Source: Natronomonas aquatica (GTDB lineage: Archaea; Halobacteriota; Halobacteria; Halobacteriales; Haloarculaceae). Taken from it: 64,000 nt of DNA. The stretch lies in the NCBI RefSeq assembly GCF_024449025.1, contig NZ_JAHLKM010000002.1:62001-126000 (forward strand), read 5' to 3'. A program made the position numbers and the translations under genes. Shown here piece by piece: positions 1 through 64,000 of the stretch. The notes under the pieces were generated by a model, which saw only the letters and a program-made list of their open reading frames with translations, did no database searches and was not told the DNA's origin. Every line of letters begins with the position of its first letter. The first letter of the stretch is position 1.

Positions 1-119
1 GTCGCATACCGGGGTTCGGTGACCGCCGGGCAAAAGCCGACCGGTGTTTGCCCCCGACGGCGGGGTCGATCCCCGTCAAAATGAAATCCGTTAAGAGGGA
101 CCCCCAAGTACGGTCGTGT

Positions 120-239
120 ATGAACTTCATCCTACAAGCCTACGAGGACAGTCCGATGCTGATCGACGCGTCGGGCTGGGTCGTCCTGCTCGCGAGCCTC
201 GTTATCACCGTCGGCTGGCTCCTGTATCTCTACCGGTAG
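120..239 (+). CDS. Small single-span membrane protein
   Basis: A 39-residue protein. An acidic N-terminal stretch is followed by one hydrophobic helix at about residues 18-36, then a short C-terminal tail of aromatic and basic residues (YLYR). An ATG 72 bases upstream in frame would give 63 residues. I prefer the internal ATG because the extra N-terminus is basic and Pro-rich, unlike haloarchaeal protein. The stop directly abuts the end of the convergent CinA-like gene. No function can be assigned. A short helix with almost nothing outside the membrane would fit a small membrane-protein partner, but that is guesswork. Confidence 0.5.
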   Translation: MNFILQAYEDSPMLIDASGWVVLLASLVITVGWLLYLYR

Positions 240-926
240 CTACGCCACGTCGCTGCGTTCACGGAGCCACGACAGCGCCGCCCCGACCTCGGCTTCGTCG
301 GTCCCCTGGATCTTGACACGGACGTTCTCGCCCGGATAGCTGCCGACCTTCACGTCGAAGCGTTCCTGGATTTCCCGAAACCGATCGATCAGCGCGCTTT
401 CGGGCTCGTCGACGACGACGAACTCAGCGTGTCGTTTCTCGCCGTCGAACTCCGGGGCGACCGATTCGAACATCGCCTTCATCTCCTCGGGGACCCCCGG
501 AAAGACGTAGACGTTCTCGACGACACAGCCGGGGGCGACGCCGACCGTGTTGTGCAGCGGTCGCGAGCCATCGGGTAACTCGGCCGTCCCGTCGGTGAGA
601 CCGTCCCGAGAGTATCCCCCCTCTTCGGTGAGCCACTCGAGGACGGCCTCGTCGGTTTCGAGCGACCGGCCGACGGCGGCCGCGACGCCCGCAAGCGTCT
701 TGTCGTCGTGCGTCGGACCGACCCCGCCGGTGACGATGGCGGCGTCGTACTCGGCGGCGTACTCGTTTGTCACCCGGGCGATGTCCGCGACCCGGTCGGG
801 GACGACGGTGATACGTTCGACGTCGACCCCGCGTTCGTCGAGTTTCTCGCCGAGCCACGTAGCGTTCGTGTTGACGGTGTCCCCGGTCAACAGTTCGTCA
901 CCGACGGAGACCAAAGCGACGTTCAT
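240..926 (-). CDS. Competence/damage-inducible protein A-like (MoaB/Mog fold) protein
   Basis: About 228 residues. The N-terminus MNVALVSVGDELLTGDTVNTN is the MoaB/Mog/CinA N-terminal signature, and the IVTGGVGPTHDD motif near residue 66 is the typical molybdopterin-binding-fold glycine loop. The nicotinamide-nucleotide deamidase half found in bacterial CinA is absent, as is usual for archaeal members. The family has roles in molybdenum cofactor handling or pyrophosphate cleavage of nucleotide adducts; the substrate here cannot be read from sequence. The start is the Met at 926, not an in-frame Met 13 codons upstream, because homology begins at MNVALVS. It lies 75 bases after the DUF5803 lipoprotein gene and may be the last gene of the tfe operon. 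Confidence 0.8.
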   Translation of the reverse strand: MNVALVSVGDELLTGDTVNTNATWLGEKLDERGVDVERITVVPDRVADIARVTNEYAAEYDAAIVTGGVGPTHDDKTLAGVAAAVGRSLETDEAVLEWLTEEGGYSRDGLTDGTAELPDGSRPLHNTVGVAPGCVVENVYVFPGVPEEMKAMFESVAPEFDGEKRHAEFVVVDEPESALIDRFREIQERFDVKVGSYPGENVRVKIQGTDEAEVGAALSWLRERSDVA

Positions 927-1001
927 GCGGTCGATACGGTCGGGAGCCGAATAAATACGTGGCAAACGGCGCCTTCGGGGTATCCGTTCGACGTCTCGAC
1001 G

Positions 1002-1823
1002 CTATCGCATCCCAGGCGGCGGCCCGTCATTATCGTCCTCGTACTCGATGTCGAATCCCTCCGATTCGCGGCGCTTCTCGGCGCGTTTGATCTGCCGGTA
1101 GTAGTAGACCGACCCGACGAGCCCGACGAGGCCGGCGACGGCCGCGAGCCCGCCGAACAGCCACAGGTCACGATCGAGATACCAGCGCACGACGACAACC
1201 GACGTCTCGACGGAATCCCACTGCAGGTGGACCCGATCGTCGACCGTCCGGCGGTCTTCGTTGGACGGGCGGACTCGCGAGAGGATCGGTATCGCGGCGT
1301 CGGTATCCGGCGGCAGGGCGACCTCGTAGCTCCCGTTGACCGGTGTATAGACCGTGAGCTGCTTGCCCTGCTTGGGTGCGGTGAACGCCAACTGTCCCTC
1401 CTCGGCCGGGAGTTCGACGATCGTCCGACGCCGCGTGTTGTCGACCGAAAGCGAGTCCGTCGGCTCCCGGGAGCCGTCCTCGTGGATCCGGACGACCTCG
1501 CCGTCGGCGTATCTGATGATCGTTCCGTTGGTATGTTTGAACTGCACGGCCGAGATCTCCAGCGGCCGTTCGACGGTAAGGGCGTTTGTCCGCCATAGCT
1601 GTATCGTCCCGCTGTCGCCGGTCACCTTCGCGGAGACGTTATAGACCGCAGTGTAGTTGTTCCGGTTGATCGTCACGTAGGCGTCGGCGTCGGTGTCGTA
1701 CTCGTAGTCGGCGTCCGCCGAGAGTGCCTCCGGGTCGTCGACGTCAGCACCGAAGATTCCCGTACAGCCGGCCAGCCCGAAAGCAGCGACGAGCGCGACG
1801 GCAGCGAGCAGGCGACGGTCCAT
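1002..1823 (-). CDS. DUF5803-type lipoprotein with C-terminal membrane helix
   Basis: 273 residues. The N-terminus is a lipoprotein signal: a hydrophobic run ending in the lipobox LAGC with Cys at about residue 19. An Ig-like, Asn/Thr-rich ectodomain of about 180 residues follows, then one membrane helix at about residues 222-243 and a basic, then acidic, cytoplasmic tail ending in GPPPGMR. It is therefore anchored at both ends on the outer face of the membrane. I recall this arrangement, downstream of tfe and DUF2110, as the haloarchaeal DUF5803 family; the role is unknown. The start lies 2 bases after the DUF2110 stop, indicating translational coupling. Confidence 0.75.
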   Translation of the reverse strand: MDRRLLAAVALVAAFGLAGCTGIFGADVDDPEALSADADYEYDTDADAYVTINRNNYTAVYNVSAKVTGDSGTIQLWRTNALTVERPLEISAVQFKHTNGTIIRYADGEVVRIHEDGSREPTDSLSVDNTRRRTIVELPAEEGQLAFTAPKQGKQLTVYTPVNGSYEVALPPDTDAAIPILSRVRPSNEDRRTVDDRVHLQWDSVETSVVVVRWYLDRDLWLFGGLAAVAGLVGLVGSVYYYRQIKRAEKRRESEGFDIEYEDDNDGPPPGMR

Positions 1824-1825
1824 GA

Positions 1826-2500
1826 TCAGGGAACGACAGCGAGCAGTTCGGCCTCAAGATGCGGTCCGATGTCGGCGAGCAGGCCGGGCGCGTCCGTCCC
1901 CTCCCGACAGACGATGCTCCCCTCGAGCAGCCCCAGCCGCTCGACTGTGACGATATCGTCGGCGTGGCCCGACCGGTTGACTGTCGCCCGCAGTTGGGCC
2001 CGCGTCGTGCTGTTGCCGTTGACGCGGCCGGTTCCGCGCGTCCACCCGTAGAGGCGGTCACGTTCGGCGTCCGCCAGACGGGCCGGCTCCCCGTCGTTGC
2101 CCTCGACGAACCGAAGCGGCATGTGCTGGACGAGCCCGAACCGGGTTCGGATCTGGGCTGGCGTCCCCTGTCCGAGACCGAGTTCGCCGGCCGGGATCCG
2201 GACGTCCTCGCCGGCGTCGAGGACGATTCCGTCGTCGTCCCACGACTCGAGCGTCCCGACGTGGGTCTCCCCGGGTTCCCGGTGCGGCGTGATGGCGCCC
2301 CACTCCTCGGCGAGGAGGTTTCTGGCGACCGGGGCGTCCTCGCCGGTGACCGTCACCGAGGGGAAGCCGTCGTCGCGGCGACCGAGAGTGAACTCGACGT
2401 CGAGATCTCCGAGTGCGTTTTCGACGAGCGACTCGAGCGAATCCATGGCCCGACGGCGGCTCTCGCCGGTCACGTAGACTTTGGTTGCGAGGACGACCAT
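1826..2500 (-). CDS. DUF2110 family protein
   Basis: 224 residues starting MVVLATKVYVTG. The start codon overlaps the tfe stop (TGATG), which fixes the start; the open frame extends upstream but only as antisense-like Arg-rich sequence. The protein is soluble with no membrane helices or metal motifs. An N-terminal alpha/beta region is followed by a small beta-rich middle (about residues 80-125), and the C-terminus contains a TTRAQLRATVNRSGH segment. DUF2110 is an archaeal family usually found next to tfe, so a link to transcription or RNA is plausible, but no activity is established that I can name. Confidence 0.8.
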   Translation of the reverse strand: MVVLATKVYVTGESRRRAMDSLESLVENALGDLDVEFTLGRRDDGFPSVTVTGEDAPVARNLLAEEWGAITPHREPGETHVGTLESWDDDGIVLDAGEDVRIPAGELGLGQGTPAQIRTRFGLVQHMPLRFVEGNDGEPARLADAERDRLYGWTRGTGRVNGNSTTRAQLRATVNRSGHADDIVTVERLGLLEGSIVCREGTDAPGLLADIGPHLEAELLAVVP

Positions 2501-3036
2501 CAGGCGTTCGCGGCTCCGGGTTCCGGGACGTTCAGTTCCTCGCGTAGCTCTTCGATCCGCATCTCCATGGCGTCGACGAGCCGGTCGTTGTCCATCGTCT
2601 CCAGTTGCCCGCCACACTGTGGGCACTCGAAGCCGAACTCCATGGCCTCGCCGAACTCGAACCGGAGCTGACACTGCCCACAGAGGTAGAACTCGTTGTC
2701 CGTCTCGTAGCTTTCCCGCTCCTCGAGCGCCGAGAGCAGACGGTGCATCTCGGATTCGAGCTGTTCGGGGATGTTCTCGTACTCGAAGGTCCACAGATAC
2801 GTGAGCCAGCCCGAGTCCTCGTCGCGCAGGCGGCGATAGGAGGCCAGATCGTTCTCATAGAGGATGAAAAGCGCCCGGCGGACGTCGTTGAGCTCCAACC
2901 CGAGTTCCTCCGCGAGTTCCTCGTCGGTGACCTCGCCGTCCGGCGGCGCGGCGGCGACGGGCATCCCCGTCGGTCCGACGAGCTCGTGGAGGTACTTCTG
3001 AATCACCGGATCGTTCAGTAGTTCCTCAAAAGCCAT
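2500..3036 (-). CDS. tfe: Transcription initiation factor E (TFE)
   Basis: 178 residues, the archaeal homologue of the TFIIE alpha N-terminal half. It helps open the promoter with TBP, TFB and RNA polymerase. The N-terminal half (about 1-95) is the winged helix (MAFEELLNDPVIQKYL start, ELGLELNDVRRALFILYENDLASYRR core). The C-terminal half carries a zinc ribbon with two Cys pairs (CGQC and CPQC at about residues 123-143) and ends in an acidic helix. Length is normal for the family. It is the first gene of a leftward operon with DUF2110 and DUF5803. A TATA-like box at 3061-3070 on the minus strand, about 29 bases upstream, suggests a leaderless message. Confidence 0.97.
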   Translation of the reverse strand: MAFEELLNDPVIQKYLHELVGPTGMPVAAAPPDGEVTDEELAEELGLELNDVRRALFILYENDLASYRRLRDEDSGWLTYLWTFEYENIPEQLESEMHRLLSALEERESYETDNEFYLCGQCQLRFEFGEAMEFGFECPQCGGQLETMDNDRLVDAMEMRIEELREELNVPEPGAANA

Positions 3037-3060
3037 TACTTATTGTTCGGCCAGCGAGTC

Positions 3061-3070
3061 GGTTAAAAGC
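3061..3070 (-). promoter_or_regulatory. TATA-like box of the tfe operon
   Basis: On the minus strand the sequence reads GCTTTTAACC, centred about 29 bases before the tfe start codon. This is the expected distance for a leaderless haloarchaeal transcript. Confidence 0.5.
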
Positions 3071-3400
3071 TCCGAAACCGAGGACTGTTCCGGAGCGACG
3101 GTATCAACGCATCTATCCGACGGTATACGACGACCCATGCGGAGACTCGAGCACGAACCGGGAGAGTGCCCCGGATCGTGGCCGGGCAATAGTTATATAT
3201 AAACCTATTGGCCGTTCATATCAGAGATGCTACTGAACGGCGTTTCGAACCGTCTAATCCGGTTTGGGATGTTCAGTATCCCTCTGGAACCGGCTATTTT
3301 TAACCGTATAAACGATGTCTGACATCTACACTTATAAACAGAAACGGTCCGGAACCGAGTTCCCTATTTATACCCCTCGACAGGGAAGGACGGATCATAC
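3071..3400. other. Intergenic region with several TATA-like boxes
   Basis: No convincing ORF or structured RNA was seen here. There are three AT-rich boxes: TTATATATAAAC near 3191-3202 (readable on both strands), TATTTTTAACC near 3295-3305 and CTATTTATAC at 3364-3373. The last lies about 33 bases before the zinc-ribbon gene at 3401 and is its likely promoter. The first has no annotated gene at the usual distance on either strand, so a small RNA or a lost gene is possible. Confidence 0.4.
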
Positions 3401-3604
3401 ATGGCGATACGAACTGACGAAAGCGATGGGGCGATGAGAGAGTGGTGTGAGACGTGCAAACGAGAGACGCCACACGACGTTTCGATCCGGCTCCGGACCG
3501 AAAGCAAGCGACCGAAAAACGCCGAGTACTCCCGGGAGCCCTACCGGGTGTCGGCGTGTCAGATCTGTGGGACCGAGCGCACACTCCGGATGAACGACGC
3601 CTGA
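3401..3604 (+). CDS. Small zinc beta-ribbon protein (DUF7835-like)
   Basis: 67 residues. Two CxxC knuckles, CETC at about residues 16-19 and CQIC at about 53-56, frame a basic beta-rich middle containing SREPYRVS. Together they would bind one zinc ion in a beta-ribbon. I recall near-identical short haloarchaeal proteins (DUF7835 family). No function is known; nucleic-acid or protein binding is the usual role of such ribbons. The TATA-like box at 3364-3373 suggests its own near-leaderless transcript. It is followed by a non-coding element with inverted repeats. Confidence 0.75.
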   Translation: MAIRTDESDGAMREWCETCKRETPHDVSIRLRTESKRPKNAEYSREPYRVSACQICGTERTLRMNDA

Positions 3605-3622
3605 GTCCCGGTTAGCTATCGC

Positions 3623-3802
3623 AACTGTTTACACATCGATCGCACTGCAATCGTGAGATCGGGTGTGGACTGGCTTCGGATCGCTACTATAGCTACAGTA
3701 GTCGGTAGAAGTCAGTGCAGATCCACTCGCGAGTGTCCGGCCAGCGTGGCTGTCGCTGGCCATCCGGCTGTGAGTGGTGTGTAAACAGTTCTACTGACTA
3801 CT
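3623..3802. repeat. MITE-like element with terminal inverted repeats
   Basis: A perfect 13-base inverted repeat, AACTGTTTACACA at 3623-3635 and its complement at 3778-3790, brackets about 168 bases with no ORF. A second inverted pair is AGTAGTCGGTAGAA at 3697-3710 against the complement of 3789-3802 (13 of 14 match). A hairpin with an 8-base perfect stem, GGCCAGCG/CGCTGGCC, sits at about 3739-3761. Non-coding DNA with terminal inverted repeats fits a miniature transposable element or a decayed IS end. No clear target duplication was found, so the outer limits are uncertain. Confidence 0.5.
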
Positions 3803-3838
3803 ATACCACGTCCAGATCAAAAGCTCGGAACCGGCCGC

Positions 3839-4732
3839 CTACCGCGTCCGTGTCGTCACTTCACATCCCCCCTCGGTGACGATCACGGTGTGTTCCTTCT
3901 GGCTGACGAGACAGCCATCGTCCTCTTTCAGGACAGGATAGCCGTGGACGACGTCCTGTCGCTGGAGCCGTCGCAGCGCCATCTCCGCCCGGCGGGTGTC
4001 GAGCCACCGGCGCGCGAACGGCAGCGTCTTGAACTCCTCGACGATCTGTTCGAGGGCCTGTCGGGCGTCGCGGTTCCGGACGCTTGCCTCCCGTTCGAGC
4101 GCGTAGATCTCCTCGTCGGCGCCTTCGGTGACCTTCCCGCCGCCGTCGGTCGCGAACGGTTCGATCGCGACGACGTCGCCGGCCTCGAGCTCGATCCCCT
4201 GTTCGACCGCCCGGTTGGGGATGTTCGGATCGGTGTGTTGCTCCCAGTGGCCCAGCCCGTGTCCCGAGAGGTTGACCACGGGGTTGTAGCCGTAGCCGTC
4301 GATGACCGACTCGATCTCGGCGCCGATCTCGCCGGTCTCGACGCCGGGTTCGATGATTTCGATGGCGGCCTCGAGCGCCTCGGCGGGCGCCTCGGCGAGT
4401 TCCGGGTTACCCGAGAGATCCACCGTGACCGCGGTATCGGCCAGCCAGCCGTCGACGTGGACGCCGATATCGAGGTTGATCATCTCCTCGCCGAAGGTCG
4501 ATTCGTCGTCGGGGCCGGGCGTCGCGTGGGCGGCCTCCTCGTCGACGCTGATGTTGACAGGGAAGGCGGGTTCGCCGCCGAGTTCCCGGATCCGGTCCTC
4601 GGCGTACTCGGCGACCTCGAGGTGGCCCGCGCCGACCTCGACGCGATCTGCGGCCTCCTCGCGAACCTGCGCGAGGATCTCGCCCGCCTCACGGTGTTTC
4701 TCGCGTTGCTCGTCTGTGAGATCGGTGCTCAT
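3839..4732 (-). CDS. map: Methionine aminopeptidase, type 2
   Basis: 297 residues. It removes the initiator Met from nascent proteins using two metal ions. The metal ligands are visible in order: an Asp pair in NLDIGVHVDGWLADTAVT (about 90-107), His in SGHGLGHWEQH (about 160), Glu in VAIEPFAT (about 194), and the last Glu in VIVTEGG near the C-terminus. The insertion before the last motif marks type 2. The start is the ATG at 4732 (MSTDLTDEQ); the open frame continues far upstream only as antisense of the DUF63 gene. The two genes are divergent with a 111-base gap. Confidence 0.95.
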   Translation of the reverse strand: MSTDLTDEQREKHREAGEILAQVREEAADRVEVGAGHLEVAEYAEDRIRELGGEPAFPVNISVDEEAAHATPGPDDESTFGEEMINLDIGVHVDGWLADTAVTVDLSGNPELAEAPAEALEAAIEIIEPGVETGEIGAEIESVIDGYGYNPVVNLSGHGLGHWEQHTDPNIPNRAVEQGIELEAGDVVAIEPFATDGGGKVTEGADEEIYALEREASVRNRDARQALEQIVEEFKTLPFARRWLDTRRAEMALRRLQRQDVVHGYPVLKEDDGCLVSQKEHTVIVTEGGCEVTTRTR

Positions 4733-4843
4733 GGGTCCCCGTTCGGCAGGTCGGATAAAAGGGGTTGTGTTCGACCGGCGGACGGTTCCCAAGAGAAAAC
4801 GCAACCGCAACGTTTTCGACCGCCCGCCTGCCCGTTTCCGGTA

Positions 4844-5665
4844 GTGATACTTCCAGCCGGGTTCGGGCTCCCGCCCCTTCCGTATCTCCTCGCGCTCGCG
4901 GCCGGGACGGTAGCCGCGATCGGAGCGCTGTACGTCCGTCGACCCCCGGTTACGGCGGCGACCGTCACCGCCCTCGCCCCGTGGATGGCCGCCGGCGGGG
5001 CGCTGTACGCCCTCTATCAGGCCGGCGCCGTGCCCGATCCGGCCGCTCCGCTTTTCGGCTCGCCGGCAGTGTACGTTACGGTCGGCATCCTCGCGGGCTT
5101 CGTCTGGGCCCTTCTGGCCGAACGGCCGGGAGAGTCGTGGAGACCGACTGAGGCGTCGACGATCCTCGCCGCGGTTGGGTGCAGCCTTTTGACGGTCGCC
5201 TTGATCGCCGCAGCCGTAACGAGGACGTCGAACGCCGTCGGCGCGAGGGCGCTGCTCTCGGGGGCGATCCTCCTCGTCTCTCTCGTCGGGGGGACCCTGA
5301 TCTGGATCACACTGCGACGGGTCACAGACGTCTCGGCAACGGGGACAGTCGGCGCCGTCGTCGTCTTCGGCCACACGCTGGACGGCGTTTCGACGGCGGT
5401 CGGATACGGCATGCTCGGGTTCGGCGAGCAGACACCGCTGTCGCGGCTCGTCATCGAGGCCGGCGGGGCGCTTCCGGTCCCCGAACTCCTCGGCGGAGCC
5501 TGGCTGTTCGTTCTCGTCAAGACCGTCCTCGGCGCCGCGATCGTCGTGCTCTTCGAGGAGTACGTCCGCGAGGAGCCGACCGAGGGCTGTCTCCTCTTGG
5601 GGCTCATCGCCGCCGTCGGTCTCGGTCCCGGGTTCCACAACGTCGTTCTGTTTGCGATCTCGTGA
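4844..5665 (+). CDS. DUF63 family integral membrane protein
   Basis: 273 residues starting at a GTG (MILPAGFGLPPLPYLL). About seven hydrophobic helices span the chain. A conserved-looking polar segment, FGHTLDGVSTAVGYGMLGFGEQTPLSR, sits at about residues 176-202, and GLGPGFHNV near the end. This pattern matches the archaeal DUF63 family of polytopic membrane proteins. His and Asp inside a membrane region could be catalytic, but the function is unknown. The upstream reading frame overlaps map on the other strand and is ignored. Uridine phosphorylase follows 66 bases later on the same strand. Confidence 0.8.
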   Translation: MILPAGFGLPPLPYLLALAAGTVAAIGALYVRRPPVTAATVTALAPWMAAGGALYALYQAGAVPDPAAPLFGSPAVYVTVGILAGFVWALLAERPGESWRPTEASTILAAVGCSLLTVALIAAAVTRTSNAVGARALLSGAILLVSLVGGTLIWITLRRVTDVSATGTVGAVVVFGHTLDGVSTAVGYGMLGFGEQTPLSRLVIEAGGALPVPELLGGAWLFVLVKTVLGAAIVVLFEEYVREEPTEGCLLLGLIAAVGLGPGFHNVVLFAIS

Positions 5666-5731
5666 CGTCGGTCGGTTCCTCGCCGGTTCAGAACCCGACC
5701 GACTTTTGAGGACGCCACACGACCTCTCGGT

Positions 5732-6457
5732 ATGGCAAAACAGCCGCATCTCCTCGTCGAACCCGGCGAGTTGGCGAATATCGCGCTCCTGCCGGGGGAT
5801 CCCGGCCGGGTCGACCGCATCGCCGGTCACTGTGACGACGCCGAGACGATCGCAGAGAACCGCGAGTACGAACTCGTCAACGCAGCCTACGAAGGTTGTG
5901 ACGTTACGATCTGTTCGACCGGGATCGGCTCGCCCTCGGCCGCGATCGCCCTCGAGGAACTCGCCGCCGTCGGCGTCGAGACGTTCATCCGGGTCGGGAC
6001 GACCGGCGCGCTCCAGCCGGGGATCGAGATCGGCGACACCGTCGTCGCGACGGGCGCGGCCAAAGACGAGGGGACGACGAAACGCTACGAGAAAAGCGAG
6101 ATGCCGGCGGTCCCCGATTACGCCACCCTATCGGCGCTCGTCGAGGCGGCCGAGGGCCGTTCGGCCCCGGTCCACGTCGGCCCGATCGCGACGGACGACG
6201 CCTACTACGCCGAGACCGACACCGCGGTCGAGGCGTGGTCGGAGGCCGGCCTGCTCTGTGTCGAGATGGAGGCCGCGGCCCTTTTTACCCTCGCACGCCG
6301 GAAGGGGCTGGCCGCCGGGGCGATCTGTACCGTCGACGGCAACCTGATCGAAGGGACACAGAAGGGCGAAACCGAGGCCGAAGAACTCCCCGAGAAAGCC
6401 AGAAACAACGTCGACCGCGCGATCCGGATCGCCCTCGACGCGGCGGTCTCGCTGTAG
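5732..6457 (+). CDS. udp: Uridine phosphorylase / nucleoside phosphorylase
   Basis: 241 residues of the PNP/UDP superfamily, which cleaves nucleosides with phosphate to give ribose-1-phosphate and the base (pyrimidine salvage). Visible signatures are LLPGDPGRVDRIA at about 19-31 (phosphate-binding Gly and Arg), TGIGSPSAAIALEEL at about 65-79, VGTTGALQPGI at about 89-99 and CVEMEAAALFTLA near 175, where the Glu-Met-Glu pair contacts ribose. Length is normal. Similarity is best to uridine phosphorylase, but substrate choice within the family is not safe from motifs alone. It ends 2 bases before the stop of the convergent channel gene. Confidence 0.88.
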   Translation: MAKQPHLLVEPGELANIALLPGDPGRVDRIAGHCDDAETIAENREYELVNAAYEGCDVTICSTGIGSPSAAIALEELAAVGVETFIRVGTTGALQPGIEIGDTVVATGAAKDEGTTKRYEKSEMPAVPDYATLSALVEAAEGRSAPVHVGPIATDDAYYAETDTAVEAWSEAGLLCVEMEAAALFTLARRKGLAAGAICTVDGNLIEGTQKGETEAEELPEKARNNVDRAIRIALDAAVSL

Positions 6458-6459
6458 GT

Positions 6460-7650
6460 CTACGAGGACCGACCGCCGGAACCGATATCGAGGATCCGGT
6501 CGATCACCCGTTCGGGGTTGTCGTTCCCGAGAGCGGACTCGACGAGCAGTTGACCGCCGAGGACGGCGGGGCTCAACACGATATCCGCCCCGGCCCGCCG
6601 GAGCTTGCTGATGTTCTCGCGGTCGGTCGCCGCCGCGACGATCCGGAGCTCCGGGTTGAGTTCTCTGGCCGTCAACACGGCCATCGCGTCCTGTGCGTCG
6701 TCGTTCGTCGCGACGATGAGCGCCCGCGCCCGCTCGATGTGGACGCGTCTGAGCGGCTCCTCGTCGCTCGGATCCGCGGTGAAAACCTCGTGGCCATGCT
6801 CCCGGAGCTGTTTTGTGTCCTCGGGGTCGCGAACGATGACGACGGCGTTGTTCCCATCGAGGCTCTCGAGGATCGGTTCGGTCAGCTCACCGTAGCCGGT
6901 GACGACGTAGTGATTCTCCAGCAGTTCGAGTTGTTTGTCGCTCATGTTTCCGAGTGCGGTTGCGAGGCGGGCTTCGATGAGGGGTCCCAGAAGCGTCCCG
7001 AGGGCGACGCCGAAGCTGGCGACGCCGGCGAGCAGGACGGACATAGAGAAGAGCCGGCCGAACTGCGAGGTGGCGGTGAGATCGCCGTATCCGACCGTCG
7101 AGGCCGTAACGAGCGTGAAGTAGAACGCATCGAGTACCGTGTTCACCTGGTTGAATTCCTCGCGGAGGGCGTAGGTGCCGACGGTGCCGTAGACCTGTAC
7201 CGAGACGATCGCGGCGAGGGAGGCGAGCTGTGCCATCGTCAGATCGACCGTCCGATCGAAGAACCGGCGGTTCAACAGGACGGCCGGCGTCGCCAGGACT
7301 GACGCCACGACGAGCGGAAGCGAAAGGAGGCTGGACTGTACCAGCCCCTGAAGACCGGTCACGGGCAACAGGACGGCCGAGAGGTACCAGGCGCTTCGGT
7401 AGCCACGGCGGAGACCATAGACGCTCACGAGCATCAGGAACCCGGTCATCGTCCCGGTGAAGCCGGCCGTCCGGGCAGCGAGTTCGGGTACGTACACCGC
7501 AAGCGGCCCTGAAAGCGTCGTCGAACTGATGTTGACGATCCCGGTGACGATCGACAGTATCGCGACGAGCGCCGTCAGAAAGACCGCAGTGTGCGTCCGG
7601 AACAGGATCAGACGCGTTCGGCGCTCGTCCTCCGCCGCCGATCCCACCAT
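6460..7650 (-). CDS. Potassium channel with RCK (TrkA-N) domain
   Basis: 396 residues. The first 230 hold about six hydrophobic helices. The last two bracket a pore loop with the K+ selectivity filter TVGYGD (about residue 190). The C-terminal half is a Rossmann RCK/TrkA-N domain starting HYVVTGYGELTEPILESL, a nucleotide or ligand gating module. A TrkA-C domain is not visible at the end. It would be a gated K+ channel, important for a salt-in organism. The gene is divergent from two genes that consist of membrane helices plus TrkA-C-like repeats, with 116 bases between, suggesting one functional module. Confidence 0.92.
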   Translation of the reverse strand: MVGSAAEDERRTRLILFRTHTAVFLTALVAILSIVTGIVNISSTTLSGPLAVYVPELAARTAGFTGTMTGFLMLVSVYGLRRGYRSAWYLSAVLLPVTGLQGLVQSSLLSLPLVVASVLATPAVLLNRRFFDRTVDLTMAQLASLAAIVSVQVYGTVGTYALREEFNQVNTVLDAFYFTLVTASTVGYGDLTATSQFGRLFSMSVLLAGVASFGVALGTLLGPLIEARLATALGNMSDKQLELLENHYVVTGYGELTEPILESLDGNNAVVIVRDPEDTKQLREHGHEVFTADPSDEEPLRRVHIERARALIVATNDDAQDAMAVLTARELNPELRIVAAATDRENISKLRRAGADIVLSPAVLGGQLLVESALGNDNPERVIDRILDIGSGGRSS

Positions 7651-7766
7651 TACACTCCCCGTTTCCTTTGGATCGCTAAGAAGTCATCGCTCCGCCGCCC
7701 GGGCGACCGAACGGACGGCGAGCGGACGACAGCGCCGACAGTAGTTTACTTTGGGGCGTTATCGAT

Positions 7767-8984
7767 ATGTCCATGGCGCAATCGCTTCCGGTCGAGATCC
7801 TCTTTGGGATCTATCTCGGCGTGCTGACGGGGATGTTCCCCGCGTTCGTCTCATGGGGGCTCGGGTTCCTGTTCAAGTACATCACCGGAGTCTCGATTCC
7901 CGCCTTCGGTGTCGTCGTCCTCGCGTTGGCGCTCGCCGGCATCAACGGCGGGCTGCTCGCGTTGAACGATCCGGCAGTCCTCGCGTCCGGCTATCGGGTC
8001 GTCATCGCGCTCATCGTCGTGTTGATGATCTCGCTGTACGCCCATTCGAAGGGGGACTCGATGGGGGCGTCGGTTCCCAAACGGCTCTCGCTGAAAAGGA
8101 TACGCGATCGGACGCTCTCGAGCGACGTCGTCGAACTCGTCGGCTCACGCGGGGAGGTCCGGATCGAGGTAATCGGCGAGGTCATCGATATGGAGGGGTA
8201 TCCGCCGCTGTCGGAACGTACCAGAGCGGAGATCAAAGACAGCGAGTGGCGGCTGCCGGCCGATCTGCCGATCTCCGAACTCGAGACACGGTTCGTAGAG
8301 CGGCTCCGAACAGAACTCGGTCTGGCCGACGTCTCGGTGGACATCGACGAACGCGGACGGGCGACGGTCGTCGCCGCCCCGCCGCTTTCGGGGATCTCGA
8401 AGCGCGTCCCGGCGGGGAAACGCGCGGTCTCGATCGACGCGTTCGTCCCCACGGGGCTAGCTCGCGGGGACGAAGTCATCGTCCTCGCCGGCGACACGGA
8501 GATCGCCGGGACGGTCGTCGCCGCCAGGTCGTCGCTGAATACGGACGAGACAGTCAAAACCGACGGTGGAACCCCACCCGGGGAACCGATTCACCCGGCC
8601 GCCGCACCGACGACTACCGGCGGCGACGGCCGGGTGACCGTCGCAGTCGCCCGCTCGAGGGCCGCCGAACTGCTCGGTGTTGAACGGGGGAAAGTGATCG
8701 TGACCGCCCGCGGAACCAGACGGGAGTACGAACTCATCTCGATGCTTCGCCGGGCCGGCAAACGGTTCCGGAAGGCGACGGTCGGACCGAGCGGCGAACT
8801 CGCGGGGGCGACGATCGGGAGCGCGAACGTCCGTGAAGCACACGGAGTCGCGGTACTCGCGATCAAACGACCCGACGGCTGGCTCCTCGCCCCCCGAGGA
8901 GACACCGGGTTACGCGACGGCAACGAACTATTTGTCATCGGGACACGCGAGAACCTCGACGCGTTCGAGGAGGTGATCGCGTGA
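7767..8984 (+). CDS. Membrane protein with TrkA-C-like (RCK-C) domains, first of a pair
   Basis: 405 residues. Three or four N-terminal helices (about residues 8-95) carry no pore filter, followed by a soluble region with repeated TrkA-C-like segments. One is around ERGRATVVAAPPLSG; another is near the C-terminus around ELAGATIGSANVREAHGVAVLAI, ending GNELFVIGTRENLDAFEEV. TrkA-C domains bind small ligands such as cyclic dinucleotides or nucleotides and gate transporters. This protein may be a regulatory partner of the divergent K+ channel. It overlaps the next gene by 4 bases and resembles it in layout, so the two look like an ancient duplication. Confidence 0.8.
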   Translation: MSMAQSLPVEILFGIYLGVLTGMFPAFVSWGLGFLFKYITGVSIPAFGVVVLALALAGINGGLLALNDPAVLASGYRVVIALIVVLMISLYAHSKGDSMGASVPKRLSLKRIRDRTLSSDVVELVGSRGEVRIEVIGEVIDMEGYPPLSERTRAEIKDSEWRLPADLPISELETRFVERLRTELGLADVSVDIDERGRATVVAAPPLSGISKRVPAGKRAVSIDAFVPTGLARGDEVIVLAGDTEIAGTVVAARSSLNTDETVKTDGGTPPGEPIHPAAAPTTTGGDGRVTVAVARSRAAELLGVERGKVIVTARGTRREYELISMLRRAGKRFRKATVGPSGELAGATIGSANVREAHGVAVLAIKRPDGWLLAPRGDTGLRDGNELFVIGTRENLDAFEEVIA

Positions 8985-10201
8985 GTCCCTTCGCCGGGCA
9001 GTCGGCCGTGGTCGGGGACTTCCTCGTCGACATTAGCCGGGTGGTCGTTTTCACGCTCTTTGCGGCCGCCGTCGGGGGCCTCGTCGGGATCCTCCATCGG
9101 TGGTACGCCGGCGAACGGGTTTCCGATGGCCTGTCGGTACTCGTGGGCCTGAGCGTCGTCGCGATCTATCTGAACACCGCCGGGGCGCTCGGCGACGTGA
9201 TCGGCGGGGATATCGATCTCTTCGCCGTGGAAACGGCGGTTTTCAACACCGTCACGTTCTTGCTCGCCGGGGGGGCAGCCGCGGCCGGCGGCCGTCTCGG
9301 CGATCGGATCGGCGTCGGGCTCTTCACCGTCTCGGGCGGCAGCGCCGTCGACAGGGACGTAAGCCGTATCGTTCGGACGGTCGGCCGGATAACGACTGTC
9401 GAACTGCCCGAGGAGATCGGCGACATCGACGGGTACAATCCGGTCGGCCCCACGATCAAGGAGAAACTCGCCGGGGAGACGCTCGTCTTCCCGCGACGGT
9501 TGACCGTCGAAGAACTCAGAACACGGTTCATCGAGCGGCTTCGGACGGATTACGGCGTCGGCCACGTTGACGTCGATTTCTCCGACGACGCGACCGTCGA
9601 GTATCTCGCATTAGGCGGCCGCGAATCCGGGATCGGGGCGACGCTGCCGCCGGGGAGCGCCGCGGTCGCCGTCAGGGCCGACCCGCCGAACAACGCCAGC
9701 CCCGGGGATACGGTCCAGGTGTGGACAGAGGGCGACCCCACGGCGGACACGGGCCCGAAACGCGTGACGAACGCCGAGATCCGGGGGACTGCGGGCGATC
9801 TGGTCACGCTCGCGATGGACGAACCGGACGCGAAACGGCTCGATACGGACCGGCGCTACCGGCTCGTAACGCTCCCGGTTGAGCCGCAGGCCGACCGAGA
9901 GTTCGCCGCTCAACTGCGGAGCGCCGAGGAGACGATGAGCGCGGTAACCGTCGGCGAAGGCAGTATCCTGATCGGGAACTCGATCGGCGCGGTCGACGTC
10001 GTCGTCGTCGCGATACGGACCGTCGGCGGGGAGATGGTCACGATTCCGACCCGGAGCCGGACGGTCGAAGCCGGCGAGACGATCTACGCGATCGGCCGCC
10101 CGGACCGACTCCGGAAACTCGAGAGCGCGGCCGCCCCCGCCCAACCCCCGTCCCCATCCCAGTCCCCGGCCGCCGACTCCCCGGATCGGATCGACGATTG
10201 A
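8981..10201 (+). CDS. Membrane protein with TrkA-C-like (RCK-C) domains, second of a pair
   Basis: 406 residues from a GTG overlapping the stop of the preceding gene (GTGA). It has three to four N-terminal helices, then shared motifs with its neighbour: LPEEIGDIDGYNPVGPTIKEKLAGE and ELRTRFIERLRTDYG match the equivalent ELETRFVERLRTELG segment of the first gene. A C-terminal TrkA-C-like unit (EETMSAVTVGEGSILIGNSIGA) is followed by a Pro/Ser-rich tail. I infer a heteromeric or paired ligand-sensing membrane complex, likely with the channel encoded divergently. Direct transport by this protein cannot be claimed, since no filter or carrier motif is seen. Confidence 0.8.
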   Translation: MSPFAGQSAVVGDFLVDISRVVVFTLFAAAVGGLVGILHRWYAGERVSDGLSVLVGLSVVAIYLNTAGALGDVIGGDIDLFAVETAVFNTVTFLLAGGAAAAGGRLGDRIGVGLFTVSGGSAVDRDVSRIVRTVGRITTVELPEEIGDIDGYNPVGPTIKEKLAGETLVFPRRLTVEELRTRFIERLRTDYGVGHVDVDFSDDATVEYLALGGRESGIGATLPPGSAAVAVRADPPNNASPGDTVQVWTEGDPTADTGPKRVTNAEIRGTAGDLVTLAMDEPDAKRLDTDRRYRLVTLPVEPQADREFAAQLRSAEETMSAVTVGEGSILIGNSIGAVDVVVVAIRTVGGEMVTIPTRSRTVEAGETIYAIGRPDRLRKLESAAAPAQPPSPSQSPAADSPDRIDD

Positions 10202-10258
10202 TCGGCCGGCCGCGACGGTATCCGTCAGACCCAAACCTGCCGGCGACCGAGTGATCGT

Positions 10259-10597
10259 ATGCCCGAGGAGGAGCCTATCGACCCGAGCGAGATCGGCGAA
10301 GGGGACGCCCCGCCGATCGAAGAAGCCCCCTACAAGATCGTCTTCGAGGCCAACAAGTGCATCGCGGCCGGCAAGTGCGCCGAGGTCTCGACGAACTGGG
10401 AGATGGACATCACGACCGGGATCGCAAAGCCCGACGTCTATTTCTTCGACGAATCGGATCTCGATCACAACCTCGACGCCGCCGAGAAGTGTCCGGCGAA
10501 GAAAGACCGAGGCGTGATCCACGTGGTCGACCGCCGGACAAACGAGGAGATCGCACCGGACCCCAACGGCGACGGGTCGCTGTCGGTCGACTGGTAG
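10259..10597 (+). CDS. fdx: Ferredoxin, single-cluster type
   Basis: 112 residues. A short acidic N-terminal extension precedes the iron-sulfur core: NKCIAAGKC at about residues 36-44 and AEKCPAKKDRG at about 80-90, with the Cys-Pro pair typical of the last ligand. The spacing (C-x5-C ... CP) fits one [3Fe-4S] or [4Fe-4S] cluster, not the plant-type [2Fe-2S] ferredoxin that is abundant in haloarchaea. It would be a soluble electron carrier; partners are not encoded nearby. A tRNA gene follows within 51 bases. Confidence 0.8.
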   Translation: MPEEEPIDPSEIGEGDAPPIEEAPYKIVFEANKCIAAGKCAEVSTNWEMDITTGIAKPDVYFFDESDLDHNLDAAEKCPAKKDRGVIHVVDRRTNEEIAPDPNGDGSLSVDW

Positions 10598-10647
10598 CCC
10601 CGAGCGACCGAAACATCCATCCGTCGCGGCATCCGAGTCACGGCCGC

Positions 10648-10732
10648 GCGAGGGTGGCCGAGTCTGGACAAAGGCGGCGGACTTAAGATCCGCTCCCGTA
10701 GGGGTCCGTGGGTTCGAATCCCTCCCCTCGCA
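10648..10732 (+). tRNA. tRNA-Leu (anticodon UAA)
   Basis: 85 nt. The acceptor stem GCGAGGG pairs with CCCTCGC, followed by discriminator A. The anticodon stem GCGGA/TCCGC encloses the loop CTTAAGA, so the anticodon is TAA (Leu). A variable arm with a CCC/GGG stem marks class II. The T loop is TTCGAAT; the T stem has one apparent U-U mismatch at its second pair. CCA is not encoded. The last 22 bases are repeated downstream (see the direct repeats). Confidence 0.93.
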
Positions 10733-10820
10733 TAGCGAGATCGTGAGCGTCAGCGAACGATCTCGAACGCGAACGGCGAACGTCTGTGAGCCGTGAGCAC
10801 TCGCTAGCTCGAACGAACGT
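10711..10820 (+). repeat. 110-base direct repeat, copy 1 (includes tRNA-Leu 3' end)
   Basis: This copy begins inside the T arm of tRNA-Leu and runs 88 bases past the gene. It is identical by eye over all 110 bases to 10897-11006. Within it, GAGATCGTGAGCG...AACGATCTC forms an inverted repeat just after the tRNA. A repeated tRNA 3' end is what a tRNA-targeting integrase leaves at its two attachment sites. Confidence 0.9.
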
Positions 10821-10896
10821 GAGAGCTATGGGAGTGTGCGGAGGATTCGAATCCTGCAAGACGCAGCGCGAACGAAGTGAACGACCGTCTTGCTCC

Positions 10897-11006
10897 GGTT
10901 CGAATCCCTCCCCTCGCATAGCGAGATCGTGAGCGTCAGCGAACGATCTCGAACGCGAACGGCGAACGTCTGTGAGCCGTGAGCACTCGCTAGCTCGAAC
11001 GAACGT
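10897..11006 (+). repeat. 110-base direct repeat, copy 2 (tRNA-Leu 3' fragment)
   Basis: Identical to 10711-10820, offset 186 bases. It carries the T-arm 3' half and acceptor 3' strand of the tRNA but no 5' half, so it is not a second tRNA gene. The 76 bases between the copies contain another T-arm-like string, GGATTCGAATCCT (about 10851-10863), hinting at repeated recombination at tRNA ends. No integrase gene is present nearby. Confidence 0.9.
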
Positions 11007-11113
11007 ACGTCGCGAACCCGTCGCTCCCGAGAACAGCGGCGTCACCGACAGCGGCGACTGATACCGCTAATGGGTGGTCTTAACACCTCTCCAGACGCGG
11101 ATAGGCCCGTAAC
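11007..11113. other. Intergenic leader of metY
   Basis: No gene is seen. Between the direct repeat and metY there is a weak AT box (GTCTTAACAC near 11079-11088) about 30 bases before the metY ATG, the likely promoter. No obvious riboswitch fold was found by eye. Confidence 0.35.
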
Positions 11114-12424
11114 ATGTCCGACGACAGAATTTACACAGACAGCATCCATGCGGGACAGGAGCCGGATCCGGCGACCGGGTCACGCGCGCCGCCGATCTAC
11201 CAGACGACGTCGTACGTCTTCGACGACGACGAACACGCGGCGGAGATGTTCGCGCTCGAAGACGACCCGGCAGCGTACGCCGCGGCCTACGCGGGCAAGA
11301 ACATCTACAGTCGGATTCAGAACCCGACGACGATGACCCTCGAGAACCGTCTGGCGACGCTCGAAGGCGGGATCGGGGCGATCACGACGTCGAGCGGCAT
11401 GGCGGCGCTCGATCTGGCGATCTTCCTGCTGGCGGAAGACGGCGATAACATCGTGAGCTCCTCGGCGCTGTACGGCGGCACTTACACGTATCTCACCCAC
11501 ACCGTCGAGCGTCGCGGCGTCTCGACGAAGTTCGTCGACACGCTCGATTACGAGGCCTACGAGGAAGCGATCGACGAGGATACGGCCCTCCTCCACGTCG
11601 AAACGATCGGCAACCCGGCGCTCGTGACGCCGGATCTCGAACGACTCGCGGACATCGCCCACGACAACGATATCCCGCTGTTCGTCGACAACACCTTCGC
11701 GACACCGTATCTCTGCAAGCCCTTCGAGTACGGCGCGGATCTGATCTGGCACTCCACCACCAAGTGGATCCACGGGAGCGGCTCCACCATCGGCGGGGTA
11801 CTCGTCGATTCCGGAAACTCCCCGTGGGGCGAGTGGGACTTCCCGGAGATCAGCGAAGAAAACCCGGCGTACCACGGCGTCAGTTTCGCCGAGCGGTTCG
11901 GAGAGGCCGCGTTCACGTACGCCGCTCGCGCCCGGGGACTCCGCGATCTGGGGAACCATCAGGCCCCCTTCGACGCGTGGGTGACACTCCAGAAAGTCGA
12001 GACGCTCCCGCTACGGATGGAACGGCACAGCGAAAACGCGATGGCCGTCGCCGAGTACCTGGAAGATCATCCCGAGGTGTCGTGGGTCAACTATCCGGGG
12101 CTGGAGTCGCATGAAACCCACGACAACGCGAGTGAATACCTCGACGGTGGCTACGGCGGCATGATCACCTTCGGGCTCGCCGACGGGTACGAGGCCGGCC
12201 GGCAGCTGTGTAACGAAGTCGAACTCGCCAGCCTGCTCGCGAACGTCGGCGACGCGAAGACGCTCATCATCCACCCGGCCTCGACGACCCACCAGCAGCT
12301 CACCGAAAAAGAACAGCAGGCAAGCGGGGTCACCGACGATCTCATTCGTCTGTCGGTCGGGCTGGAGGCTGTCGACGCGATCATCGAGGACCTCGATGGG
12401 GCCATCGAGACGGCGACGAACTGA
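11114..12424 (+). CDS. metY: O-acetylhomoserine aminocarboxypropyltransferase (sulfhydrylase)
   Basis: 436 residues, a Cys/Met-metabolism PLP enzyme of fold type I. It makes homocysteine from O-acetylhomoserine and sulfide. Motifs in order: IHAGQEPDPATGSRAPPIYQ at the N-terminus, YSRIQNPTTMTLENRLATLEGG (about 65-86), SSGMAALDLAIF, VDNTFATPYLCKP (about 195), and the Schiff-base Lys in HSTTKWIHGSG (about residue 218). The length and the insertion before YAARARGLRDLG fit MetY, not the shorter MetB/MetC enzymes. metX, the usual neighbour in haloarchaea, is not in this window. Substrate could also be O-acetylserine. Confidence 0.92.
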   Translation: MSDDRIYTDSIHAGQEPDPATGSRAPPIYQTTSYVFDDDEHAAEMFALEDDPAAYAAAYAGKNIYSRIQNPTTMTLENRLATLEGGIGAITTSSGMAALDLAIFLLAEDGDNIVSSSALYGGTYTYLTHTVERRGVSTKFVDTLDYEAYEEAIDEDTALLHVETIGNPALVTPDLERLADIAHDNDIPLFVDNTFATPYLCKPFEYGADLIWHSTTKWIHGSGSTIGGVLVDSGNSPWGEWDFPEISEENPAYHGVSFAERFGEAAFTYAARARGLRDLGNHQAPFDAWVTLQKVETLPLRMERHSENAMAVAEYLEDHPEVSWVNYPGLESHETHDNASEYLDGGYGGMITFGLADGYEAGRQLCNEVELASLLANVGDAKTLIIHPASTTHQQLTEKEQQASGVTDDLIRLSVGLEAVDAIIEDLDGAIETATN

Positions 12425-12433
12425 GGACTCCCG

Positions 12434-12703
12434 CTACCCTTTATAAAATAGGACGACGGCAAACCCGACGAGGGCAGCCACGGGATACGCCGGGCGTTCG
12501 ATGGCGGTCTCGGCGAGGAGGCCGGCGGTACTCGAATCGAGGGGCGGACCGCCGGCCCCGGTTCCCGTCCCGATGAGGGCCGAAGCGAGAAGCGCCGCGA
12601 GTGCGCCGAGCGCGAGCAGCGCGCCGACGGCGCTCACCGGATTGTCGTCGACCCAGTCGGCCAGCCGATAGATCGGCCAGAACAGAATTCCGCGTAATCC
12701 CAT
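12434..12703 (-). CDS. Small two-helix membrane protein, unknown
   Basis: 89 residues. An amphipathic N-terminus (MGLRGILFWPIYRLADWVDDNP) is followed by a long Ala/Leu-rich helix at about 22-46, a short polar loop and a second helix at about 69-86 ending FYKG. No family is recognised. Acidic loops and composition fit a real haloarchaeal membrane protein. It lies between metY (convergent) and serB (same strand, 91 bases upstream) and has no obvious link to either. Confidence 0.6.
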   Translation of the reverse strand: MGLRGILFWPIYRLADWVDDNPVSAVGALLALGALAALLASALIGTGTGAGGPPLDSSTAGLLAETAIERPAYPVAALVGFAVVLFYKG

Positions 12704-12794
12704 GCGTCACGCTACGCATCAGGGCGAAATAAAGCTATATACGGACCGTCCGGCGACGCCAGCGGACGACACGGCGGTTACTGCTCACCGAGCG

Positions 12795-13436
12795 TTATAG
12801 GACGTTCCGCCGTTCGAACAGTTCGCGCAGTTCGGCCATCGAGGAAACGACGACGTCACAGTGCGGCTCGACCGCCGGTTTCGGCTCGTAGCCGACGGCC
12901 AACCCGGCGACTTCGAGCATTGGCAGGTCGTTCGCGCCGTCGCCGACAGCGACGGTGTCGTCCATCCCGACGCCGACCTCGCTTGCCAGTTCCTCGAGCG
13001 CGTCGTCTTTCGTTCCCTCGATGAGCGGCCCCTCGGCGTGGCCGGTGAGCTTTCGGTTCCGGATCGGCAGCCGGTTGGCGACGATCGTATCGACGGAGAC
13101 ACCCTCCACAGAGAGGGCTTTCTCGACGCCGCGTTCGAAACCGCCGGTGAGGATCGCGACGTGGTGGCCCGCCGAGGCGAGCGCGTCGATGACGTCGGCG
13201 CTGCCGGGGCGCAACGCGACACGGTCGAAAGCGGCCTCGACGCGGTCGGCGGCGAGGCCGTCGAGCAGTTCGGCGCGGGCATAGAGGCTCTCGGCGTAGG
13301 AGAGTTCGTCGTTCATCGCCCGTTCGGTAATCTCGTCGATCTCTCCGGCGACCCCGGCTTCCTCGCCGAGCAGTACCGTCATCTCCGAATCCGAGAGCGT
13401 CCCGTCGAAGTCGAACGCGATGAGCATACCGACCAT
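12795..13436 (-). CDS. serB: Phosphoserine phosphatase
   Basis: 213 residues of the HAD superfamily. It makes serine from phosphoserine, the last step of the pathway started by SerA. HAD motif I is DFDGTLSD (catalytic Asp at about residue 9). Motif II is the Thr of VAILTGGFERG (about 95). Lys in the KLTGHAEG/GTKDDAL area is motif III, and VGDGANDLPML (about 168) is motif IV. A start at the fourth codon (MLIAFDFDG) is equally possible. It sits about 600 bases from serA on the opposite strand, separated by a broken HlyC/CorC gene. Confidence 0.9.
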   Translation of the reverse strand: MVGMLIAFDFDGTLSDSEMTVLLGEEAGVAGEIDEITERAMNDELSYAESLYARAELLDGLAADRVEAAFDRVALRPGSADVIDALASAGHHVAILTGGFERGVEKALSVEGVSVDTIVANRLPIRNRKLTGHAEGPLIEGTKDDALEELASEVGVGMDDTVAVGDGANDLPMLEVAGLAVGYEPKPAVEPHCDVVVSSMAELRELFERRNVL

Positions 13437-13449
13437 CGGCGGCGAGGGG

Positions 13450-13815
13450 TCACAAATCGTCCGGTTCGGTCCGTTCGATCCGCACCCGTCGGATCCGCGT
13501 GCTCGTGGCGTCGAGGACGGTCACCGTCGCCCCGGAGACCGCCTGTCCGGCCGGGAGGACCTGCACCGGAAGGGGGTCGCGAGACTCGCCACGGCGAGTT
13601 TGCGACGTTGTTACCGACGGGAACCGTCACCAGCAGTCGGCGGGGAGCGCACCGAGCGCGGTGCCGGCCCGGGTGCCCTCCGCGGCAAGGGCGCCGACCC
13701 GGTGTCGCGCGGGCGAGAAGATCGCGAGTTCGCTGCTGGAAAAGAAGGCGCTCGCGGGGGTCAAAACCAGGATACCGACGCTCCCCGCAACCGTGAGTCC
13801 GGGATTGAGAGCCAT
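13450..13815 (-). pseudogene. Decayed HlyC/CorC-type (DUF21-CBS) membrane protein gene
   Basis: Reading leftward from 13815, the first 50 codons look like the start of a DUF21 protein: MALNPGLTVAGSVGILVLTP, then FFSSSELAIFSPARHRVGAL. That frame stops at 13627, but the family motif continues in another frame as RLLVTVPVGNNVAN (about 13590-13632). The rest of DUF21, both CBS domains and most of the CorC_HlyC domain are missing. The original frame then resumes with DPLPVQVLPAGQAVSGATVTV and ends IRRVRIERTEPDDL with a stop at 13450. A full gene would be about 430 codons; 122 remain. This is one frameshift plus a large internal deletion. Confidence 0.8.
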
Positions 13816-13900
13816 AGTCGGAGCAGTGCCGGCGTCCCGAAAGCGTCTGTCACTGTGACCGGGTAGTCACGGAGCGAACGTCAGACTCCAGACACCCGGT

Positions 13901-13933
13901 TGTTTAAATACGGTTTCGGGAGGTTTTATATAC
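13901..13933 (+). promoter_or_regulatory. Two TATA-like boxes upstream of serA
   Basis: TGTTTAAATA at 13901-13910 and TTTTATATAC at 13924-13933. From the second box transcription would start near 13955, giving serA a leader of about 60 bases. A purine-rich Shine-Dalgarno-like GGAGGGGAGG follows at 14001-14010, 8 bases before the start. A leader with a ribosome site is unusual beside the many leaderless genes here. Confidence 0.45.
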
Positions 13934-14018
13934 TGATCCGGATGGACACTCGGGGCTCCCCGCTGGCGTCCGAGCCGATGAAGAAAGGGTTATCCCTCCC
14001 GGAGGGGAGGATAAACGC

Positions 14019-15599
14019 ATGAAGGTACTCGTTACGGATCCGATCTCGGATGCCGGCCTCGACGTTATCCGGGATGCGGGCCACGAGGTCGTTACCGACT
14101 ACGAATCGGAGGGCAGCGATCTTCTGAATGCGGTCGCCGACGCGAACGCGCTCATCGTCCGGTCCGGAACCGACGTCACGAAGGAGGTCCTAGAAGCCGC
14201 ATCGGAACTCGTCATCGTCGGTCGAGCCGGGATCGGCGTCGACAACATCGACATCGACGCGGCGACCGACCAGGGCGTCATCGTCGCCAACGCCCCGGAA
14301 GGCAACGTCAGAGCGGCCGCCGAACACACCGTCGCGATGGCCTTCGCCGCCGCCCGGTCCATCCCGCAGGCCCACGCCAGGCTCAAGACCGGCGAGTGGG
14401 CGAAAGGCGAGTACCTCGGCACTGAACTCAACGGCAAGACGCTCGGGATCGTCGGGCTGGGTCGTGTCGGCCAGGAAGTCGCCAAGAAGCTCGACTCGCT
14501 CGGGATGGATCTCGTCGCGTTCGATCCCTACATCTCCGAGGAGCGCGCCGAGCAGATCGGCGCAGAACTGGCCGATCTCGAGACAGTACTCGGACGTGCA
14601 GACGTGCTGACGATCCACACGCCGCTGACACCCGAGACCGAGGACATGATCGGTGAGGCGGAGTTGGCCGAGATGGAAGGCGGCTACGTCGTCAACTGCG
14701 CCCGCGGCGGTATCGTCGACGAACCGGCGCTGGCGGCGGCCGTCGAGGACGGGATCGTTGCCGGGGCCGCGCTGGACGTCTTCGCCGAGGAACCGCTTTC
14801 GGCCGACAGTCCGCTTTTGGACGTCGAGGACGTCACTGTCACGCCGCATCTGGGAGCCTCGACCGAGGCCGCACAGGAGAACGTCGCCGTCTCGACGGCC
14901 GAACAGGTCGTCGCCGCCTTCGAGGGCGAGCCGGTGATGAACGCGCTGAACGCCCCCTCGATCGACGAGTCGGCGTTCCCCCGGGTCGAGCCGTACATCG
15001 AACTCGCGGAGACGGCCGGCAAGATCGCCGTCCAGTTGCTCGACAGCCGCGTCGAGTCCGTCGAGATCAGCTACGAGGGTGATATCGCCGAGGAGGACGT
15101 CGAGATCGTCACCGCCTCCGCACTGAAAGGCGTCTTCCAGCCGCTCGAGTGGCAGGTCAACGCCGTCAACGCGCCCCGAATCGCCGAGCAACGTGGGATC
15201 GGGGTCTCGGAAACCAAGCGGCGACAGGCCGAGGACTTCCAGTCGCTCGTCACCGTCACCGTGAGCGACGGCGAGGAGGCGATCGGCGTCTGCGGGACGC
15301 TCTTTGCCGACGACGACGCCCGGATCGTCCGCGTCGACGGCTACCGCGTCGACGCGATCCCCGGCGGGAAGATGATGGTCACGCGCAACACCGACGAGCC
15401 CGGTGTCATCGGCCACATCGGTACCGTCATGGGGAAATACGACGTGAACATCGCCGGGATGTTCAACGCCAGAGAGACCGACGGCGGCGAGGCCCTGACA
15501 GTGTACAACGTCGATCAGGAGGTCCCCCGGGGCGCACGCGAGGAGCTTGAATCCGACCCGCGTATCATCGAGACGAAGTACATCAGCCTCAACGGTTGA
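14019..15599 (+). CDS. serA: D-3-phosphoglycerate dehydrogenase
   Basis: 526 residues. It oxidises 3-phosphoglycerate, the committed step to serine. The N-terminal substrate domain (MKVLVTDPISDAGL) is followed by the NAD-binding domain with GIVGLGRVGQEVAKKL at about residues 143-158. Catalytic residues lie in NCARGGIVDE (Arg), the Glu of DVFAEEPL, and His of TPHLGAST (about 280). An intervening domain of about 130 residues precedes a C-terminal ACT domain (about 450-526, MMVTRNTDEPGVIGHIGTV), a likely serine sensor. This is the long type 1 form. It is preceded by a leader with two TATA-like boxes, a ribosome site and a possible 26-codon upstream ORF ending at its start codon. Confidence 0.96.
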   Translation: MKVLVTDPISDAGLDVIRDAGHEVVTDYESEGSDLLNAVADANALIVRSGTDVTKEVLEAASELVIVGRAGIGVDNIDIDAATDQGVIVANAPEGNVRAAAEHTVAMAFAAARSIPQAHARLKTGEWAKGEYLGTELNGKTLGIVGLGRVGQEVAKKLDSLGMDLVAFDPYISEERAEQIGAELADLETVLGRADVLTIHTPLTPETEDMIGEAELAEMEGGYVVNCARGGIVDEPALAAAVEDGIVAGAALDVFAEEPLSADSPLLDVEDVTVTPHLGASTEAAQENVAVSTAEQVVAAFEGEPVMNALNAPSIDESAFPRVEPYIELAETAGKIAVQLLDSRVESVEISYEGDIAEEDVEIVTASALKGVFQPLEWQVNAVNAPRIAEQRGIGVSETKRRQAEDFQSLVTVTVSDGEEAIGVCGTLFADDDARIVRVDGYRVDAIPGGKMMVTRNTDEPGVIGHIGTVMGKYDVNIAGMFNARETDGGEALTVYNVDQEVPRGAREELESDPRIIETKYISLNG

Positions 15600-15655
15600 T
15601 CCAGCGCCGACACACAAAGGACGGAGTTTTACCGCCCCGTAATCAAAACCCACTA

Positions 15656-16897
15656 ATGAGCGACGACGACGGCGAGCAGTCCGACAAACAGAGATACGAG
15701 TTCCAGAAAGTGATCGAGGAACTCGACGACTACTCGGGGTCGGGTACCCAGCTCGTGTCGATCTACATTCCGGAGGACAGACAGGTCAGCGACGTGGTCG
15801 CCCACGTCACCCAGGAACACAGCGAAGCGTCGAACATCAAATCGAAGCAGACCCGAACGGCGGTCCAGGACGCCCTCAAAAGCATCAAGGACCGGCTGAA
15901 ATACTACGACACTTTCCCCCCTGAAAACGGGATGGTACTCTTTTCGGGGGCGGTCGACGCCGGCGGCGGCCAGACCGACATGGTCACCGAAGTGCTCGAG
16001 TCGCCGCCGGACCCGATCGAATCGTTCCGGTACCACTGCGATTCGCACTTTCTGACCGAACCGCTCCAGGAGATGCTCGGCGACAAGGGGCTGTACGGCC
16101 TCGTCGTCCTCGACCGCCGGGAGGCCAACGTCGGGTGGCTGAAGGGCAAACGCGTCGAACCGGTCAAATCGGCCTCCTCTCTGGTCCCCGGCAAACAGCG
16201 GAAGGGCGGCCAGTCAGCCCAGCGGTTCGCCCGGCTCCGGCTCGAGGCGATCGACAACTTCTATCAGGAGGTCGCGGGGATGGCGAACGATCTCTTCGTC
16301 CCGAAGCGCCACGAGATGGACGGCATCTTGATCGGCGGGCCCTCCCCGACCAAAGACGAATTCGTCGACGGAGACTATCTCCACCACGAACTCCAGGACA
16401 TGGTACTCGGGAAGTTCGACGTCTCCTACACCGACGAATCCGGTCTCTACGATCTGGTCGACGCCGCAGAGGACGTGCTGGCCGAGACGGAGGTAATGAA
16501 GGACAAATCCGAGATGGAGGAGTTCTTCGAACAGCTCCACGACGGCGGGAAGGCGACCTACGGGTTCGACGCCACCCGCCAGAACCTCATGATGGGATCG
16601 GTCGATCGTCTGTTGATAAGCGAGGACCTCCGGAAGGACGTCGTCACCTACGATTGTGGATCCCGCGAGGAGTTCGAACTCGTCGACCGGCGGGCCGACA
16701 CGCCGGCACATACCTGCGAGAACGGGGGCGAGGGCGAGGTCGTCGAACGCGAGGACGCGATCGATCACCTCATCGAGCTGGCCGAACAGCGCGGCTCCGA
16801 GGTGAAGTTCATCTCGACGGACTTCGAGAAGGGCGACCAGTTGCTTTCGGCATTCGGCGGGATCGCCGGCATTCTCCGGTACTCGACGGGCGTCTAG
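15656..16897 (+). CDS. prf1: Peptide chain release factor aRF1
   Basis: 413 residues, the archaeal class 1 release factor that reads all three stop codons. The N-terminal domain contains NIKSKQTRTAVQDAL, equivalent to the NIKS stop-codon loop. The catalytic GGQ appears as KQRKGGQSAQRFARLR (about residues 180-195). The C-terminal domain binds aRF3-type partners. The ATG at 15656 (MSDDDGEQSD) is chosen over an upstream in-frame extension because homology starts after it and the upstream part would overlap serA. It is 56 bases after serA on the same strand, with an independent role. Confidence 0.96.
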   Translation: MSDDDGEQSDKQRYEFQKVIEELDDYSGSGTQLVSIYIPEDRQVSDVVAHVTQEHSEASNIKSKQTRTAVQDALKSIKDRLKYYDTFPPENGMVLFSGAVDAGGGQTDMVTEVLESPPDPIESFRYHCDSHFLTEPLQEMLGDKGLYGLVVLDRREANVGWLKGKRVEPVKSASSLVPGKQRKGGQSAQRFARLRLEAIDNFYQEVAGMANDLFVPKRHEMDGILIGGPSPTKDEFVDGDYLHHELQDMVLGKFDVSYTDESGLYDLVDAAEDVLAETEVMKDKSEMEEFFEQLHDGGKATYGFDATRQNLMMGSVDRLLISEDLRKDVVTYDCGSREEFELVDRRADTPAHTCENGGEGEVVEREDAIDHLIELAEQRGSEVKFISTDFEKGDQLLSAFGGIAGILRYSTGV

Positions 16898-16912
16898 GGC
16901 GGCGTTTCGCGT

Positions 16913-17548
16913 TCAAAACGGCAGCACCGATATCCCGAGCAGATACGTCGAGGCAATATCGCCGGCGAATACGAGGAACATCGCCGCCGCCACGCGTCTG
17001 ATCAGCGTCATGTTCAGATACTGCGTCGTCCGCGCGAAAGTCACGGCGGTGAGTGTGCTTACCGGAACGATCGCGGCCATCTCGCCGACCCAGATCGCCG
17101 GGTTGGCGCCGTAGGTGGCCGCGAGACTGATCGTGATAAGCTGTGTCTTGTCGCCGAACTCGGCGACAGCCATCGCGGAAAACGACGAGAGATACCCTTC
17201 CCAGTTCGAGACGGGGGAGGTCCCGCCGTCGGTCGTTGCGGCTTCCCCCGGGTTCGGCTCCGCCGACGTACCGTCCATCGCGGACCCGTCATAGAGGATC
17301 CAGACCGCGAACAGCACGAACAGCCCGGCCGTCGCGGCGTCGAGATAGGCGACCGGGAGCGCCCCCCTGAGGGCCTCCCCGAGCAGGATCTCGAGGACGG
17401 TCCAGCCGCCGAAGGCCGTCGCGGCGCCGGCGACGACGAGGTAGGGGTTGTAGGTCGTCGCGAGCCCCGCGATCACCAGCTGGCCCTTCTCGCCGGGAAG
17501 GGCGAGCAACTGCAGCGTGAACGCGGTCACGAACACCTCGACCCACAT
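16913..17548 (-). CDS. TMEM165/GDT1 (UPF0016) family cation transporter
   Basis: 211 residues with six helices in two repeats. Each repeat carries a family E-x-G-D-K-(T/S)-like motif: LALPGEKGQLV near residue 18 and AEFGDKTQLITISLAAT near residue 138. The first repeat deviates by having E where D is usual. The central acidic loop (about 85-115) separates the halves. Family members move Ca2+ or Mn2+ in exchange for protons. It converges on prf1 with a 15-base gap and is a stand-alone gene. Confidence 0.88.
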   Translation of the reverse strand: MWVEVFVTAFTLQLLALPGEKGQLVIAGLATTYNPYLVVAGAATAFGGWTVLEILLGEALRGALPVAYLDAATAGLFVLFAVWILYDGSAMDGTSAEPNPGEAATTDGGTSPVSNWEGYLSSFSAMAVAEFGDKTQLITISLAATYGANPAIWVGEMAAIVPVSTLTAVTFARTTQYLNMTLIRRVAAAMFLVFAGDIASTYLLGISVLPF

Positions 17549-17618
17549 TGTATCGGGGTTACTCTCGGGAGCCTAAAGGGTGCGGATTCCCGACAGCTCT
17601 GCGGCGTCGTCGGCCGGA

Positions 17619-18017
17619 TCACTCCTCCAGAAGCTGTTCGAGCTGGTGGCGCCGCCGGTCGATGTCGAAGTCGGGATCGACGCCGCCCTGAACGTTGAGC
17701 CGATCGAGAAGCAACAGCGGATCGGCGCCCGCGGCCTCGGCCGCCGGTATCAGCGCTTCCAGGGCGTTCCGATTGAGCGCGAGCGAGTCCAACAGCCCGA
17801 TCGCGATCGCGAGCGGGACCGCCGCCTCGTCGGTCGGGAACGCACTCGAGATCCGATCGAACCGCGGATCCGGATCGGCGGTGCCGTCCCCGGGGGCCGT
17901 CAGCGTGAGACACTCCGGACAGAGCGCGGCCCGATCGGACGCCTCGGGGAGGTGGGTTCGGTACGTCGCCGGCACGTCGAAGACGACAGGTCGGGCACCG
18001 CAGTTCGGACACTCCAT
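17619..18017 (-). CDS. Zinc-ribbon protein, DUF6276-like
   Basis: 132 residues. The N-terminal ribbon uses two Cys pairs, CPNC at residues 3-6 and CPEC at about 33-36. An all-helical domain follows, with a Leu/Ala-rich region (PLAIAIGLLDSLALNRNALEALI) and a C-terminal acidic helix. I recall haloarchaeal proteins of this shape as DUF6276; no role is known. It has no co-directional neighbour close enough for an operon. Confidence 0.7.
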   Translation of the reverse strand: MECPNCGARPVVFDVPATYRTHLPEASDRAALCPECLTLTAPGDGTADPDPRFDRISSAFPTDEAAVPLAIAIGLLDSLALNRNALEALIPAAEAAGADPLLLLDRLNVQGGVDPDFDIDRRRHQLEQLLEE

Positions 18018-18136
18018 GCCGTCGTTACCGATCCGACGGACATCAAACCGTCCGTTCCCGACGAGAGATAGCAGTCCCCGTCCCGTGCCCGAACGGTAAC
18101 TTATTAGCGTCTACTGGGGATATCCGCACCCGAGAG

Positions 18137-19279
18137 ATGACGGCAGCCCCAGGCGTATGTGTGATCACCCCGACCGTTCGCAATCCCGGATTCATCGAGG
18201 CGTACGTTCGAAACGCCGAGGAGAACGGGTTCGATACCGACCGACTGTTCGTGTTGATGGTGACGGAGGACTTCTGTGATACCGACGGGATGCGGGCGCT
18301 GCTCGATCGGCTGGGAGTCGAGGGCGCGGTGTTCGGGGGGAAAGAACGGGACGCCTGGTACGAGGAACGCGGCGTCGGCGCGTACTCGGACGTCGTCCCG
18401 TCCGCCTCCCACGCCGAGACCAGTTTCGGGCTGCTCTACCTGTGGGACCGCCCGGGGTTCGAGTACGGCGTCTTCCTCGACGACGATACGGCGCCACATC
18501 CCGACTTCGATTTCTTCGGGACACACCTCGACCAACTGGGAACCCGGCGGACGGTCGAACACGTCTCCTCCGACGAACGGTGGGTGAACGTGCTGTATCA
18601 GAACGCCGACGAACACGGGCTGTATCCACGCGGCTACCCGTACTCGGCGATGGACGAGACCATCGAGACGGAAACCAAAGAGACCGACGAGATCGTCGCC
18701 TCCCAGGGGCTGTGGACGAACATCCCCGACCTCGATGCGGTCCGGATCCTGATGGACGGCGACCTCAAGGGACAGGCACAGACGTTGACGAAAAAAGAGG
18801 ATTTCACCCACAGTTTTGCGGCCGCCGAGGGCAACTTCCTTACGGTCTGTTCGATGAACCTGGCGTTCAAACGCGAGATCGTCCCTGCGTTCTATCAGTT
18901 CCCGATGGACGACAACGAGTGGGGGATCGGCCGGTTCGACGACATCTGGTCGGGGCTGACGCTCAAAAAAGCAGCCGACATGCTCGATAAAAGCCTCATC
19001 AACGGGTTCCCGCTGTGTGAACACAACAAGGCCGAACGGAGCACGTTCAGCGATCTGACGAACGAGGCCCCCGCCCTGGAGTTGAACGAACACTTCTGGG
19101 AGGCACTTGCCGCCGCCCCCGACGAGGCAGACGACTACGCCGACGCCTACGAGGAGATGATCAGCGCGGTCGAGGCGTACGATTTCTCCGAGTACGACAA
19201 CGCGGAGTTCATCGAATTCGCCGTCGAGAAGATGGAGCGGTGGCTCGTTGTTCTCAACGAGTTACAATCAGAAAAGTAA
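18137..19279 (+). CDS. Reversibly glycosylated polypeptide-like (GT75) glycosyltransferase or mutase
   Basis: 380 residues, soluble. The start MTAAPGVCVITPTVRNPGFIEAY and the DDDTAPHPDFDFF motif (about residue 120) give a GT-A nucleotide-sugar fold with a DxD metal site. The overall plan, including the PRGYPYSA segment and the MNLAFKREIVPAFYQFPM region, recalls the plant RGP/UDP-arabinopyranose mutase family, often labelled alpha-1,4-glucan-protein synthase. It would act on nucleotide sugars in the cytoplasm. It opens a four-gene rightward cluster for a surface glycan. Confidence 0.75.
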   Translation: MTAAPGVCVITPTVRNPGFIEAYVRNAEENGFDTDRLFVLMVTEDFCDTDGMRALLDRLGVEGAVFGGKERDAWYEERGVGAYSDVVPSASHAETSFGLLYLWDRPGFEYGVFLDDDTAPHPDFDFFGTHLDQLGTRRTVEHVSSDERWVNVLYQNADEHGLYPRGYPYSAMDETIETETKETDEIVASQGLWTNIPDLDAVRILMDGDLKGQAQTLTKKEDFTHSFAAAEGNFLTVCSMNLAFKREIVPAFYQFPMDDNEWGIGRFDDIWSGLTLKKAADMLDKSLINGFPLCEHNKAERSTFSDLTNEAPALELNEHFWEALAAAPDEADDYADAYEEMISAVEAYDFSEYDNAEFIEFAVEKMERWLVVLNELQSEK

Positions 19280-19307
19280 TGGGTCGTACGGCGTCATGTG
19301 AACTCAA

Positions 19308-20639
19308 ATGCGGAACACGGTCTTTGTCGTGCTCGATTCCATGCGGCGTGATCACCTGGGGGCCTACAACGAAGCGGTGGACTTCACCGAACACATCGAC
19401 CGCATCGCCGAGGAATCGATCGTATACGAGGACGCAGTCGCACAGGCACCGTGGACACTCCCGTCGCATGCCTCGGTGTTCACCGGGACGTATCCGTGGG
19501 AACACGGGGCGACCAACCAGAACGCCCACCTGGAGACGGACGGACCGACGCTGGCCGAGAAGTTCGAGCGGGAAGGCTACACGACGGCTGCCGTCACCCC
19601 CAACATCTGGGTGACACCGCACAAGGGGATGACCGACGGCTTCGGGACAGTAGAGAACTTCCTCGGTCTGGGGGGGCTGACACCGTTCGAGAAGCTCTAC
19701 CGGAGCGCGTCCAAGTTCCTCGAGCGGATGGACGAGAGGATCCGGCGGCCGATCGTCGAGCCGCTAAACCGGATGTTCGACGCGGCCGATATCGATACGG
19801 CGTGTCGGTCCGCGGAGACGATCGACGCCGCGATCGACTTTCTGGGGGCACACGCCGGGGATCGGGATCCGTTCTTCTTGTTCGTCAACCTGATGGAACC
19901 CCACGAGCCGTACGACCCGCCACAGGAGTATCTCGATCGGCACGGCGTTCGGGACCTGAGCGCCGTCCCGGACGACAACGAGGCGTTCTTCGTCGGCGAG
20001 ACCGATTACAGCGAACTGCGGGCGGCGTATCGGGCCTCGGCCGATTACACCGACGACCTGATCGGCCGGCTCGATCGGGCGCTGTCGACACACGGTCTCG
20101 ACGAGACGGTCCTCGTCGTGGCGGGGGATCACGGCCAGGCGCTCGGGGAGGGCGATTTTTTCGGCCACCAGTTCACGGTCCGCGAGGAGGTGGTCTCGGT
20201 GCCGCTCCTCGTTCGACACCCGGACGAATCCCCGCGTCGGGACGATCGGCTGGTGGAGCTCAGGGAACTGTACCGGCTCCTCCCCCGGGTCGCAGGCATC
20301 GATAGCTACGAGGGGCTCGGGACGGACACGGCCCTGGGCGGCTACGAGTTCCCGGAGGTGTTCAAACGCTACATCGACGAGGACCGGATGGACCACTACT
20401 ACCGCAAGTACCGCTACTACCGCACCGGGGACGAGAAGTTCGTCAAGAGCGAACGGGAGGACGGGACAGTCTCCTACACGCGGACCGACCTCGAGACGGG
20501 GACGGAGCGCCGCGTCGAGGGAGAACACCGGCGGTTGCTCGACGAACTGGACGACGCCGAGGAGAGCCAAACATCGCGATCGACGATCGAGGAGAACGAA
20601 GCGATCGAGCGACGACTCGAGGAACTCGGTTACCGATAG
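19308..20639 (+). CDS. Alkaline phosphatase/sulfatase-superfamily hydrolase with Thr nucleophile position
   Basis: 443 residues, no signal peptide. Metal-site motifs are present: FVVLDSMRRDHLGAYN at the start, FLFVNLMEPHEPYDPP (about 188-203) and VVAGDHGQALGEGDFFGHQF (about 265-284). At the nucleophile site, where sulfatases have Cys or Ser (C/S-x-P-S-R), this protein has TLPSHASVFTGTYP. Thr at this place is found in phosphoglycerol and phosphoethanolamine transferases such as LtaS, so a sulfatase acting through formylglycine is unlikely. It may move or remove phosphate groups on the glycan made by its neighbours. The gene starts 28 bases after the GT75-like gene. Confidence 0.75.
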   Translation: MRNTVFVVLDSMRRDHLGAYNEAVDFTEHIDRIAEESIVYEDAVAQAPWTLPSHASVFTGTYPWEHGATNQNAHLETDGPTLAEKFEREGYTTAAVTPNIWVTPHKGMTDGFGTVENFLGLGGLTPFEKLYRSASKFLERMDERIRRPIVEPLNRMFDAADIDTACRSAETIDAAIDFLGAHAGDRDPFFLFVNLMEPHEPYDPPQEYLDRHGVRDLSAVPDDNEAFFVGETDYSELRAAYRASADYTDDLIGRLDRALSTHGLDETVLVVAGDHGQALGEGDFFGHQFTVREEVVSVPLLVRHPDESPRRDDRLVELRELYRLLPRVAGIDSYEGLGTDTALGGYEFPEVFKRYIDEDRMDHYYRKYRYYRTGDEKFVKSEREDGTVSYTRTDLETGTERRVEGEHRRLLDELDDAEESQTSRSTIEENEAIERRLEELGYR

Positions 20640-20709
20640 AAAATGACTGACGAATGATACATCCACACCGCCGGACGGGACGGGTGGGACCATGCAGCGG
20701 GACTGAACG

Positions 20710-21705
20710 ATGAACGAACGAACCAACCGTATACTGTGGTTTCTGCTCTCGACCGGGATACTCGCCGGCCTCGTGTACTTATCGGATTACAGGGAGTTCG
20801 TTGACGTCCTCTTCGGCTCCGATCCCGGATACGTGGCGCTGGCGATCGCGTGTGGCTGTTTCACGCTGTTCATGTGGGGCGTCGTCTGGCACCGGTTCTT
20901 TCGGTTGCTCGATATCCCGATCCGGTTTCGGGACTCGCTCAGCCTGTTGCTCGCCGGGACGTTTCTGAACTCCGTGACGCCGCTGGGGCGGTTCGGCGGC
21001 GAACCGTTCGTGGCGCACCTGATCACACGGAAGACCGACGCGACGTTCCCGCAGGCGCTATCGAGCGTCTCCTCGGCCGATCTCTCCAACGCGTTTCCGT
21101 TCGTCACGTTCGGCACGGTCGCCGTGCTGTATCTGGCGGTGTTCGGCACCATACAGAGCGTCGTCGCCGACATCGTCCCGGGGGTGGCCGTGCTGGTGGT
21201 CCTCTCGGTGGCGACGGTCTATCTCCTCTGGTTCGGCGGGATGCAGGATCTCTCGGGGTACGTCGGCAGCCGACTCGGTTTGAACGTCGACTTCGGCCGG
21301 TTCCAGCCGTACGTCGATTCGGGCAAAAAAAAGGTCGGACAGACCCTCTCTCGGATGCGTAGTGTCGGTGACAATCCCCGGGAGGTCGCCCCGACGCTTC
21401 TGTTCTCCCACATCGCCGTTCTGGGACACATCGGCGCGGTGTATTTCGTTTTGCTTTCCGTCGGCGTCGAACCGATGCTACATACGATTCTGCTTGTGGT
21501 AGCGCTCTCGGCGTTCCTGACGTTCTCGCCGACCCCGGGGAGCGTGGGGACGTTCGAAGCCGGGTTCGCGGGGCTGATCGTCGTGTTCTTTCCGGTATCC
21601 GGCGCGACCGCGACGACCGTCGCGGTCCTCTATCGGGTCGGCACGTATCTCCCCGGCGTCGTCTTCGGGTACGTCAGCCTCGCCGGCATCAGGGGATTGA
21701 AATAG
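20710..21705 (+). CDS. Flippase-like membrane protein (LPG synthase TM region / UPF0104)
   Basis: 331 residues with about eight helices. Characteristic segments are SLLLAGTFLNSVTPLGRFGGEPFVAHLITRK (about 77-107) and TFSPTPGSVGTFEAGFAGLIVVF near the C-terminus. This is the family of the membrane half of lysyl-phosphatidylglycerol synthase, which in archaea includes proteins thought to help flip or handle dolichol-linked sugars. Located between a phosphatase/sulfatase-fold enzyme and a GT2 enzyme, it likely serves the same glycan pathway. Direct flippase activity is an inference. Confidence 0.8.
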   Translation: MNERTNRILWFLLSTGILAGLVYLSDYREFVDVLFGSDPGYVALAIACGCFTLFMWGVVWHRFFRLLDIPIRFRDSLSLLLAGTFLNSVTPLGRFGGEPFVAHLITRKTDATFPQALSSVSSADLSNAFPFVTFGTVAVLYLAVFGTIQSVVADIVPGVAVLVVLSVATVYLLWFGGMQDLSGYVGSRLGLNVDFGRFQPYVDSGKKKVGQTLSRMRSVGDNPREVAPTLLFSHIAVLGHIGAVYFVLLSVGVEPMLHTILLVVALSAFLTFSPTPGSVGTFEAGFAGLIVVFFPVSGATATTVAVLYRVGTYLPGVVFGYVSLAGIRGLK

Positions 21706-21806
21706 AGCGCCGAAGGCCCGTTCCAGGACGCCACGCCGGGAGGAACCCTCACAATCCCGAATATTCACTTTTAATACCCACCCCTGATAGGCAAAGGATA
21801 ACTCCT

Positions 21807-22616
21807 ATGATGATCGCCGCGTTCATGCCTGTTTTGAACGAAGCGGAACGTATCGGCCGGGCGATCTCGTCGCTGCAACGACAGACACACCCGATCTCGA
21901 AGCTGGTCGTGGTCGACGGCGGCAGTACCGATACGACACACGAGGAAGTCGAGGCGATCGCCACCGAAACCGACTTCGAGATCGACCTGCACGTGATCGA
22001 GGGGGCTGGCGTCCGGTACTCCTCGCAGTTCGGCGCCGAGAAGGCCGCCGAACACCTTTCGGAAGAAGGGAACGGAAACGACGGGGTTGTTCTCAGACTC
22101 GAGGGCGATTCGGCTCTCGAGGAGACGTTCGTCGAGCGGGCCGTCTCGCGGCTCGAAGACGAGTCCCACACCGTGTTCGGCGGGCCGGTCAAACCGCACG
22201 ATCCGGCCGAGAAACCGTTTTTGAAGCGCGTATTTACGCTCGTACAGAACGCCGAGGAGCTGCCGAAGGGTCGCGGGATGGCGTTCAGAGCGAGCGATTT
22301 CTACGCGGTCGAGGGCTACCGGATGGAATCGGAGGAGGACATCCAGGCCTCCGAGATCGACTGCCTCGAAGACGGAATCCTCGTCTCCAAGCTACAGGAG
22401 CGGGGCGGGGTCGCGTTCTGTCACGACACCTGCGTCTACAGCACCGTCCCCTCGACATCGGCGACCTCGCCCCGGCGGTGGTGGATCGCCGCGAAGATCG
22501 AACGGGAGATGGGACCGACCAGCTACTTCACCCGGATCGCGAGCCCGGTCAACAAGCTCTTTTATCTCGGCGAGCGGTTCGTCGAGGCGGTTCACAGCCG
22601 GCGGCAGGTCCCCTGA
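21807..22616 (+). CDS. Family 2 glycosyltransferase
   Basis: 269 residues with a GT-A fold: AAFMPVLNEAERIGRAISSL at the N-terminus, VVDGGSTDTTHEE (about 46) and a metal-binding-type segment VVLRLEGDSALEETFV (about 93). The acceptor region includes GGPVKPHDPAEKPFLKRVF. No membrane helices. The start may be either of two adjacent Met codons. A TATA-like TTTTAATACC near 21770-21779 gives it its own promoter. It closes the glycan cluster; an IS element follows about 120-200 bases downstream. Confidence 0.85.
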   Translation: MMIAAFMPVLNEAERIGRAISSLQRQTHPISKLVVVDGGSTDTTHEEVEAIATETDFEIDLHVIEGAGVRYSSQFGAEKAAEHLSEEGNGNDGVVLRLEGDSALEETFVERAVSRLEDESHTVFGGPVKPHDPAEKPFLKRVFTLVQNAEELPKGRGMAFRASDFYAVEGYRMESEEDIQASEIDCLEDGILVSKLQERGGVAFCHDTCVYSTVPSTSATSPRRWWIAAKIEREMGPTSYFTRIASPVNKLFYLGERFVEAVHSRRQVP

Positions 22617-22685
22617 GAGTGTGACCGTACGGCCGTACTATCTTGATTCAGCGAGAGAATCCAGCCCTTCCCGTGAGTGACGAGT

Positions 22686-22706
22686 GTTCCGACGCTCAGT
22701 CGGAAC
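22686..22706 (+). terminator. Hairpin after the GT2 gene
   Basis: A perfect 8-base stem, GTTCCGAC/GTCGGAAC, with a 5-base loop, 70 bases after the GT2 stop. It lacks a following T-run, so it may be either a processing or termination hairpin of the GT2 transcript or part of the left end of the IS200/IS605 element. Confidence 0.3.
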
Positions 22707-22833
22707 CGAGGAGCGAACAGGGCGGGCGTGAATCGCGTAAGCTCTGTGCAACGAACCACTCGGTTTCTCCCTACTGAATACCTCACGTCACAAGAATTAT
22801 CTGACTTGGATTGTCTATATCTGCTAAGGCCAA

Positions 22834-23226
22834 ATGAAGTATCATCTGCAAACCGGATCGCATACAGTGTACGCGCTCCAGTATCACTTTGTGACCGTCA
22901 CGAAGTACCGTGCCGATATTCTTACCGAAGAGCGGCTTGAGCGTGTCGCTGAAATCGCCCACGATATTGCAGATGGCTTTGAGGCTGACATCAAGAACGT
23001 GGACGGCGGCACCGACCACGTTCATATCCTGTTTCAGACCAAACCAACCACAGACCTCACGAAGTTCATCAACTCACTCAAAGGTGTCACGTCTCGACGG
23101 ATTCGGTCGGAGTTTCCCGAAGTGACTCAGACGCTCGAAGATGCGTTCTGGCAACCGGGATACTTCCTCGCCACGACCGGCCAAGTGAGCATTGACGTGC
23201 TGATGGACTACGTGGACGACCAGTAG
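22834..23226 (+). CDS. tnpA: IS200/IS605 transposase TnpA
   Basis: 130 residues, full length for the Y1 single-strand transposase. The HUH metal motif is seen in DHVHILFQTKP (about residues 63-73), and the nucleophilic Tyr in LMDYVDDQ near the C-terminus. It cuts and joins single-stranded ends at hairpins. It ends 1 base before tnpB, so the two are co-transcribed. Confidence 0.95.
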   Translation: MKYHLQTGSHTVYALQYHFVTVTKYRADILTEERLERVAEIAHDIADGFEADIKNVDGGTDHVHILFQTKPTTDLTKFINSLKGVTSRRIRSEFPEVTQTLEDAFWQPGYFLATTGQVSIDVLMDYVDDQ

Positions 23227-23227
23227 C

Positions 23228-24373
23228 ATGACCGCGACAACCACGAAAACGCTGGAAGCTACGCTCGCCCCGCCGACAGCACACAAAGAGCGGAAACTGT
23301 GTGACCTGCTCGACACCTACCGGGAGGGGCTGCACGAGGCCTTCGACGCCGAGTGTGGCACGATGAGCGCAACCAGCGACGTGGTGACGACTTATGACCT
23401 CCCGTATCAGGTGAAAGCAGCCCTGTGCAACTACGTCCCGCAACTTCACGACACCTACGACGCACAGGAGCTAGACGACAACCACCCGGTTCGGCTCACC
23501 AACCAAGCCGCCGAGTTCGACCACTCGGCGGCGCGTGACTACGAGTTTACGTGGTGGGCACCACAACCCGGTCGCGGGACGAATTTCTGGATACCGCTTC
23601 GTATCAATCCCGAACAAGACGGTCTGTGGCACGACCTCGTATATGGGGACGCTTCGGCGGGACAACTCCGACTGCAACGCCACCGCGCGTCGTGGACACT
23701 CCACGTCACCGTCGAATTCCCGGTCAAAGAACCAGACTACGAACCGACAGACGACGATGTAACGCCAGTCGGCTTCGATATTGGCGAAGCGCACCTGCTC
23801 GCGGGCTGTGCCTGCGAGCAGGGCACTCCGACCGACCCACTGCTTATCAACGGAGGCCGCGCTCGCCACCTCCGCAAAGAGATGTTCACGACACTCAAGC
23901 GCCTCCAAGAGCGTGACGCCGCCCAGTGGCGGATAGACGAGCGATTCGACCACTATCAGAACGCACTCACAGACATCATCGAGAAGGCGTCTCGACGTGC
24001 CGTCGAGTACGCCTGTCGATTCGAGAAGCCAGTCCTCGTGCTGGAAGACCTCTCGGACATCCGCGAAGACCTCGATTACGGCGAGTGGATGAACCGACGC
24101 CTCCACGCATGGGCGTTCGCTCGGCTTCAACAGCGCATCGAGGACAAAGCACGAGAGGCGGGGATTCCGGTTAGATACGTCCGACCGGGGTACACGAGCC
24201 AGACGTGTCACGAGTGCGGTCACATCGGGCACCGGAACGGCGACGTGTTCCGGTGTGCGAACGACGAGTGTTGGGTGTCGGAGTACCACGCAGACATCAA
24301 CGCGGTCGCCAGACTACGTCTGGCGGGCAGCCAGAAATCTGCGATTTCTGGCCACGGCGGTCAACATCGCTGA
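23228..24373 (+). CDS. tnpB: RNA-guided nuclease TnpB (IS605 OrfB)
   Basis: 381 residues. RuvC active-site residues are all visible: Asp in VGFDIGEAHLLAG (about 188), Glu in VLVLEDLSDI (about 279) and Asp in YHADINAVARLR (about 358). The zinc finger between the last two is CHECGHIGHRNGDVFRC...C. The N-terminal half is the RNA/DNA-binding part. TnpB proteins cut DNA next to a short motif using a guide RNA from the element's right end, which keeps the element in place after excision. No frameshift or lost catalytic residue was seen. Confidence 0.93.
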   Translation: MTATTTKTLEATLAPPTAHKERKLCDLLDTYREGLHEAFDAECGTMSATSDVVTTYDLPYQVKAALCNYVPQLHDTYDAQELDDNHPVRLTNQAAEFDHSAARDYEFTWWAPQPGRGTNFWIPLRINPEQDGLWHDLVYGDASAGQLRLQRHRASWTLHVTVEFPVKEPDYEPTDDDVTPVGFDIGEAHLLAGCACEQGTPTDPLLINGGRARHLRKEMFTTLKRLQERDAAQWRIDERFDHYQNALTDIIEKASRRAVEYACRFEKPVLVLEDLSDIREDLDYGEWMNRRLHAWAFARLQQRIEDKAREAGIPVRYVRPGYTSQTCHECGHIGHRNGDVFRCANDECWVSEYHADINAVARLRLAGSQKSAISGHGGQHR

Positions 24374-24632
24374 CCGCCACGACCCGTGGGGTGAGAGCCT
24401 GCCGCTGAAACCGGCGGGCGATGACATCTCACGGGATGGGAGCGCCTGTGACAGCGCCACGACCTCGTTCGAGACGGCGGAGCCGTCTCGTGATCACGAA
24501 AGACGCGACGCGTCTTTCGAACGACACCGAGAGACGAGCGAGAGACCCTCGCAGATGACCCTCTCGACTCTCCACGGGCCGGAACCCTCTGCCAGCAACA
24601 ACGAAACGTAGCTGGTATTCCCATGCCGGGAA
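24374..24632 (+). ncRNA. Candidate guide (omega/reRNA) tail of the IS605 element
   Basis: Non-coding right end after tnpB. It holds two adjacent perfect hairpins, GAGACGGC-GGA-GCCGTCTC at 24471-24489 and GAAAGACGC-GAC-GCGTCTTTC at 24498-24518, and the right-end hairpin at 24618-24632. In known systems the guide RNA overlaps the 3' end of tnpB and runs to the right end, with the guide taken from flanking DNA. If the element ends near 24632, the guide would begin with the sequence just after it. Boundaries are inferred, not observed. Confidence 0.4.
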
Positions 24633-24706
24633 GCCGCACCGTTCACGGCGCGGAGGATGTCACTCCGTATATTTATGTACTCCACAGCGGTAGACCGTTG
24701 TGAAGC

Positions 24707-25396
24707 GTGCAGGTGTTTACCTCCCCGCGACACCGACGGATCGCACTGGCCGGACTCGCAGGCTTCACGCTCGGGCTGGCCGGCCTGTATCTGGCGATCC
24801 GGACGTACCTACCGTTCGTCTTCGAGCCCGATGAGCTTCGGGTGGTCGTCGAGCAGTTCGGCCTGATCGCGCCGATCGTGTACATCGTCGCCCACACGAT
24901 ACAGGTAGTGGTGATGGCGCTGCCCGGATACGCGATGGCCGTCGTCGGCGGGATCCTCTTCGGACCGTTCTTCGGGACTGCCTACACCATGGTCGGGGTC
25001 ACGCTCGGGAGCGCGATCGCCTTCCTCATCGCCCGTCTCTACGGCCGCCCGGTCGTCGAGCGGCTGCTCCACGAGAACGCCCTCGAGAAGTTCGACACGT
25101 TCACCCAACAAGCCGGGGTACCGGGCCTGTTTCTGTTCGTGTTGATCCCCGTGCTACCGGAGGACGTCATCAGTTTCGTGGCCGGCCTGTCGCATTTCCG
25201 GCTGCCCGTGTTCGTCGCCGTCGTCTTCCTCGGTCGGCTTCCGGCCGCCGCCGTCGCCGTGCTTGCCGGCGACGGGATCGCGGCCAGCCAGTTCCTGGAG
25301 GCCAGCCTCTGGATTTCGTCGCTCGTCTCCGCCTCGGTGGTCACGTACTACTACCGTGAGGAAATCCTTGAACAGATCAGTGCGTCGGGCTGGTGA
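24707..25396 (+). CDS. TVP38/TMEM64 (VTT/SNARE-associated) family membrane protein
   Basis: 229 residues from a GTG start (a second GTG two codons on is also possible). About five to six helices. The VTT-domain features are GYAMAVVGGILFGPFFGTAYTMVGVTLGSAIAFLIARLYGR split over helices 2-3 (about residues 73-115) and the short re-entrant segment VLIPVLPEDVISFVAGLS (about 146-163). Members are phospholipid scramblase-like or undecaprenyl-phosphate/lipid carriers (DedA relatives). Being near the glycan cluster fits lipid-carrier recycling, but it is outside that operon and beyond the IS element. Confidence 0.85.
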   Translation: MQVFTSPRHRRIALAGLAGFTLGLAGLYLAIRTYLPFVFEPDELRVVVEQFGLIAPIVYIVAHTIQVVVMALPGYAMAVVGGILFGPFFGTAYTMVGVTLGSAIAFLIARLYGRPVVERLLHENALEKFDTFTQQAGVPGLFLFVLIPVLPEDVISFVAGLSHFRLPVFVAVVFLGRLPAAAVAVLAGDGIAASQFLEASLWISSLVSASVVTYYYREEILEQISASGW

Positions 25397-25491
25397 ACGG
25401 CGGGACCGGGCCGTCCGGTGTATTATAAATATCGAAAGAGACGGTTTGGTGTGACTGACTTTCCGGGAGTGGGCCATCCCGCCTGCTGTAT

Positions 25492-25905
25492 TCAGTAGAA
25501 CAACAGATAGGCGAGTCCCCCAAAGACAATCAAAAAGGCCAGTATCGGGACGATGTGTTGCCGGAGTAATACAAGGGGCGCTAACAGAGTAGCCCGGATC
25601 CAATTATAAACCGAATTAAATCGGTCCAGTGAACTGGTTTGGTCATCGGGTACCGACTGTTCAGTCGGCTCGTCCGCCACATCACCGGTCACCGTCACAT
25701 CGGGTGAACTCTGATAATCGGGCTCGGGGGCGGTTCCCATCACTTGATCGTTTTCAATATCCGCCTGCCGGTTCAACTCAGTAGGTGACGTGCGCTGTTT
25801 GAGTTCACCATCGCTGACGGGGCTGAAGATCCTGTGGCCACAGTTACGACATTCGGCAGGGTTCTGTGTGTGCATCGTTCCACACCGGTCGCACGCCCAA
25901 GCCAT
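25492..25905 (-). CDS. Zinc-ribbon protein with C-terminal membrane anchor, unknown
   Basis: 137 residues. The N-terminal ribbon uses CDRC at residues 5-8 and CRNC at about 19-22. A polar, disordered middle of about 75 residues is followed by one or two hydrophobic stretches (about 103-136) ending LLFY. This is a tail-anchored ribbon protein with its ribbon in the cytoplasm. It is richer in A/T than the genes around it, suggesting horizontal acquisition or low expression. No family is recognised. It sits between the VTT gene and atpD. Confidence 0.7.
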   Translation of the reverse strand: MAWACDRCGTMHTQNPAECRNCGHRIFSPVSDGELKQRTSPTELNRQADIENDQVMGTAPEPDYQSSPDVTVTGDVADEPTEQSVPDDQTSSLDRFNSVYNWIRATLLAPLVLLRQHIVPILAFLIVFGGLAYLLFY

Positions 25906-25941
25906 AGACCGACGTACAAAATAGACAGTGTCTTGATCGTC

Positions 25942-26634
25942 TCAGTCGTCAGCCGGCAGCGGCTCTTCGGTCTCGGCTTCCTCTCGGGCGGCTCGTTCCT
26001 GGCTCTCTTCTTCTTCCTTCTTCGCTTTGATCTTCTTCATCCGGAATATTTCCTCGCGTTCCTGCTCTTCGAGCTTCTGTTCGATGTACTCCTGGGCCTC
26101 GTGCAGCTCGGGGAGGAGTTTGAACTCGAGGGCGTTGACTCGGCGTTTGGTCTTTTCGATCTCGCTGAGCATCTTCTTCATCGCCGTTTCGACCTCGGCC
26201 GCGAGGATGACCGTCTCGAGGAGTTCCTCGTAGGCGTCGGCGGCCTCGTCGATGCGTGCGGAGGTACCGATCAGCCCGTAGCCCCGCTGGTCGAGGGACT
26301 TTCTCACCTTGGTCGATTCGATCTGCGGGACGACGACCCCCATGATGTTCTTCGATTGGGTGGTGATCTCCGGGTGTTCCTTCAGCGCCGCGGCGGCACC
26401 GCGGACCGCCACGTCACCCTCCATGGCGCGGGCCATGTTGATGTTTTGCTGGGCGCGCTCGTAGTTTTCGTCCAGATCCGACCGGACGTCCTGGGCCTGA
26501 TCGAGGATGTCCATGAACTCCATGATGAGGCCGTCGCGTTTCTTTTCGAGCGTGTCGTGGCCCCGCTCGGAGAGTTCGATGCGGTCCTCGATCGCCATGA
26601 GGTTCTTCCGCGTCGGTTTGACGTCCTTGCTCAT
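25942..26634 (-). CDS. atpD: A-type ATP synthase subunit D
   Basis: 230 residues of the V/A-ATPase central-stalk subunit D. The start [37 protein letters not shown] is the typical first helix, and the C-terminal helix with [19 protein letters not shown] is the family signature. A Glu/Lys-rich acidic tail is the haloarchaeal extension. None of the other atp genes is in this window; usually atpD lies close to atpA-atpB. An AT box at 26661-26670 suggests its own promoter. Its upstream neighbour is the divergent tubulin-cluster operon. Confidence 0.95.
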
Positions 26635-26660
26635 TCTTGCTCGGGCATTCGATCCGGACC

Positions 26661-26670
26661 GGGTTAATGT
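26661..26670 (-). promoter_or_regulatory. TATA-like box of atpD
   Basis: On the minus strand ACATTAACCC lies about 31 bases before the atpD ATG. The position fits a near-leaderless transcript. Confidence 0.4.
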
Positions 26671-26779
26671 TTTCCAACGAGCCGCTTCTGCGACGCGTCG
26701 GAGCCACACGCGGGCCCATCGGACGGCTGCACCCGATCGAACCGTCGTCGTCCCCGACCTCTCGGATAGTTTGCACCGT

Positions 26780-26791
26780 TATTGTTTAGTA
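26780..26791 (+). promoter_or_regulatory. TATA-like box of the rightward AAA operon
   Basis: TATTGTTTAGTA lies about 28 bases before the GTG at 26815. This spacing supports that GTG as the start of a leaderless message, in preference to the TTG at 26782 that overlaps the box. Confidence 0.45.
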
Positions 26792-26814
26792 ATCCGGGCG
26801 AATTATCCTCGTCT

Positions 26815-27933
26815 GTGCCACTCCGTCCCGTAGACACCGACACGCTGGAGGATGTCTGTGAGTCGATCGCGAGGGAGAACTACGGCTTTATTTATATCGC
26901 GGAGGACAAAAACGAGATCAAGAACGCATACGAGGGGAGGGATACGAGCCTGCTGAAGGCCGACGAGCTATCGACGAGCGATATCCGGAAGGGGCTCAGC
27001 GAGATCGCGGCCGACGACTTCACCGACTTCGATCAGATCCGCGACGGCGTGTTCTACATCGACCAGTTCGGGGCGGTCGGAAACGAAGAGATCACGAACG
27101 AACTGACGATGCTTTTCAGCCAGCAGATCGTCGTGACCGGCGAGCGGCTCCGGTCGGTCTTTTCGCTCGCGATCGACGATCTGGAGTTCTTCGTCGACGA
27201 ACTCGAATCGAGGGGATACCTGCGACGGATCCGCGCGGGACAAAACGACTACTACACGATCGGGCCGAAGCTGAAAGAGCGGGCCGACGATGTCGGCCTC
27301 GATTCGAAGCTCGCACAGGATGCCGTCAACGGCAAGATCTCACACAGCGATCTCGAGAGCGTGATCGACGTCTCGGCGACGACGGACGTGATCCGCTATC
27401 TGGAGAACGAGGACCTGATCATCGATCTCGACGGCGAGTACCTGGTTAACTCGCTGCTGGAAGAGTACGGACAGCACTTGGCCGACGAGATCGACGAGGC
27501 GGTCGGATCGGAGTTCGAAACGGCGACGTACATCCTTCAGGAAGACGAGTTCGAACAGGTGGTCGAAAACGAAATCAGGGACCGGTTCGACGTTCTCTCG
27601 CGGGCACGTGAGGTCGAACGCGAGATCATCAAACAAACCAAATCGGCGCTCGAGGACCGCCTCGACGTCGAGACCGACCGAACGATCGCGATTCAAAAGG
27701 AGGAGTTCCGGCAACACACCGAGGCGGAAGCGCGTCGGATCCTGGAGGACGTCCAGGCTGAAGTGGACACCGAACCCGGCAAGATCGACGGCTGGGTCGA
27801 GGCCGCCGAGGAGCACTTCGAGGAGATCCGCGTCAGCAACACCAACGCGGTCAACGACCACATCCGCGAGGAGATCGAACAGCGATACAAAGAGATCGTC
27901 AACGACGAGAAGTTCGGTGGGATGGCGCTCTGA
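26815..27933 (+). CDS. Tandem winged-helix protein with helical C-terminus, first gene of tubulin-associated AAA operon
   Basis: 372 residues, cytoplasmic, no membrane helix. The first part (about 1-90) is alpha/beta. Two winged-helix-like units follow: one around NELTMLFSQQIVVTGERL to RRIRAGQNDYYTIGP (about 93-160), the other around ISHSDLESVIDVSATTDVI to DLDGEYLV (about 175-215). The C-terminal 150 residues form long charged helices (EREIIKQTKSALEDRL...). Tandem winged helices plus a helical rod recall PCI-type or UFL1-type scaffold proteins, a weak resemblance only. GTG is chosen as the start because of the promoter spacing. The gene is 72 bases before the next and heads a five-gene operon with the AAA+ ATPase. 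Confidence 0.75.
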   Translation: MPLRPVDTDTLEDVCESIARENYGFIYIAEDKNEIKNAYEGRDTSLLKADELSTSDIRKGLSEIAADDFTDFDQIRDGVFYIDQFGAVGNEEITNELTMLFSQQIVVTGERLRSVFSLAIDDLEFFVDELESRGYLRRIRAGQNDYYTIGPKLKERADDVGLDSKLAQDAVNGKISHSDLESVIDVSATTDVIRYLENEDLIIDLDGEYLVNSLLEEYGQHLADEIDEAVGSEFETATYILQEDEFEQVVENEIRDRFDVLSRAREVEREIIKQTKSALEDRLDVETDRTIAIQKEEFRQHTEAEARRILEDVQAEVDTEPGKIDGWVEAAEEHFEEIRVSNTNAVNDHIREEIEQRYKEIVNDEKFGGMAL

Positions 27934-28005
27934 TGTCGGGGGCGGGCGATCGAACGGAACCAAAGAACGATACCGATCCGGAGAATATCCGTAGATAACC
28001 GAACG

Positions 28006-29055
28006 ATGGCGAGAAAATACAACTTCGAGCCGATCGAAAGTGGGGGCACCGATTACGTGATCGCCGATCCGGTCAACGACAACAAGGATCCGGTCCGACT
28101 CGAAGCACGGTGGGTCGAGGGCGACGAGGTCGAAGGCGAGTGGGAACGTGCGATCGGAGCGCTGATCAAATCCGACCTGCTCGGGTCGATGGAGCTGAAG
28201 GAGGGAAACGGCCGAATCGAGCGCCAGGAAGCGATCGAGACGCTGGCGGGAGTGGAAGACGACGAGGGCTCGATCGTGACGAGCGAGGACCAAGCCGAGG
28301 CGCTCCTTGAATACTTCGCCGAGGAGGAGATCGTCGAGCTGGACGGCAGCGGCAGCGACGTTCTCGTGCTTCGGAATCCACAGGACGAAGCCGAGATGAG
28401 CGGTCGGATGGTCCTGAACTGGGCGGCCGGGATCGACGCCTGCGTCGAGAAGATCTCCGAGACGATCGACCGCGTCCGGCAGGCGAAAGAAAAGCTCGAA
28501 GACCGGATGGACGAGATCGATCAGAACCCCGGAGAGATCGAGACCAAGATGCAGGAAACCGCCCAAGAGCTGAAAAGCCTCGGCGACGGCCAGGGCGTCC
28601 CGGAGAGCCCTTCGGAGCTTCCCCCCGAGGAACGGTCCCGGTACAACCAGCTCAAACGGAAGCTCGTCTTCCACCGGAAGATGCAGGAAGTGATCGACAC
28701 CGACCTGACCGAGAAGGTCGAGGAGGGGACGAACAAGCTGAGCGACAGCATCGAACAGCTCGAAAGCGCACGCATCGCCCTGGATCAGAAACAACAGGAG
28801 GTCCGAACCAGGGCGCTGCAGGAACAGGAGTTCCCGGAGGGTGCAAACAACATCGTCGAGAACATGGGCGAACTGGCGACCCAACTCGCGGGCGTCGGAG
28901 GGATCGACGAGGCAGTCGAGGAGACCGATCCGACCGAACTCGCGGACATCGTCGACGAGGTGACCGGCGAGGTGGCCGAAGTGACGGAAAGCGCCACCGA
29001 GACGGCCGGTGAGGGAACCGTTCAGGAACAGTCCGGCAACCTCGAGATGGGCTGA
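28006..29055 (+). CDS. Coiled-coil protein of the tubulin/AAA cluster
   Basis: 349 residues, cytoplasmic. An N-terminal mixed domain (about 1-125) has a winged-helix-like EWERAIGALIKSDLLGSMEL and EEEIVELDGSGSDVLVLRNP hairpin. From about 140 a long coiled coil begins (ACVEKISETIDRVRQAKEKLEDRMDEI), with a break around GVPESPSELPPEERSRYNQL, and resumes to about 275. The C-terminus is acidic, Thr/Glu-rich and probably disordered. No family is recognised. It shares the winged-helix-then-coil layout with the preceding gene, so the two may pair, for example as an adaptor for the AAA+ ATPase two genes downstream. Confidence 0.75.
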   Translation: MARKYNFEPIESGGTDYVIADPVNDNKDPVRLEARWVEGDEVEGEWERAIGALIKSDLLGSMELKEGNGRIERQEAIETLAGVEDDEGSIVTSEDQAEALLEYFAEEEIVELDGSGSDVLVLRNPQDEAEMSGRMVLNWAAGIDACVEKISETIDRVRQAKEKLEDRMDEIDQNPGEIETKMQETAQELKSLGDGQGVPESPSELPPEERSRYNQLKRKLVFHRKMQEVIDTDLTEKVEEGTNKLSDSIEQLESARIALDQKQQEVRTRALQEQEFPEGANNIVENMGELATQLAGVGGIDEAVEETDPTELADIVDEVTGEVAEVTESATETAGEGTVQEQSGNLEMG

Positions 29056-29061
29056 TCGCCG

Positions 29062-29697
29062 ATGTACGCGGTTTCGTTGCTCGGTTCGGTCCGCCGGATC
29101 GAAGTCCACGGCGTCCAGTTGCTTGAAATGCGGACGTTCCCCAGTACCGAGGCGGAGGCACGGCTCTCGGAGACGCTGACGACGCTCGTCGATATCGCCG
29201 AGCTGTTGCGGTGTAACGCGCCGTTCCCCCTCGACCGACACACCGAACGGGGCGAAGCGGCCGTGATCGAACTGCTCGGACGGCGATACGAGGAGCCTTC
29301 GGCCCCCCCGGAAGCGTTCGAGGCCGAAAACGTCGAAGCCGTACGGGAGGAGGCCGCCGTCGAGACCGGTGATTCGTGGCTCCTCGTCCCGCTCGGTACG
29401 GACGGCGCTTCGGCGAGGAACTGGCAGCCGGTGTTCGATCTACTCCAGCGGCAGGTCGCCCGGCTCGCCGGCGATTTCGACCGGATCTCCGAGCGGATGC
29501 GGGCCGGCGGCAGCGAGGGACACCTCGGGGAGACCTGCGAGTGCATCGTCGAGATGCTAGAGGTCCTCGAGTACACGCTCGGACGGATCAAGGCGACGAG
29601 CGGCTACGTGAGCTACCGGACGGAACACGATCAGGGGGAGCTTTTGGAAGCGATCGAACGGAAAACGACTGCGCTCGGAGGTAATACGGATGCTTAA
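29062..29697 (+). CDS. Small soluble protein of the tubulin/AAA cluster
   Basis: 211 residues, cytoplasmic, 6 bases after the coiled-coil gene and overlapping the AAA+ gene by 8 bases, so coupling is tight. The N-terminal third is alpha/beta (MYAVSLLGSVRRIEVHGVQL). The rest is mostly helical, with NWQPVFDLLQRQVARLAGDFDRISERM and CECIVEMLEVLEYTLGRIK helices separated by a Gly-rich turn. No known motif was found. An accessory subunit or ATPase partner is the natural guess from position. Confidence 0.7.
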   Translation: MYAVSLLGSVRRIEVHGVQLLEMRTFPSTEAEARLSETLTTLVDIAELLRCNAPFPLDRHTERGEAAVIELLGRRYEEPSAPPEAFEAENVEAVREEAAVETGDSWLLVPLGTDGASARNWQPVFDLLQRQVARLAGDFDRISERMRAGGSEGHLGETCECIVEMLEVLEYTLGRIKATSGYVSYRTEHDQGELLEAIERKTTALGGNTDA

Positions 29698-31285
29698 TCT
29701 GACACCGATCGTCAAAGGGGACCAGCCGTCCTCAAAGATCAAGGTGGGAAAAAAGAAGGTGGGGCCGGGGACGGAACTCGTCGAGATCAGACACAAGGGA
29801 ACACGGGCGTACTTCTACGTCGATCCCGTCGAGGACTCGGTCGTCGACACGATCGGAAACAAGGTCAAGATGCACCGGAACGTGGCGACGCTGTTCGGCG
29901 GGATCGACCGCGGCGCGGACTTTCTGGTCGATCCGGACGTCAGAAAGCGGCAGGTCGAGATCTGTGACTCGGTGAAGGTCTTCACGAACGAGATCGCGCC
30001 GGGGGAACTGGAGCCGTTCCTGCGGGGGAACGAGTACCTGCTGCACCCGATCGAGGAGGTCGTCCCGAAGGGCGACGAGCTCGTTTCCTTCGAGATCGCC
30101 GAGATGGAACCGACCGGTTACACGACGCTGCGAGTTACCGACACGACGGATATCGAGTTCGTCGACGCCGGCGAGTTCCGCGAGCTGAGTTCGACCCGCG
30201 ACCGCGACGGTCGGGGTGGAACGGCCGGCGGTCGGGAGGGCGAGGAGGAGGAGATCTCGGTCAGTCTCGACCCGAAGAAGCCGACGGTCAACTTCGAGGA
30301 GGACGTCGCCGGCCTCTCGGAGGTCAAACAGACCGCCGAGATGCTGCTGGCGCTGTTCGATCCCTCGGTCCGCAACGAGGTCATCGAGCGCTACGGGGAC
30401 GGCTTCGCCAGCCGGGGCAACAGCATGCTGATGTACGGGCCGCCGGGGTGTGGGAAGACGCTCGTCTCGGAAGCGATCGCCTACGAAGCGAAATACAACG
30501 CCGAAATCGAGGAGAACTACGGCGACGTGAAGTTCCTCGAAGTGAAGGGCAGCGATGTCCTCTCGAAGTACTCCGGCGAGTCAGAAAAGCGCGTCGAGGC
30601 GATCTTCGAGAAGGCCCACGGGATCGCCCAGGAGGGCTTTGCGGTCCTTTTTTTCGACGAGGTCGAGACGCTGATCCCGGACCGGAGCGACGACTCCTTA
30701 CAGCGGCACGAACGCTCCCTGACGAACGCCTTCCTCCAGGATATGAACGAGATCGAGGACAACCTGCTCGTCATCGGCGCGACGAACATGCCCTTCACGA
30801 TCGACCCCGCGGCGACTCGGCGGTTCCCGATCCAGCAGTTCATCCCCCAGCCCGACGAACGCGTCATGGCGGAGGTCTGGGAGAAGAACCTCGGGGAGAT
30901 CGAGGGCGCCGAGAACATCGATTTCGAGCGGCTCGGGGAAGCGTCGGTCGGCTACACGCCGGCCGAGATCGCTGATCGGGTGCTCGGGAGCGAGTTCCAG
31001 CGCGATCTCGTCGAGAGCGTCCACCGGCCCGACCGGGATCCGATCGTCCCAGACACCGACTACTTCCTCTCGCGGCTCGAGGAGACCGAGCCGAAGACGA
31101 TCCGCCAGTACGTCACGAGCGTCAGGAACCAACTCGACGACATCGAGGGGTACCCGGAGATGCAACGATACGTCGAATCGCAGGCCGAGGAACTCGGGAT
31201 CGAGATCGGCGGGGGGCCGACGCTTACGGAACAGTTGCTCGGCGGCGGCGATACCGACGGGGACGAGAACGGGGGCGGCGAATGA
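29690..31285 (+). CDS. AAA+ ATPase (CDC48-like single module)
   Basis: 531 residues. An N-terminal beta-rich domain (about 1-165) could be a substrate-binding barrel. A Gly/Glu-rich linker (170-190) leads to one AAA module: Walker A GPPGCGKT at 250-257, pore-loop-like KYSGESEKRV at 293-302, Walker B LFFDEVE at 320-326, sensor 1 Asn in IGATN at 366 and Arg pair in AATRRFP at 377-378, with a C-terminal helical lid. Walker B Asp-Glu and sensor residues are intact, so it should hydrolyse ATP. Such modules unfold or remodel protein assemblies (CDC48, katanin, Vps4). Tubulin-like genes in the facing operon make a filament-remodelling role attractive but unproven. Confidence 0.9.
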   Translation: MLNLTPIVKGDQPSSKIKVGKKKVGPGTELVEIRHKGTRAYFYVDPVEDSVVDTIGNKVKMHRNVATLFGGIDRGADFLVDPDVRKRQVEICDSVKVFTNEIAPGELEPFLRGNEYLLHPIEEVVPKGDELVSFEIAEMEPTGYTTLRVTDTTDIEFVDAGEFRELSSTRDRDGRGGTAGGREGEEEEISVSLDPKKPTVNFEEDVAGLSEVKQTAEMLLALFDPSVRNEVIERYGDGFASRGNSMLMYGPPGCGKTLVSEAIAYEAKYNAEIEENYGDVKFLEVKGSDVLSKYSGESEKRVEAIFEKAHGIAQEGFAVLFFDEVETLIPDRSDDSLQRHERSLTNAFLQDMNEIEDNLLVIGATNMPFTIDPAATRRFPIQQFIPQPDERVMAEVWEKNLGEIEGAENIDFERLGEASVGYTPAEIADRVLGSEFQRDLVESVHRPDRDPIVPDTDYFLSRLEETEPKTIRQYVTSVRNQLDDIEGYPEMQRYVESQAEELGIEIGGGPTLTEQLLGGGDTDGDENGGGE

Positions 31286-34257
31286 CCGAGTATCGAGAGC
31301 TCGGATCGTTCGACCAGGCGGAGATCGACGCCGTCGGCGTCGGTGAGGACGCTGTCGCGATCGCTTCCGGCGAGCGTGTCCGGCTCGTCTCCGGAACCGA
31401 CCGATCCGCGTTCGAACACGACGGGGCGATCGCGGACATCGCGCTGCACGATCGGATCGTCGTCCTCTCGTCGAACCGGCTGACGGCCTATACCCGCGAC
31501 GGCGCGGGCGTCTGGAACCGGACGTTCGAGGCGCCCCACGCCGTCGCGACGCTGCCTGACGAGCCGCTCGTCGGCGTTCTCGAACCGGAGCGGCTGGTGG
31601 CGGTCGATCTGGAGACCGGTCAGGAGGCCTTCGCGGTCGAACGGCGGCGCCCGGGACAGCCGCGCGACGACCGGCTCGTGGGGATCGAAAGCGGGTTCGT
31701 TTCGGCGACGTGGTCGTTTTTGCGGTGCGTCGATACCGCCGGCGAGGAGGCGTTCGATCGCAATCTGAACACGGCGATCCGGGACGTTGGCTGTTGCGAC
31801 GGCGTGCTCGTTGTGGCCCTCCAGAACGGGCAGCTGAAAGGGATCGACATCGAGACCGGCGACCAGCGCTGGGAAACGGAACTCCCGGTCAGACAGATCG
31901 CCCCGTACGGCGCACGCGAACTGCTTTTGAGCACAGAGGACGGGATCAAATCGATCGGGCCGAACGGGTCGATCCGATCGGTCGGGACACTCGGATCCGG
32001 CGAGATCTACGCCAGCCGGGACGGATCTGTGGTCTGTTCGGTCCGGAACGGAACCGTCGTGACGTACGTACCGAGCGAGGAACTGATGGATGTCGAGATC
32101 CCCACGGAGTCGGTCGGTGTCGGCGGCACCGTCGACGTGAACGTGACGAACCTCGAGGAGACCACCCACGATATCACGCTGACGGCGTCGATGGAACACG
32201 CCGATCTCTCGCCGGACGAGCGGCGTCTCAAGTTGGCGCCGCGGGAGCCAACGCTGACTGATTTCCCGGTCGAGTCCGTCCGCACCGACGGGGAAACGGC
32301 GTTCACGGCTCGAATCGAGGGCCGGATCGTCGCCGAAGGCTCGATCGAAGTAACTGACGCGGCCGAAAGCACGGTCACGGTCGAGGCGGACCTCCGCCCG
32401 GTCGAGGTCGAAAACGGCGTCGCGAGGCTCGAGCTCTCCGTCGAGAACACCGGCAGCGTTCCGCTGGACTCGATCAGCACTCTCGATCCCGACGAGCGCG
32501 AAACCGACATCGGACCGGGGGAGACCTGGACTACGACGATCACCAAGCCGTACGAGGCGGGACGGACGATCACCGTTGGGATAGACGTCGTCCGAGGGAA
32601 CCGGCGGACCGAACTCGCGCCGTCGTGTCAGCTTCCGGAACATCCCTCGGTCGAGTTACGGCAGGAACGGGACGCTCTCCACGGGCGGATCGAGGCCGAC
32701 AAGGCAGTGGCGTGGTCGGACGAACTCGTCGTCGACGTGCCGGGGGCCGACCGGGTCCGGTCGCCGGTCCGCATCGAGGACGGATCGCTGCTCGTTCTGT
32801 TACCCGTCTACGAGAGCGGGATCGCGCGGGTCGGGCTCTCCTCGGTCGACATCACGGACCAGGCCAGGATGACCGACGAGGGGCCGCTTGCCGACCTCAC
32901 GACAACGACGAGGGGCGGAACCGATCGCTCCGAGTCCGGGCCCGGATCCGGTTCCAGTGGCGGTCCCGGTCCCGGCTCCGGCGGACGTTCGGGATCGGAG
33001 CGTTCGGCGACTGCCGGCGAGTCGAGTCCCCGGAACGAGCCGGATACGAATACGGCTCCCGAATCGTCGCCCTTGTCGGACCAAACCGACCGCCGGAACC
33101 GCGATCGGACACCGCGGGAGGACCGATCCCCGGAGCGAAGCGCGGGCGGGCGCGACGAACCGAGTGAACGTTCGGACCGGCCGGCCGCCGACGAACGGGA
33201 CGGAAACGCCGATACGGGCGGAACGGACAGCGCGGAGGGGACGCTCTCGGTGAAACGGGAACTCTCCGATCGGGACGTCACGGTCGGCCACGCCGTTCGG
33301 GAGCGGATCACGGTTCGTAACGAGGGTAACGCGGTTGAACCGACGGTCGCCGTCGGCGACGACTGTCTGGATCCCGGCGTGATCGACAGCGGTGACGCGT
33401 GGCGGGCCGAACGGACCGTCGTTTTCCTTACGAGCGACGAAGCGGAGACACAACTCCCGGAAGTAACGCTCGAACGGGACGGCGAGATGGTGGATCGATC
33501 CCCTGCCGAGCGCGTGACAGTTTCCGATCGGGGGCTCGTCGTTCGGGCAGTCGTCGACCCGACGGACGGCCACTACGGGATCGAACTACAAAACGCCACC
33601 GACGACGAGTACCGGATCGACGGGCTCGAACTCGACGGCCGGACGGTCGACATCGGGACTCCGACCGTCGCCGCCGGCGAACGGACATCACTGGAGGGGA
33701 CGATCCGACAATCGACCGACCGGCGGGTCGAAACCGTCGAAGCGAGAATCGCCGCGACCGGGCGGGAAGACGGACGAAAGGAGATCCACACAGCCGCGGT
33801 CGTCCGTGAGGGTGCCGGCGGCGGTGGGGGGGATCCCTTCCGGAAGACGATCGCCCCCTCGACACAGGTCGCCGGCGAGTACGGTACCGTCGTGTTAGTC
33901 TTCGAAAACGAAACCGAGAGGGACCTCTCGGACGTGACCCTCGAAGCGGACGGCGAGCCGATAAACGATATGCTGTACTCCGCCGCCCACCGAGAGACGC
34001 TTCCCTCCGGGGAACGGATCGAACACTACGTCGACCTGAAGACGGGCGCCGGAACCGCCGAGTTCGACATCACCGCTACCTACGCCGACGGATCTGATAC
34101 CGAGGCGTCGCGTACGTTCCGGGTGGCCGGACCGGCGGTCGAAACCGAAGCGGAGTGGACCGACGATCATCGGACGTCTTGGTCGCTGGAGGAACTGAGC
34201 GAAACGGGCGGGGACGAGACCGAGTTCCCCCCGACGGTCTCGACGTCGTTCGACTGA
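31282..34257 (+). CDS. Beta-propeller plus CARDB-like domain protein, cytoplasmic
   Basis: 991 residues overlapping the AAA+ stop by 4 bases. Residues about 1-265 form a PQQ/WD-like propeller: repeated short beta blades such as AVDLETGQEAFAVERR and KGIDIETGDQRWETELP. Then come Ig-like CARDB-type units (PTESVGVGGTVDVNVTNLEETTHDI at about 273; ARLELSVENTGSVPLDSI at about 385). A Ser/Gly/Arg/Asp-rich disordered linker spans about 540-652, and more Ig-like units follow (VKRELSDRDVTVGHAVRERITVRNEGNA). No signal peptide or membrane helix is visible, which is odd because CARDB domains are usually outside. It might be a large cytoplasmic scaffold or be exported by an unusual route. Confidence 0.8.
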   Translation: MTEYRELGSFDQAEIDAVGVGEDAVAIASGERVRLVSGTDRSAFEHDGAIADIALHDRIVVLSSNRLTAYTRDGAGVWNRTFEAPHAVATLPDEPLVGVLEPERLVAVDLETGQEAFAVERRRPGQPRDDRLVGIESGFVSATWSFLRCVDTAGEEAFDRNLNTAIRDVGCCDGVLVVALQNGQLKGIDIETGDQRWETELPVRQIAPYGARELLLSTEDGIKSIGPNGSIRSVGTLGSGEIYASRDGSVVCSVRNGTVVTYVPSEELMDVEIPTESVGVGGTVDVNVTNLEETTHDITLTASMEHADLSPDERRLKLAPREPTLTDFPVESVRTDGETAFTARIEGRIVAEGSIEVTDAAESTVTVEADLRPVEVENGVARLELSVENTGSVPLDSISTLDPDERETDIGPGETWTTTITKPYEAGRTITVGIDVVRGNRRTELAPSCQLPEHPSVELRQERDALHGRIEADKAVAWSDELVVDVPGADRVRSPVRIEDGSLLVLLPVYESGIARVGLSSVDITDQARMTDEGPLADLTTTTRGGTDRSESGPGSGSSGGPGPGSGGRSGSERSATAGESSPRNEPDTNTAPESSPLSDQTDRRNRDRTPREDRSPERSAGGRDEPSERSDRPAADERDGNADTGGTDSAEGTLSVKRELSDRDVTVGHAVRERITVRNEGNAVEPTVAVGDDCLDPGVIDSGDAWRAERTVVFLTSDEAETQLPEVTLERDGEMVDRSPAERVTVSDRGLVVRAVVDPTDGHYGIELQNATDDEYRIDGLELDGRTVDIGTPTVAAGERTSLEGTIRQSTDRRVETVEARIAATGREDGRKEIHTAAVVREGAGGGGGDPFRKTIAPSTQVAGEYGTVVLVFENETERDLSDVTLEADGEPINDMLYSAAHRETLPSGERIEHYVDLKTGAGTAEFDITATYADGSDTEASRTFRVAGPAVETEAEWTDDHRTSWSLEELSETGGDETEFPPTVSTSFD

Positions 34258-34335
34258 TCCGGCCGTTCCGGTTCCCGCTCACAGCCCTAGAATCGAACTG
34301 GGTACCGAGGGCGGGGACGACCCCCGAGCCGGAGG
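34258..34335. other. Gap between the two convergent operons
   Basis: 78 bases separate the stop of the 991-residue gene and the stop of the facing CARDB-membrane gene. No strong hairpin or T-run is seen, so read-through antisense RNA is possible here. Confidence 0.4.
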
Positions 34336-36633
34336 TCACACCAGGAAGTCGCCGGTGACCGACTCCTTCGAGTCCTGAACGTACCAGTACATTCCCCGGC
34401 TGGTGTGGACGATGAGCGCGACGACGAAGACGACCGTAAGTCCCATCGAGGCGAACAGCGACCAGCGCGCGATCGTCAGCGCGCTCGCCCGCTGGGAGCG
34501 CTCCTCGGCGACGGTCTCCGCCCGCGTCGTCTCGCCCGCCTCGGTGAACGCCGCCTCGGCGTCGTCGTAGTTCGAGAGCAGCGTCTCCGAACGCTCCTCG
34601 AACTCGCCGTAGTGGGTCGGGTTCAGGATGAGGGGCTGGCCGGGCACCGACACGAAGATGTCCGACTGCATTCCTCCCCAGGTGTTCACCGCCTGCTGGC
34701 GTTCGGTTTCGCCCTCCGAGACCAGCGTGCTATAGGTCTCGAAGGCCGCCTCGGAATCGGCTTCGAGCGACTGGGCGCGTTCGGTATCGCCCCGTAGAGA
34801 CGCGATAAGGGCGAGTTCGCTCTGGATCGACGCCTCCTCGATCGGGGCCGTGTCCTCGGCTTCGAGCTGTTCCTGGTAGTAGGACTCCTGGGTCTGGAGC
34901 CGCGATTCGAGTTCCGACCCCGCCGTGTCGCGAATCGTCATGGCCTGGCTCCGGAGGTCGTCGTCCCGGATCGCCTGTCCGTACGTCGTCATCGTGTCGT
35001 AGGCGACGGCCGCCCTGATGAGTTCTTCCTGGGCCGCGTCGTAGCTTCCGTTTTCGATCAGCTCGTCGGTCGCGGCGATCGCCTCGAGATATCTGATGAC
35101 GCCGTCGCCGAACGTCAGTACGGTCGTCACGTCCTCACGGGGGACATCGTCTTCGCGTATCCGCTGGTCCATCTCGTTGACCAGCTGGACGGTCTGCCCG
35201 GAGGTCTGATCGAGCGCCTCGCTTCCCGCCGGAGCTTCATCGAGATCCTCCAAAAGCGGATCGAGATTGAGCGGGATCGGCGTCGCGGTGACGGTGACCT
35301 CCCGGCTGTCGACGCCCTCGCCGTCGATCACGAACGTCCAGGTGTACCCCGAGCCGATGTCCGCGCTCGGATCGAACTGAACCTCGTAGCCGACGGTCGC
35401 CGAACTTCCGGAGCCGATCGTCGATCCGACGCCGCTCGTCACCTCGATGTACTCTTCGTTTCCGTCTTCGAGGGTCACCTCCGGATTTCTGATGTTCCGG
35501 TACCCGAGTTCCTCGCTGACCGTGACGGACGTCGACTCGGAGTTCCCGATCGGCACGTCGCCGACCCCCGTCTGTGTCGGGCTCACGTCCATCGAGATAC
35601 CGTGTCGGACCTCGATCGTCTCGGAGACGTCCGCGCTGTCGACGCTGGCGTCGCTCGATTGGACCGTGGCATCGAAGTCGTAGCTCCCCTCGCCCATGTC
35701 GGTACTGGCGACGATCTCGATTTCGACCGGCTCGCTCGAATCCGGTGCGATCGTGCCCGGCGTGTCCACCACGTTTACCTCCTGGAAGTCCGTCGAGTCG
35801 ACGTCGACGCCGCCGAAGTCGAGTTCGCGATCGCCGGTGTTTTCGACGTCGATGGTCGCGGTCCGCGTGATCGTCCCGGCGCTCCGGGGCTCGTCGAACT
35901 GGATGAAGCCGACTCCGAGGCTCACGTCGCCGAACTGGGCCGGGAGCGCGACGAACGATTCGAGGGTGACGGAGCTGTCGACGTTGTACCCGTCGTCGGG
36001 ATCGACTGAGAACATCCCGCCGATGTCCGAGTACTGCGCGGCACGGTCGTCGGCCGTGAACGTGACCGTGACCTGGTCGCTCCCGCCGGCGCTGGCGCTG
36101 GCGCTCTCCAAGCCGCTGATCCCGTCGGCGCCGCTTACGTCCAGTCCGTTGAAGCCGCTATAGCCGCCGACCTCCTCGACGGTTACCTGAGCGTCCCGGG
36201 ACTCGCCGCGCAACGCGCCCTCGTCGTCGACCCAGTCCGGAACGTTCGATATCTCGACGTAGGCTGGCGTACGGACGGTGTAATCGACGGTTTCGGTATT
36301 TCCGCCGCCCCCGATCTCCAGCGTCGCCGACTCGGAACCGCCGGCGTTGAGGGTCACGTCGACCGTTGCGCTCTGGCCGGGGCCGACAGTCCCCGGTCCG
36401 GTCGCGCTGTGACCGCCGCCGATCGACGCCGAGATGTCGACGGAGTTGTTCACGTCGTTGTTCGTCACGGTCACTGTATCCGAGATGGTGTTCCCGTCGC
36501 CCGGCTCGAAGGTGAGCGTCTCGCCGCTCTTCCCGGCCGTCCAGTCGCTCGTCTGGGCGGTGACGCCGCCGACGGCGGCCATCGACAGCACACACAGCGC
36601 GGCGACCAACGCGACCGCGGCTCGCTCAGACAT
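34336..36633 (-). CDS. Secreted-membrane protein: CARDB-type ectodomain, helical stalk, C-terminal TM
   Basis: 765 residues. A Sec signal peptide (MSERAAVALVAALCVLSMAAVGGVTAQ) is followed by Ig-like domains to about residue 450 with NEW3/CARDB-like repeats (TVTVTNNDVNNSVDISASIGGGHSATGPGTV split by the Asn-rich strand; IDVENTGDRELDFGGVDV). A long helical region (about 460-700) follows, then one membrane helix at about 718-742 and a 20-residue inside tail. The ATG at 36633 is preferred to a GTG three codons upstream. It overlaps the gene before it by 8 bases and is the last gene of the leftward series. It is an external sensor or adhesion-like anchor by layout; no enzyme motif. Confidence 0.8.
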   Translation of the reverse strand: MSERAAVALVAALCVLSMAAVGGVTAQTSDWTAGKSGETLTFEPGDGNTISDTVTVTNNDVNNSVDISASIGGGHSATGPGTVGPGQSATVDVTLNAGGSESATLEIGGGGNTETVDYTVRTPAYVEISNVPDWVDDEGALRGESRDAQVTVEEVGGYSGFNGLDVSGADGISGLESASASAGGSDQVTVTFTADDRAAQYSDIGGMFSVDPDDGYNVDSSVTLESFVALPAQFGDVSLGVGFIQFDEPRSAGTITRTATIDVENTGDRELDFGGVDVDSTDFQEVNVVDTPGTIAPDSSEPVEIEIVASTDMGEGSYDFDATVQSSDASVDSADVSETIEVRHGISMDVSPTQTGVGDVPIGNSESTSVTVSEELGYRNIRNPEVTLEDGNEEYIEVTSGVGSTIGSGSSATVGYEVQFDPSADIGSGYTWTFVIDGEGVDSREVTVTATPIPLNLDPLLEDLDEAPAGSEALDQTSGQTVQLVNEMDQRIREDDVPREDVTTVLTFGDGVIRYLEAIAATDELIENGSYDAAQEELIRAAVAYDTMTTYGQAIRDDDLRSQAMTIRDTAGSELESRLQTQESYYQEQLEAEDTAPIEEASIQSELALIASLRGDTERAQSLEADSEAAFETYSTLVSEGETERQQAVNTWGGMQSDIFVSVPGQPLILNPTHYGEFEERSETLLSNYDDAEAAFTEAGETTRAETVAEERSQRASALTIARWSLFASMGLTVVFVVALIVHTSRGMYWYVQDSKESVTGDFLV

Positions 36634-37633
36634 CGGTATCACCCATCACGATGACGGAATCGAGGTTTGCGGCCTCGAAGGCCCGCTGCCAGGCGAAGAG
36701 CCGCGAGGCGATCAGCGAGACCACGAGCGCGATCACGAGCCCGTACCCGAGGAGGATCGTCCCCGAGGCGACGGCCAGCGAGGTCCGCATCGCTCTCGCC
36801 GTATCCCGCCGCTGCTGGAGAGCCGACTGGCGGTCCTCGAGGCCGTGTCGCTGGGCCCGCTGTGTGGCGTCGGCCAGCATCGGCGCAACCTGGAGCGCGG
36901 TCCCGTACTGCTGGATCACGCCGACGTTGTGGCTCCCGAGGGCGGCCGTGGAGCTCTCACAGCCGGTACAGGCGTCGGTGAACGAGTCCATCGCCGCCGC
37001 CGACTCGTTCATCGCCTCCCTGTCGGCCGATAGCTCGGCTTCGAGCTGTTCGACCTGTCTGGTGAACTCGGCCGCCTGTTCGGGCTCGTTGGCCCCCTGG
37101 TAAGCCGACGCCGCCATCTCTCGGAGATCGATCTCTGTCGGTGTGTGATCGGTCGCCTCGGCCTCCGAGGCGAGTTCGTCCCCGAGCCGTTCGTAATACC
37201 GCGTCAGCGCCAGCCTCGAGAGCGCGGCCAGGGACTCGTCGTGTGATCGGAGATCGGAGATCGTCGATTCGATCTCGGTGGCGGTTTCGAAGCCGGCCTC
37301 GTACTCCCCGTTTTCGAACTGCGTCTGTGCGGTCTCGAAGGATCTGATCGTCGCGATGACGGCATCGAGTTCGTTCGCCTGTTCGTCGGAAAAGTCGCCG
37401 ACCTGAACCGCCGCGAGCGACTGGGTGTGGAGCGTTTCAAGTTCGCCGTACTCGTCGTAGATCGCCAGGTCGCTCATCCCCCTGAGCGTGCCGAAGTACT
37501 CGTCGGCGGTTTCCGGTTCCGATCCCGACGATTCCTGCGCGACGGTTATCGGCGCCGTTACCGGCGCCAGAAGCGATACGACGACGACCGTGGTGACCAG
37601 TATGACCGTCACCCGAGTGTTCGTTCTGTCCAT
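36626..37633 (-). CDS. Secreted helical protein with C-terminal membrane helix
   Basis: 335 residues. A signal peptide of about 32 residues is cleaved near VAQESSG. The external part is all-helical with tetratricopeptide-like pairing (YYERLGDELASEAEA, ASAYQGANEPEQAAEFTRQVEQL). A Cys pair ACTGCES lies at about 216-222. One membrane helix at about 282-306 is followed by a short basic-hydrophobic tail. It abuts the 1161-residue gene upstream with no gap and overlaps the CARDB gene downstream. The similar signal-stalk-TM design suggests these gene products assemble together at the outer face. Confidence 0.75.
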   Translation of the reverse strand: MDRTNTRVTVILVTTVVVVSLLAPVTAPITVAQESSGSEPETADEYFGTLRGMSDLAIYDEYGELETLHTQSLAAVQVGDFSDEQANELDAVIATIRSFETAQTQFENGEYEAGFETATEIESTISDLRSHDESLAALSRLALTRYYERLGDELASEAEATDHTPTEIDLREMAASAYQGANEPEQAAEFTRQVEQLEAELSADREAMNESAAAMDSFTDACTGCESSTAALGSHNVGVIQQYGTALQVAPMLADATQRAQRHGLEDRQSALQQRRDTARAMRTSLAVASGTILLGYGLVIALVVSLIASRLFAWQRAFEAANLDSVIVMGDTDV

Positions 37634-40600
37634 TCAAAACACCGTCCGGGAGAGTCGTTCCGTGAGCTCCCGATGCTCGAACAGTTCCTCGATCGCGTCC
37701 AAAAGCAGGATCGCGACGTGGACCGAGACGATGCCGTCGGCGCCGCGGCCGGAGCCGTCGATGTCGACCCGCTCGAGCATCTCGCGGGCCGGCGCGATTT
37801 CCGAGAGCGAACCGCGCTCGGCGTCGATACGGTCGGCGACCTCGTCGGCACGCGCGGCGAAGGCACGCCGCGCCGCCATCGGGTCCTCGTTCAGCCGCTC
37901 GATCAGCGTCTTCATGTGGAAATCCCCCGTCCACCGGACGTTCGCCGCGCTCATGTCGGAGCAGGCGGTGAACAGATCCAGGTTCCGCTTCGTCGACATC
38001 GCCTCCGAGATCGTCTCGGTGGCCTCGGCCGCCGCGTCGAGGGTCGCGTCTGCGACGGTGTCGGGGTCGGCGTCGATCTCGGCGAAGTAGTGGCCCCGTT
38101 CGGGGAACGATTCGACCGCATCGAGGACGGTTTCGACGACCGAGGCGTAATACTGCGGGATCGCGACATCGACGCCGGATTTGGCGGTCACGTCCCGGAG
38201 TTCCGTCCGTATCCGGTCGATCCGGTCGCGCTGTGGCGCCGAAAGGCTCCAGGTGAACGACGCCTCCAGCGTCACCGTCTCGGCCGGCTGATCGACGACC
38301 GCGCGATCGTCCCTCGTCTCGAAGAGGTGCTCGAGCTGTTTCGGGGGCGCCAGACTGACTCGGTACCGGCCGACGAGTAGCCGGTCGTCGACGTATTCGC
38401 CGCTTTCGTCGGTCGTCGCTTCTTTCGTCCCCTCTCCGCTGTAGAGGCGTTCGAGAGCCGGCTCCTCGGGGACGATCTTGATGTTCATTCCGCCCGTAGC
38501 GACCCCGTCGATCCGGGACTGGACCCGGAGTTGTCCCGGTCGCTGAGACAGTTCGATCGTTTCGTTGAGCCCATCTTTGGGGAGTTCACGCTCGACCGTC
38601 GCCTCCTGGTATTTCTCGTGGTCGACGACGAGGGCGACCGTTTCGGCTTCGGGCGGGGGATCGAACCGCACTTGTCCACCGTCGCCGGTTTGCTTCGTCT
38701 CCGTCGTTTCGTTCGCCTCCAACCGGACCGACGCATCCGGGATCCGGATATCACGTACTTCGTCCTGTACCGTCACGGAGATATCCGGGAGATCGAATTC
38801 GAGTTTGATCGGTTCGGACGCTCGTCCGAAATCGGCCTCGATGGGATCGGAGGTGTAGGTGCGATTTTCCGTTTCGAGCGTCGCCGAGAATCGCCACTTC
38901 CTTTTCGGTAGCTCCCATTTTTTCCATCCGTCCCTAGTTACCGTGGTTCGTCTATCGGTATTAGCGCCGCTACCGCGGACAGCCTCGATCTCGACCTCGT
39001 CGTTAATCCGATCCGTCCCGTCCGTGATATCGATATGTCTCGTCGTCGTCTTCTGTCTTGTTCCAGTTTGACCCATCTCGTCACTTTCCGATCCGGCCCG
39101 TTTGTCGCCACCCGCATAGCCGATCGCGAACAGCGCTACTACGGCAGCTCCGATTGGTCCCCAGGGATCGAAGGGGACCGGAAGTGATAAGACGCCGAGC
39201 GCGTCGACAAGCTCGATCGCCAGGATCACGACGGAAAAGATTATTACGGCAGCTAAAATAGTGTGTTCAACCTTGTCGTGAATCCCTTTCCACTGGCCAG
39301 CGAGGAACCCGCCGACGGTCGTAACGATCGCACCAACGAGCATGGCGAGAGCGAACAGGACCGTAGTGACTATCGATCCGCCCTCCGGCGGGGAGAGTTG
39401 GACGGCGACGATCCCCGCATCGGTCGCCAGTTCTACCATCCCTCCGTTCGCTTCGAGGGTGACGCCCGATACCTGGAGCCGTTCGCCGTCGATCGAGAGG
39501 TCCTCACCGGAGAGGTACGTCGACCCGGACTCGGTCCCGATCAGCACCGACGAGACCGACAGGGCTTCGAGGCTCCGATCGGTCTCGATCGTCGTGCCGT
39601 CGACGAGCGTCGCGTTGATCGACGCCGTCTCGGCGCCCGGTCCCTCGACCTTTTGCTCCCCGAGGAGGTCGCCGACCGAAACCGTTACCATGTTCGCGCC
39701 GGCGGCTTCGCCGTCGTTCGGGACCGGGATCGCACCGTCCCGAACCGCCGTCGCGTCGGTCGAGGTCTCGTTCTCGGCGTCGTCGATACTGTGGACCGTG
39801 ACCGTGTGTTCGACCCCGTCCTCAATGTGCGGATGCCAGAGGACGATCTCGCCGTGCAGATAACGGATTTCAGGTGACGTCCCGCTGGCGGAACCGACCG
39901 GGGCTCCGTCCGTTTCGAAGCCGTCTGCCGTCGTCTCGTCGGGGGCGACCTCCTCGCGGAACGTTCCGAGATCGATCTCGACCGTCCGGGGATCGGTCAG
40001 CGATGCGTCCACCGTCTCGCCGGCCAGCACCAGTGACACGTCCGTCACGCTGGTGTTGGTGACGCCGACGGTCTCGACCGGTAGATAGAGCGTTCCGTCC
40101 TCGGTCCAGCCGCCGAAGGACGCCGACTCGACGGTGTGGAGGTCGGCCTCGTCCGAAAGCTCCGTATCACTCACTTCGACCGTCGTGCCGACCAACGAAG
40201 TATCGTCGATACCTCCGGATCCTGGCACCGATAACCGGTGCTGATACAGGCCGTTTTCCGGGGTAAACGCGCTTATATTCCAGGTCCATTGTACGGTCCC
40301 TGGATCGGTTCCTAAAGTAATCTCTCCGTTCGGAACCGAGCCGTTCGGCCCAACGGCAGATTCCGCGAGGGTAACAGTAATATGATCCCGGGATGTCCGC
40401 GCGGCGGCGAACTGTTCCTCATCGGAGAATCCGACGAGAACTGATCGGTTCTCGTCCGAACCGTCCGCGACGCTAACCACGAGATCCATCATCCCCAGAT
40501 CGCGGTCCGTGGTCGAATACGAGAACGTTTCCTCGGTCGCCTCGCCGGATCCGAGTTCGATCGACCTCGATTCGATCGTTCCCTGGTCGTTCTCGATGGA

Positions 40601-41119
40601 CACCGTCGTCTCCCCCGAACCGCCGGTGTTTTCGATCTCGGCGGTCAACTCGACGGTCTCTCCGGCGCTAACCGAGTCGGGCGGGCCATCGGTGATGCTG
40701 ATATCGAACTGCGACTCTCTGTTGACGGTGAACGTCCCGGTTTGCTCTGCGTCGCCGATGGAGACGGTGAAATCAGCCTCGTCGGGAAGGTGCCCATCGA
40801 CTGTGTAGGTGAGATCGACGGTGGTCGTTTCGTTCGGATCGACTGCTCCGGTCTCGGCCGTATCGACCTCACTTCCGTTAATGTCGAGACGGACGGTTCC
40901 GTTGGCCGCGCTTCCGCCGGTGTTTTCGACCGTCGCTTCGACGGTTATCTCTTGGCCGACGCTGGCTTCCCCGGGAGCGTCGACGGAGTCGATTCCGAAC
41001 GTTCCGGTATCGGTCTGGGCGACCGCTACGGGGGCAAAGAGGAATCCGACCGCGGCGAGGACGGCGAGAGCGGCGACCGCGGTCCGGGCGTACCCGAGGT
41101 GATCGGTAGGTCGCGTCAT
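37634..41119 (-). CDS. Large CARDB-type membrane protein with cytoplasmic helical domain
   Basis: 1161 residues. A signal peptide ends near VAVAQTDT (about 35). Two clear CARDB-type units follow: VGQEITVEATVENTGGSAANGTV (about 54) and SAGETVELTAEIENTGGSGETTV (about 150). More beta-rich ectodomain runs to about 575. Three membrane helices lie at about 582-606, 617-640 and 650-668. Inside are carboxypeptidase-regulatory-like beta domains (IPDASVRLEANETTE; VATGGMNIKIVPEEPALERL) and a helical C-terminal domain of about 270 residues. A long chain linking the cell surface to the cytoplasm, placed next to tubulin 1, could couple filaments to the envelope. It ends 2 bases after the tubulin 1 stop. 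Confidence 0.8.
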   Translation of the reverse strand: MTRPTDHLGYARTAVAALAVLAAVGFLFAPVAVAQTDTGTFGIDSVDAPGEASVGQEITVEATVENTGGSAANGTVRLDINGSEVDTAETGAVDPNETTTVDLTYTVDGHLPDEADFTVSIGDAEQTGTFTVNRESQFDISITDGPPDSVSAGETVELTAEIENTGGSGETTVSIENDQGTIESRSIELGSGEATEETFSYSTTDRDLGMMDLVVSVADGSDENRSVLVGFSDEEQFAAARTSRDHITVTLAESAVGPNGSVPNGEITLGTDPGTVQWTWNISAFTPENGLYQHRLSVPGSGGIDDTSLVGTTVEVSDTELSDEADLHTVESASFGGWTEDGTLYLPVETVGVTNTSVTDVSLVLAGETVDASLTDPRTVEIDLGTFREEVAPDETTADGFETDGAPVGSASGTSPEIRYLHGEIVLWHPHIEDGVEHTVTVHSIDDAENETSTDATAVRDGAIPVPNDGEAAGANMVTVSVGDLLGEQKVEGPGAETASINATLVDGTTIETDRSLEALSVSSVLIGTESGSTYLSGEDLSIDGERLQVSGVTLEANGGMVELATDAGIVAVQLSPPEGGSIVTTVLFALAMLVGAIVTTVGGFLAGQWKGIHDKVEHTILAAVIIFSVVILAIELVDALGVLSLPVPFDPWGPIGAAVVALFAIGYAGGDKRAGSESDEMGQTGTRQKTTTRHIDITDGTDRINDEVEIEAVRGSGANTDRRTTVTRDGWKKWELPKRKWRFSATLETENRTYTSDPIEADFGRASEPIKLEFDLPDISVTVQDEVRDIRIPDASVRLEANETTETKQTGDGGQVRFDPPPEAETVALVVDHEKYQEATVERELPKDGLNETIELSQRPGQLRVQSRIDGVATGGMNIKIVPEEPALERLYSGEGTKEATTDESGEYVDDRLLVGRYRVSLAPPKQLEHLFETRDDRAVVDQPAETVTLEASFTWSLSAPQRDRIDRIRTELRDVTAKSGVDVAIPQYYASVVETVLDAVESFPERGHYFAEIDADPDTVADATLDAAAEATETISEAMSTKRNLDLFTACSDMSAANVRWTGDFHMKTLIERLNEDPMAARRAFAARADEVADRIDAERGSLSEIAPAREMLERVDIDGSGRGADGIVSVHVAILLLDAIEELFEHRELTERLSRTVF

Positions 41120-41121
41120 GG

Positions 41122-42351
41122 TTATCCGGCGTTGGGGTCGGTGTACTCCTCGAGGTTCGTCACGATCTGATCGAGTTCGGCGTGTGTGAGGTCGGTCTCA
41201 CCGCCGCCATTCGAGCCGGCCAGACTCTCCCCGAGCATCTCGAAGTCGTCCCAGGAGTGATCCAAAAGCGGATCCAGATCGAATCCCCCCAACAGGAGCA
41301 ACACGTCCACGTCGCTTCCCTTCCCGCGCTTCGGCGTCAGGCTCGCCTGTCCCGCGACGTTGATCCCGTGGCTGTCCGTCCAGTCGCGGAACGCGTCGTA
41401 GACATCGGGTTCGGATATCTCGCCGTTGTCGATCATCGATTCGGGTGCCCGAACGATCGCGTACGCCGCCCGCGTCGTCTCGACGTCCATCGGCACGAAC
41501 GTGTTTTCGGCCGCCTGTTCGAGCATGTACTCCAACTCGAAGATGGACCCGTCCAGATCGGTCGCGACCGCTGGCGTGAAGTGGTAGGCGTCCATCTGGG
41601 AGGGGATCGTCACGTAGTCCTTGATATCGATGACGCTTCTGGTTTCCCTACCGGCCCCGATCATCAACTCGACCGCCTCGATGATCGCGCCGTTGATCGA
41701 GTCGTACTGCCCGTTTCCGTCGTCGCTGGCGGCCTCCAGATGCGAATTCGCCCCCAAAAGCACCATACCGGCGTTCTGAGTCCCGTCCTCGGTTCGCAAC
41801 AGCCGGGAGAGCCCACACACCGCGTTGAAGTGTCGTTGGGGCTGTTCGTAGTAGTAGGGCCACACGCCGAAGGCAGCATGGATGACGCTTTCCATCCAGT
41901 CCTCGACGTCGACGCTTTGGGCGTCCGGGAGGCCGTTCTTGAACTGGTCGATGAGGTACGGGATCGAGCCGTTTCCGGTTCCGCCACCCAGCGTCGCGAT
42001 ATGCATGAACGCGTCCGTCCCGCTCATCTGATCCTGAATGTCGCCAACGATCCGATCGAGGTCCTCGAGGGCGCAAGCCTCCCCGTTCGGGAAGAAGTTC
42101 CCGGCTCCCTGCTGGGAACCGAACTCGAGAGCGTGGGTGTTCATCAGCTGTTCCTCGTCGCTACCGGATCCGATATGCTCCTGTAATCGGTCGATCGTGT
42201 TCCGGAGGTCGGATCGGTTGGTGTTCATCACCAGGATCCGTTCGTCGATCCCGGGGTTCTCCGCGCGATCGAAAAACTGCGAGGCGATCCGCCCACCGCC
42301 CTCACCCGATGCGATTACGCTCCATCTCGTAAACGTGTCTGATGCTGCCAT
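41122..42351 (-). CDS. Tubulin/FtsZ-superfamily protein 1
   Basis: 409 residues. The GTP-binding loops of the superfamily can be followed: T1-like SGEGGGRIASQFFDRA (about 15-30), T2-like VMNTNRSDL (41-49), T3-like GSQQGAGNFF (78-87) and the tubulin signature T4 GGGTGNGS at 122-129. The C-terminal activation-domain-like half follows (about 250-370), and the acidic tail ends YTDPNAG. It is not a canonical FtsZ or CetZ: the T1 loop and spacing differ and the catalytic T7 loop (NxDxxD) is not obvious. It resembles the Tubulin_2/FtsZ-like families. It starts 6 bases after the long coiled-coil gene. Confidence 0.85.
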   Translation of the reverse strand: MAASDTFTRWSVIASGEGGGRIASQFFDRAENPGIDERILVMNTNRSDLRNTIDRLQEHIGSGSDEEQLMNTHALEFGSQQGAGNFFPNGEACALEDLDRIVGDIQDQMSGTDAFMHIATLGGGTGNGSIPYLIDQFKNGLPDAQSVDVEDWMESVIHAAFGVWPYYYEQPQRHFNAVCGLSRLLRTEDGTQNAGMVLLGANSHLEAASDDGNGQYDSINGAIIEAVELMIGAGRETRSVIDIKDYVTIPSQMDAYHFTPAVATDLDGSIFELEYMLEQAAENTFVPMDVETTRAAYAIVRAPESMIDNGEISEPDVYDAFRDWTDSHGINVAGQASLTPKRGKGSDVDVLLLLGGFDLDPLLDHSWDDFEMLGESLAGSNGGGETDLTHAELDQIVTNLEEYTDPNAG

Positions 42352-42357
42352 TGTCAG

Positions 42358-44445
42358 TTATTCTATCTTGATCGCCGTCGCCGTCGTCGTCACGTCCTCG
42401 CCCGTTTCCAGCCCGGCGACCATCTCCCGTATGGTCGCGTCTGGCAGCGGTACCGACAAGAAGTTTTTTTTCGCCTCCTCGAACCGCAACTCGTCGCCGG
42501 CCTCGATGTTGTACCGGACGGTGTTTTTGAGCTCGCGCTCGACCTGTGAGCGGTCGTAGACGATGACCTCCTCGTCGGACTCGACGAGGTCGTACCCGTT
42601 GCGCTCGCTCCAGATGGCGATGAGACACGGAACGTACGAGTCCCGGACCGGCAGCTCCATCCCCGTCGAAACGTATCCCTGCTCCTCGAACGTCGAGGAG
42701 ACTTGCGAATCGATCGCCGGAACGTGCTCCCCCATGTCCTGGTCGAAGTCCGAACACAGCCGCTCGCGGAGCGACCGTTCGGCGAACTCGACCGCAGTCG
42801 TCGTGTCGCCGTCGACCTCCAGTTCGCGTTCGACCGACCCGAACGCCTCGTCCCCGGGGTCTCCCGAAAGGGTGTACGTTCCGGCCGGCACCTCGTCGAA
42901 TTCGACGGACGCGGCGACCCGAGTTTCGACGGTTTCGCGCTCCGAATGGACGCCACCGTCGAGTTCGACGGTCGCCTGCCGGAGTTCGCCGCCGCGCTCG
43001 TACTGGAGGTCGACCGTCACGTCGTGTCGCTCGACGTCGCCCCGCCGGAGCACCCCTTGGGCCGGATCGAACTCGATCGAGGGGTTGCGTCTGTTATAGA
43101 GTCCGAGGAACTGTTCCGCGTGACGGACCGGGAGGTCGTCGGCCGTCACCTCGCCGGCCTCCTGCAATCGGGTGTCGATCTGACCGGCGAAATCGTCGTA
43201 CGCCTCGACGACGGACGCCTTCGTTCGTGCCGTTTCGAGGGCGTCGGTCAACCGTGCGGCCGCGTCGGCCCACTCGGCGGTGAACCGCTCGAAGTCGTCG
43301 ATGTCTTCGAGCGTCTCCGCGAGCGATTCCTCGACGACGGGCGGTTCGTCGTAGTACCCGCCGGGAAGCTCCGCCGACTGGAGCGTCCGGACGGCGTCGT
43401 CGAGGTCGCGCTCCATCGACCGGATCATCGTGACGCAGGTCCGTCTGAGCTGTGCCTGCTTGCGCGTCAGTTCGGCCAGTTCCAGCGCCGAATCGAGCGA
43501 CTCGACCTCGTCGCGCATCTTCGTTATCTCGTCGACGTACTCGGCGTCGACGTGTTCGTCGACGTTCGATCGTAACACGGCGTCGAGGAGGTCGGAAAGC
43601 CGATCGCGCTCCGCTTCGAAGGAGCCGGATAACTGATCCCGAAGCCGGTCTCTCGCCTCGAGTATCGACTCGGTCGCGGCGTAGTAGTCGTGGTTGTCGG
43701 CCGCTCCGGACGCCGATTCCAGTTCCGCCTCGATGGCGTCGATATCGTCGGGACGCATATCGCCCCGTGTCATCTCACGGACCGTCTCGATCGCCGCCTC
43801 GATCGCCTCGTCGGCTTCCTCCCGAGCCTCGTCCAGCGTGTCCCGGTACGCCGGGATCGGGTCCGTTGCGGGGGGGAGCGACACCGACGGCGCGGATCGA
43901 ACGAGATCGACGTCCTCCAGACGGGCGGTCTGAGATTCGATCTCGTCGGTCTCTTCCCGGGCGAACTCCCGGAACAGCTCCTCGAACTCGTCGTGGAAGG
44001 ACTCGATCTCCGTCTCAAGGCGTTCGAACTCCTGAACGTCGGCACTGTCGACGCTGCCGGTGAGTTCGAAGGACCCCGATCTCGGTTCGAACCGGATGCC
44101 CTGGGTCCCGAAGTCCGCGACCAGCGAGTCGACGCGGGCGTCGACGCTCTGCGACCAGTTGGGATAGGCGTCCCGGAGATCGTTCAGCGTCCGGAGGTAG
44201 TCCTGAAACGTCTCAGCGACGCTCCGTCCGCGCTTTCGGACGTACTGCTGTTCGCTGGTTTTGCTCCGTGTAATCAACCCCCGTACGTACAGCGCGATCC
44301 CTGCGACGACGACGATCGGGATGCCGATCATCGTCGCCCAGACGACCTCGGACATCCCCGTGAGGACGAAGACAATCGCACCGCTCGCGGCTGCAGCCAC
44401 GACGAGACCACCGATACTGAGTATTGTTCGTGTGCTCGAATTCAT
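42358..44445 (-). CDS. Membrane-anchored coiled-coil protein
   Basis: 695 residues. Two helices at the N-terminus (about 8-30 and 33-56) form a hairpin anchor. The rest is cytoplasmic: long acidic helices with coiled-coil character from about 70 to 450 (FERLETEIESFHDEFEELFREF; ARDRLRDQLSGSFEAERDRLSDLLDAV), then a beta-rich carboxypeptidase-regulatory-like unit (VRLRRGDVERHDVTVDLQYE region, about 460-540) and an alpha/beta C-terminal domain ending TTTATAIKIE. The start at 44445 overlaps the preceding stop (ATGA); an upstream extension is rejected. The gene is directly before tubulin 1, so it may be its membrane anchor. Confidence 0.8.
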   Translation of the reverse strand: MNSSTRTILSIGGLVVAAAASGAIVFVLTGMSEVVWATMIGIPIVVVAGIALYVRGLITRSKTSEQQYVRKRGRSVAETFQDYLRTLNDLRDAYPNWSQSVDARVDSLVADFGTQGIRFEPRSGSFELTGSVDSADVQEFERLETEIESFHDEFEELFREFAREETDEIESQTARLEDVDLVRSAPSVSLPPATDPIPAYRDTLDEAREEADEAIEAAIETVREMTRGDMRPDDIDAIEAELESASGAADNHDYYAATESILEARDRLRDQLSGSFEAERDRLSDLLDAVLRSNVDEHVDAEYVDEITKMRDEVESLDSALELAELTRKQAQLRRTCVTMIRSMERDLDDAVRTLQSAELPGGYYDEPPVVEESLAETLEDIDDFERFTAEWADAAARLTDALETARTKASVVEAYDDFAGQIDTRLQEAGEVTADDLPVRHAEQFLGLYNRRNPSIEFDPAQGVLRRGDVERHDVTVDLQYERGGELRQATVELDGGVHSERETVETRVAASVEFDEVPAGTYTLSGDPGDEAFGSVERELEVDGDTTTAVEFAERSLRERLCSDFDQDMGEHVPAIDSQVSSTFEEQGYVSTGMELPVRDSYVPCLIAIWSERNGYDLVESDEEVIVYDRSQVERELKNTVRYNIEAGDELRFEEAKKNFLSVPLPDATIREMVAGLETGEDVTTTATAIKIE

Positions 44446-45164
44446 ACCATCACCCGGATTAGATCGATCGCTCCGAGATACCACAACAGTCCGATCGCCC
44501 CGAGAAGGAGGACGATCCCCGCGACGGCCGGGACCAGCCCGGCACGGCGGTTATACGAGACGTCCCGACTGAGTTTCATCTGATCGCGGACGTTTTTTGC
44601 CTCCATGAGCGGGACGGCTGCCCCTAGAAGCGCTCCGCCGAGTAGCCCGGCTACGAGCGCCCCGCCGAAATACATGAGAACGGTCGAACGGGCGTCTACT
44701 CGCTGTGTGCTGACCGCGTTCTCGTACTCGGAGAGCGAGTTCTCGGCCGTCGTCACCGTCTCGTTCCGCTCTTCGCTCATCTCCTGCCGGACCAGGAACC
44801 GCTCCGCAGGGGAGAGGTCATCGGATCGAAGTTCGCTTGCGGCCTCGCTCTCGGCGTCGCGGAGATTATCGAGCCCCTGTTCCATCTCCGAGAGGGACTC
44901 GTTGGCGCTGCCGTGGTGCTCGTCCGTGTAGGAACTCGAATTTTCGATCGCGACGGCGGTTTCACGTAACGATCCGGACGCGTTCTCGATCCGGCCAGCG
45001 GCGTTCTCGAACTCGGTCGCTTCGGATTCGAACTCGGAGGAGGTCGAGACGTTCGTCCCGAAGGCGTCGCCCGACCCCTGTGCCGCGACCGGCGCCGCGA
45101 TCCCGGCGGAGATCCCCCCGACGACGAACAGAACCGTCACGACGAGCGTGCTACGACGAATCAT
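44442..45164 (-). CDS. Secreted helical protein with two C-terminal membrane helices
   Basis: 240 residues. The signal peptide ends near PVAAQGSG (about 28). The external part to about 160 is helical and carries several N-glycosylation sequons (NVS, NAS, NSS, NES, NET). Membrane helices lie at 161-187 and 209-232 with a 20-residue basic loop between. Overlaps of 4 bases join it to genes on both sides. The short sister design (signal, helical stalk, TM) recurs three times in this operon. No known family. Confidence 0.75.
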   Translation of the reverse strand: MIRRSTLVVTVLFVVGGISAGIAAPVAAQGSGDAFGTNVSTSSEFESEATEFENAAGRIENASGSLRETAVAIENSSSYTDEHHGSANESLSEMEQGLDNLRDAESEAASELRSDDLSPAERFLVRQEMSEERNETVTTAENSLSEYENAVSTQRVDARSTVLMYFGGALVAGLLGGALLGAAVPLMEAKNVRDQMKLSRDVSYNRRAGLVPAVAGIVLLLGAIGLLWYLGAIDLIRVMV

Positions 45165-45394
45165 GAGTGCAGTCTGGCTCTGATCTGTCTCCGTTTGTAT
45201 AGGTATACTCCGACGCCAGCGACGAGGATCCCGACCCCAAGCCCGAGCAGCGCGCCCCCGCCGGCGAGGGCGACCGCTTGATCGGCCAGCGCAGCGAAGC
45301 GCCTCGTCAGCTCCCCTGCCTGGCGCGCGTCGCTCGGCGAGAGTTGGCCGACGACGATCGACGCGAGCGCGACGAGTTCGGCCATCCCGCTCAT
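45161..45394 (-). CDS. Small membrane protein between tubulin 2 and the stalk protein
   Basis: 77 residues starting MSGMAELVALASIVVGQLSP, a hydrophobic N-terminal segment, then a short helical stretch (SDARQAGELTRRFAALADQAVA) and a Gly/Leu/Val-rich membrane helix at about 43-65 with the basic tail YKRRQIRARLHS. The start is 2 bases after the tubulin 2 stop, and its stop overlaps the next start (ATGA). The longer frame upstream is antisense-like Arg-rich sequence within tubulin 2 and is discarded. Its tight coupling suggests a structural subunit. Confidence 0.65.
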   Translation of the reverse strand: MSGMAELVALASIVVGQLSPSDARQAGELTRRFAALADQAVALAGGGALLGLGVGILVAGVGVYLYKRRQIRARLHS

Positions 45395-45396
45395 GT

Positions 45397-46698
45397 TTAT
45401 ATCATCATCTGCTCCGATTGGTCCTCCTCGTACGCCTCGGCGATCGATTCGATCTCCGCGATCCGACCGAGGTCCTCGCGCCGGTAGGTCAGAAGCGTCG
45501 TCAGCGAGGCCAGCTTCCGGTCGCTGAGGGCGATCCCGAGGTTCACCTCGCTCAGCCCACAGCTCCGTTCGAGGAACTCCTGAATGGTCGCGGTCTCGAC
45601 GCTGTGGCTCCCGTCGGTGAGGTACGAACTCGGGGCTCGGACGAGCGAGATGGCCTTTTGAGCCTTCTGGCTGTCGGCGTTGGCCAGCGTCTGTTTTGAC
45701 GCCGACAGCCGGGACAGCGCCGCGCTGTCGATCTCGCGCTTCCCGACGAAAGGTAACAGATAGCCCGGAAGCGTCTGTGTCATCGAGACGGATCGCCCGA
45801 TCGCGGCGTATCCCGGGCGTGAATCCCCCCCGATCCCGAATGAGAGGGAGGTCACGATGTCCTGAACGTCGATATCGGGCGTATCGACGCTCTCGACTTC
45901 GCTGGCGTCGACGCTGCTGAACACCGGTCCCGTGATCAGATCGTACAGCGACGCCGCGACGTAGGCGTTGTACTCCCCGAACTGCCCCGCCGAGGAGTCG
46001 AGATAGGAGATCCGTTGGTTGTCGACGAGGACGATCCCGTCGGCCTCGTCCTCGAGGCGATCGAGCCCGTATCTCGCGTTCCACGCCTGCCGTCCGGCGG
46101 CGATCCCGTCGTCGTTGGTGTCGTCCTCGACCGACCCCTTCGTGTTCGGCAGGATCGCGACCGCGATTACTTGGGCGTGACCGTCGGTGTACCGTTTGAT
46201 CTGGCGGGCGAGATGGGGGCCGATTCCACAGCCTGTCCCGCCGCCGAGACCGAGACACAGGAACACGAAATCGATCGTGTCGGACGCCGCCGGGGCCGGT
46301 GTCGTCGCCTCCCCTCCCTCCCCCTCCTCTTCTCCCGGTGGCGGCGCCGTCGCGCCGAACCGGCGGTCGAGCAGGTTCTGGACTTCGGTGTCGTACTGGA
46401 CCATCACCTCGTCGGCCCTGACCGGATCCCGGCCGAAGCCGCCGGTGACCATCTCTTCGAATCCCGGCTCGGACCGTTCCACCAGCCCGTGTTGTTCCGC
46501 GATCCCGAACTGGTTTTCCTCGGGGATGTTCGCCAGGTTCTCGAGGTCGCGGATGGTCGAGTTGAACACGAACGGCGTCCCGAGTGTCGAGATATCGGGA
46601 CTGCTGAACAGGCCTAGCAACGAGTCGTCGGTGTACTCGAACAGCGCGTCGACGATCGCTCCCCCTGCCTGCCCTGCCCCCACAAACAAGTATGTCAT
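45397..46698 (-). CDS. Tubulin/FtsZ-superfamily protein 2
   Basis: 433 residues. T1 is FVGAGQAGGAIVDAL (5-19). T2-like FVFNSTIRDLENL lies at 44-56 and T4 GGGTGCGIGPHLARQI at 152-167. An acidic Pro/Glu/Gly insert sits at about 116-140 before strand S4. C-terminal domain motifs include VTSLSFGIGGDSRPGYAAIG (about 284-303). The Cys inside T4 and the large insert distinguish it from FtsZ. A TATA-like box at 46728-46738 lies about 35 bases upstream, so it starts its own transcription unit running through at least seven tightly spaced genes to 34336. Confidence 0.87.
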   Translation of the reverse strand: MTYLFVGAGQAGGAIVDALFEYTDDSLLGLFSSPDISTLGTPFVFNSTIRDLENLANIPEENQFGIAEQHGLVERSEPGFEEMVTGGFGRDPVRADEVMVQYDTEVQNLLDRRFGATAPPPGEEEGEGGEATTPAPAASDTIDFVFLCLGLGGGTGCGIGPHLARQIKRYTDGHAQVIAVAILPNTKGSVEDDTNDDGIAAGRQAWNARYGLDRLEDEADGIVLVDNQRISYLDSSAGQFGEYNAYVAASLYDLITGPVFSSVDASEVESVDTPDIDVQDIVTSLSFGIGGDSRPGYAAIGRSVSMTQTLPGYLLPFVGKREIDSAALSRLSASKQTLANADSQKAQKAISLVRAPSSYLTDGSHSVETATIQEFLERSCGLSEVNLGIALSDRKLASLTTLLTYRREDLGRIAEIESIAEAYEEDQSEQMMI

Positions 46699-46727
46699 TA
46701 ACTTACACCGGTCGGTTTTCGTCGTTC

Positions 46728-46738
46728 GATAAAATAAC
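46728..46738 (-). promoter_or_regulatory. TATA-like box before tubulin 2
   Basis: On the minus strand GTTATTTTATC lies about 35 bases before the tubulin 2 ATG, in a 92-base gap that is AT-rich compared with its surroundings. It is the likely promoter of the seven- to eight-gene run 46698-34336. Confidence 0.5.
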
Positions 46739-46790
46739 TATCGGTCGGCTCGAAAATATCGGTCAAACGAACTGTTCCGGGTTCGAGGGT

Positions 46791-48896
46791 TCACCCTCTG
46801 AGCCGTCTGAGCATCACGCTGTACTCGTTGCGCTCGTAGAGTTCCTCGACGTGGTCGAGCACCGCGTCGGCGGCGAGTAACACGCCGGCCGCCCGCTGGG
46901 GTCTGGTCGTGAGCTCCTGCTCGGCGTCCGCCGACAGTTCCTCCGCCAGTGCGAGGAAATGTTTCGGGATCGAATGGTTGTGGTCGGGCCTGACCGAAAC
47001 GAACTCGGACCTGATGTCCTCGATCCGCCCCCGAACGGTCGAGAGTAGTTCGTCGACGTCGTCGGACTCCCCACCCGAAAGCGACCGGGAGAGACGCGGG
47101 ATCAGGGTCCGGTCGTAGTAGGAGATCTCCTGGTAGATGGCGTACAACTGGATGTCGTCGATCGATTCGGGGTCGTTGAGGAGTGCCTCCAGTTCCCGAA
47201 CCCGATCGGCGAGGTGGCTGTACACCGGTGTGTCCTGGGTGGTGAGCTCCCGATCCAGCGAATCGAGCCGTCGCTGGACATCGTCGGGGCCGATCTCCGA
47301 CAGCATCTCACGCGTCTCGGCGTACTCGTCGAGTACCTCGACGCTCTCGCGGATCGTCGCTTCGAGTTCCGACTCGTCGTCGGGACTTCTGAGCCCGTCG
47401 ATCAGTTCCCGCGAGAGCCCGCTCGACGGGCGGGCCTGGCGATCGATCGTCTCGGCGATAGACTCGATCGGGGTCGACGGCTCGGTTACGACCACGTCCT
47501 CCCGCTGGAGTGCCGTCGCGAGTTCCGACAGCCGCCCCTCGGCGTCCCGGCTCTCGAACGAAACCGAGCCGGATCGGGCCGCCGCCTCACACACTGTCTC
47601 GGCCTCGCCGATCACGGCCTCGCGGTCGTCCTCCTGCTGTTCGAGCTTCCGGTTCGTCCGGATCAATCGGTCGACGAGCGGTTCGATCGCCGACGGGAGA
47701 CGGCCCTGCTGTCGGTCGAGATCCCGCTTGATGTTCTCGTACACTTCGACGGTCGAACGGCGATCGGCGGGTTTGACAGCCTCGGAGACGGCCGCCCCGG
47801 TTTCGAGCCGTTCGACGGCCTCGGAGATCGCCGACCGAACCTCGTCTTCGTCGGCCGACTCGTCGGTCAGAACGCGACAGAGTTTCCGGGCGGTCGAGGA
47901 GTCGAACTCGGTCCGCCGCTCGACGCTACCGGCGGCCTCGGCGACGACCGGCGGTGACGAGTCCCGCTCTTCTTCGGTGTCCGACGACTCCCCCGTTTCG
48001 GCGGATTGGGTCTCCGTTCCCGGTTCGAACGGCGATCCGGCGCCACACGAGGGACAGAAATCGACATCGGGGGCGATCCGGTCGCCGCAACTCAGACACT
48101 CGCGTTTCGGCTCCGGTTCCGACTCGGCTCCGGCTGTACCGCCTTCCGAGTCGGAACCGGATGACCTGGTGCCGGTGCTGGCCTCCGTCCCCGCTGTCGA
48201 CTGTCCCTCCGTACTCGAACCGTCCTGCGGCTGCTGTTGGGTGGTCCGCTGACCCATCGACATGTTGCGTCCGGACTTGACGTCCCGGAGCCGCTTTCTG
48301 ACCGCGCTTATCGCGGCGTCGACCGTCTCCGTCGCCCCGGACCCGACTTCGATCGATTCGCCGCCCGCAGTCCGTATCTCGAGGGTGGAGTAGTTCCCGT
48401 CCTGGTGGGAATCGACGGCCGTAATCTGGTCGTAGAACAGTTCGCGGTTCGTGCCGCCGCTGCCGGCCTCCCGCGACGCCATGTTGTACTTGGCCCCCTG
48501 GTTGATGTTGACCGACGTTCCGGTGACGACGAGCGTCGTCGTCCGGTAGGTACGCGAGGGTTTGACGAACGGCGGCGACTTCCCGTTGCCCCTGGTGAGG
48601 GAGTATGTACCGGCCTCGGCGACGTCGATCCCCCTGGCGGCGCTCCGTTCAGCCTGCGAGACGAACCGGTTCAAAAGCTCCTCGTAGTTCGCGTTGACGA
48701 CCCGCGTCCCCCAAAAGTAGATCCCGAACCCGGCGAGCAATCCGAAGAAGGTGATGATCCCGATCTGTCCGGCCTGGTCGACGACCATGAACCCGATCGT
48801 GGCCACTATCAGCGTTATCCCGATGATCGTAATCCAGAAATTCCACCCGATCCACCACGCGATCCCGTTGACGTCCTCTTCAGCGGTCATATACAA
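46791..48896 (-). CDS. Membrane protein with PH-like, zinc-ribbon and coiled-coil regions
   Basis: 701 residues (Met-3 is an alternative start). Two N-terminal helices at about 12-40 and 44-65 are followed by a beta-rich PH-like domain (about 95-210: YRTTTLVVTGTSVNI, ELFYDQITAVDSHQDGNYSTLEI). Then come a Ser/Gly/Gln-rich linker, a zinc ribbon with two Cys pairs (CLSCGDRIAPDVDFCPSC, about 267-284) and a long helical region to the end with coiled-coil stretches. All but the helices should be cytoplasmic. A PH-like domain next to the membrane suggests lipid or partner binding. It sits between tubulins 2 and 3. Confidence 0.78.
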   Translation of the reverse strand: MYMTAEEDVNGIAWWIGWNFWITIIGITLIVATIGFMVVDQAGQIGIITFFGLLAGFGIYFWGTRVVNANYEELLNRFVSQAERSAARGIDVAEAGTYSLTRGNGKSPPFVKPSRTYRTTTLVVTGTSVNINQGAKYNMASREAGSGGTNRELFYDQITAVDSHQDGNYSTLEIRTAGGESIEVGSGATETVDAAISAVRKRLRDVKSGRNMSMGQRTTQQQPQDGSSTEGQSTAGTEASTGTRSSGSDSEGGTAGAESEPEPKRECLSCGDRIAPDVDFCPSCGAGSPFEPGTETQSAETGESSDTEEERDSSPPVVAEAAGSVERRTEFDSSTARKLCRVLTDESADEDEVRSAISEAVERLETGAAVSEAVKPADRRSTVEVYENIKRDLDRQQGRLPSAIEPLVDRLIRTNRKLEQQEDDREAVIGEAETVCEAAARSGSVSFESRDAEGRLSELATALQREDVVVTEPSTPIESIAETIDRQARPSSGLSRELIDGLRSPDDESELEATIRESVEVLDEYAETREMLSEIGPDDVQRRLDSLDRELTTQDTPVYSHLADRVRELEALLNDPESIDDIQLYAIYQEISYYDRTLIPRLSRSLSGGESDDVDELLSTVRGRIEDIRSEFVSVRPDHNHSIPKHFLALAEELSADAEQELTTRPQRAAGVLLAADAVLDHVEELYERNEYSVMLRRLRG

Positions 48897-48915
48897 CTCG
48901 ATTGCGAGAAACGGG

Positions 48916-48922
48916 AAAAAAA
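48916..48922 (-). terminator. T-run after tubulin 3
   Basis: Seven consecutive T on the minus strand, about 70 bases beyond the tubulin 3 stop and 20 bases before the next ATG. Oligo-T runs end transcription in archaea, so this may end the tubulin 3 transcript. Confidence 0.35.
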
Positions 48923-48990
48923 CTTCGGGGGTCGCTAGATGGGACCGATACGGAAACCGCAGTCAGCGGGAGATAACGGGGTTCAGACGC

Positions 48991-50631
48991 TCACGGCATG
49001 TTTTCTCGGCCGAGACAGGAGAACAGCGGTTCGATATCCGACCAGACGTCGCGGATGTTATCGGCCTGCTCGCTGTTGCCTTCCTGTTTGAGCTTCTTGG
49101 CGTGGTCGTACATCTCCTCTAGGGGCGGCATCTCGGGGTTCCACAGCGTCCCCCACAGGTAGACGTCGTCGAGATACGGCGTGACGAGTTGGTTGACGTG
49201 GATGTCGATCGACTCGGAGCCGTTCGTCCCGTCGGCGTCGAGGAACTCGTCGCTCGCGAGGATCTCGGAGACGACCCCGTCGTTGACGAGTTTCGAGATC
49301 TCTTCCATTTTCTCGTTGGGTCCGTACAACAGGAACGTACCGCCCCAGGAGGTGGTCGGATCGAACTCGGCGAGTTTGTTCTGAAACAGCGCGTTCCGCG
49401 CGAGGATTTCGAGTTTAGATCGGTCGAAGGAGTCGGCCCGCATGCGGCCGAGCACCGGTGCCAGGATGACGGCCGGGGTGTACTCGCGTTCGGGATCAAC
49501 CTGGTATTTGTCCTGGACCGGCCGGAAGCTGTCGGCCGGGTCGAAGACGTCGCCCATGATCGACATCGTCGCCTCCCGGTCGAGGAACTGCGGCACCGAC
49601 GACATCGTAAACGCCTCCAGGAACGCGACGAGCGGTTTGTTGATCTCCTGGTACTGGGGTGGGTTGTACTCGTCGAGGCGGTTGATACGGGGGTGGATCT
49701 CGCTTTTGACGCTATCGAGCCGCTGGTTGTCGAAGGGGATGATTGCGTCGACGGCCTTCGAAGCGCGCGTCAGCCCGACGATCCCGTTGACCTTCGCCCT
49801 CCCGCCGAAATCAGCGTACCGCCGGCCGCGGGACGGCAGGACGATGCTGCTGAAGAACGGCTTTTGCACCACGAAGTCGTCGTCGAGGACGCGCTCCCGG
49901 ATCATGTCAGCGAGCACCGGCGTCGCCCCACAGCCGGTCCCTTTCGTGACGCTGTGGATGAACATGATCGCCTGTGAGTCCTTGAGGTGCTGCTGTTTGA
50001 TGTCCCACCGCTCCTGGAAGGGGTTGGCGTCGTCCTCGAAGTCGGCTTCGATGAGATCGCGGCCGAGGTCCCAGCGGAACCCGGCCCCCGCGTAATCGTG
50101 CTTCCCGAAACCGATGATACAGTTCGGCAGCAGGTCGTTGCGGCTGTACCCGTGTTCCTCCTGTGCGTAGTAGGTCTGTTCGAGTTCGCTCACGTTCGTG
50201 TTGAGCGCGCCGTAGCCCGCCAGCCCGCCGTTCCAGATCACCGCGCGCTGTTCGTGGTTCTCCTCTAAGGTGTCCCGCCGGAGGAGGATCGCATCGAGGA
50301 TATTGTTTCCCGCTCCGCCGACGCCGATCAGATACCACTTCTTCCCGTAGGCGTCGTCGAGGTGATCGTCGGTCGGCGTCTCGGACGCGATCGTATCGAT
50401 CCCCGTATCGGTCTCGATCGGGTCCTCGGTTCCCATCGTCGCCCCCGTGCTCGCGCCGTTCTCCGGCGATTCAGCCGGGTCAGGGCCGCTGAACACGTCC
50501 TCGACCAGGTCCGGATACATCGTCTCGATCGACTGCCGTTCGTCGCGGTGTCTGGCCCGGATGTGTTCGACGAGCGTGTCGCTGTCCCACTGCCCCGTTC
50601 GTTCCATACAGATCTTACATACCCGTGTCAT
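48991..50631 (-). CDS. Tubulin/FtsZ-superfamily protein 3 with N-terminal C2H2 zinc finger
   Basis: 546 residues. The first 30 form a C2H2 finger: Cys5, Cys8, His23, His28. An acidic linker of 60 residues follows. The GTPase domain then shows the most FtsZ-like T1 of the three, LIGVGGAGNNILDAI (101-115), T2 ALNTNVSELEQ (142-152), T3 GAGFRWDLG (182-190) and a T4 altered to VTKGTGCGATPVL (228-240), with Lys where the first Gly of GGGTG stands. Length is well above FtsZ because of inserts. The finger suggests a protein or nucleic-acid partner. It begins a leftward run 97 bases after the preceding gene's stop, with an AT box near 50670-50676. Confidence 0.87.
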   Translation of the reverse strand: MTRVCKICMERTGQWDSDTLVEHIRARHRDERQSIETMYPDLVEDVFSGPDPAESPENGASTGATMGTEDPIETDTGIDTIASETPTDDHLDDAYGKKWYLIGVGGAGNNILDAILLRRDTLEENHEQRAVIWNGGLAGYGALNTNVSELEQTYYAQEEHGYSRNDLLPNCIIGFGKHDYAGAGFRWDLGRDLIEADFEDDANPFQERWDIKQQHLKDSQAIMFIHSVTKGTGCGATPVLADMIRERVLDDDFVVQKPFFSSIVLPSRGRRYADFGGRAKVNGIVGLTRASKAVDAIIPFDNQRLDSVKSEIHPRINRLDEYNPPQYQEINKPLVAFLEAFTMSSVPQFLDREATMSIMGDVFDPADSFRPVQDKYQVDPEREYTPAVILAPVLGRMRADSFDRSKLEILARNALFQNKLAEFDPTTSWGGTFLLYGPNEKMEEISKLVNDGVVSEILASDEFLDADGTNGSESIDIHVNQLVTPYLDDVYLWGTLWNPEMPPLEEMYDHAKKLKQEGNSEQADNIRDVWSDIEPLFSCLGRENMP

Positions 50632-50728
50632 TGTCTCCCCGGATTGCCAGGGGGTAGCGCGCGCACCCTCTTAAACAGTGAGATCGTTCGGGGACGATCG
50701 GCGGTTCACCGTCGGTCGTCGCCGATCG

Positions 50729-52465
50729 TTACCGGCCGCTCGAGTACCGGTCGAGGAACCGATCGACGAGTTCGTCGATCCCGTCCGCGACGGCCGTCCT
50801 GTCAGTGAAACGGATCTCGAGGAAGCCGGGCGGGGCGTTCTCCTGTAGCGTGACTCGCTCGACGATGTCGGACTGTCGACGACAGAAGGTCGCCAGTGCC
50901 GCGAGCGTTCCCGGATCCGCGACTCTTTCGGGGAGCTTTTCGGTTTGGTACTCGACGACGTTTCCGTCGGATCGGTCGCGCTTGAGTTCCCGCAGAGTAT
51001 AGAGGATCTCGTCAGTGAGCTCCTCGGGGTCGACCGTCTCTGGAGCGGGGCCTCCGCCGGATCCTCCGTGAGCGTGCTCCGGTTCCCGCTCGGGGCCGGT
51101 ATCGGCTCTCCTGACGGAACGGGATTTCTCGCCGGTGTTCTCGATCAGGATCCGTTCGTCCTCGATGGAGAGCCCCACACCGTACTGCTGTTCCAACAGC
51201 GGTTCGAGTTCGGCGTAGAGCTGTTTCGCGATCCCGTTCGGGATCCGGGCGGACCGTTGACCGTGTTCGATCCCGCCGATGAGGCTCCGGAGGAAATCGA
51301 CCGCGGTCAAAAGCGCCTCCGACTCCGAACGTAGCTCCCGAAGCTGCTGTGTCGCCTCGGCGAACGTACACTCGTGGAGGTCGGACTTCGCCTCGGCGAT
51401 CCCGTTCTCGATGCCCCCGACGCCGTCGAACTCAGAGTGGCGATTCTCGATGACCAGCATCCGTGTCCGCTCCCCGACCGTACCGTCGATCTCGTCGGCC
51501 ACCGTTCGGATTGATTCGATATCGGATCGGACCTCGTTCAGTATCCGGTCGAACTCTTCTTCCCGTTCCCGGACATAGGATTCTATATCCGACCGGTGGT
51601 CGTCGATCGCCTCGATCGCGAACGCGATGTCCCGAATCGAGATCTCCTCGTCGTCGATCCAGTCCCGGACGTGTCGTTCGAGTTCGCCGACGTGGCATCG
51701 ACCGCCGACAGTCGGGAGATCGAGTTCCCGGAGCCGGGCGGGCAGGTTGACGATCTCGTATCCCTCACCGTACCTGGACGCGACGGACATCTCGAACCAG
51801 CCGTCGGCGAGTGCGGTTTCAATCCCGCGGTAAAGCTCCGTTTCGATCCTGTCGTCGCCCTGAGCCGCGTTCTCGCGGGCGTACCGGACGGCGTCGGGTG
51901 CGATCTCCTCCAGCCGATCGAGCGTCGCGTTATCGACGGTCGAGGGATTCGGCTCAGTATCGGGAGCGTCCCCGCTGACCGTGTCAGCGTGGCTGTCACG
52001 CTCCGAATCAGATCCGGTATCCGAACGTCCGCTGGAGGGGGTTTGGTCCGGCATCAGTACGAGCGCGCCGACGACGCCGCCGACCGTAACGACCGAAACC
52101 AGCAGTACCAAGAGAAGCGACGCGAGTGCGCCCGCCGAAATGGCGGAGACGGCGAGCCAGCCGAACAACAGGACGACCACGACGCCGGTACCGACGCCGA
52201 ATGCGATCCCGAGCCGTCGCTCGCTGCGGACGAAGAGGGCGATCCCCTGCCCCAGCCAGCCGAGGGCGCCGAAGAAACAGAGGACGGACACGGCCCCCGC
52301 ACCGCCCTCGGTCGCCACCGCCGCCCCGTAGAACCCCGGGACAATCAGCAATCCAGCCGCCGTATCCGTTCCGACAGCGCCGGCCACAATGGCCTGTAGT
52401 AACGACACCGCAAGCGGGATTCCGGCCGCAGCCCACGCCAGGAGTGCCCCCCGATTGTACCGCAT
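50729..52465 (-). CDS. Polytopic membrane protein with cytoplasmic coiled-coil domain
   Basis: 578 residues. About five helices (8-28, 36-52, 56-78, 84-106, 112-139) are followed by an acidic linker, a mixed domain (about 180-280: [32 protein letters not shown]) and a coiled-coil rod (about 285-400: [21 protein letters not shown]). A second linker with His/Gly/Pro leads to a small alpha/beta C-terminus. The ATG at 52465 is set by the promoter: minus-strand TTTATATA is centred 27-28 bases upstream. It is the first gene of the leftward series and may be the primary membrane base for tubulin 3. Confidence 0.78.
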
Positions 52466-52488
52466 GTACCGGCCTGTCGTATTTGGAA

Positions 52489-52496
52489 TATATAAA
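52489..52496 (-). promoter_or_regulatory. TATA box at the head of the leftward tubulin series
   Basis: TTTATATA on the minus strand, centred 27-28 bases before the ATG at 52465: a textbook leaderless haloarchaeal promoter. Confidence 0.6.
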
Positions 52497-52622
52497 TCCG
52501 GCGTGAGGTTCGTAGGTTCGGTCGGACGTGATCGACCCGTTTCGGACGGGAGTCGAACGTCACCACGTACCGACCGTGGGGGCGGTCGAAACGGTTTAGT
52601 TGAACGCTCGCGCACCGTCAGT

Positions 52623-54269
52623 ATGCCGACGGAACTTACTGAGTACGATCCCACGTTGGGGAACAAATTCGTTTTCGTAACCGGCGGGGTGATGTCCGGG
52701 CTCGGCAAGGGGATTACGGCCGCCAGTACCGGCCGATTACTCGCCAACGCCGGCTTCGACGTGACGGCAGTGAAGATCGATCCGTACCTCAACGTCGACG
52801 CGGGAACGATGAACCCTTACCAGCACGGGGAGGTATACGTCCTGAAGGACGGCGGAGAGGTCGATCTCGATCTCGGGAACTACGAGCGGTTCCTCGATAT
52901 CGATATGACCTTCGATCACAACATCACGACGGGCAAGACCTACCGCCACGTCATCGAGAAGGAGCGCGCGGGCGATTACCTGGGAAACACCGTCCAGATC
53001 ATCCCTCACATCACCGACGACATCAAACGGCGGATCCGGGAGGCCGCCGAGGGCCACGACGTCTGTCTCATCGAGGTCGGCGGGACTGTCGGCGACATCG
53101 AGGGAATGCCGTATCTGGAGGCGCTGCGACAGTTCGCCCACGAAGAGGACGACGACGATATCATCTTCGCGCACGTGACGCTCGTCCCGTACTCGAAGAA
53201 CGGCGAACAGAAGACGAAACCGACCCAGCATTCGGTCAAGGAACTCCGGTCGATCGGCCTCCAGCCGGACATCGTCGTCGGCCGCTGTGAGGACAGACTC
53301 GACCCCGAAACCAAACGGAAAATCGCGCTGTTCTGTGACGTTCCCGTCGATGCGGTCTTCTCGAACCCCGACGTCGAGGACATCTACCACGTCCCGCTCA
53401 TGGTCGAAGACGAGGGGCTCGACGAGTACGTCATGTCCGAACTCGATCTCGCGGGAGAGGCGATCCAGAAAGCCGACCGCGAAAACGAGTGGCGAGGAAT
53501 CGTCACACAGGAGACGACCGAGGAGATCGACATCGCGCTGGTCGGCAAGTACGCCCTCGAGGACGCGTATCTCTCGATCCACGAGTCGCTGAAACACGCC
53601 GGCTTCGAGACGAACACCGACATCAACGTCCTGTGGGTCGACGCCGACGAGATGGACGGCGACCACGAAGCGCGGCTCGAACGCGCCGAGGGGATCATCG
53701 TCCCCGGCGGGTTCGGGGCCCGCGGGACCGAGGGAAAGATCGGGGCCGTTCAGTACGCCCGCGAGAACGACGTGCCGTTCCTCGGGCTGTGTCTGGGCTT
53801 TCAGATGGCCGTCGTGGAGTTCGCCCGGAACGTCTGTGGGCTCGAAGGGGCCCATTCGGCGGAGATGGAGGAGTCGACGCCGCACCCGGTCATCGACATC
53901 CTCCCCGAGCAGTACGAAATCGAGGACATGGGCGGGACGATGCGGCTCGGCGCCCACGAGACGGACATCGAGCCCGGAACGATCGCCCACCAGGTCTACG
54001 GCGCTACCGCCTGTACCGAACGACACCGACACCGCTACGAGGTCAATCCCGAGTACATCGAGCGCCTCGAGGCCGCCGGCATGGTCTTTTCGGGGCGGGC
54101 CGAAAACCGGATGGAGATCCTGGAGTTGCCGGATCACCCGTTCTTTTTCGGCACGCAGTTCCACCCCGAGTTCCGGTCGCGGCCGGGGCGGGCCTCGCCG
54201 CCGTTCGTCAGCCTCGTCGAGACGATCCTCGAATCGGAGGAGACCGACGCCGAGGAGGTGACCGCCTGA
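52623..54269 (+). CDS. pyrG: CTP synthase
   Basis: 548 residues. It makes CTP from UTP, ATP and glutamine. The N-terminal synthase domain starts [21 protein letters not shown], followed by [19 protein letters not shown] and [12 protein letters not shown]. The C-terminal class I amidotransferase has the nucleophile Cys in [14 protein letters not shown] (about residue 389) and His/Glu in [14 protein letters not shown] near the end. Start [10 protein letters not shown], with the frame upstream ignored. Its stop overlaps the guaA start (TGATG). Confidence 0.97.
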
Positions 54270-55186
54270 TGGTCGACGCCGAACCGTTCATCGGCGAGAA
54301 GATCGAAGAGATCGGCGCGGCGATCGGCGACGAAAACGCCGTCATCGCACTGTCTGGCGGCGTCGATTCCTCGACGGCCGCCGCCTTGGCCTACGAGGCA
54401 GTCGGCGACCAGCTCACGCCGGTGTACGTCGACACGGGGCTGATGCGGAAGGGCGAAACGGAATCGATCCGCGAGACGTTCTCCTACATGGAGAGTCTCC
54501 GGATCGTCGACGCCCGCGATCGGTTCCTCGATGCCCTCTCGGGGATCACCGATCCCGAGGAGAAACGCCACGCCATCGGCGAGGGGTTCATCCGGGAATT
54601 CGAGACCGTCGCCCGCGACGTCGACGCCGACTACCTCGTCCAGGGGACGATCTACCCCGACCGGATCGAGAGCGAGGGGACAATCAAATCCCACCACAAC
54701 GTCGGCGGACTCCCCGACGTCGTCGATTTCGAGGGGATCGTCGAGCCGATGCGTGACCTCTACAAGGACGAGGTCCGGGAGGTCGCACGCGCGCTGGACC
54801 TCGAGGAGGTCGTCTCCGAGCGAATGCCGTTCCCCGGTCCCGGGCTGGCGATCCGCGTCCTCGGGGAAGTCACCGAGGAGAAACTCGAAGTCGCCCGGGA
54901 GGCCAACCACGTCGTCGAGGACGAACTCGAAGAGTACGAACCCTGGCAGGCGCTGGCGGCAGTCCTCGGGAAGGCCACCGGTGTCAAGGGCGACAACCGG
55001 GTCCACGGGTGGGTGGTCTCGGTCCGCTCGGTCGAGTCCCGCGACGGGATGACCGCCCGGGCCCAAGAGCTCGATTGGGAGACGCTCCAGCGGATCCAAT
55101 CGCGGATCACCGGCGAGAACGAAAACGTCGCCCGCGTCGTCTACGACGTGACGCACAAACCCCCGGCAACGATCGAATATGAGTGA
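54269..55186 (+). CDS. guaA: GMP synthase, ATP-pyrophosphatase subunit (GuaAb)
   Basis: 305 residues. This is the synthetase half only, as is usual in archaea, where the glutaminase is a separate gene (not seen here). The PP-loop is [15 protein letters not shown] (about 27-41). GMP-synthase motifs follow: [14 protein letters not shown] and [11 protein letters not shown] (about 128-155), [15 protein letters not shown] (about 188-202) and the C-terminal dimerisation part ending [13 protein letters not shown]. Translation is coupled to pyrG, forming a nucleotide operon. Confidence 0.96.
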
Positions 55187-55502
55187 GATCGTCATCGCCG
55201 GCGGCGATCCCGCGGGGCTGGGCGGGGCGCTCGAACGCCAGGGGGCGACGGTCCGTCACGCCGAGGGGACGGCCGATCGTCCGGCGCTCGAGGCGGCGGG
55301 GATCGAAGACGCCGATACGCTCGTGGTGACCGACGCGGGGCTGGCCACGTCCGTGACTGTCGCCCTCGATTGCAATCCCGATCTCCGGATCGTCTTCTAT
55401 ACCCGGGATTCGGTTCCGGAATTCATCAGGGGACAGGCCGGTCACATCGTCGATCCGGCGGTTCTCGATCCCGATACCGTTTCCGAGGAACTGTTGCGGT
55501 AG
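55179..55502 (+). CDS. Short Rossmann/TrkA-N-like protein downstream of guaA
   Basis: 107 residues overlapping guaA by 8 bases. It starts [22 protein letters not shown], like the first strand, Gly loop and helix of a Rossmann fold, and continues [33 protein letters not shown], the pattern of a TrkA-N/RCK domain cut short. I recall similar short proteins after guaA in haloarchaea (possibly DUF7126). It may bind a nucleotide made by its neighbours; no activity is known. Confidence 0.7.
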
Positions 55503-55508
55503 GGCCGT

Positions 55509-56504
55509 TCAGGGCTTCGGCGCGGCGTTCTGCAGCGCCGTCTCGGCGACGTTGCCGCCGTAGTCCGCGCTCCGGGAGAGCGAATCGACGATCAACCCGA
55601 GCGACTGTGCCTGCTGGGCCTCCAGTTCGTGGATTCGATCGTCGACCGCCCGGGAGAGTTCGTCGATCCGGGTGAGACGCCGTCTGGCGTCGTTTGCGAG
55701 CCGGGTCGCCTGGTCGGAATCTTCCTCTAAGAGTGCGTCCATCCCCACCTCGATTACCTCCGTGGCTTCCCCGTGGAGCGCCTCGAGCGCCTCGGCGGCG
55801 TCGGACGGCGGAGCCCCGAGCGTCTGGGCGTGGGTCGCGATCTTTGCGGCGTGGTCGGCGATCCGCTCCAGCTGTCTGGCGCTGGAGTGATAATCGAAAC
55901 AGGTCTCCCGGTCGAGGCCGATCTCGGCGGCGGCCGAGGGATCGCGCAGCACCGACCGGAACACGCGCGAGACCATCGACCACAGCCGGTCGACGTCGTC
56001 GTCGCGCTGGACGACGTCGGCGGCGAGTTCGTCGTCGTCCTCTATGAGCGCGGTCACGGCATCGTCAAGCATCGTCGTCGCGACGAGCCGCATCCGGGTG
56101 ACGGCGTTGTGCATCGACAGTTCCGAGGAGTCCAAAAGGTCCTGCAGCCGGACCCGGCCGGAGGTCTCGCCGATCACTTCGAGCCCGACGAGCCCCTGGG
56201 TTGCCTCGCGGATGCTCCGGCGTTGGGCGGCGGTCACCTGTGAGGTCTCGAGCGTAATGATGTCGAAGCCGCTGACGTACATCGTCACGACGGCGCGCAT
56301 GAGTTCCTCGCCTTCCAGTCCCGTGATGTCGAGCGCACCCTCGATCTTCCCGTCGTCCGTCTCGGGAATCAAAAGCAGCGTCTCGTCTTCGGGATGGAAC
56401 TCGATGCGGCTCCCGCCGGAGATCCCGTTTTCGGTCGCCCAGCCTTTCGGGAGCGAGACAGTGTACGTAGATCCGCCGGTCACCTGGACTTTTCGCGTCT
56501 CCAT
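55509..56504 (-). CDS. AbrB-PhoU fusion, phosphate-uptake regulator
   Basis: 331 residues. The N-terminal 45 residues are a swapped-hairpin AbrB/SpoVT DNA-binding domain (METRKVQVTGGSTYTVSLPKGWA). Two PhoU helical repeats follow (about 105-215 and 225-330), with motifs such as SSARQLERIADHAAKIATHA. Such proteins are transcription regulators of phosphate genes in haloarchaea. Start METRKVQ; an AT-rich promoter area lies at 56510-56560. It is divergent from the ruined pstB and intact phoU, so it is probably their former regulator. Confidence 0.9.
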   Translation of the reverse strand: METRKVQVTGGSTYTVSLPKGWATENGISGGSRIEFHPEDETLLLIPETDDGKIEGALDITGLEGEELMRAVVTMYVSGFDIITLETSQVTAAQRRSIREATQGLVGLEVIGETSGRVRLQDLLDSSELSMHNAVTRMRLVATTMLDDAVTALIEDDDELAADVVQRDDDVDRLWSMVSRVFRSVLRDPSAAAEIGLDRETCFDYHSSARQLERIADHAAKIATHAQTLGAPPSDAAEALEALHGEATEVIEVGMDALLEEDSDQATRLANDARRRLTRIDELSRAVDDRIHELEAQQAQSLGLIVDSLSRSADYGGNVAETALQNAAPKP

Positions 56505-56853
56505 ATCGAGGTATATGCGGATATAGTATAAATTAGTGTCGAGATATATAGAAACGGGCAATCGGTCCGGAATCGTCGCGTTACAGCGGTTTCTTTGCCG
56601 CAATATCGTCCGATTTGGGATCAATATAGAGAGATAAACGTTATCGAACATAGAAATATATAGAAAGCACAGCGAGCTACGTATGGCCGTATCGATCATC
56701 GGACAGCGATGGAGCGAGACGGGGGACCCGTCCGGCCGACGCGCGGGGAACCGACGTTCCGGTATCCTGTGGCCGGTCACGCCCGATCCCGCGGCCGCGT
56801 TCGTCGAGCACGGGCGGGCGCGTTCCTCTCTGTGACGACGATACGGAGCAATC
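56505..56853. other. AT-rich divergent intergenic region, possible gene remnants
   Basis: The first 170 bases are very A/T-rich with repeated ATATA (for example 56517-56533, 56545-56551, 56626-56632 and 56652-56664), containing the promoters for both directions. From 56683 an ORF of about 50 codons ([10 protein letters not shown]...) is open but matches nothing I know. It may be debris of a lost pst gene. Confidence 0.4.
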
Positions 56854-57655
56854 ATAGGTTCAGAGGAAACCGCCGACCCGACGACAGAGACCGGACCGGT
56901 CGCCGATTCGCCGACAGCCGGGGTAGCCGAGACGACCGAACGCCGCGGGACGGGGCGGACAGTCATCGGGATCCGGAACATCGGCGTCCACTACGGCGAA
57001 ACACGGGCGCTTTCCGAGATCACGGTGTCGATCCCCGAGGGACAGGTGACGGCGCTGATCGGCCCCTCCGGCGTCGCGTCGGCATGGTGTTTCAAAAGCC
57101 CAACCCGTTCCCGAAATCGATCCGGAACAACGTCGCCTACGGACTGCGTATCCAGGGGTACGAGGGCGGTATCGACGCACGCGTCGAGGGATCACTGAAG
57201 AACGCCGCGCTGTGGGACGAGCTGAAGGATCAGCTGGGCGAGTCGGGGTTGGAGCTGGGGGACAACAGCAGCGGCTCTGTATCGCCCGCGAGATCGCACC
57301 GAACCCCGAGGTGATCCCGATGGACGAGCCGGCGTCGGCGCTCGACCCGGTCGCGACCCCGAAGATCGAGGATCTTATCGACGACCTCGCCGAGGGGTAC
57401 ACGGTCATCATCGTCACCCACAACATGCAACAGGCCGCCCGGATCCCCGATCGGATAGCCGTCTTTCTCACCGGCGGCGAACTCGTCGAGTACGACGACA
57501 CCGACGCTATCTTCGGGAATCCCGGAACCGACCGCGTCGAGGACTACATCACCGGCAAGTTCGGAGAACTGCCGGGGATCGCCGAGCTCACCAGTCGGAC
57601 GCTCGTCGGACATCTCCCGAAGAGACATATCGGAGTGTCCACAAACCGACCCTAA
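56854..57655 (+). pseudogene. pstB: Broken phosphate ABC transporter ATPase gene
   Basis: PstB sequence is recognisable but split over three frames. Frame A (from about 56860) gives [20 protein letters not shown] and [11 protein letters not shown], then breaks inside Walker A, so the Gly-Lys-Ser/Thr is lost. Frame B (about 57076-57260) resumes at [21 protein letters not shown], so about 45 codons are missing. Frame C (about 57262-57655) gives [31 protein letters not shown] and runs to the end [14 protein letters not shown]. The expected start codon reads ATA at 56854. Without Walker A it cannot bind ATP. pstS, pstC and pstA are absent; phoU overlaps its end and is intact. Confidence 0.88.
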
Positions 57656-58335
57656 TGGCGCGCAAGGGATTCCAACAGCAGTTGAGCGAGCTCCGCGAGG
57701 AGATCCTCTATATGAGCGAGATCGTCCTGGAACGGCTGCGGATGGGACTCGACGCCCAAGAGACGAAAGACGAATCGCTGGCCAAGGAAGTCATCGAAGG
57801 CGACCACGAGATCAACGAGCTCTATCTCGGTCTGGAGCAGGACTGTATCGACCTGTTCGCGCTCCAACAGCCCGTCGCCGGCGACCTCCGGTTCATCGCC
57901 GCCTCGTTTAAGATCATCACCGACCTCGAACGAGTCGCCGACCTGGCGACCAACCTCGGCGAATACACGCTCCAGGCCGAACGCGACCTCTATCCGGACG
58001 TCGACATCCAGGGGATCGGCGACGCCGTCATCGAGATGGTCGAGAAGGCGATGACTGCCTACGCTGAGGACGACGCCGAACGGTGCTTCGAGATCGACGA
58101 CCGGGACGACGATATCGACGCGATGTGTGAGGACGCCTCCGGCATCGTCGTCCGCGACCTCATCGAGACGGAGATCGACGACACCTCCTCCGACACCGAG
58201 ATCGAGTCGCTCATGTCGGAGGTCTCGCGGCTGCTTTTGACGATCCGGGACCTAGAGCGGGTCGGGGATCACGCGGTCAACATCGCGGCCCGAACCCTGT
58301 ATATGATCGAAAACAGCGACGAACTGATCTACTGA
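57655..58335 (+). CDS. phoU: Phosphate-signalling protein PhoU
   Basis: 226 residues of two PhoU three-helix repeats with the family motifs AGDLRFIAASFKIITDLERVADLATNLGEYT split about residue 78-105, and LLTIRDLERVGDHAVNIAARTLYM at about 197-219 (metal-binding Glu/Asp). It normally restrains the Pst transporter and phosphate signalling. Its ATG overlaps the stop of the pstB pseudogene (TAATG). It looks fully intact although its partner is destroyed, so it may now serve another transporter or a second pst operon elsewhere. Confidence 0.92.
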   Translation: MARKGFQQQLSELREEILYMSEIVLERLRMGLDAQETKDESLAKEVIEGDHEINELYLGLEQDCIDLFALQQPVAGDLRFIAASFKIITDLERVADLATNLGEYTLQAERDLYPDVDIQGIGDAVIEMVEKAMTAYAEDDAERCFEIDDRDDDIDAMCEDASGIVVRDLIETEIDDTSSDTEIESLMSEVSRLLLTIRDLERVGDHAVNIAARTLYMIENSDELIY

Positions 58336-58407
58336 CCGGGGCCGCCCCGTCCCGGCCGGCGTCTCCGAGGACGACCCCTATTAGTGGTCCCACCCCGTAA
58401 TCGGGGC

Positions 58408-59190
58408 ATGGACTCGACGTTCGAGGGGGCCGTGCTGGACATGGACGGGACCATCTATCGCGGCGAACGGGCGATCCCGGGCGCGACCGAAGCGATAGCG
58501 GACCTCCGGAGGGCAGACACTAGCCTGCTGTTTTTTTCGAACAACCCGACGAAATCCAGGCGGGCCTACGTCGAACGGCTGGCGGGGTTCGGGATCGACA
58601 CCGAACCGGATAAGATACTCTCCGCCGGGACGGTGACGACGCAGTATCTGGCGGAAACACACACCGAAGAGACCGTCTTTCTGATCGGCGCGGACGGCCT
58701 CCGCGAGCAGTTCGAGGCGGCCGGGATCGACCTCGTGGACGACGCGACGGCCGCCGACGTGCTGGTCGTCTCCTGGACACGGGAGTTCGGGTACGGCGAC
58801 CTGCTCGCCGGGTATCGGGCGATCGAAGCGGGGGCGACGTTCTACGGAACCGACCCCGACCGGTTGATCCCCGCCGAGGAGGGAATGGTCCCCGGCTCGG
58901 GAGCGATCGTCAACGCCGTCGCCGGGACCGCCGGGCGCGAACCCCTGAAGGTCCTCGGGAAACCGTCCGCCGAGGCGCGGCGGGCGGCCCTCGATTCGCT
59001 GTCCGTGCCGCCGGAGCGGTGTCTCGTCGTCGGGGATCGGCTGAACACGGACATCGCGCTCGGCGACCGGGCGGGAATGACGACGGTGCTCGTCAGAACC
59101 GGCGTCAGTACCGACGCCGACCTCGAGGAAAGCGACGTCACGCCGGATCACGTCATCGACTCGCTGGCCGACATCGCGGACGTGCTTTGA
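58408..59190 (+). CDS. HAD-IIA (NagD-like) sugar/phosphoglycolate phosphatase
   Basis: 260 residues. HAD motif I DMDGTIYRG (about 11), motif II in LLFFSNNPTKSR (about 44), the large C2a cap, and motifs III/IV in KVLGKPSAEA (Lys, about 180) and VVGDRLNTDIALGDRAGM (about 208). This is the NagD/p-nitrophenylphosphatase branch, which dephosphorylates small phosphates such as 2-phosphoglycolate or nucleotides; the exact substrate is open. It starts 72 bases after phoU; a small hairpin CCCCG-TAAT-CGGGG (58392-58405) lies just before. Confidence 0.88.
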   Translation: MDSTFEGAVLDMDGTIYRGERAIPGATEAIADLRRADTSLLFFSNNPTKSRRAYVERLAGFGIDTEPDKILSAGTVTTQYLAETHTEETVFLIGADGLREQFEAAGIDLVDDATAADVLVVSWTREFGYGDLLAGYRAIEAGATFYGTDPDRLIPAEEGMVPGSGAIVNAVAGTAGREPLKVLGKPSAEARRAALDSLSVPPERCLVVGDRLNTDIALGDRAGMTTVLVRTGVSTDADLEESDVTPDHVIDSLADIADVL

Positions 59191-59261
59191 TTCTCACCTC
59201 CGGCTGGAACCGCGAGCTTTCGTTTCGCTCTCGCTGTAATGCGTGATAATACCTACCAAGG

Positions 59262-59270
59262 GTTTATATG
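59262..59270 (+). promoter_or_regulatory. TATA box of the 51-residue gene
   Basis: GTTTATATG is centred about 27 bases before the ATG at 59293, the standard leaderless arrangement. Confidence 0.55.
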
Positions 59271-59292
59271 CGGTCGACACCCATCCACGAAC

Positions 59293-59448
59293 ATGGTGGA
59301 AACCTATACACCGTACACGTACGGCGATGCGGACATCGAGGCGGTCGGCGAGGACCCGCCGCACGAACGACAGCACGGCACCGACATGGTCATCGTCGAC
59401 GGGTCGACGATGAGCTACAGAAGCTACACGAGAGCCGAACCCGAGTGA
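59293..59448 (+). CDS. Small acidic protein, leaderless
   Basis: 51 residues, soluble, acidic: MVETYTPYTYGDADIEAVGE, then PPHERQHGTDMVIVDGSTMSYRSYTRAEPE-like tail rich in Ser, Tyr and Glu. No known motif. The well-placed TATA box at 59262-59270 and normal haloarchaeal composition argue that it is real. An upstream in-frame ATG at 59239 is rejected because it lies before the box. The next 140 bases hold no gene. Confidence 0.6.
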   Translation: MVETYTPYTYGDADIEAVGEDPPHERQHGTDMVIVDGSTMSYRSYTRAEPE

Positions 59449-59592
59449 CCCCCGCGGGCCGACAACCGTCGGCCCCCGGCCCGGTCGCCGCCGACGGCCG
59501 GACCGGCTCCGTCCCGCCCGTTTGTGAGCGGGGGTGCCCCAAGCAAGGACCGTCGGGCACCGACGAGCGGACGGTGTATTTATATACGTAAC
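59449..59592. other. Gap with orphan TATA-like box
   Basis: No ORF was found. A symmetric GTATTTATATAC lies at 59576-59587, with no gene start at the right distance on either strand; rightward transcription from it would run antisense into the next gene. Confidence 0.35.
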
Positions 59593-60141
59593 TCAGTGGA
59601 ACCCGCGACCGACGTCCTCCTCGATGAGGTCGTCGAGTTCCGAAGAGAGGAGTTCCTCGGCCTCCTCGAAGGTGTCCGAGAGGTCCTCGAGTTCCTCGGG
59701 CCGGTCGTACATGTCGTACTCCATGGGCCCGAAAGCGGGGCTATCGAGGGCGTCCATGACGTCCTCGAAGAGGGCGTCGCCGGTCGTCGGCGCCTCGGCG
59801 TGGGTTTCGATGACGGTTTCGAGTTCCTTCGCCCGCGCTTCGGCCTGGTCTTCGTCCTCGATGCCCTGATTGACGCCGAACCGGCCGCCGCTGTCCTCGC
59901 CCGGAAAGATCGGATCGAGCTCGTCGTCGATCCGCCGGGCGACCTGCGAGCCGACGCCCTGTACCTCGAAGGGGTTCTTCGCGAACGTCTTCAGCTGGAA
60001 GACGCCGACCGACGGGTGTCCGAGGAACATGTCCTCGCCGACGCCGCCGCTTCGGTCCCCGGCGACGGCCCGCCACCCGCTCGGCTCGGCGTTTGATTCC
60101 ACGACGTCTTCGAGGATATCCTGCCAGTCGCGGACGCGCAT
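59593..60141 (-). CDS. Conserved-type haloarchaeal protein of unknown function
   Basis: 182 residues, soluble, starting MRVRDWQDILEDVVE. The region SGWRAVAGDRSGGVGEDMFLGHPSVGVFQLKTFAKNPFEVQGVGSQVARRID (split about 22-73) looks well conserved in style, with Trp, Gly and Asp turns. The C-terminal half is strongly acidic and helical (EAEELLSSELDDLIEEDVG). I recognise the type as haloarchaea-specific but no named family. The start is set at 60141; the longer frame upstream is antisense to dna2. It is divergent from dna2 with 91 bases between. Confidence 0.75.
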   Translation of the reverse strand: MRVRDWQDILEDVVESNAEPSGWRAVAGDRSGGVGEDMFLGHPSVGVFQLKTFAKNPFEVQGVGSQVARRIDDELDPIFPGEDSGGRFGVNQGIEDEDQAEARAKELETVIETHAEAPTTGDALFEDVMDALDSPAFGPMEYDMYDRPEELEDLSDTFEEAEELLSSELDDLIEEDVGRGFH

Positions 60142-60232
60142 GTCCGTCACTTCGGCGGAGAGCGAAAAGAAGCTATCGACTCCCTGATGGGACGACCGAC
60201 AGCGTTTTTTCGCCGAGGACGCAGGGACGAAC

Positions 60233-62884
60233 GTGAACGTACGCGGTCCGGTCGTCGAGGTACGCGACCCCCGGACGGTCGAAACGAGCCGCGGGACGAG
60301 CGACCTCGCGGAGGTACTGGTCCGCCCCGATGGGGGCGCCGGCTCCCCCGTGCAGGTGACGCTTTGGGGCAAGTGGACCGAGACGGCCGCCGTCCTCGAG
60401 GCGGGAATGGAGCTTCTGGTTACGGACGTCGAAGAACGCGAGTTCGGCGGCGAGACGCAGTTTTCGACCACGGGGGATTCGGCGGTCGTCGTCGAGCCGG
60501 ACTTTCTCGTCGACGTGACCGACATCCGGGGGTGGGTCCAGTGTCCCCGGATCTACTATCTGAACAAGCTGACCGGCATGCCGCTGAAATACCCCGTCCT
60601 CAAGGGGACCGTCGTTCACGAGGTGTTCGGCGACCTGCTCCGTGGACGGGACATCGAGGACAGCATCGACGAGCGGGTCGCCGAGGCGGCCATCGAGGTC
60701 GGTCTGCTCGGCGAGACCGCAGAGAGCGTCGCCGACGACGTCAGACAGAACGCGGCCGCGATCGAGGGCTGGCTTCAGCAGGGTCGCTTCGGCGAGGACT
60801 CCTGGCGGTCCGAACAGACGCTCATCTCCGAACGGTTCGGCATCAAGGGACGGGCGGACGCCGTCCGGCGGGGCATGCCCGTCGAGTTGAAAACCGGCAA
60901 GAACCTCAAACGCAAACCGCGGTTCCAGGACAAGGTACAGGCCACCTGCTATGCGCTCCTTTTGACCGACAGTATCGAGGACGCCCCGGACACGGGGACG
61001 CTTCTGTATACCAAGAACACGGCGCTCGACCGGGGCGAGGCGTCGGGTGATCTCTCGCCCGCAAAGGAGTTCTCGATCGGCCCCGGCTTCCTGAAGTACG
61101 TCCTCCGTATCAGAAACGAGATCGCGGCCGCCGAGTACGACCTGTCGGTCCCGACGGGTTTCGAGGCCGACGCGAAATGCGAGTACTGCTTCGAGCGGGA
61201 CACCTGTATGGCCGTCGCCGGCCGGCTCGACCAGGAGTCGAAGGCCGGGACGGTCGGCGAACCGCTACCGGAGGCCGAACGGGCGTACTTCGAGCGGTTC
61301 TACCGCGCGATCGAGGAGGAGCGGCGGGAAGTCCACACCGAGTACCGCAAACTGTGGGAACAGTCCGCCGAGGAACGCGCCGACGACGACCGGGCGCTGA
61401 TCGATCTCGAGCCGGTCGGCCGAAAGGCCGTTTCGGGCGGCCGCTGGGAGCTGCGCGCACGCCGGACGGACGAGGCCGTCTCGAAGATCCGGGAGGGCGA
61501 TCGCGTGTTGGCCAGCGACGGCCACCCGACCCGGGGGACCGCCGAACTCGCGACGGTCAGGGAACTCGGCGAGGAGATCGTCGTCGTCGCCGACGAACCC
61601 ATCGAACTCCGCCGGCTCGATCGGTACCCCTCCGAGATCGGCGTCGACAGACAACTGACCGCGCTACACGACGCGATCCTCAGGGGCGATCCCGACAGCC
61701 GGGACGTCCTCTTCGGCCGCCGGGACCCGGAGTTCGGCGGCTCCGAGGGGACCTACATCGACAACAACGACGCCCAAAACGACGCGGTCAACGCGGCGCT
61801 GACCGCCGAGGACCTCGCGTTGATCCAGGGACCGCCGGGGACCGGCAAGACCTTCACGCTCGCCCGGATCGTCCGGGCGCTGGTCGATCGCGGCGAACGG
61901 GTGTTGCTCTCGGCTTTCACCAACCGGGCGGTCGACAACGCGATCGAGGCGCTGGAAGAGCAGGGCTTTACCGACGTGGTTCGGTGGGGCTCGGAGACGG
62001 GGGTCCGCGAGGACATGGAGCGCTACCGCCTCGATCGGACCGGCGATCCGTCGGAACGAACGGCGGAGCTCCGGAACGCCGACGTCGTCGCGGCGACGAC
62101 CGCCGCCTGTGGCTCCCGAACACTCAAAACGGAGACTTTCGACGTCGCGGTCGTCGACGAGGCCGGCCAGCTCACCGAACCCGGGACCTTCCTGGCGACG
62201 ACGCTCGCCGACCGGTTCGTGCTGATCGGCGACCACCAGCAGCTCCCGCCGGTCGTCAGGGCGGAAAACGACCTGGGGCGATCGCTCTTCGAGCGGCTCA
62301 TCGAACGGTACCCCGGGGCGGCGGTGCTTCTCGACAGACAGTACCGGATGAACCAGCGGATCCAGTTCTTCTCGAGTCGGGAGTTCTACGACGGCGCGCT
62401 CCGGCCGGCGAACGCCGCGGTGGCGGGTCGTCGACTCGGGGACATCGACGGCGTCGCCCCCGACACGCTCCCGGCGGAACTGCGCGATCCGGTCACCTTC
62501 GTCGATCCGGACGGGACCGCGACAGGGAACACGAACGCGGCCGAGGCCGACCGCGTGGCGGACGTCGTCGAATCGTTCCTGAAGGCCGGCGTCGATCCCG
62601 ACGACATCGGTGTCATCGCACCCTTCCGTGCACAGGTCGCCGAGATATCCCGGCGACTCTCCGACGTTACGGTCGACACCGTCGATCGGTTTCAGGGGTC
62701 CGCAACGGAGGTCATCGTCGTCTCCTTCGTCGCGACCGGCGAGCTTTCCAGCCCGATCTTCGAGGACTACCGCCGGGTCAACGTCGCGCTCACGCGGGCG
62801 AAGCGAGCCCTCGTGTTGGTCGGCGATCGGGAGGCACTGGGGAGCGATCCGTTCTATGCCCGGATGCTCGAGTGGGCAGAGTGA
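60233..62884 (+). CDS. dna2: Dna2-like nuclease/SF1 helicase
   Basis: 883 residues. An N-terminal OB-like part (1-90) is followed by a Cas4/RecB-type PD-(D/E)xK nuclease (about 95-330). First ligand Cys lies in WVQCPRIYY (about 103), His in KGTVVHEVFG, catalytic Asp in KGRADAVRRG and Glu-x-Lys in PVELKTGK (about 223). The last three Cys in CEYCFERDTC (about 316-325) complete an iron-sulfur site. The helicase has Walker A QGPPGTGKTF (about 533), DEAGQ, a QYRMNQRIQFF motif, VDRFQGSATEVI and VALTRAK. It processes flaps and ends in replication and repair. An RPA gene follows, a functional partner. Confidence 0.93.
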   Translation: MNVRGPVVEVRDPRTVETSRGTSDLAEVLVRPDGGAGSPVQVTLWGKWTETAAVLEAGMELLVTDVEEREFGGETQFSTTGDSAVVVEPDFLVDVTDIRGWVQCPRIYYLNKLTGMPLKYPVLKGTVVHEVFGDLLRGRDIEDSIDERVAEAAIEVGLLGETAESVADDVRQNAAAIEGWLQQGRFGEDSWRSEQTLISERFGIKGRADAVRRGMPVELKTGKNLKRKPRFQDKVQATCYALLLTDSIEDAPDTGTLLYTKNTALDRGEASGDLSPAKEFSIGPGFLKYVLRIRNEIAAAEYDLSVPTGFEADAKCEYCFERDTCMAVAGRLDQESKAGTVGEPLPEAERAYFERFYRAIEEERREVHTEYRKLWEQSAEERADDDRALIDLEPVGRKAVSGGRWELRARRTDEAVSKIREGDRVLASDGHPTRGTAELATVRELGEEIVVVADEPIELRRLDRYPSEIGVDRQLTALHDAILRGDPDSRDVLFGRRDPEFGGSEGTYIDNNDAQNDAVNAALTAEDLALIQGPPGTGKTFTLARIVRALVDRGERVLLSAFTNRAVDNAIEALEEQGFTDVVRWGSETGVREDMERYRLDRTGDPSERTAELRNADVVAATTAACGSRTLKTETFDVAVVDEAGQLTEPGTFLATTLADRFVLIGDHQQLPPVVRAENDLGRSLFERLIERYPGAAVLLDRQYRMNQRIQFFSSREFYDGALRPANAAVAGRRLGDIDGVAPDTLPAELRDPVTFVDPDGTATGNTNAAEADRVADVVESFLKAGVDPDDIGVIAPFRAQVAEISRRLSDVTVDTVDRFQGSATEVIVVSFVATGELSSPIFEDYRRVNVALTRAKRALVLVGDREALGSDPFYARMLEWAE

Positions 62885-63038
62885 CTACGCACCGCCCGAC
62901 CTGTCGTTTGTTCCGCTCGGGTACATCGCCCAGCGGATCGTCGAACGGTCGCCGGTTCCGGCAACGGTGATCCGGTAACGGTGTTCGGGTAACCCCCCGT
63001 CACGAACGCTTTTGAAGGGGGACGACCAACCTCAGGCT

Positions 63039-64000
63039 ATGAGCTTGGACGACGCTGCCGAGGAACTCGCCTCCAGCCTCGGCGTGGACAAAACGGAGGT
63101 CAAAGCGGATCTCGAAAAACTCGTCTCGTACTCGGTGCCGATGGACGAGGCGAAACAGAGCCTGCGGCGCAAGTACGGCGACGCCGGCGGCGGGGACGGC
63201 GGGGAAGCTCCCTCGCGGACGGACGTTGCGGATGTCACACCCGAAAGCGGCAACGTCACCGTCACTGCCCGGGTGTTGACGGTCGGGAAACGATCGATAC
63301 GGTACGAGGGCGAAGACCAGGTCATCTTCGAGGGGGAACTCGCCGACGAAACGGGGGGGATCTCCTACACCGCCTGGACCGATTTCTCGTTGTCGCCGGG
63401 AGATACGATCACGGCCGGCAACGCCGGCGTCCGCGAGTGGGACGGCGAACCGGAGCTGAATCTCGGACAGTCGACGACGGTGACACTCGAGGAGGAACCG
63501 CTTTCGGTCCCCCACGAGATCGGCGGCGAGCGCGACCTCATCGATCTCGAGCCTGGCGATCGCGGCAGGACCCTCGAGGTCCGGGTACTGGAGGTCGAAG
63601 AGCGGATCATCGACGGCCGGGACGGAGAAACCGAGATCAAAAGCGGCGTCGTCGGCGACGAGACGACGCGGCTGCCGTTCACCGATTGGGACCCCCACGG
63701 GGCGATCACGGAAGGGGCATCCGTCCGACTCGAGAACGTCTACGTCGACGAGTTCCGCGGCGTTCCGTCGGTGAACGTCACCGAGTTCTCGACCGTCGAG
63801 CCGGCGACCGAAGTTCGGGTTAGCGACTCCGGAACCGAACTCTCGGTTCGGGAGGCGGTCGCAGCCGGCGGCGTCTACGATGCCGTGTTGACCGGCAACG
63901 TGATCGAGGTCCGGGACGGCTCCGGACTCATCCAGCGGTGTCCGGAGTGTGGCCGCGTCGTCCAGAACGACCAGTGTCGGAGCCACGGACAGGTCGACCC
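63039..64000 (+). CDS. RPA-type single-stranded DNA-binding protein (5' part, runs off the window)
   Basis: The first 320 residues are present. An N-terminal helical segment (MSLDDAAEELASSLGVDKTEV) is followed by two OB folds: NVTVTARVLTVGKRSIRYEGEDQVIF (about 70-155) and RTLEVRVLEVEERIIDGRDGE (about 180-265). A third starts near AVLTGNVIEVRDGSGLIQRCPECGRVVQNDQC, whose Cys cluster is the RPA zinc finger. It protects single strands in replication and repair. Located 154 bases after dna2 on the same strand. The C-terminus is outside the window. Confidence 0.9.
   Translation, partial: MSLDDAAEELASSLGVDKTEVKADLEKLVSYSVPMDEAKQSLRRKYGDAGGGDGGEAPSRTDVADVTPESGNVTVTARVLTVGKRSIRYEGEDQVIFEGELADETGGISYTAWTDFSLSPGDTITAGNAGVREWDGEPELNLGQSTTVTLEEEPLSVPHEIGGERDLIDLEPGDRGRTLEVRVLEVEERIIDGRDGETEIKSGVVGDETTRLPFTDWDPHGAITEGASVRLENVYVDEFRGVPSVNVTEFSTVEPATEVRVSDSGTELSVREAVAAGGVYDAVLTGNVIEVRDGSGLIQRCPECGRVVQNDQCRSHGQVD

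Follow-up and report, generated by a model that had tools for sequence, protein, structure and literature searches.

Gene content and distribution of the island

The window, meaning the whole 64,000-nucleotide stretch of Natronomonas aquatica DNA that was analysed, carries a conserved island of 15-16 genes at positions 26782-52465. Three of these genes (p7, p5 and p2) encode divergent proteins of the tubulin family, and p7 is the reading frame that an earlier note on this DNA had described as a tubulin-family protein with a C2H2 zinc finger. The genes are given below in window coordinates, with the basis of each assignment in parentheses.

26782..29697, plus strand: u26, u28 and u29, three more conserved genes (extended loci)
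29690..31285, plus strand: Cdc48-like AAA ATPase (PF00004, 104.9 bits)
31282..34257, plus strand: beta-propeller (PQQ_2-like) protein of the convergent arm (Pfam; extended loci)
34336..36642, minus strand: o34, Ig-like secreted or membrane protein (PF22544; extended loci)
36626..37633, minus strand: o36, with signal peptide and C-terminal transmembrane segment as judged by eye (synteny; extended loci)
37634..41119, minus strand: p1, CARDB-domain membrane protein (Pfam; synteny)
41122..42351, minus strand: p2, third tubulin-family protein, T1 SGEGGGR, T4 TLGGGTGNG intact (PF00091, 37.4 bits)
42358..44484, minus strand: p3, membrane-anchored helical or coiled-coil protein (synteny)
44442..45164, minus strand: p4, predicted secreted or membrane helical protein (synteny)
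45161..45394, minus strand: small predicted single-transmembrane protein of 77 amino acids, between p5 and p4 (reading frame)
45397..46698, minus strand: p5, CetZ-like tubulin, T1 GAGQAGG, T4 GLGGGTGCG intact (Pfam; motifs; model)
46791..48896, minus strand: p6, cassette member with N-terminal membrane region, PH-like domain and helical C-terminal region (synteny; hhalign)
48991..50631, minus strand: p7, putative zinc-finger tubulin of 546 amino acids (PF00091 and 38-sequence alignment)
50729..52465, minus strand: p8, cassette member with polytopic N-terminal membrane region and helical C-terminal region (adjoins p7 in all syntenic loci)

About 36 other loci share the order p8-p7-p6-p5-(p4)-p3-p2, although divergence hides p4 from BLAST in roughly half of them and the p7 of L073 was recognised only in a second pass. 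In seven genomes and on plasmid PHS2 of Halobacterium salinarum R1, the conserved region extends to p1, o36, o34 and a convergent arm made up of the beta-propeller protein, the Cdc48-like AAA ATPase (55-87% identity in the seven extended loci and PHS2) and up to three more genes. The propeller arm is also found on a Natrinema plasmid. PHS2 and a Natrinema plasmid have similar-sized small genes, matched by place and size, at the position of the gene at 45161-45394. The p6 homologue in Natrinema has a bPH_2 match, while a p6 zinc ribbon considered as a second conserved zinc site was rejected, its four-cysteine pattern occurring in only 8 of 38 sequences. In two genomes (loci L058 and L060), the genome-search match to p5 contains one in-frame TGA though the open frame is approximately full length.

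Among 394 Halobacteria genomes searched with p7, 41 gave a match, and 40 remained after exclusion of one weak match (L079) at which no island synteny was detected. The finger-tubulin fusion that the earlier note proposed to seek elsewhere is thus present, though patchily, across the Halobacteria. The alignment used here comprises 38 distinct p7 homologues with identity down to 33%. No p7 was found outside the Halobacteria in a 394-genome phylum sample, and a scan of genome contigs returned only close relatives. Some copies of the island are located on megaplasmids; on the basis of its plasmid location, VNG6260G ("cetZ5", pNRC200) is plausibly homologous to one of the three tubulins. The Halobaculum halobium plasmid NZ_CP126159 carries a second island copy (L076, 21416-23031) in which both p7 and p5 are broken into two frames and which seems to be a duplicate in decay; an intact copy (L065) lies on the same contig. 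A viral or phage origin was also considered and rejected, as tblastn gave no match in phage records or viral contigs and the viral structural matches were to general tubulins.

Family placement and nucleotide site of p7

Membership of the superfamily was defined by profile and fold, with a deviating T4 loop marking a variant. The p7 protein scores 44.5 bits against Pfam PF00091 (cut-off 33), all 38 homologues match this profile at E values up to 1, and a structure search (AlphaFold and Foldseek) returned CetZ, FtsZ and OdinTubulin folds, with CetZ and OdinTubulin among the top matches, although the T7 region and C-terminal domain of the model are poor (pLDDT below 50). Thus, p7 is a genuine member of the tubulin superfamily. 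It is not an FtsZ by the equivalog model TIGR00065 (35.1 bits, cut-off 295.2), it has neither the GxGQAGG T1 loop of CetZ nor a place in the CetZ clade, and matches of its family to Tubulin_2/FtsZl1 (PF13809) stay below the cut-off, with 9 of the 38 members giving weak matches (E 7e-4 at best). In a quick tree, whose deep order is unsure, p7, p5 and p2 form three separate clades with 100% support each, and similarly long branches separate them from FtsZ1/FtsZ2 and CetZ. The p5 protein has a CetZ-like T1 loop and fold (model pTM 0.82; TM-score 0.83 to CetZ1, on target) and lies outside CetZ, which it joins with only 86% support. The source genome has eight PF00091 matches, comprising FtsZ1, FtsZ2, additional CetZ-type genes and the three divergent genes of the window. 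In RefSeq the p7 homologues are labelled "cell division protein FtsZ", a name that conceals the system in databases.

Two elements of the nucleotide site were located in p7:

49924..49944, minus strand: T4 loop KGTGCGA, residues 230-236, preceded by Thr229 (Thr229-Lys230 replace the first two glycines of GGGTGTG)
49531..49542, minus strand: T7-like DxxD, D364 and D367 (invariant in 38/38; FDPAD aligned by hhalign on FtsZ VDFAD)

The T1 loop is GVGGAGNN, as the earlier note had read it, at residues 103-110, and the Asn of T6 is also kept. The T7 acids are assigned by alignment, the model being unsure at T7; DxxD is invariant in each of the three tubulins, and in the p5 model it opens the helix that follows the predicted T7 loop, the place it should have in H8. 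The T4 loop reads HSVTKGTGCGATP. The lysine that the earlier note observed there is present in 37 of 38 homologues, with Asn in L077 as the exception, and there is no return to Gly among the relatives, but its position needs correction: in a profile alignment with FtsZ it occupies the second glycine of GGGTG rather than the first. In an hhalign comparison with the FtsZ and CetZ proteins of the same genome, Thr229-Lys230-Gly231 falls on the three glycines of the motif. The signature GGGTG[ST]G is consequently altered in p7 (TKGTGCG) and intact in p5 and p2, which makes p7 the only one of the three tubulins with a changed T4 loop.

We take Thr229-Lys230-Gly231 to correspond to positions 105-107 of E. 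coli FtsZ. Thr229 then aligns with the site of ftsZ84 (G105S), whose GTPase activity is 0.47 compared to 7 GTP/FtsZ/min (PMC4603965). The suggestion of the earlier note that p7 might bind GTP without normal hydrolysis is strengthened by this correspondence, since the T1, T6 and T7 elements are kept while the ftsZ84 site is changed. Alternatively, Lys230 could be a replacement catalytic or phosphate-sensing lysine, similar to that of a P-loop, such that it might help catalysis rather than hinder it and p7 would be a competent GTPase, perhaps active as a monomer. The near-constant lysine, together with the conserved T1, T6 and T7 elements, is consistent with this possibility. However, no tubulin known to us uses a replacement catalytic lysine of this kind, the adjacent Gly-to-Thr change lies at a low-GTPase position, and L077 dispenses with the lysine altogether, so that a catalytic role appears unlikely.

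The p8-p7-p6 cassette and the N-terminal finger

In two divergent loci, L077 and L078, the finger-tubulin is located between a p8 homologue (hhalign 99.9%, E 3.8e-37) and a p6 homologue (hhalign 99.1%, E 1.2e-18), without p5 or p2. Conversely, L134 and L135 keep p5, p3, p2, p1 and o36, and no p6, p7 or p8 was detected in either; p7 is therefore not obligatory for p5 and p2, and the two sets of loci in combination define p8-p7-p6 as a separable cassette. In L134, a divergent pair of genes encoding 733 and 1000 amino acids lies upstream of p5 in place of the cassette. At L077, which belongs to a distant genome and has a p7 identity of about 30%, the cassette adjoins a Tubulin_2/FtsZl1 gene (PF13809, 44.5 bits, cut-off 27) and a beta-propeller gene. 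Around L078 there are genes for a propeller-like protein and a kinase, as well as a tubulin-like reading frame that is unclassified. This last frame (2154-3521, plus strand, 456 amino acids) has GLGGGG, GGSGNG and VDND motifs and is tubulin-like by eye, with no Pfam match.

The main functional rival to a filament machine is an NTP-dependent conflict (defence) role of the island, in which the tubulins would be oligomerising effectors. Modules of tubulin and vWA domains, as well as beta-propeller MoxR systems, have been described as conflict systems (PMC7159879), and the patchy distribution, the plasmid copies and a bpMoxR-like match near L078 agree with such a role. On the other hand, the PADLOC matches on the island were all weak ones to coiled-coil or "control protein" entries, and defence-system membership was rejected on them; no nuclease or toxin effector is recognisable in it, and its gene order is very stable, unlike that of modular defence loci. 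A conflict role is, in our view, improbable.

The finger at the N-terminus of p7 has the following position:

50548..50631, minus strand: C2H2-like finger, residues 1-28, with C5, C8, H23 and H28 (ligand invariance; model helix 20-28)

The finger follows the pattern C5-x2-C8-x14-H23-x4-H28, and the four ligands named by the earlier note are invariant in 38 of 38 homologues, as is the C-x2-4-C and H-x3-5-H form of a C2H2 finger. The same ligands and the T4 lysine are both found in the p7 of L073, a 39th sequence missed in the first pass. Neither outcome that the earlier note had named as refuting it, a missing or variable finger and a lysine that reverts to Gly in close relatives, was therefore seen. 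The spacing between the histidines is x4 in all homologues, while that between the second Cys and the first His is usually x14, occasionally x11 or x12, and x9 in L077; at 33% identity, L078 retains a textbook C-x2-C-x12-H-x4-H finger. The AlphaFold model is confident for the finger, whose helix spans residues 20-28, and for the two helices after it (block pLDDT 76-91, residues 1-48). Beyond this block, the linker (residues 49-94) varies in both sequence and length. No member of the family reaches the cut-off of the Pfam zf-C2H2 profiles (best E 0.16, one member), hence "C2H2-like" is the safer label for this putative zinc-binding element. In Natrinema sp. SYSU A 869, the RefSeq start (L093 18025; K6I40_RS07150) lies 8 codons past a conserved ATG, with loss of both finger cysteines, and such mis-called starts may conceal the finger in databases.

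The earlier note had offered a partner or DNA as the target of the finger. Docking to a partner agrees with the membrane and coiled-coil genes p8 and p6, which are constant neighbours of p7. If the finger bound DNA instead, the island could be a DNA-segregation system comparable to the TubZ systems of plasmids. The megaplasmid location of some copies accords with this, but most of the neighbouring genes encode membrane or secreted proteins, a lone short zinc finger rarely binds DNA by itself, there is no phage match, and no support for DNA binding by the p7 finger was found in this analysis; we regard this possibility as very unlikely. Most improbable of all is a coincidental pattern or a wrong start codon, as might be argued from the silent Pfam finger models and the one RefSeq entry (Natrinema) that begins at M9, past the cysteines, given that all 38 sequences keep the four ligands but not the linker and that every homologue has an in-frame ATG directly ahead of the Cys pair.

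A proposed filament machine and its relation to known systems

Taken as a whole, the explanation that we tentatively favour, with slightly less than even confidence, is that p7 is the founding member of a haloarchaeal clade of the tubulin superfamily whose N-terminal C2H2-like finger sits on a flexible linker, that it forms the constant core of the three-gene cassette p8-p7-p6, and that it serves in a multi-tubulin filament as a subunit docked to the membrane, with slow or no hydrolysis. Under this proposal, p7 would bind guanine nucleotide through the conserved T1 loop and T6 Asn and, with its T7 acids kept, enter head-to-tail filaments with p5 and/or p2. Since T-K-G-T-G stands in its T4 loop in place of G-G-G-T-G, hydrolysis of GTP by p7 would be slow or nil, and p7 could accordingly form a stable or capping subunit of the filament. 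The finger would tether this subunit to p8 or p6 at the membrane, allowing the assembly to act in membrane remodelling, and the Cdc48-like AAA ATPase would dismantle it. In its most specific form, an archaeal heteropolymer of three tubulins, with one subunit docked at the membrane by its finger and bearing a built-in non-hydrolysing site and with a dedicated AAA ATPase for disassembly, the model is more speculative and on balance doubtful.

More generally, the island suggests an undescribed membrane-linked filament machine. A stable multi-tubulin island of this kind would show that archaea have multi-subunit tubulin machines apart from those of division (FtsZ) and shape (CetZ), and its function is directly testable in Halobacterium salinarum R1, a genetically tractable carrier of the island on plasmid PHS2, where OE_RS12070 is the counterpart of p7. 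In the open-access literature, which set the scope of the search, no zinc-finger tubulin or three-tubulin island was found; a 2023 survey grouped the unexplained archaeal members of the tubulin superfamily as "non-canonical" (PMC9856176).

Among known systems, CetZ (CetZ1 and CetZ2 of Haloferax volcanii) shares the tubulin fold and the haloarchaeal setting, and in structure comparisons its members come closest to p5 and rank near the top for p7. Unlike p7, CetZ lacks a finger and has an intact GGGTG, whereas the T1 loop of p7 is FtsZ-like, and p7 and p5 each form a clade of their own. FtsZ1 and FtsZ2 resemble p7 in the GxGGAGN T1 loop and the T7 DxxD, but p7 falls below the FtsZ equivalog cut-off and the host genome encodes both FtsZ1 and FtsZ2 besides. 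The FtsZl1/Tubulin_2 systems, for which Makarova and Koonin (2010; PMC2875224) proposed a role in membrane remodelling, are likewise multi-gene loci with membrane proteins, and the finger-tubulin of L077 adjoins a true Tubulin_2 gene. In contrast, p7 itself is not a Tubulin_2 protein, and the window island, in which no vWA or kinase domain was found, combines three separate tubulins with a Cdc48-like AAA ATPase. The MoxR-vWA-beta-propeller and GTPase-tubulin conflict systems (PMC7159879) similarly place an AAA ATPase, a beta-propeller or a tubulin in one locus, while the AAA protein of the window is Cdc48-like (PF00004), its island has no recognisable effector, and no vWA domain was found there. 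Finally, the site proposed for p7 would follow a logic comparable to that of alpha-tubulin, which also has a non-hydrolysing site.
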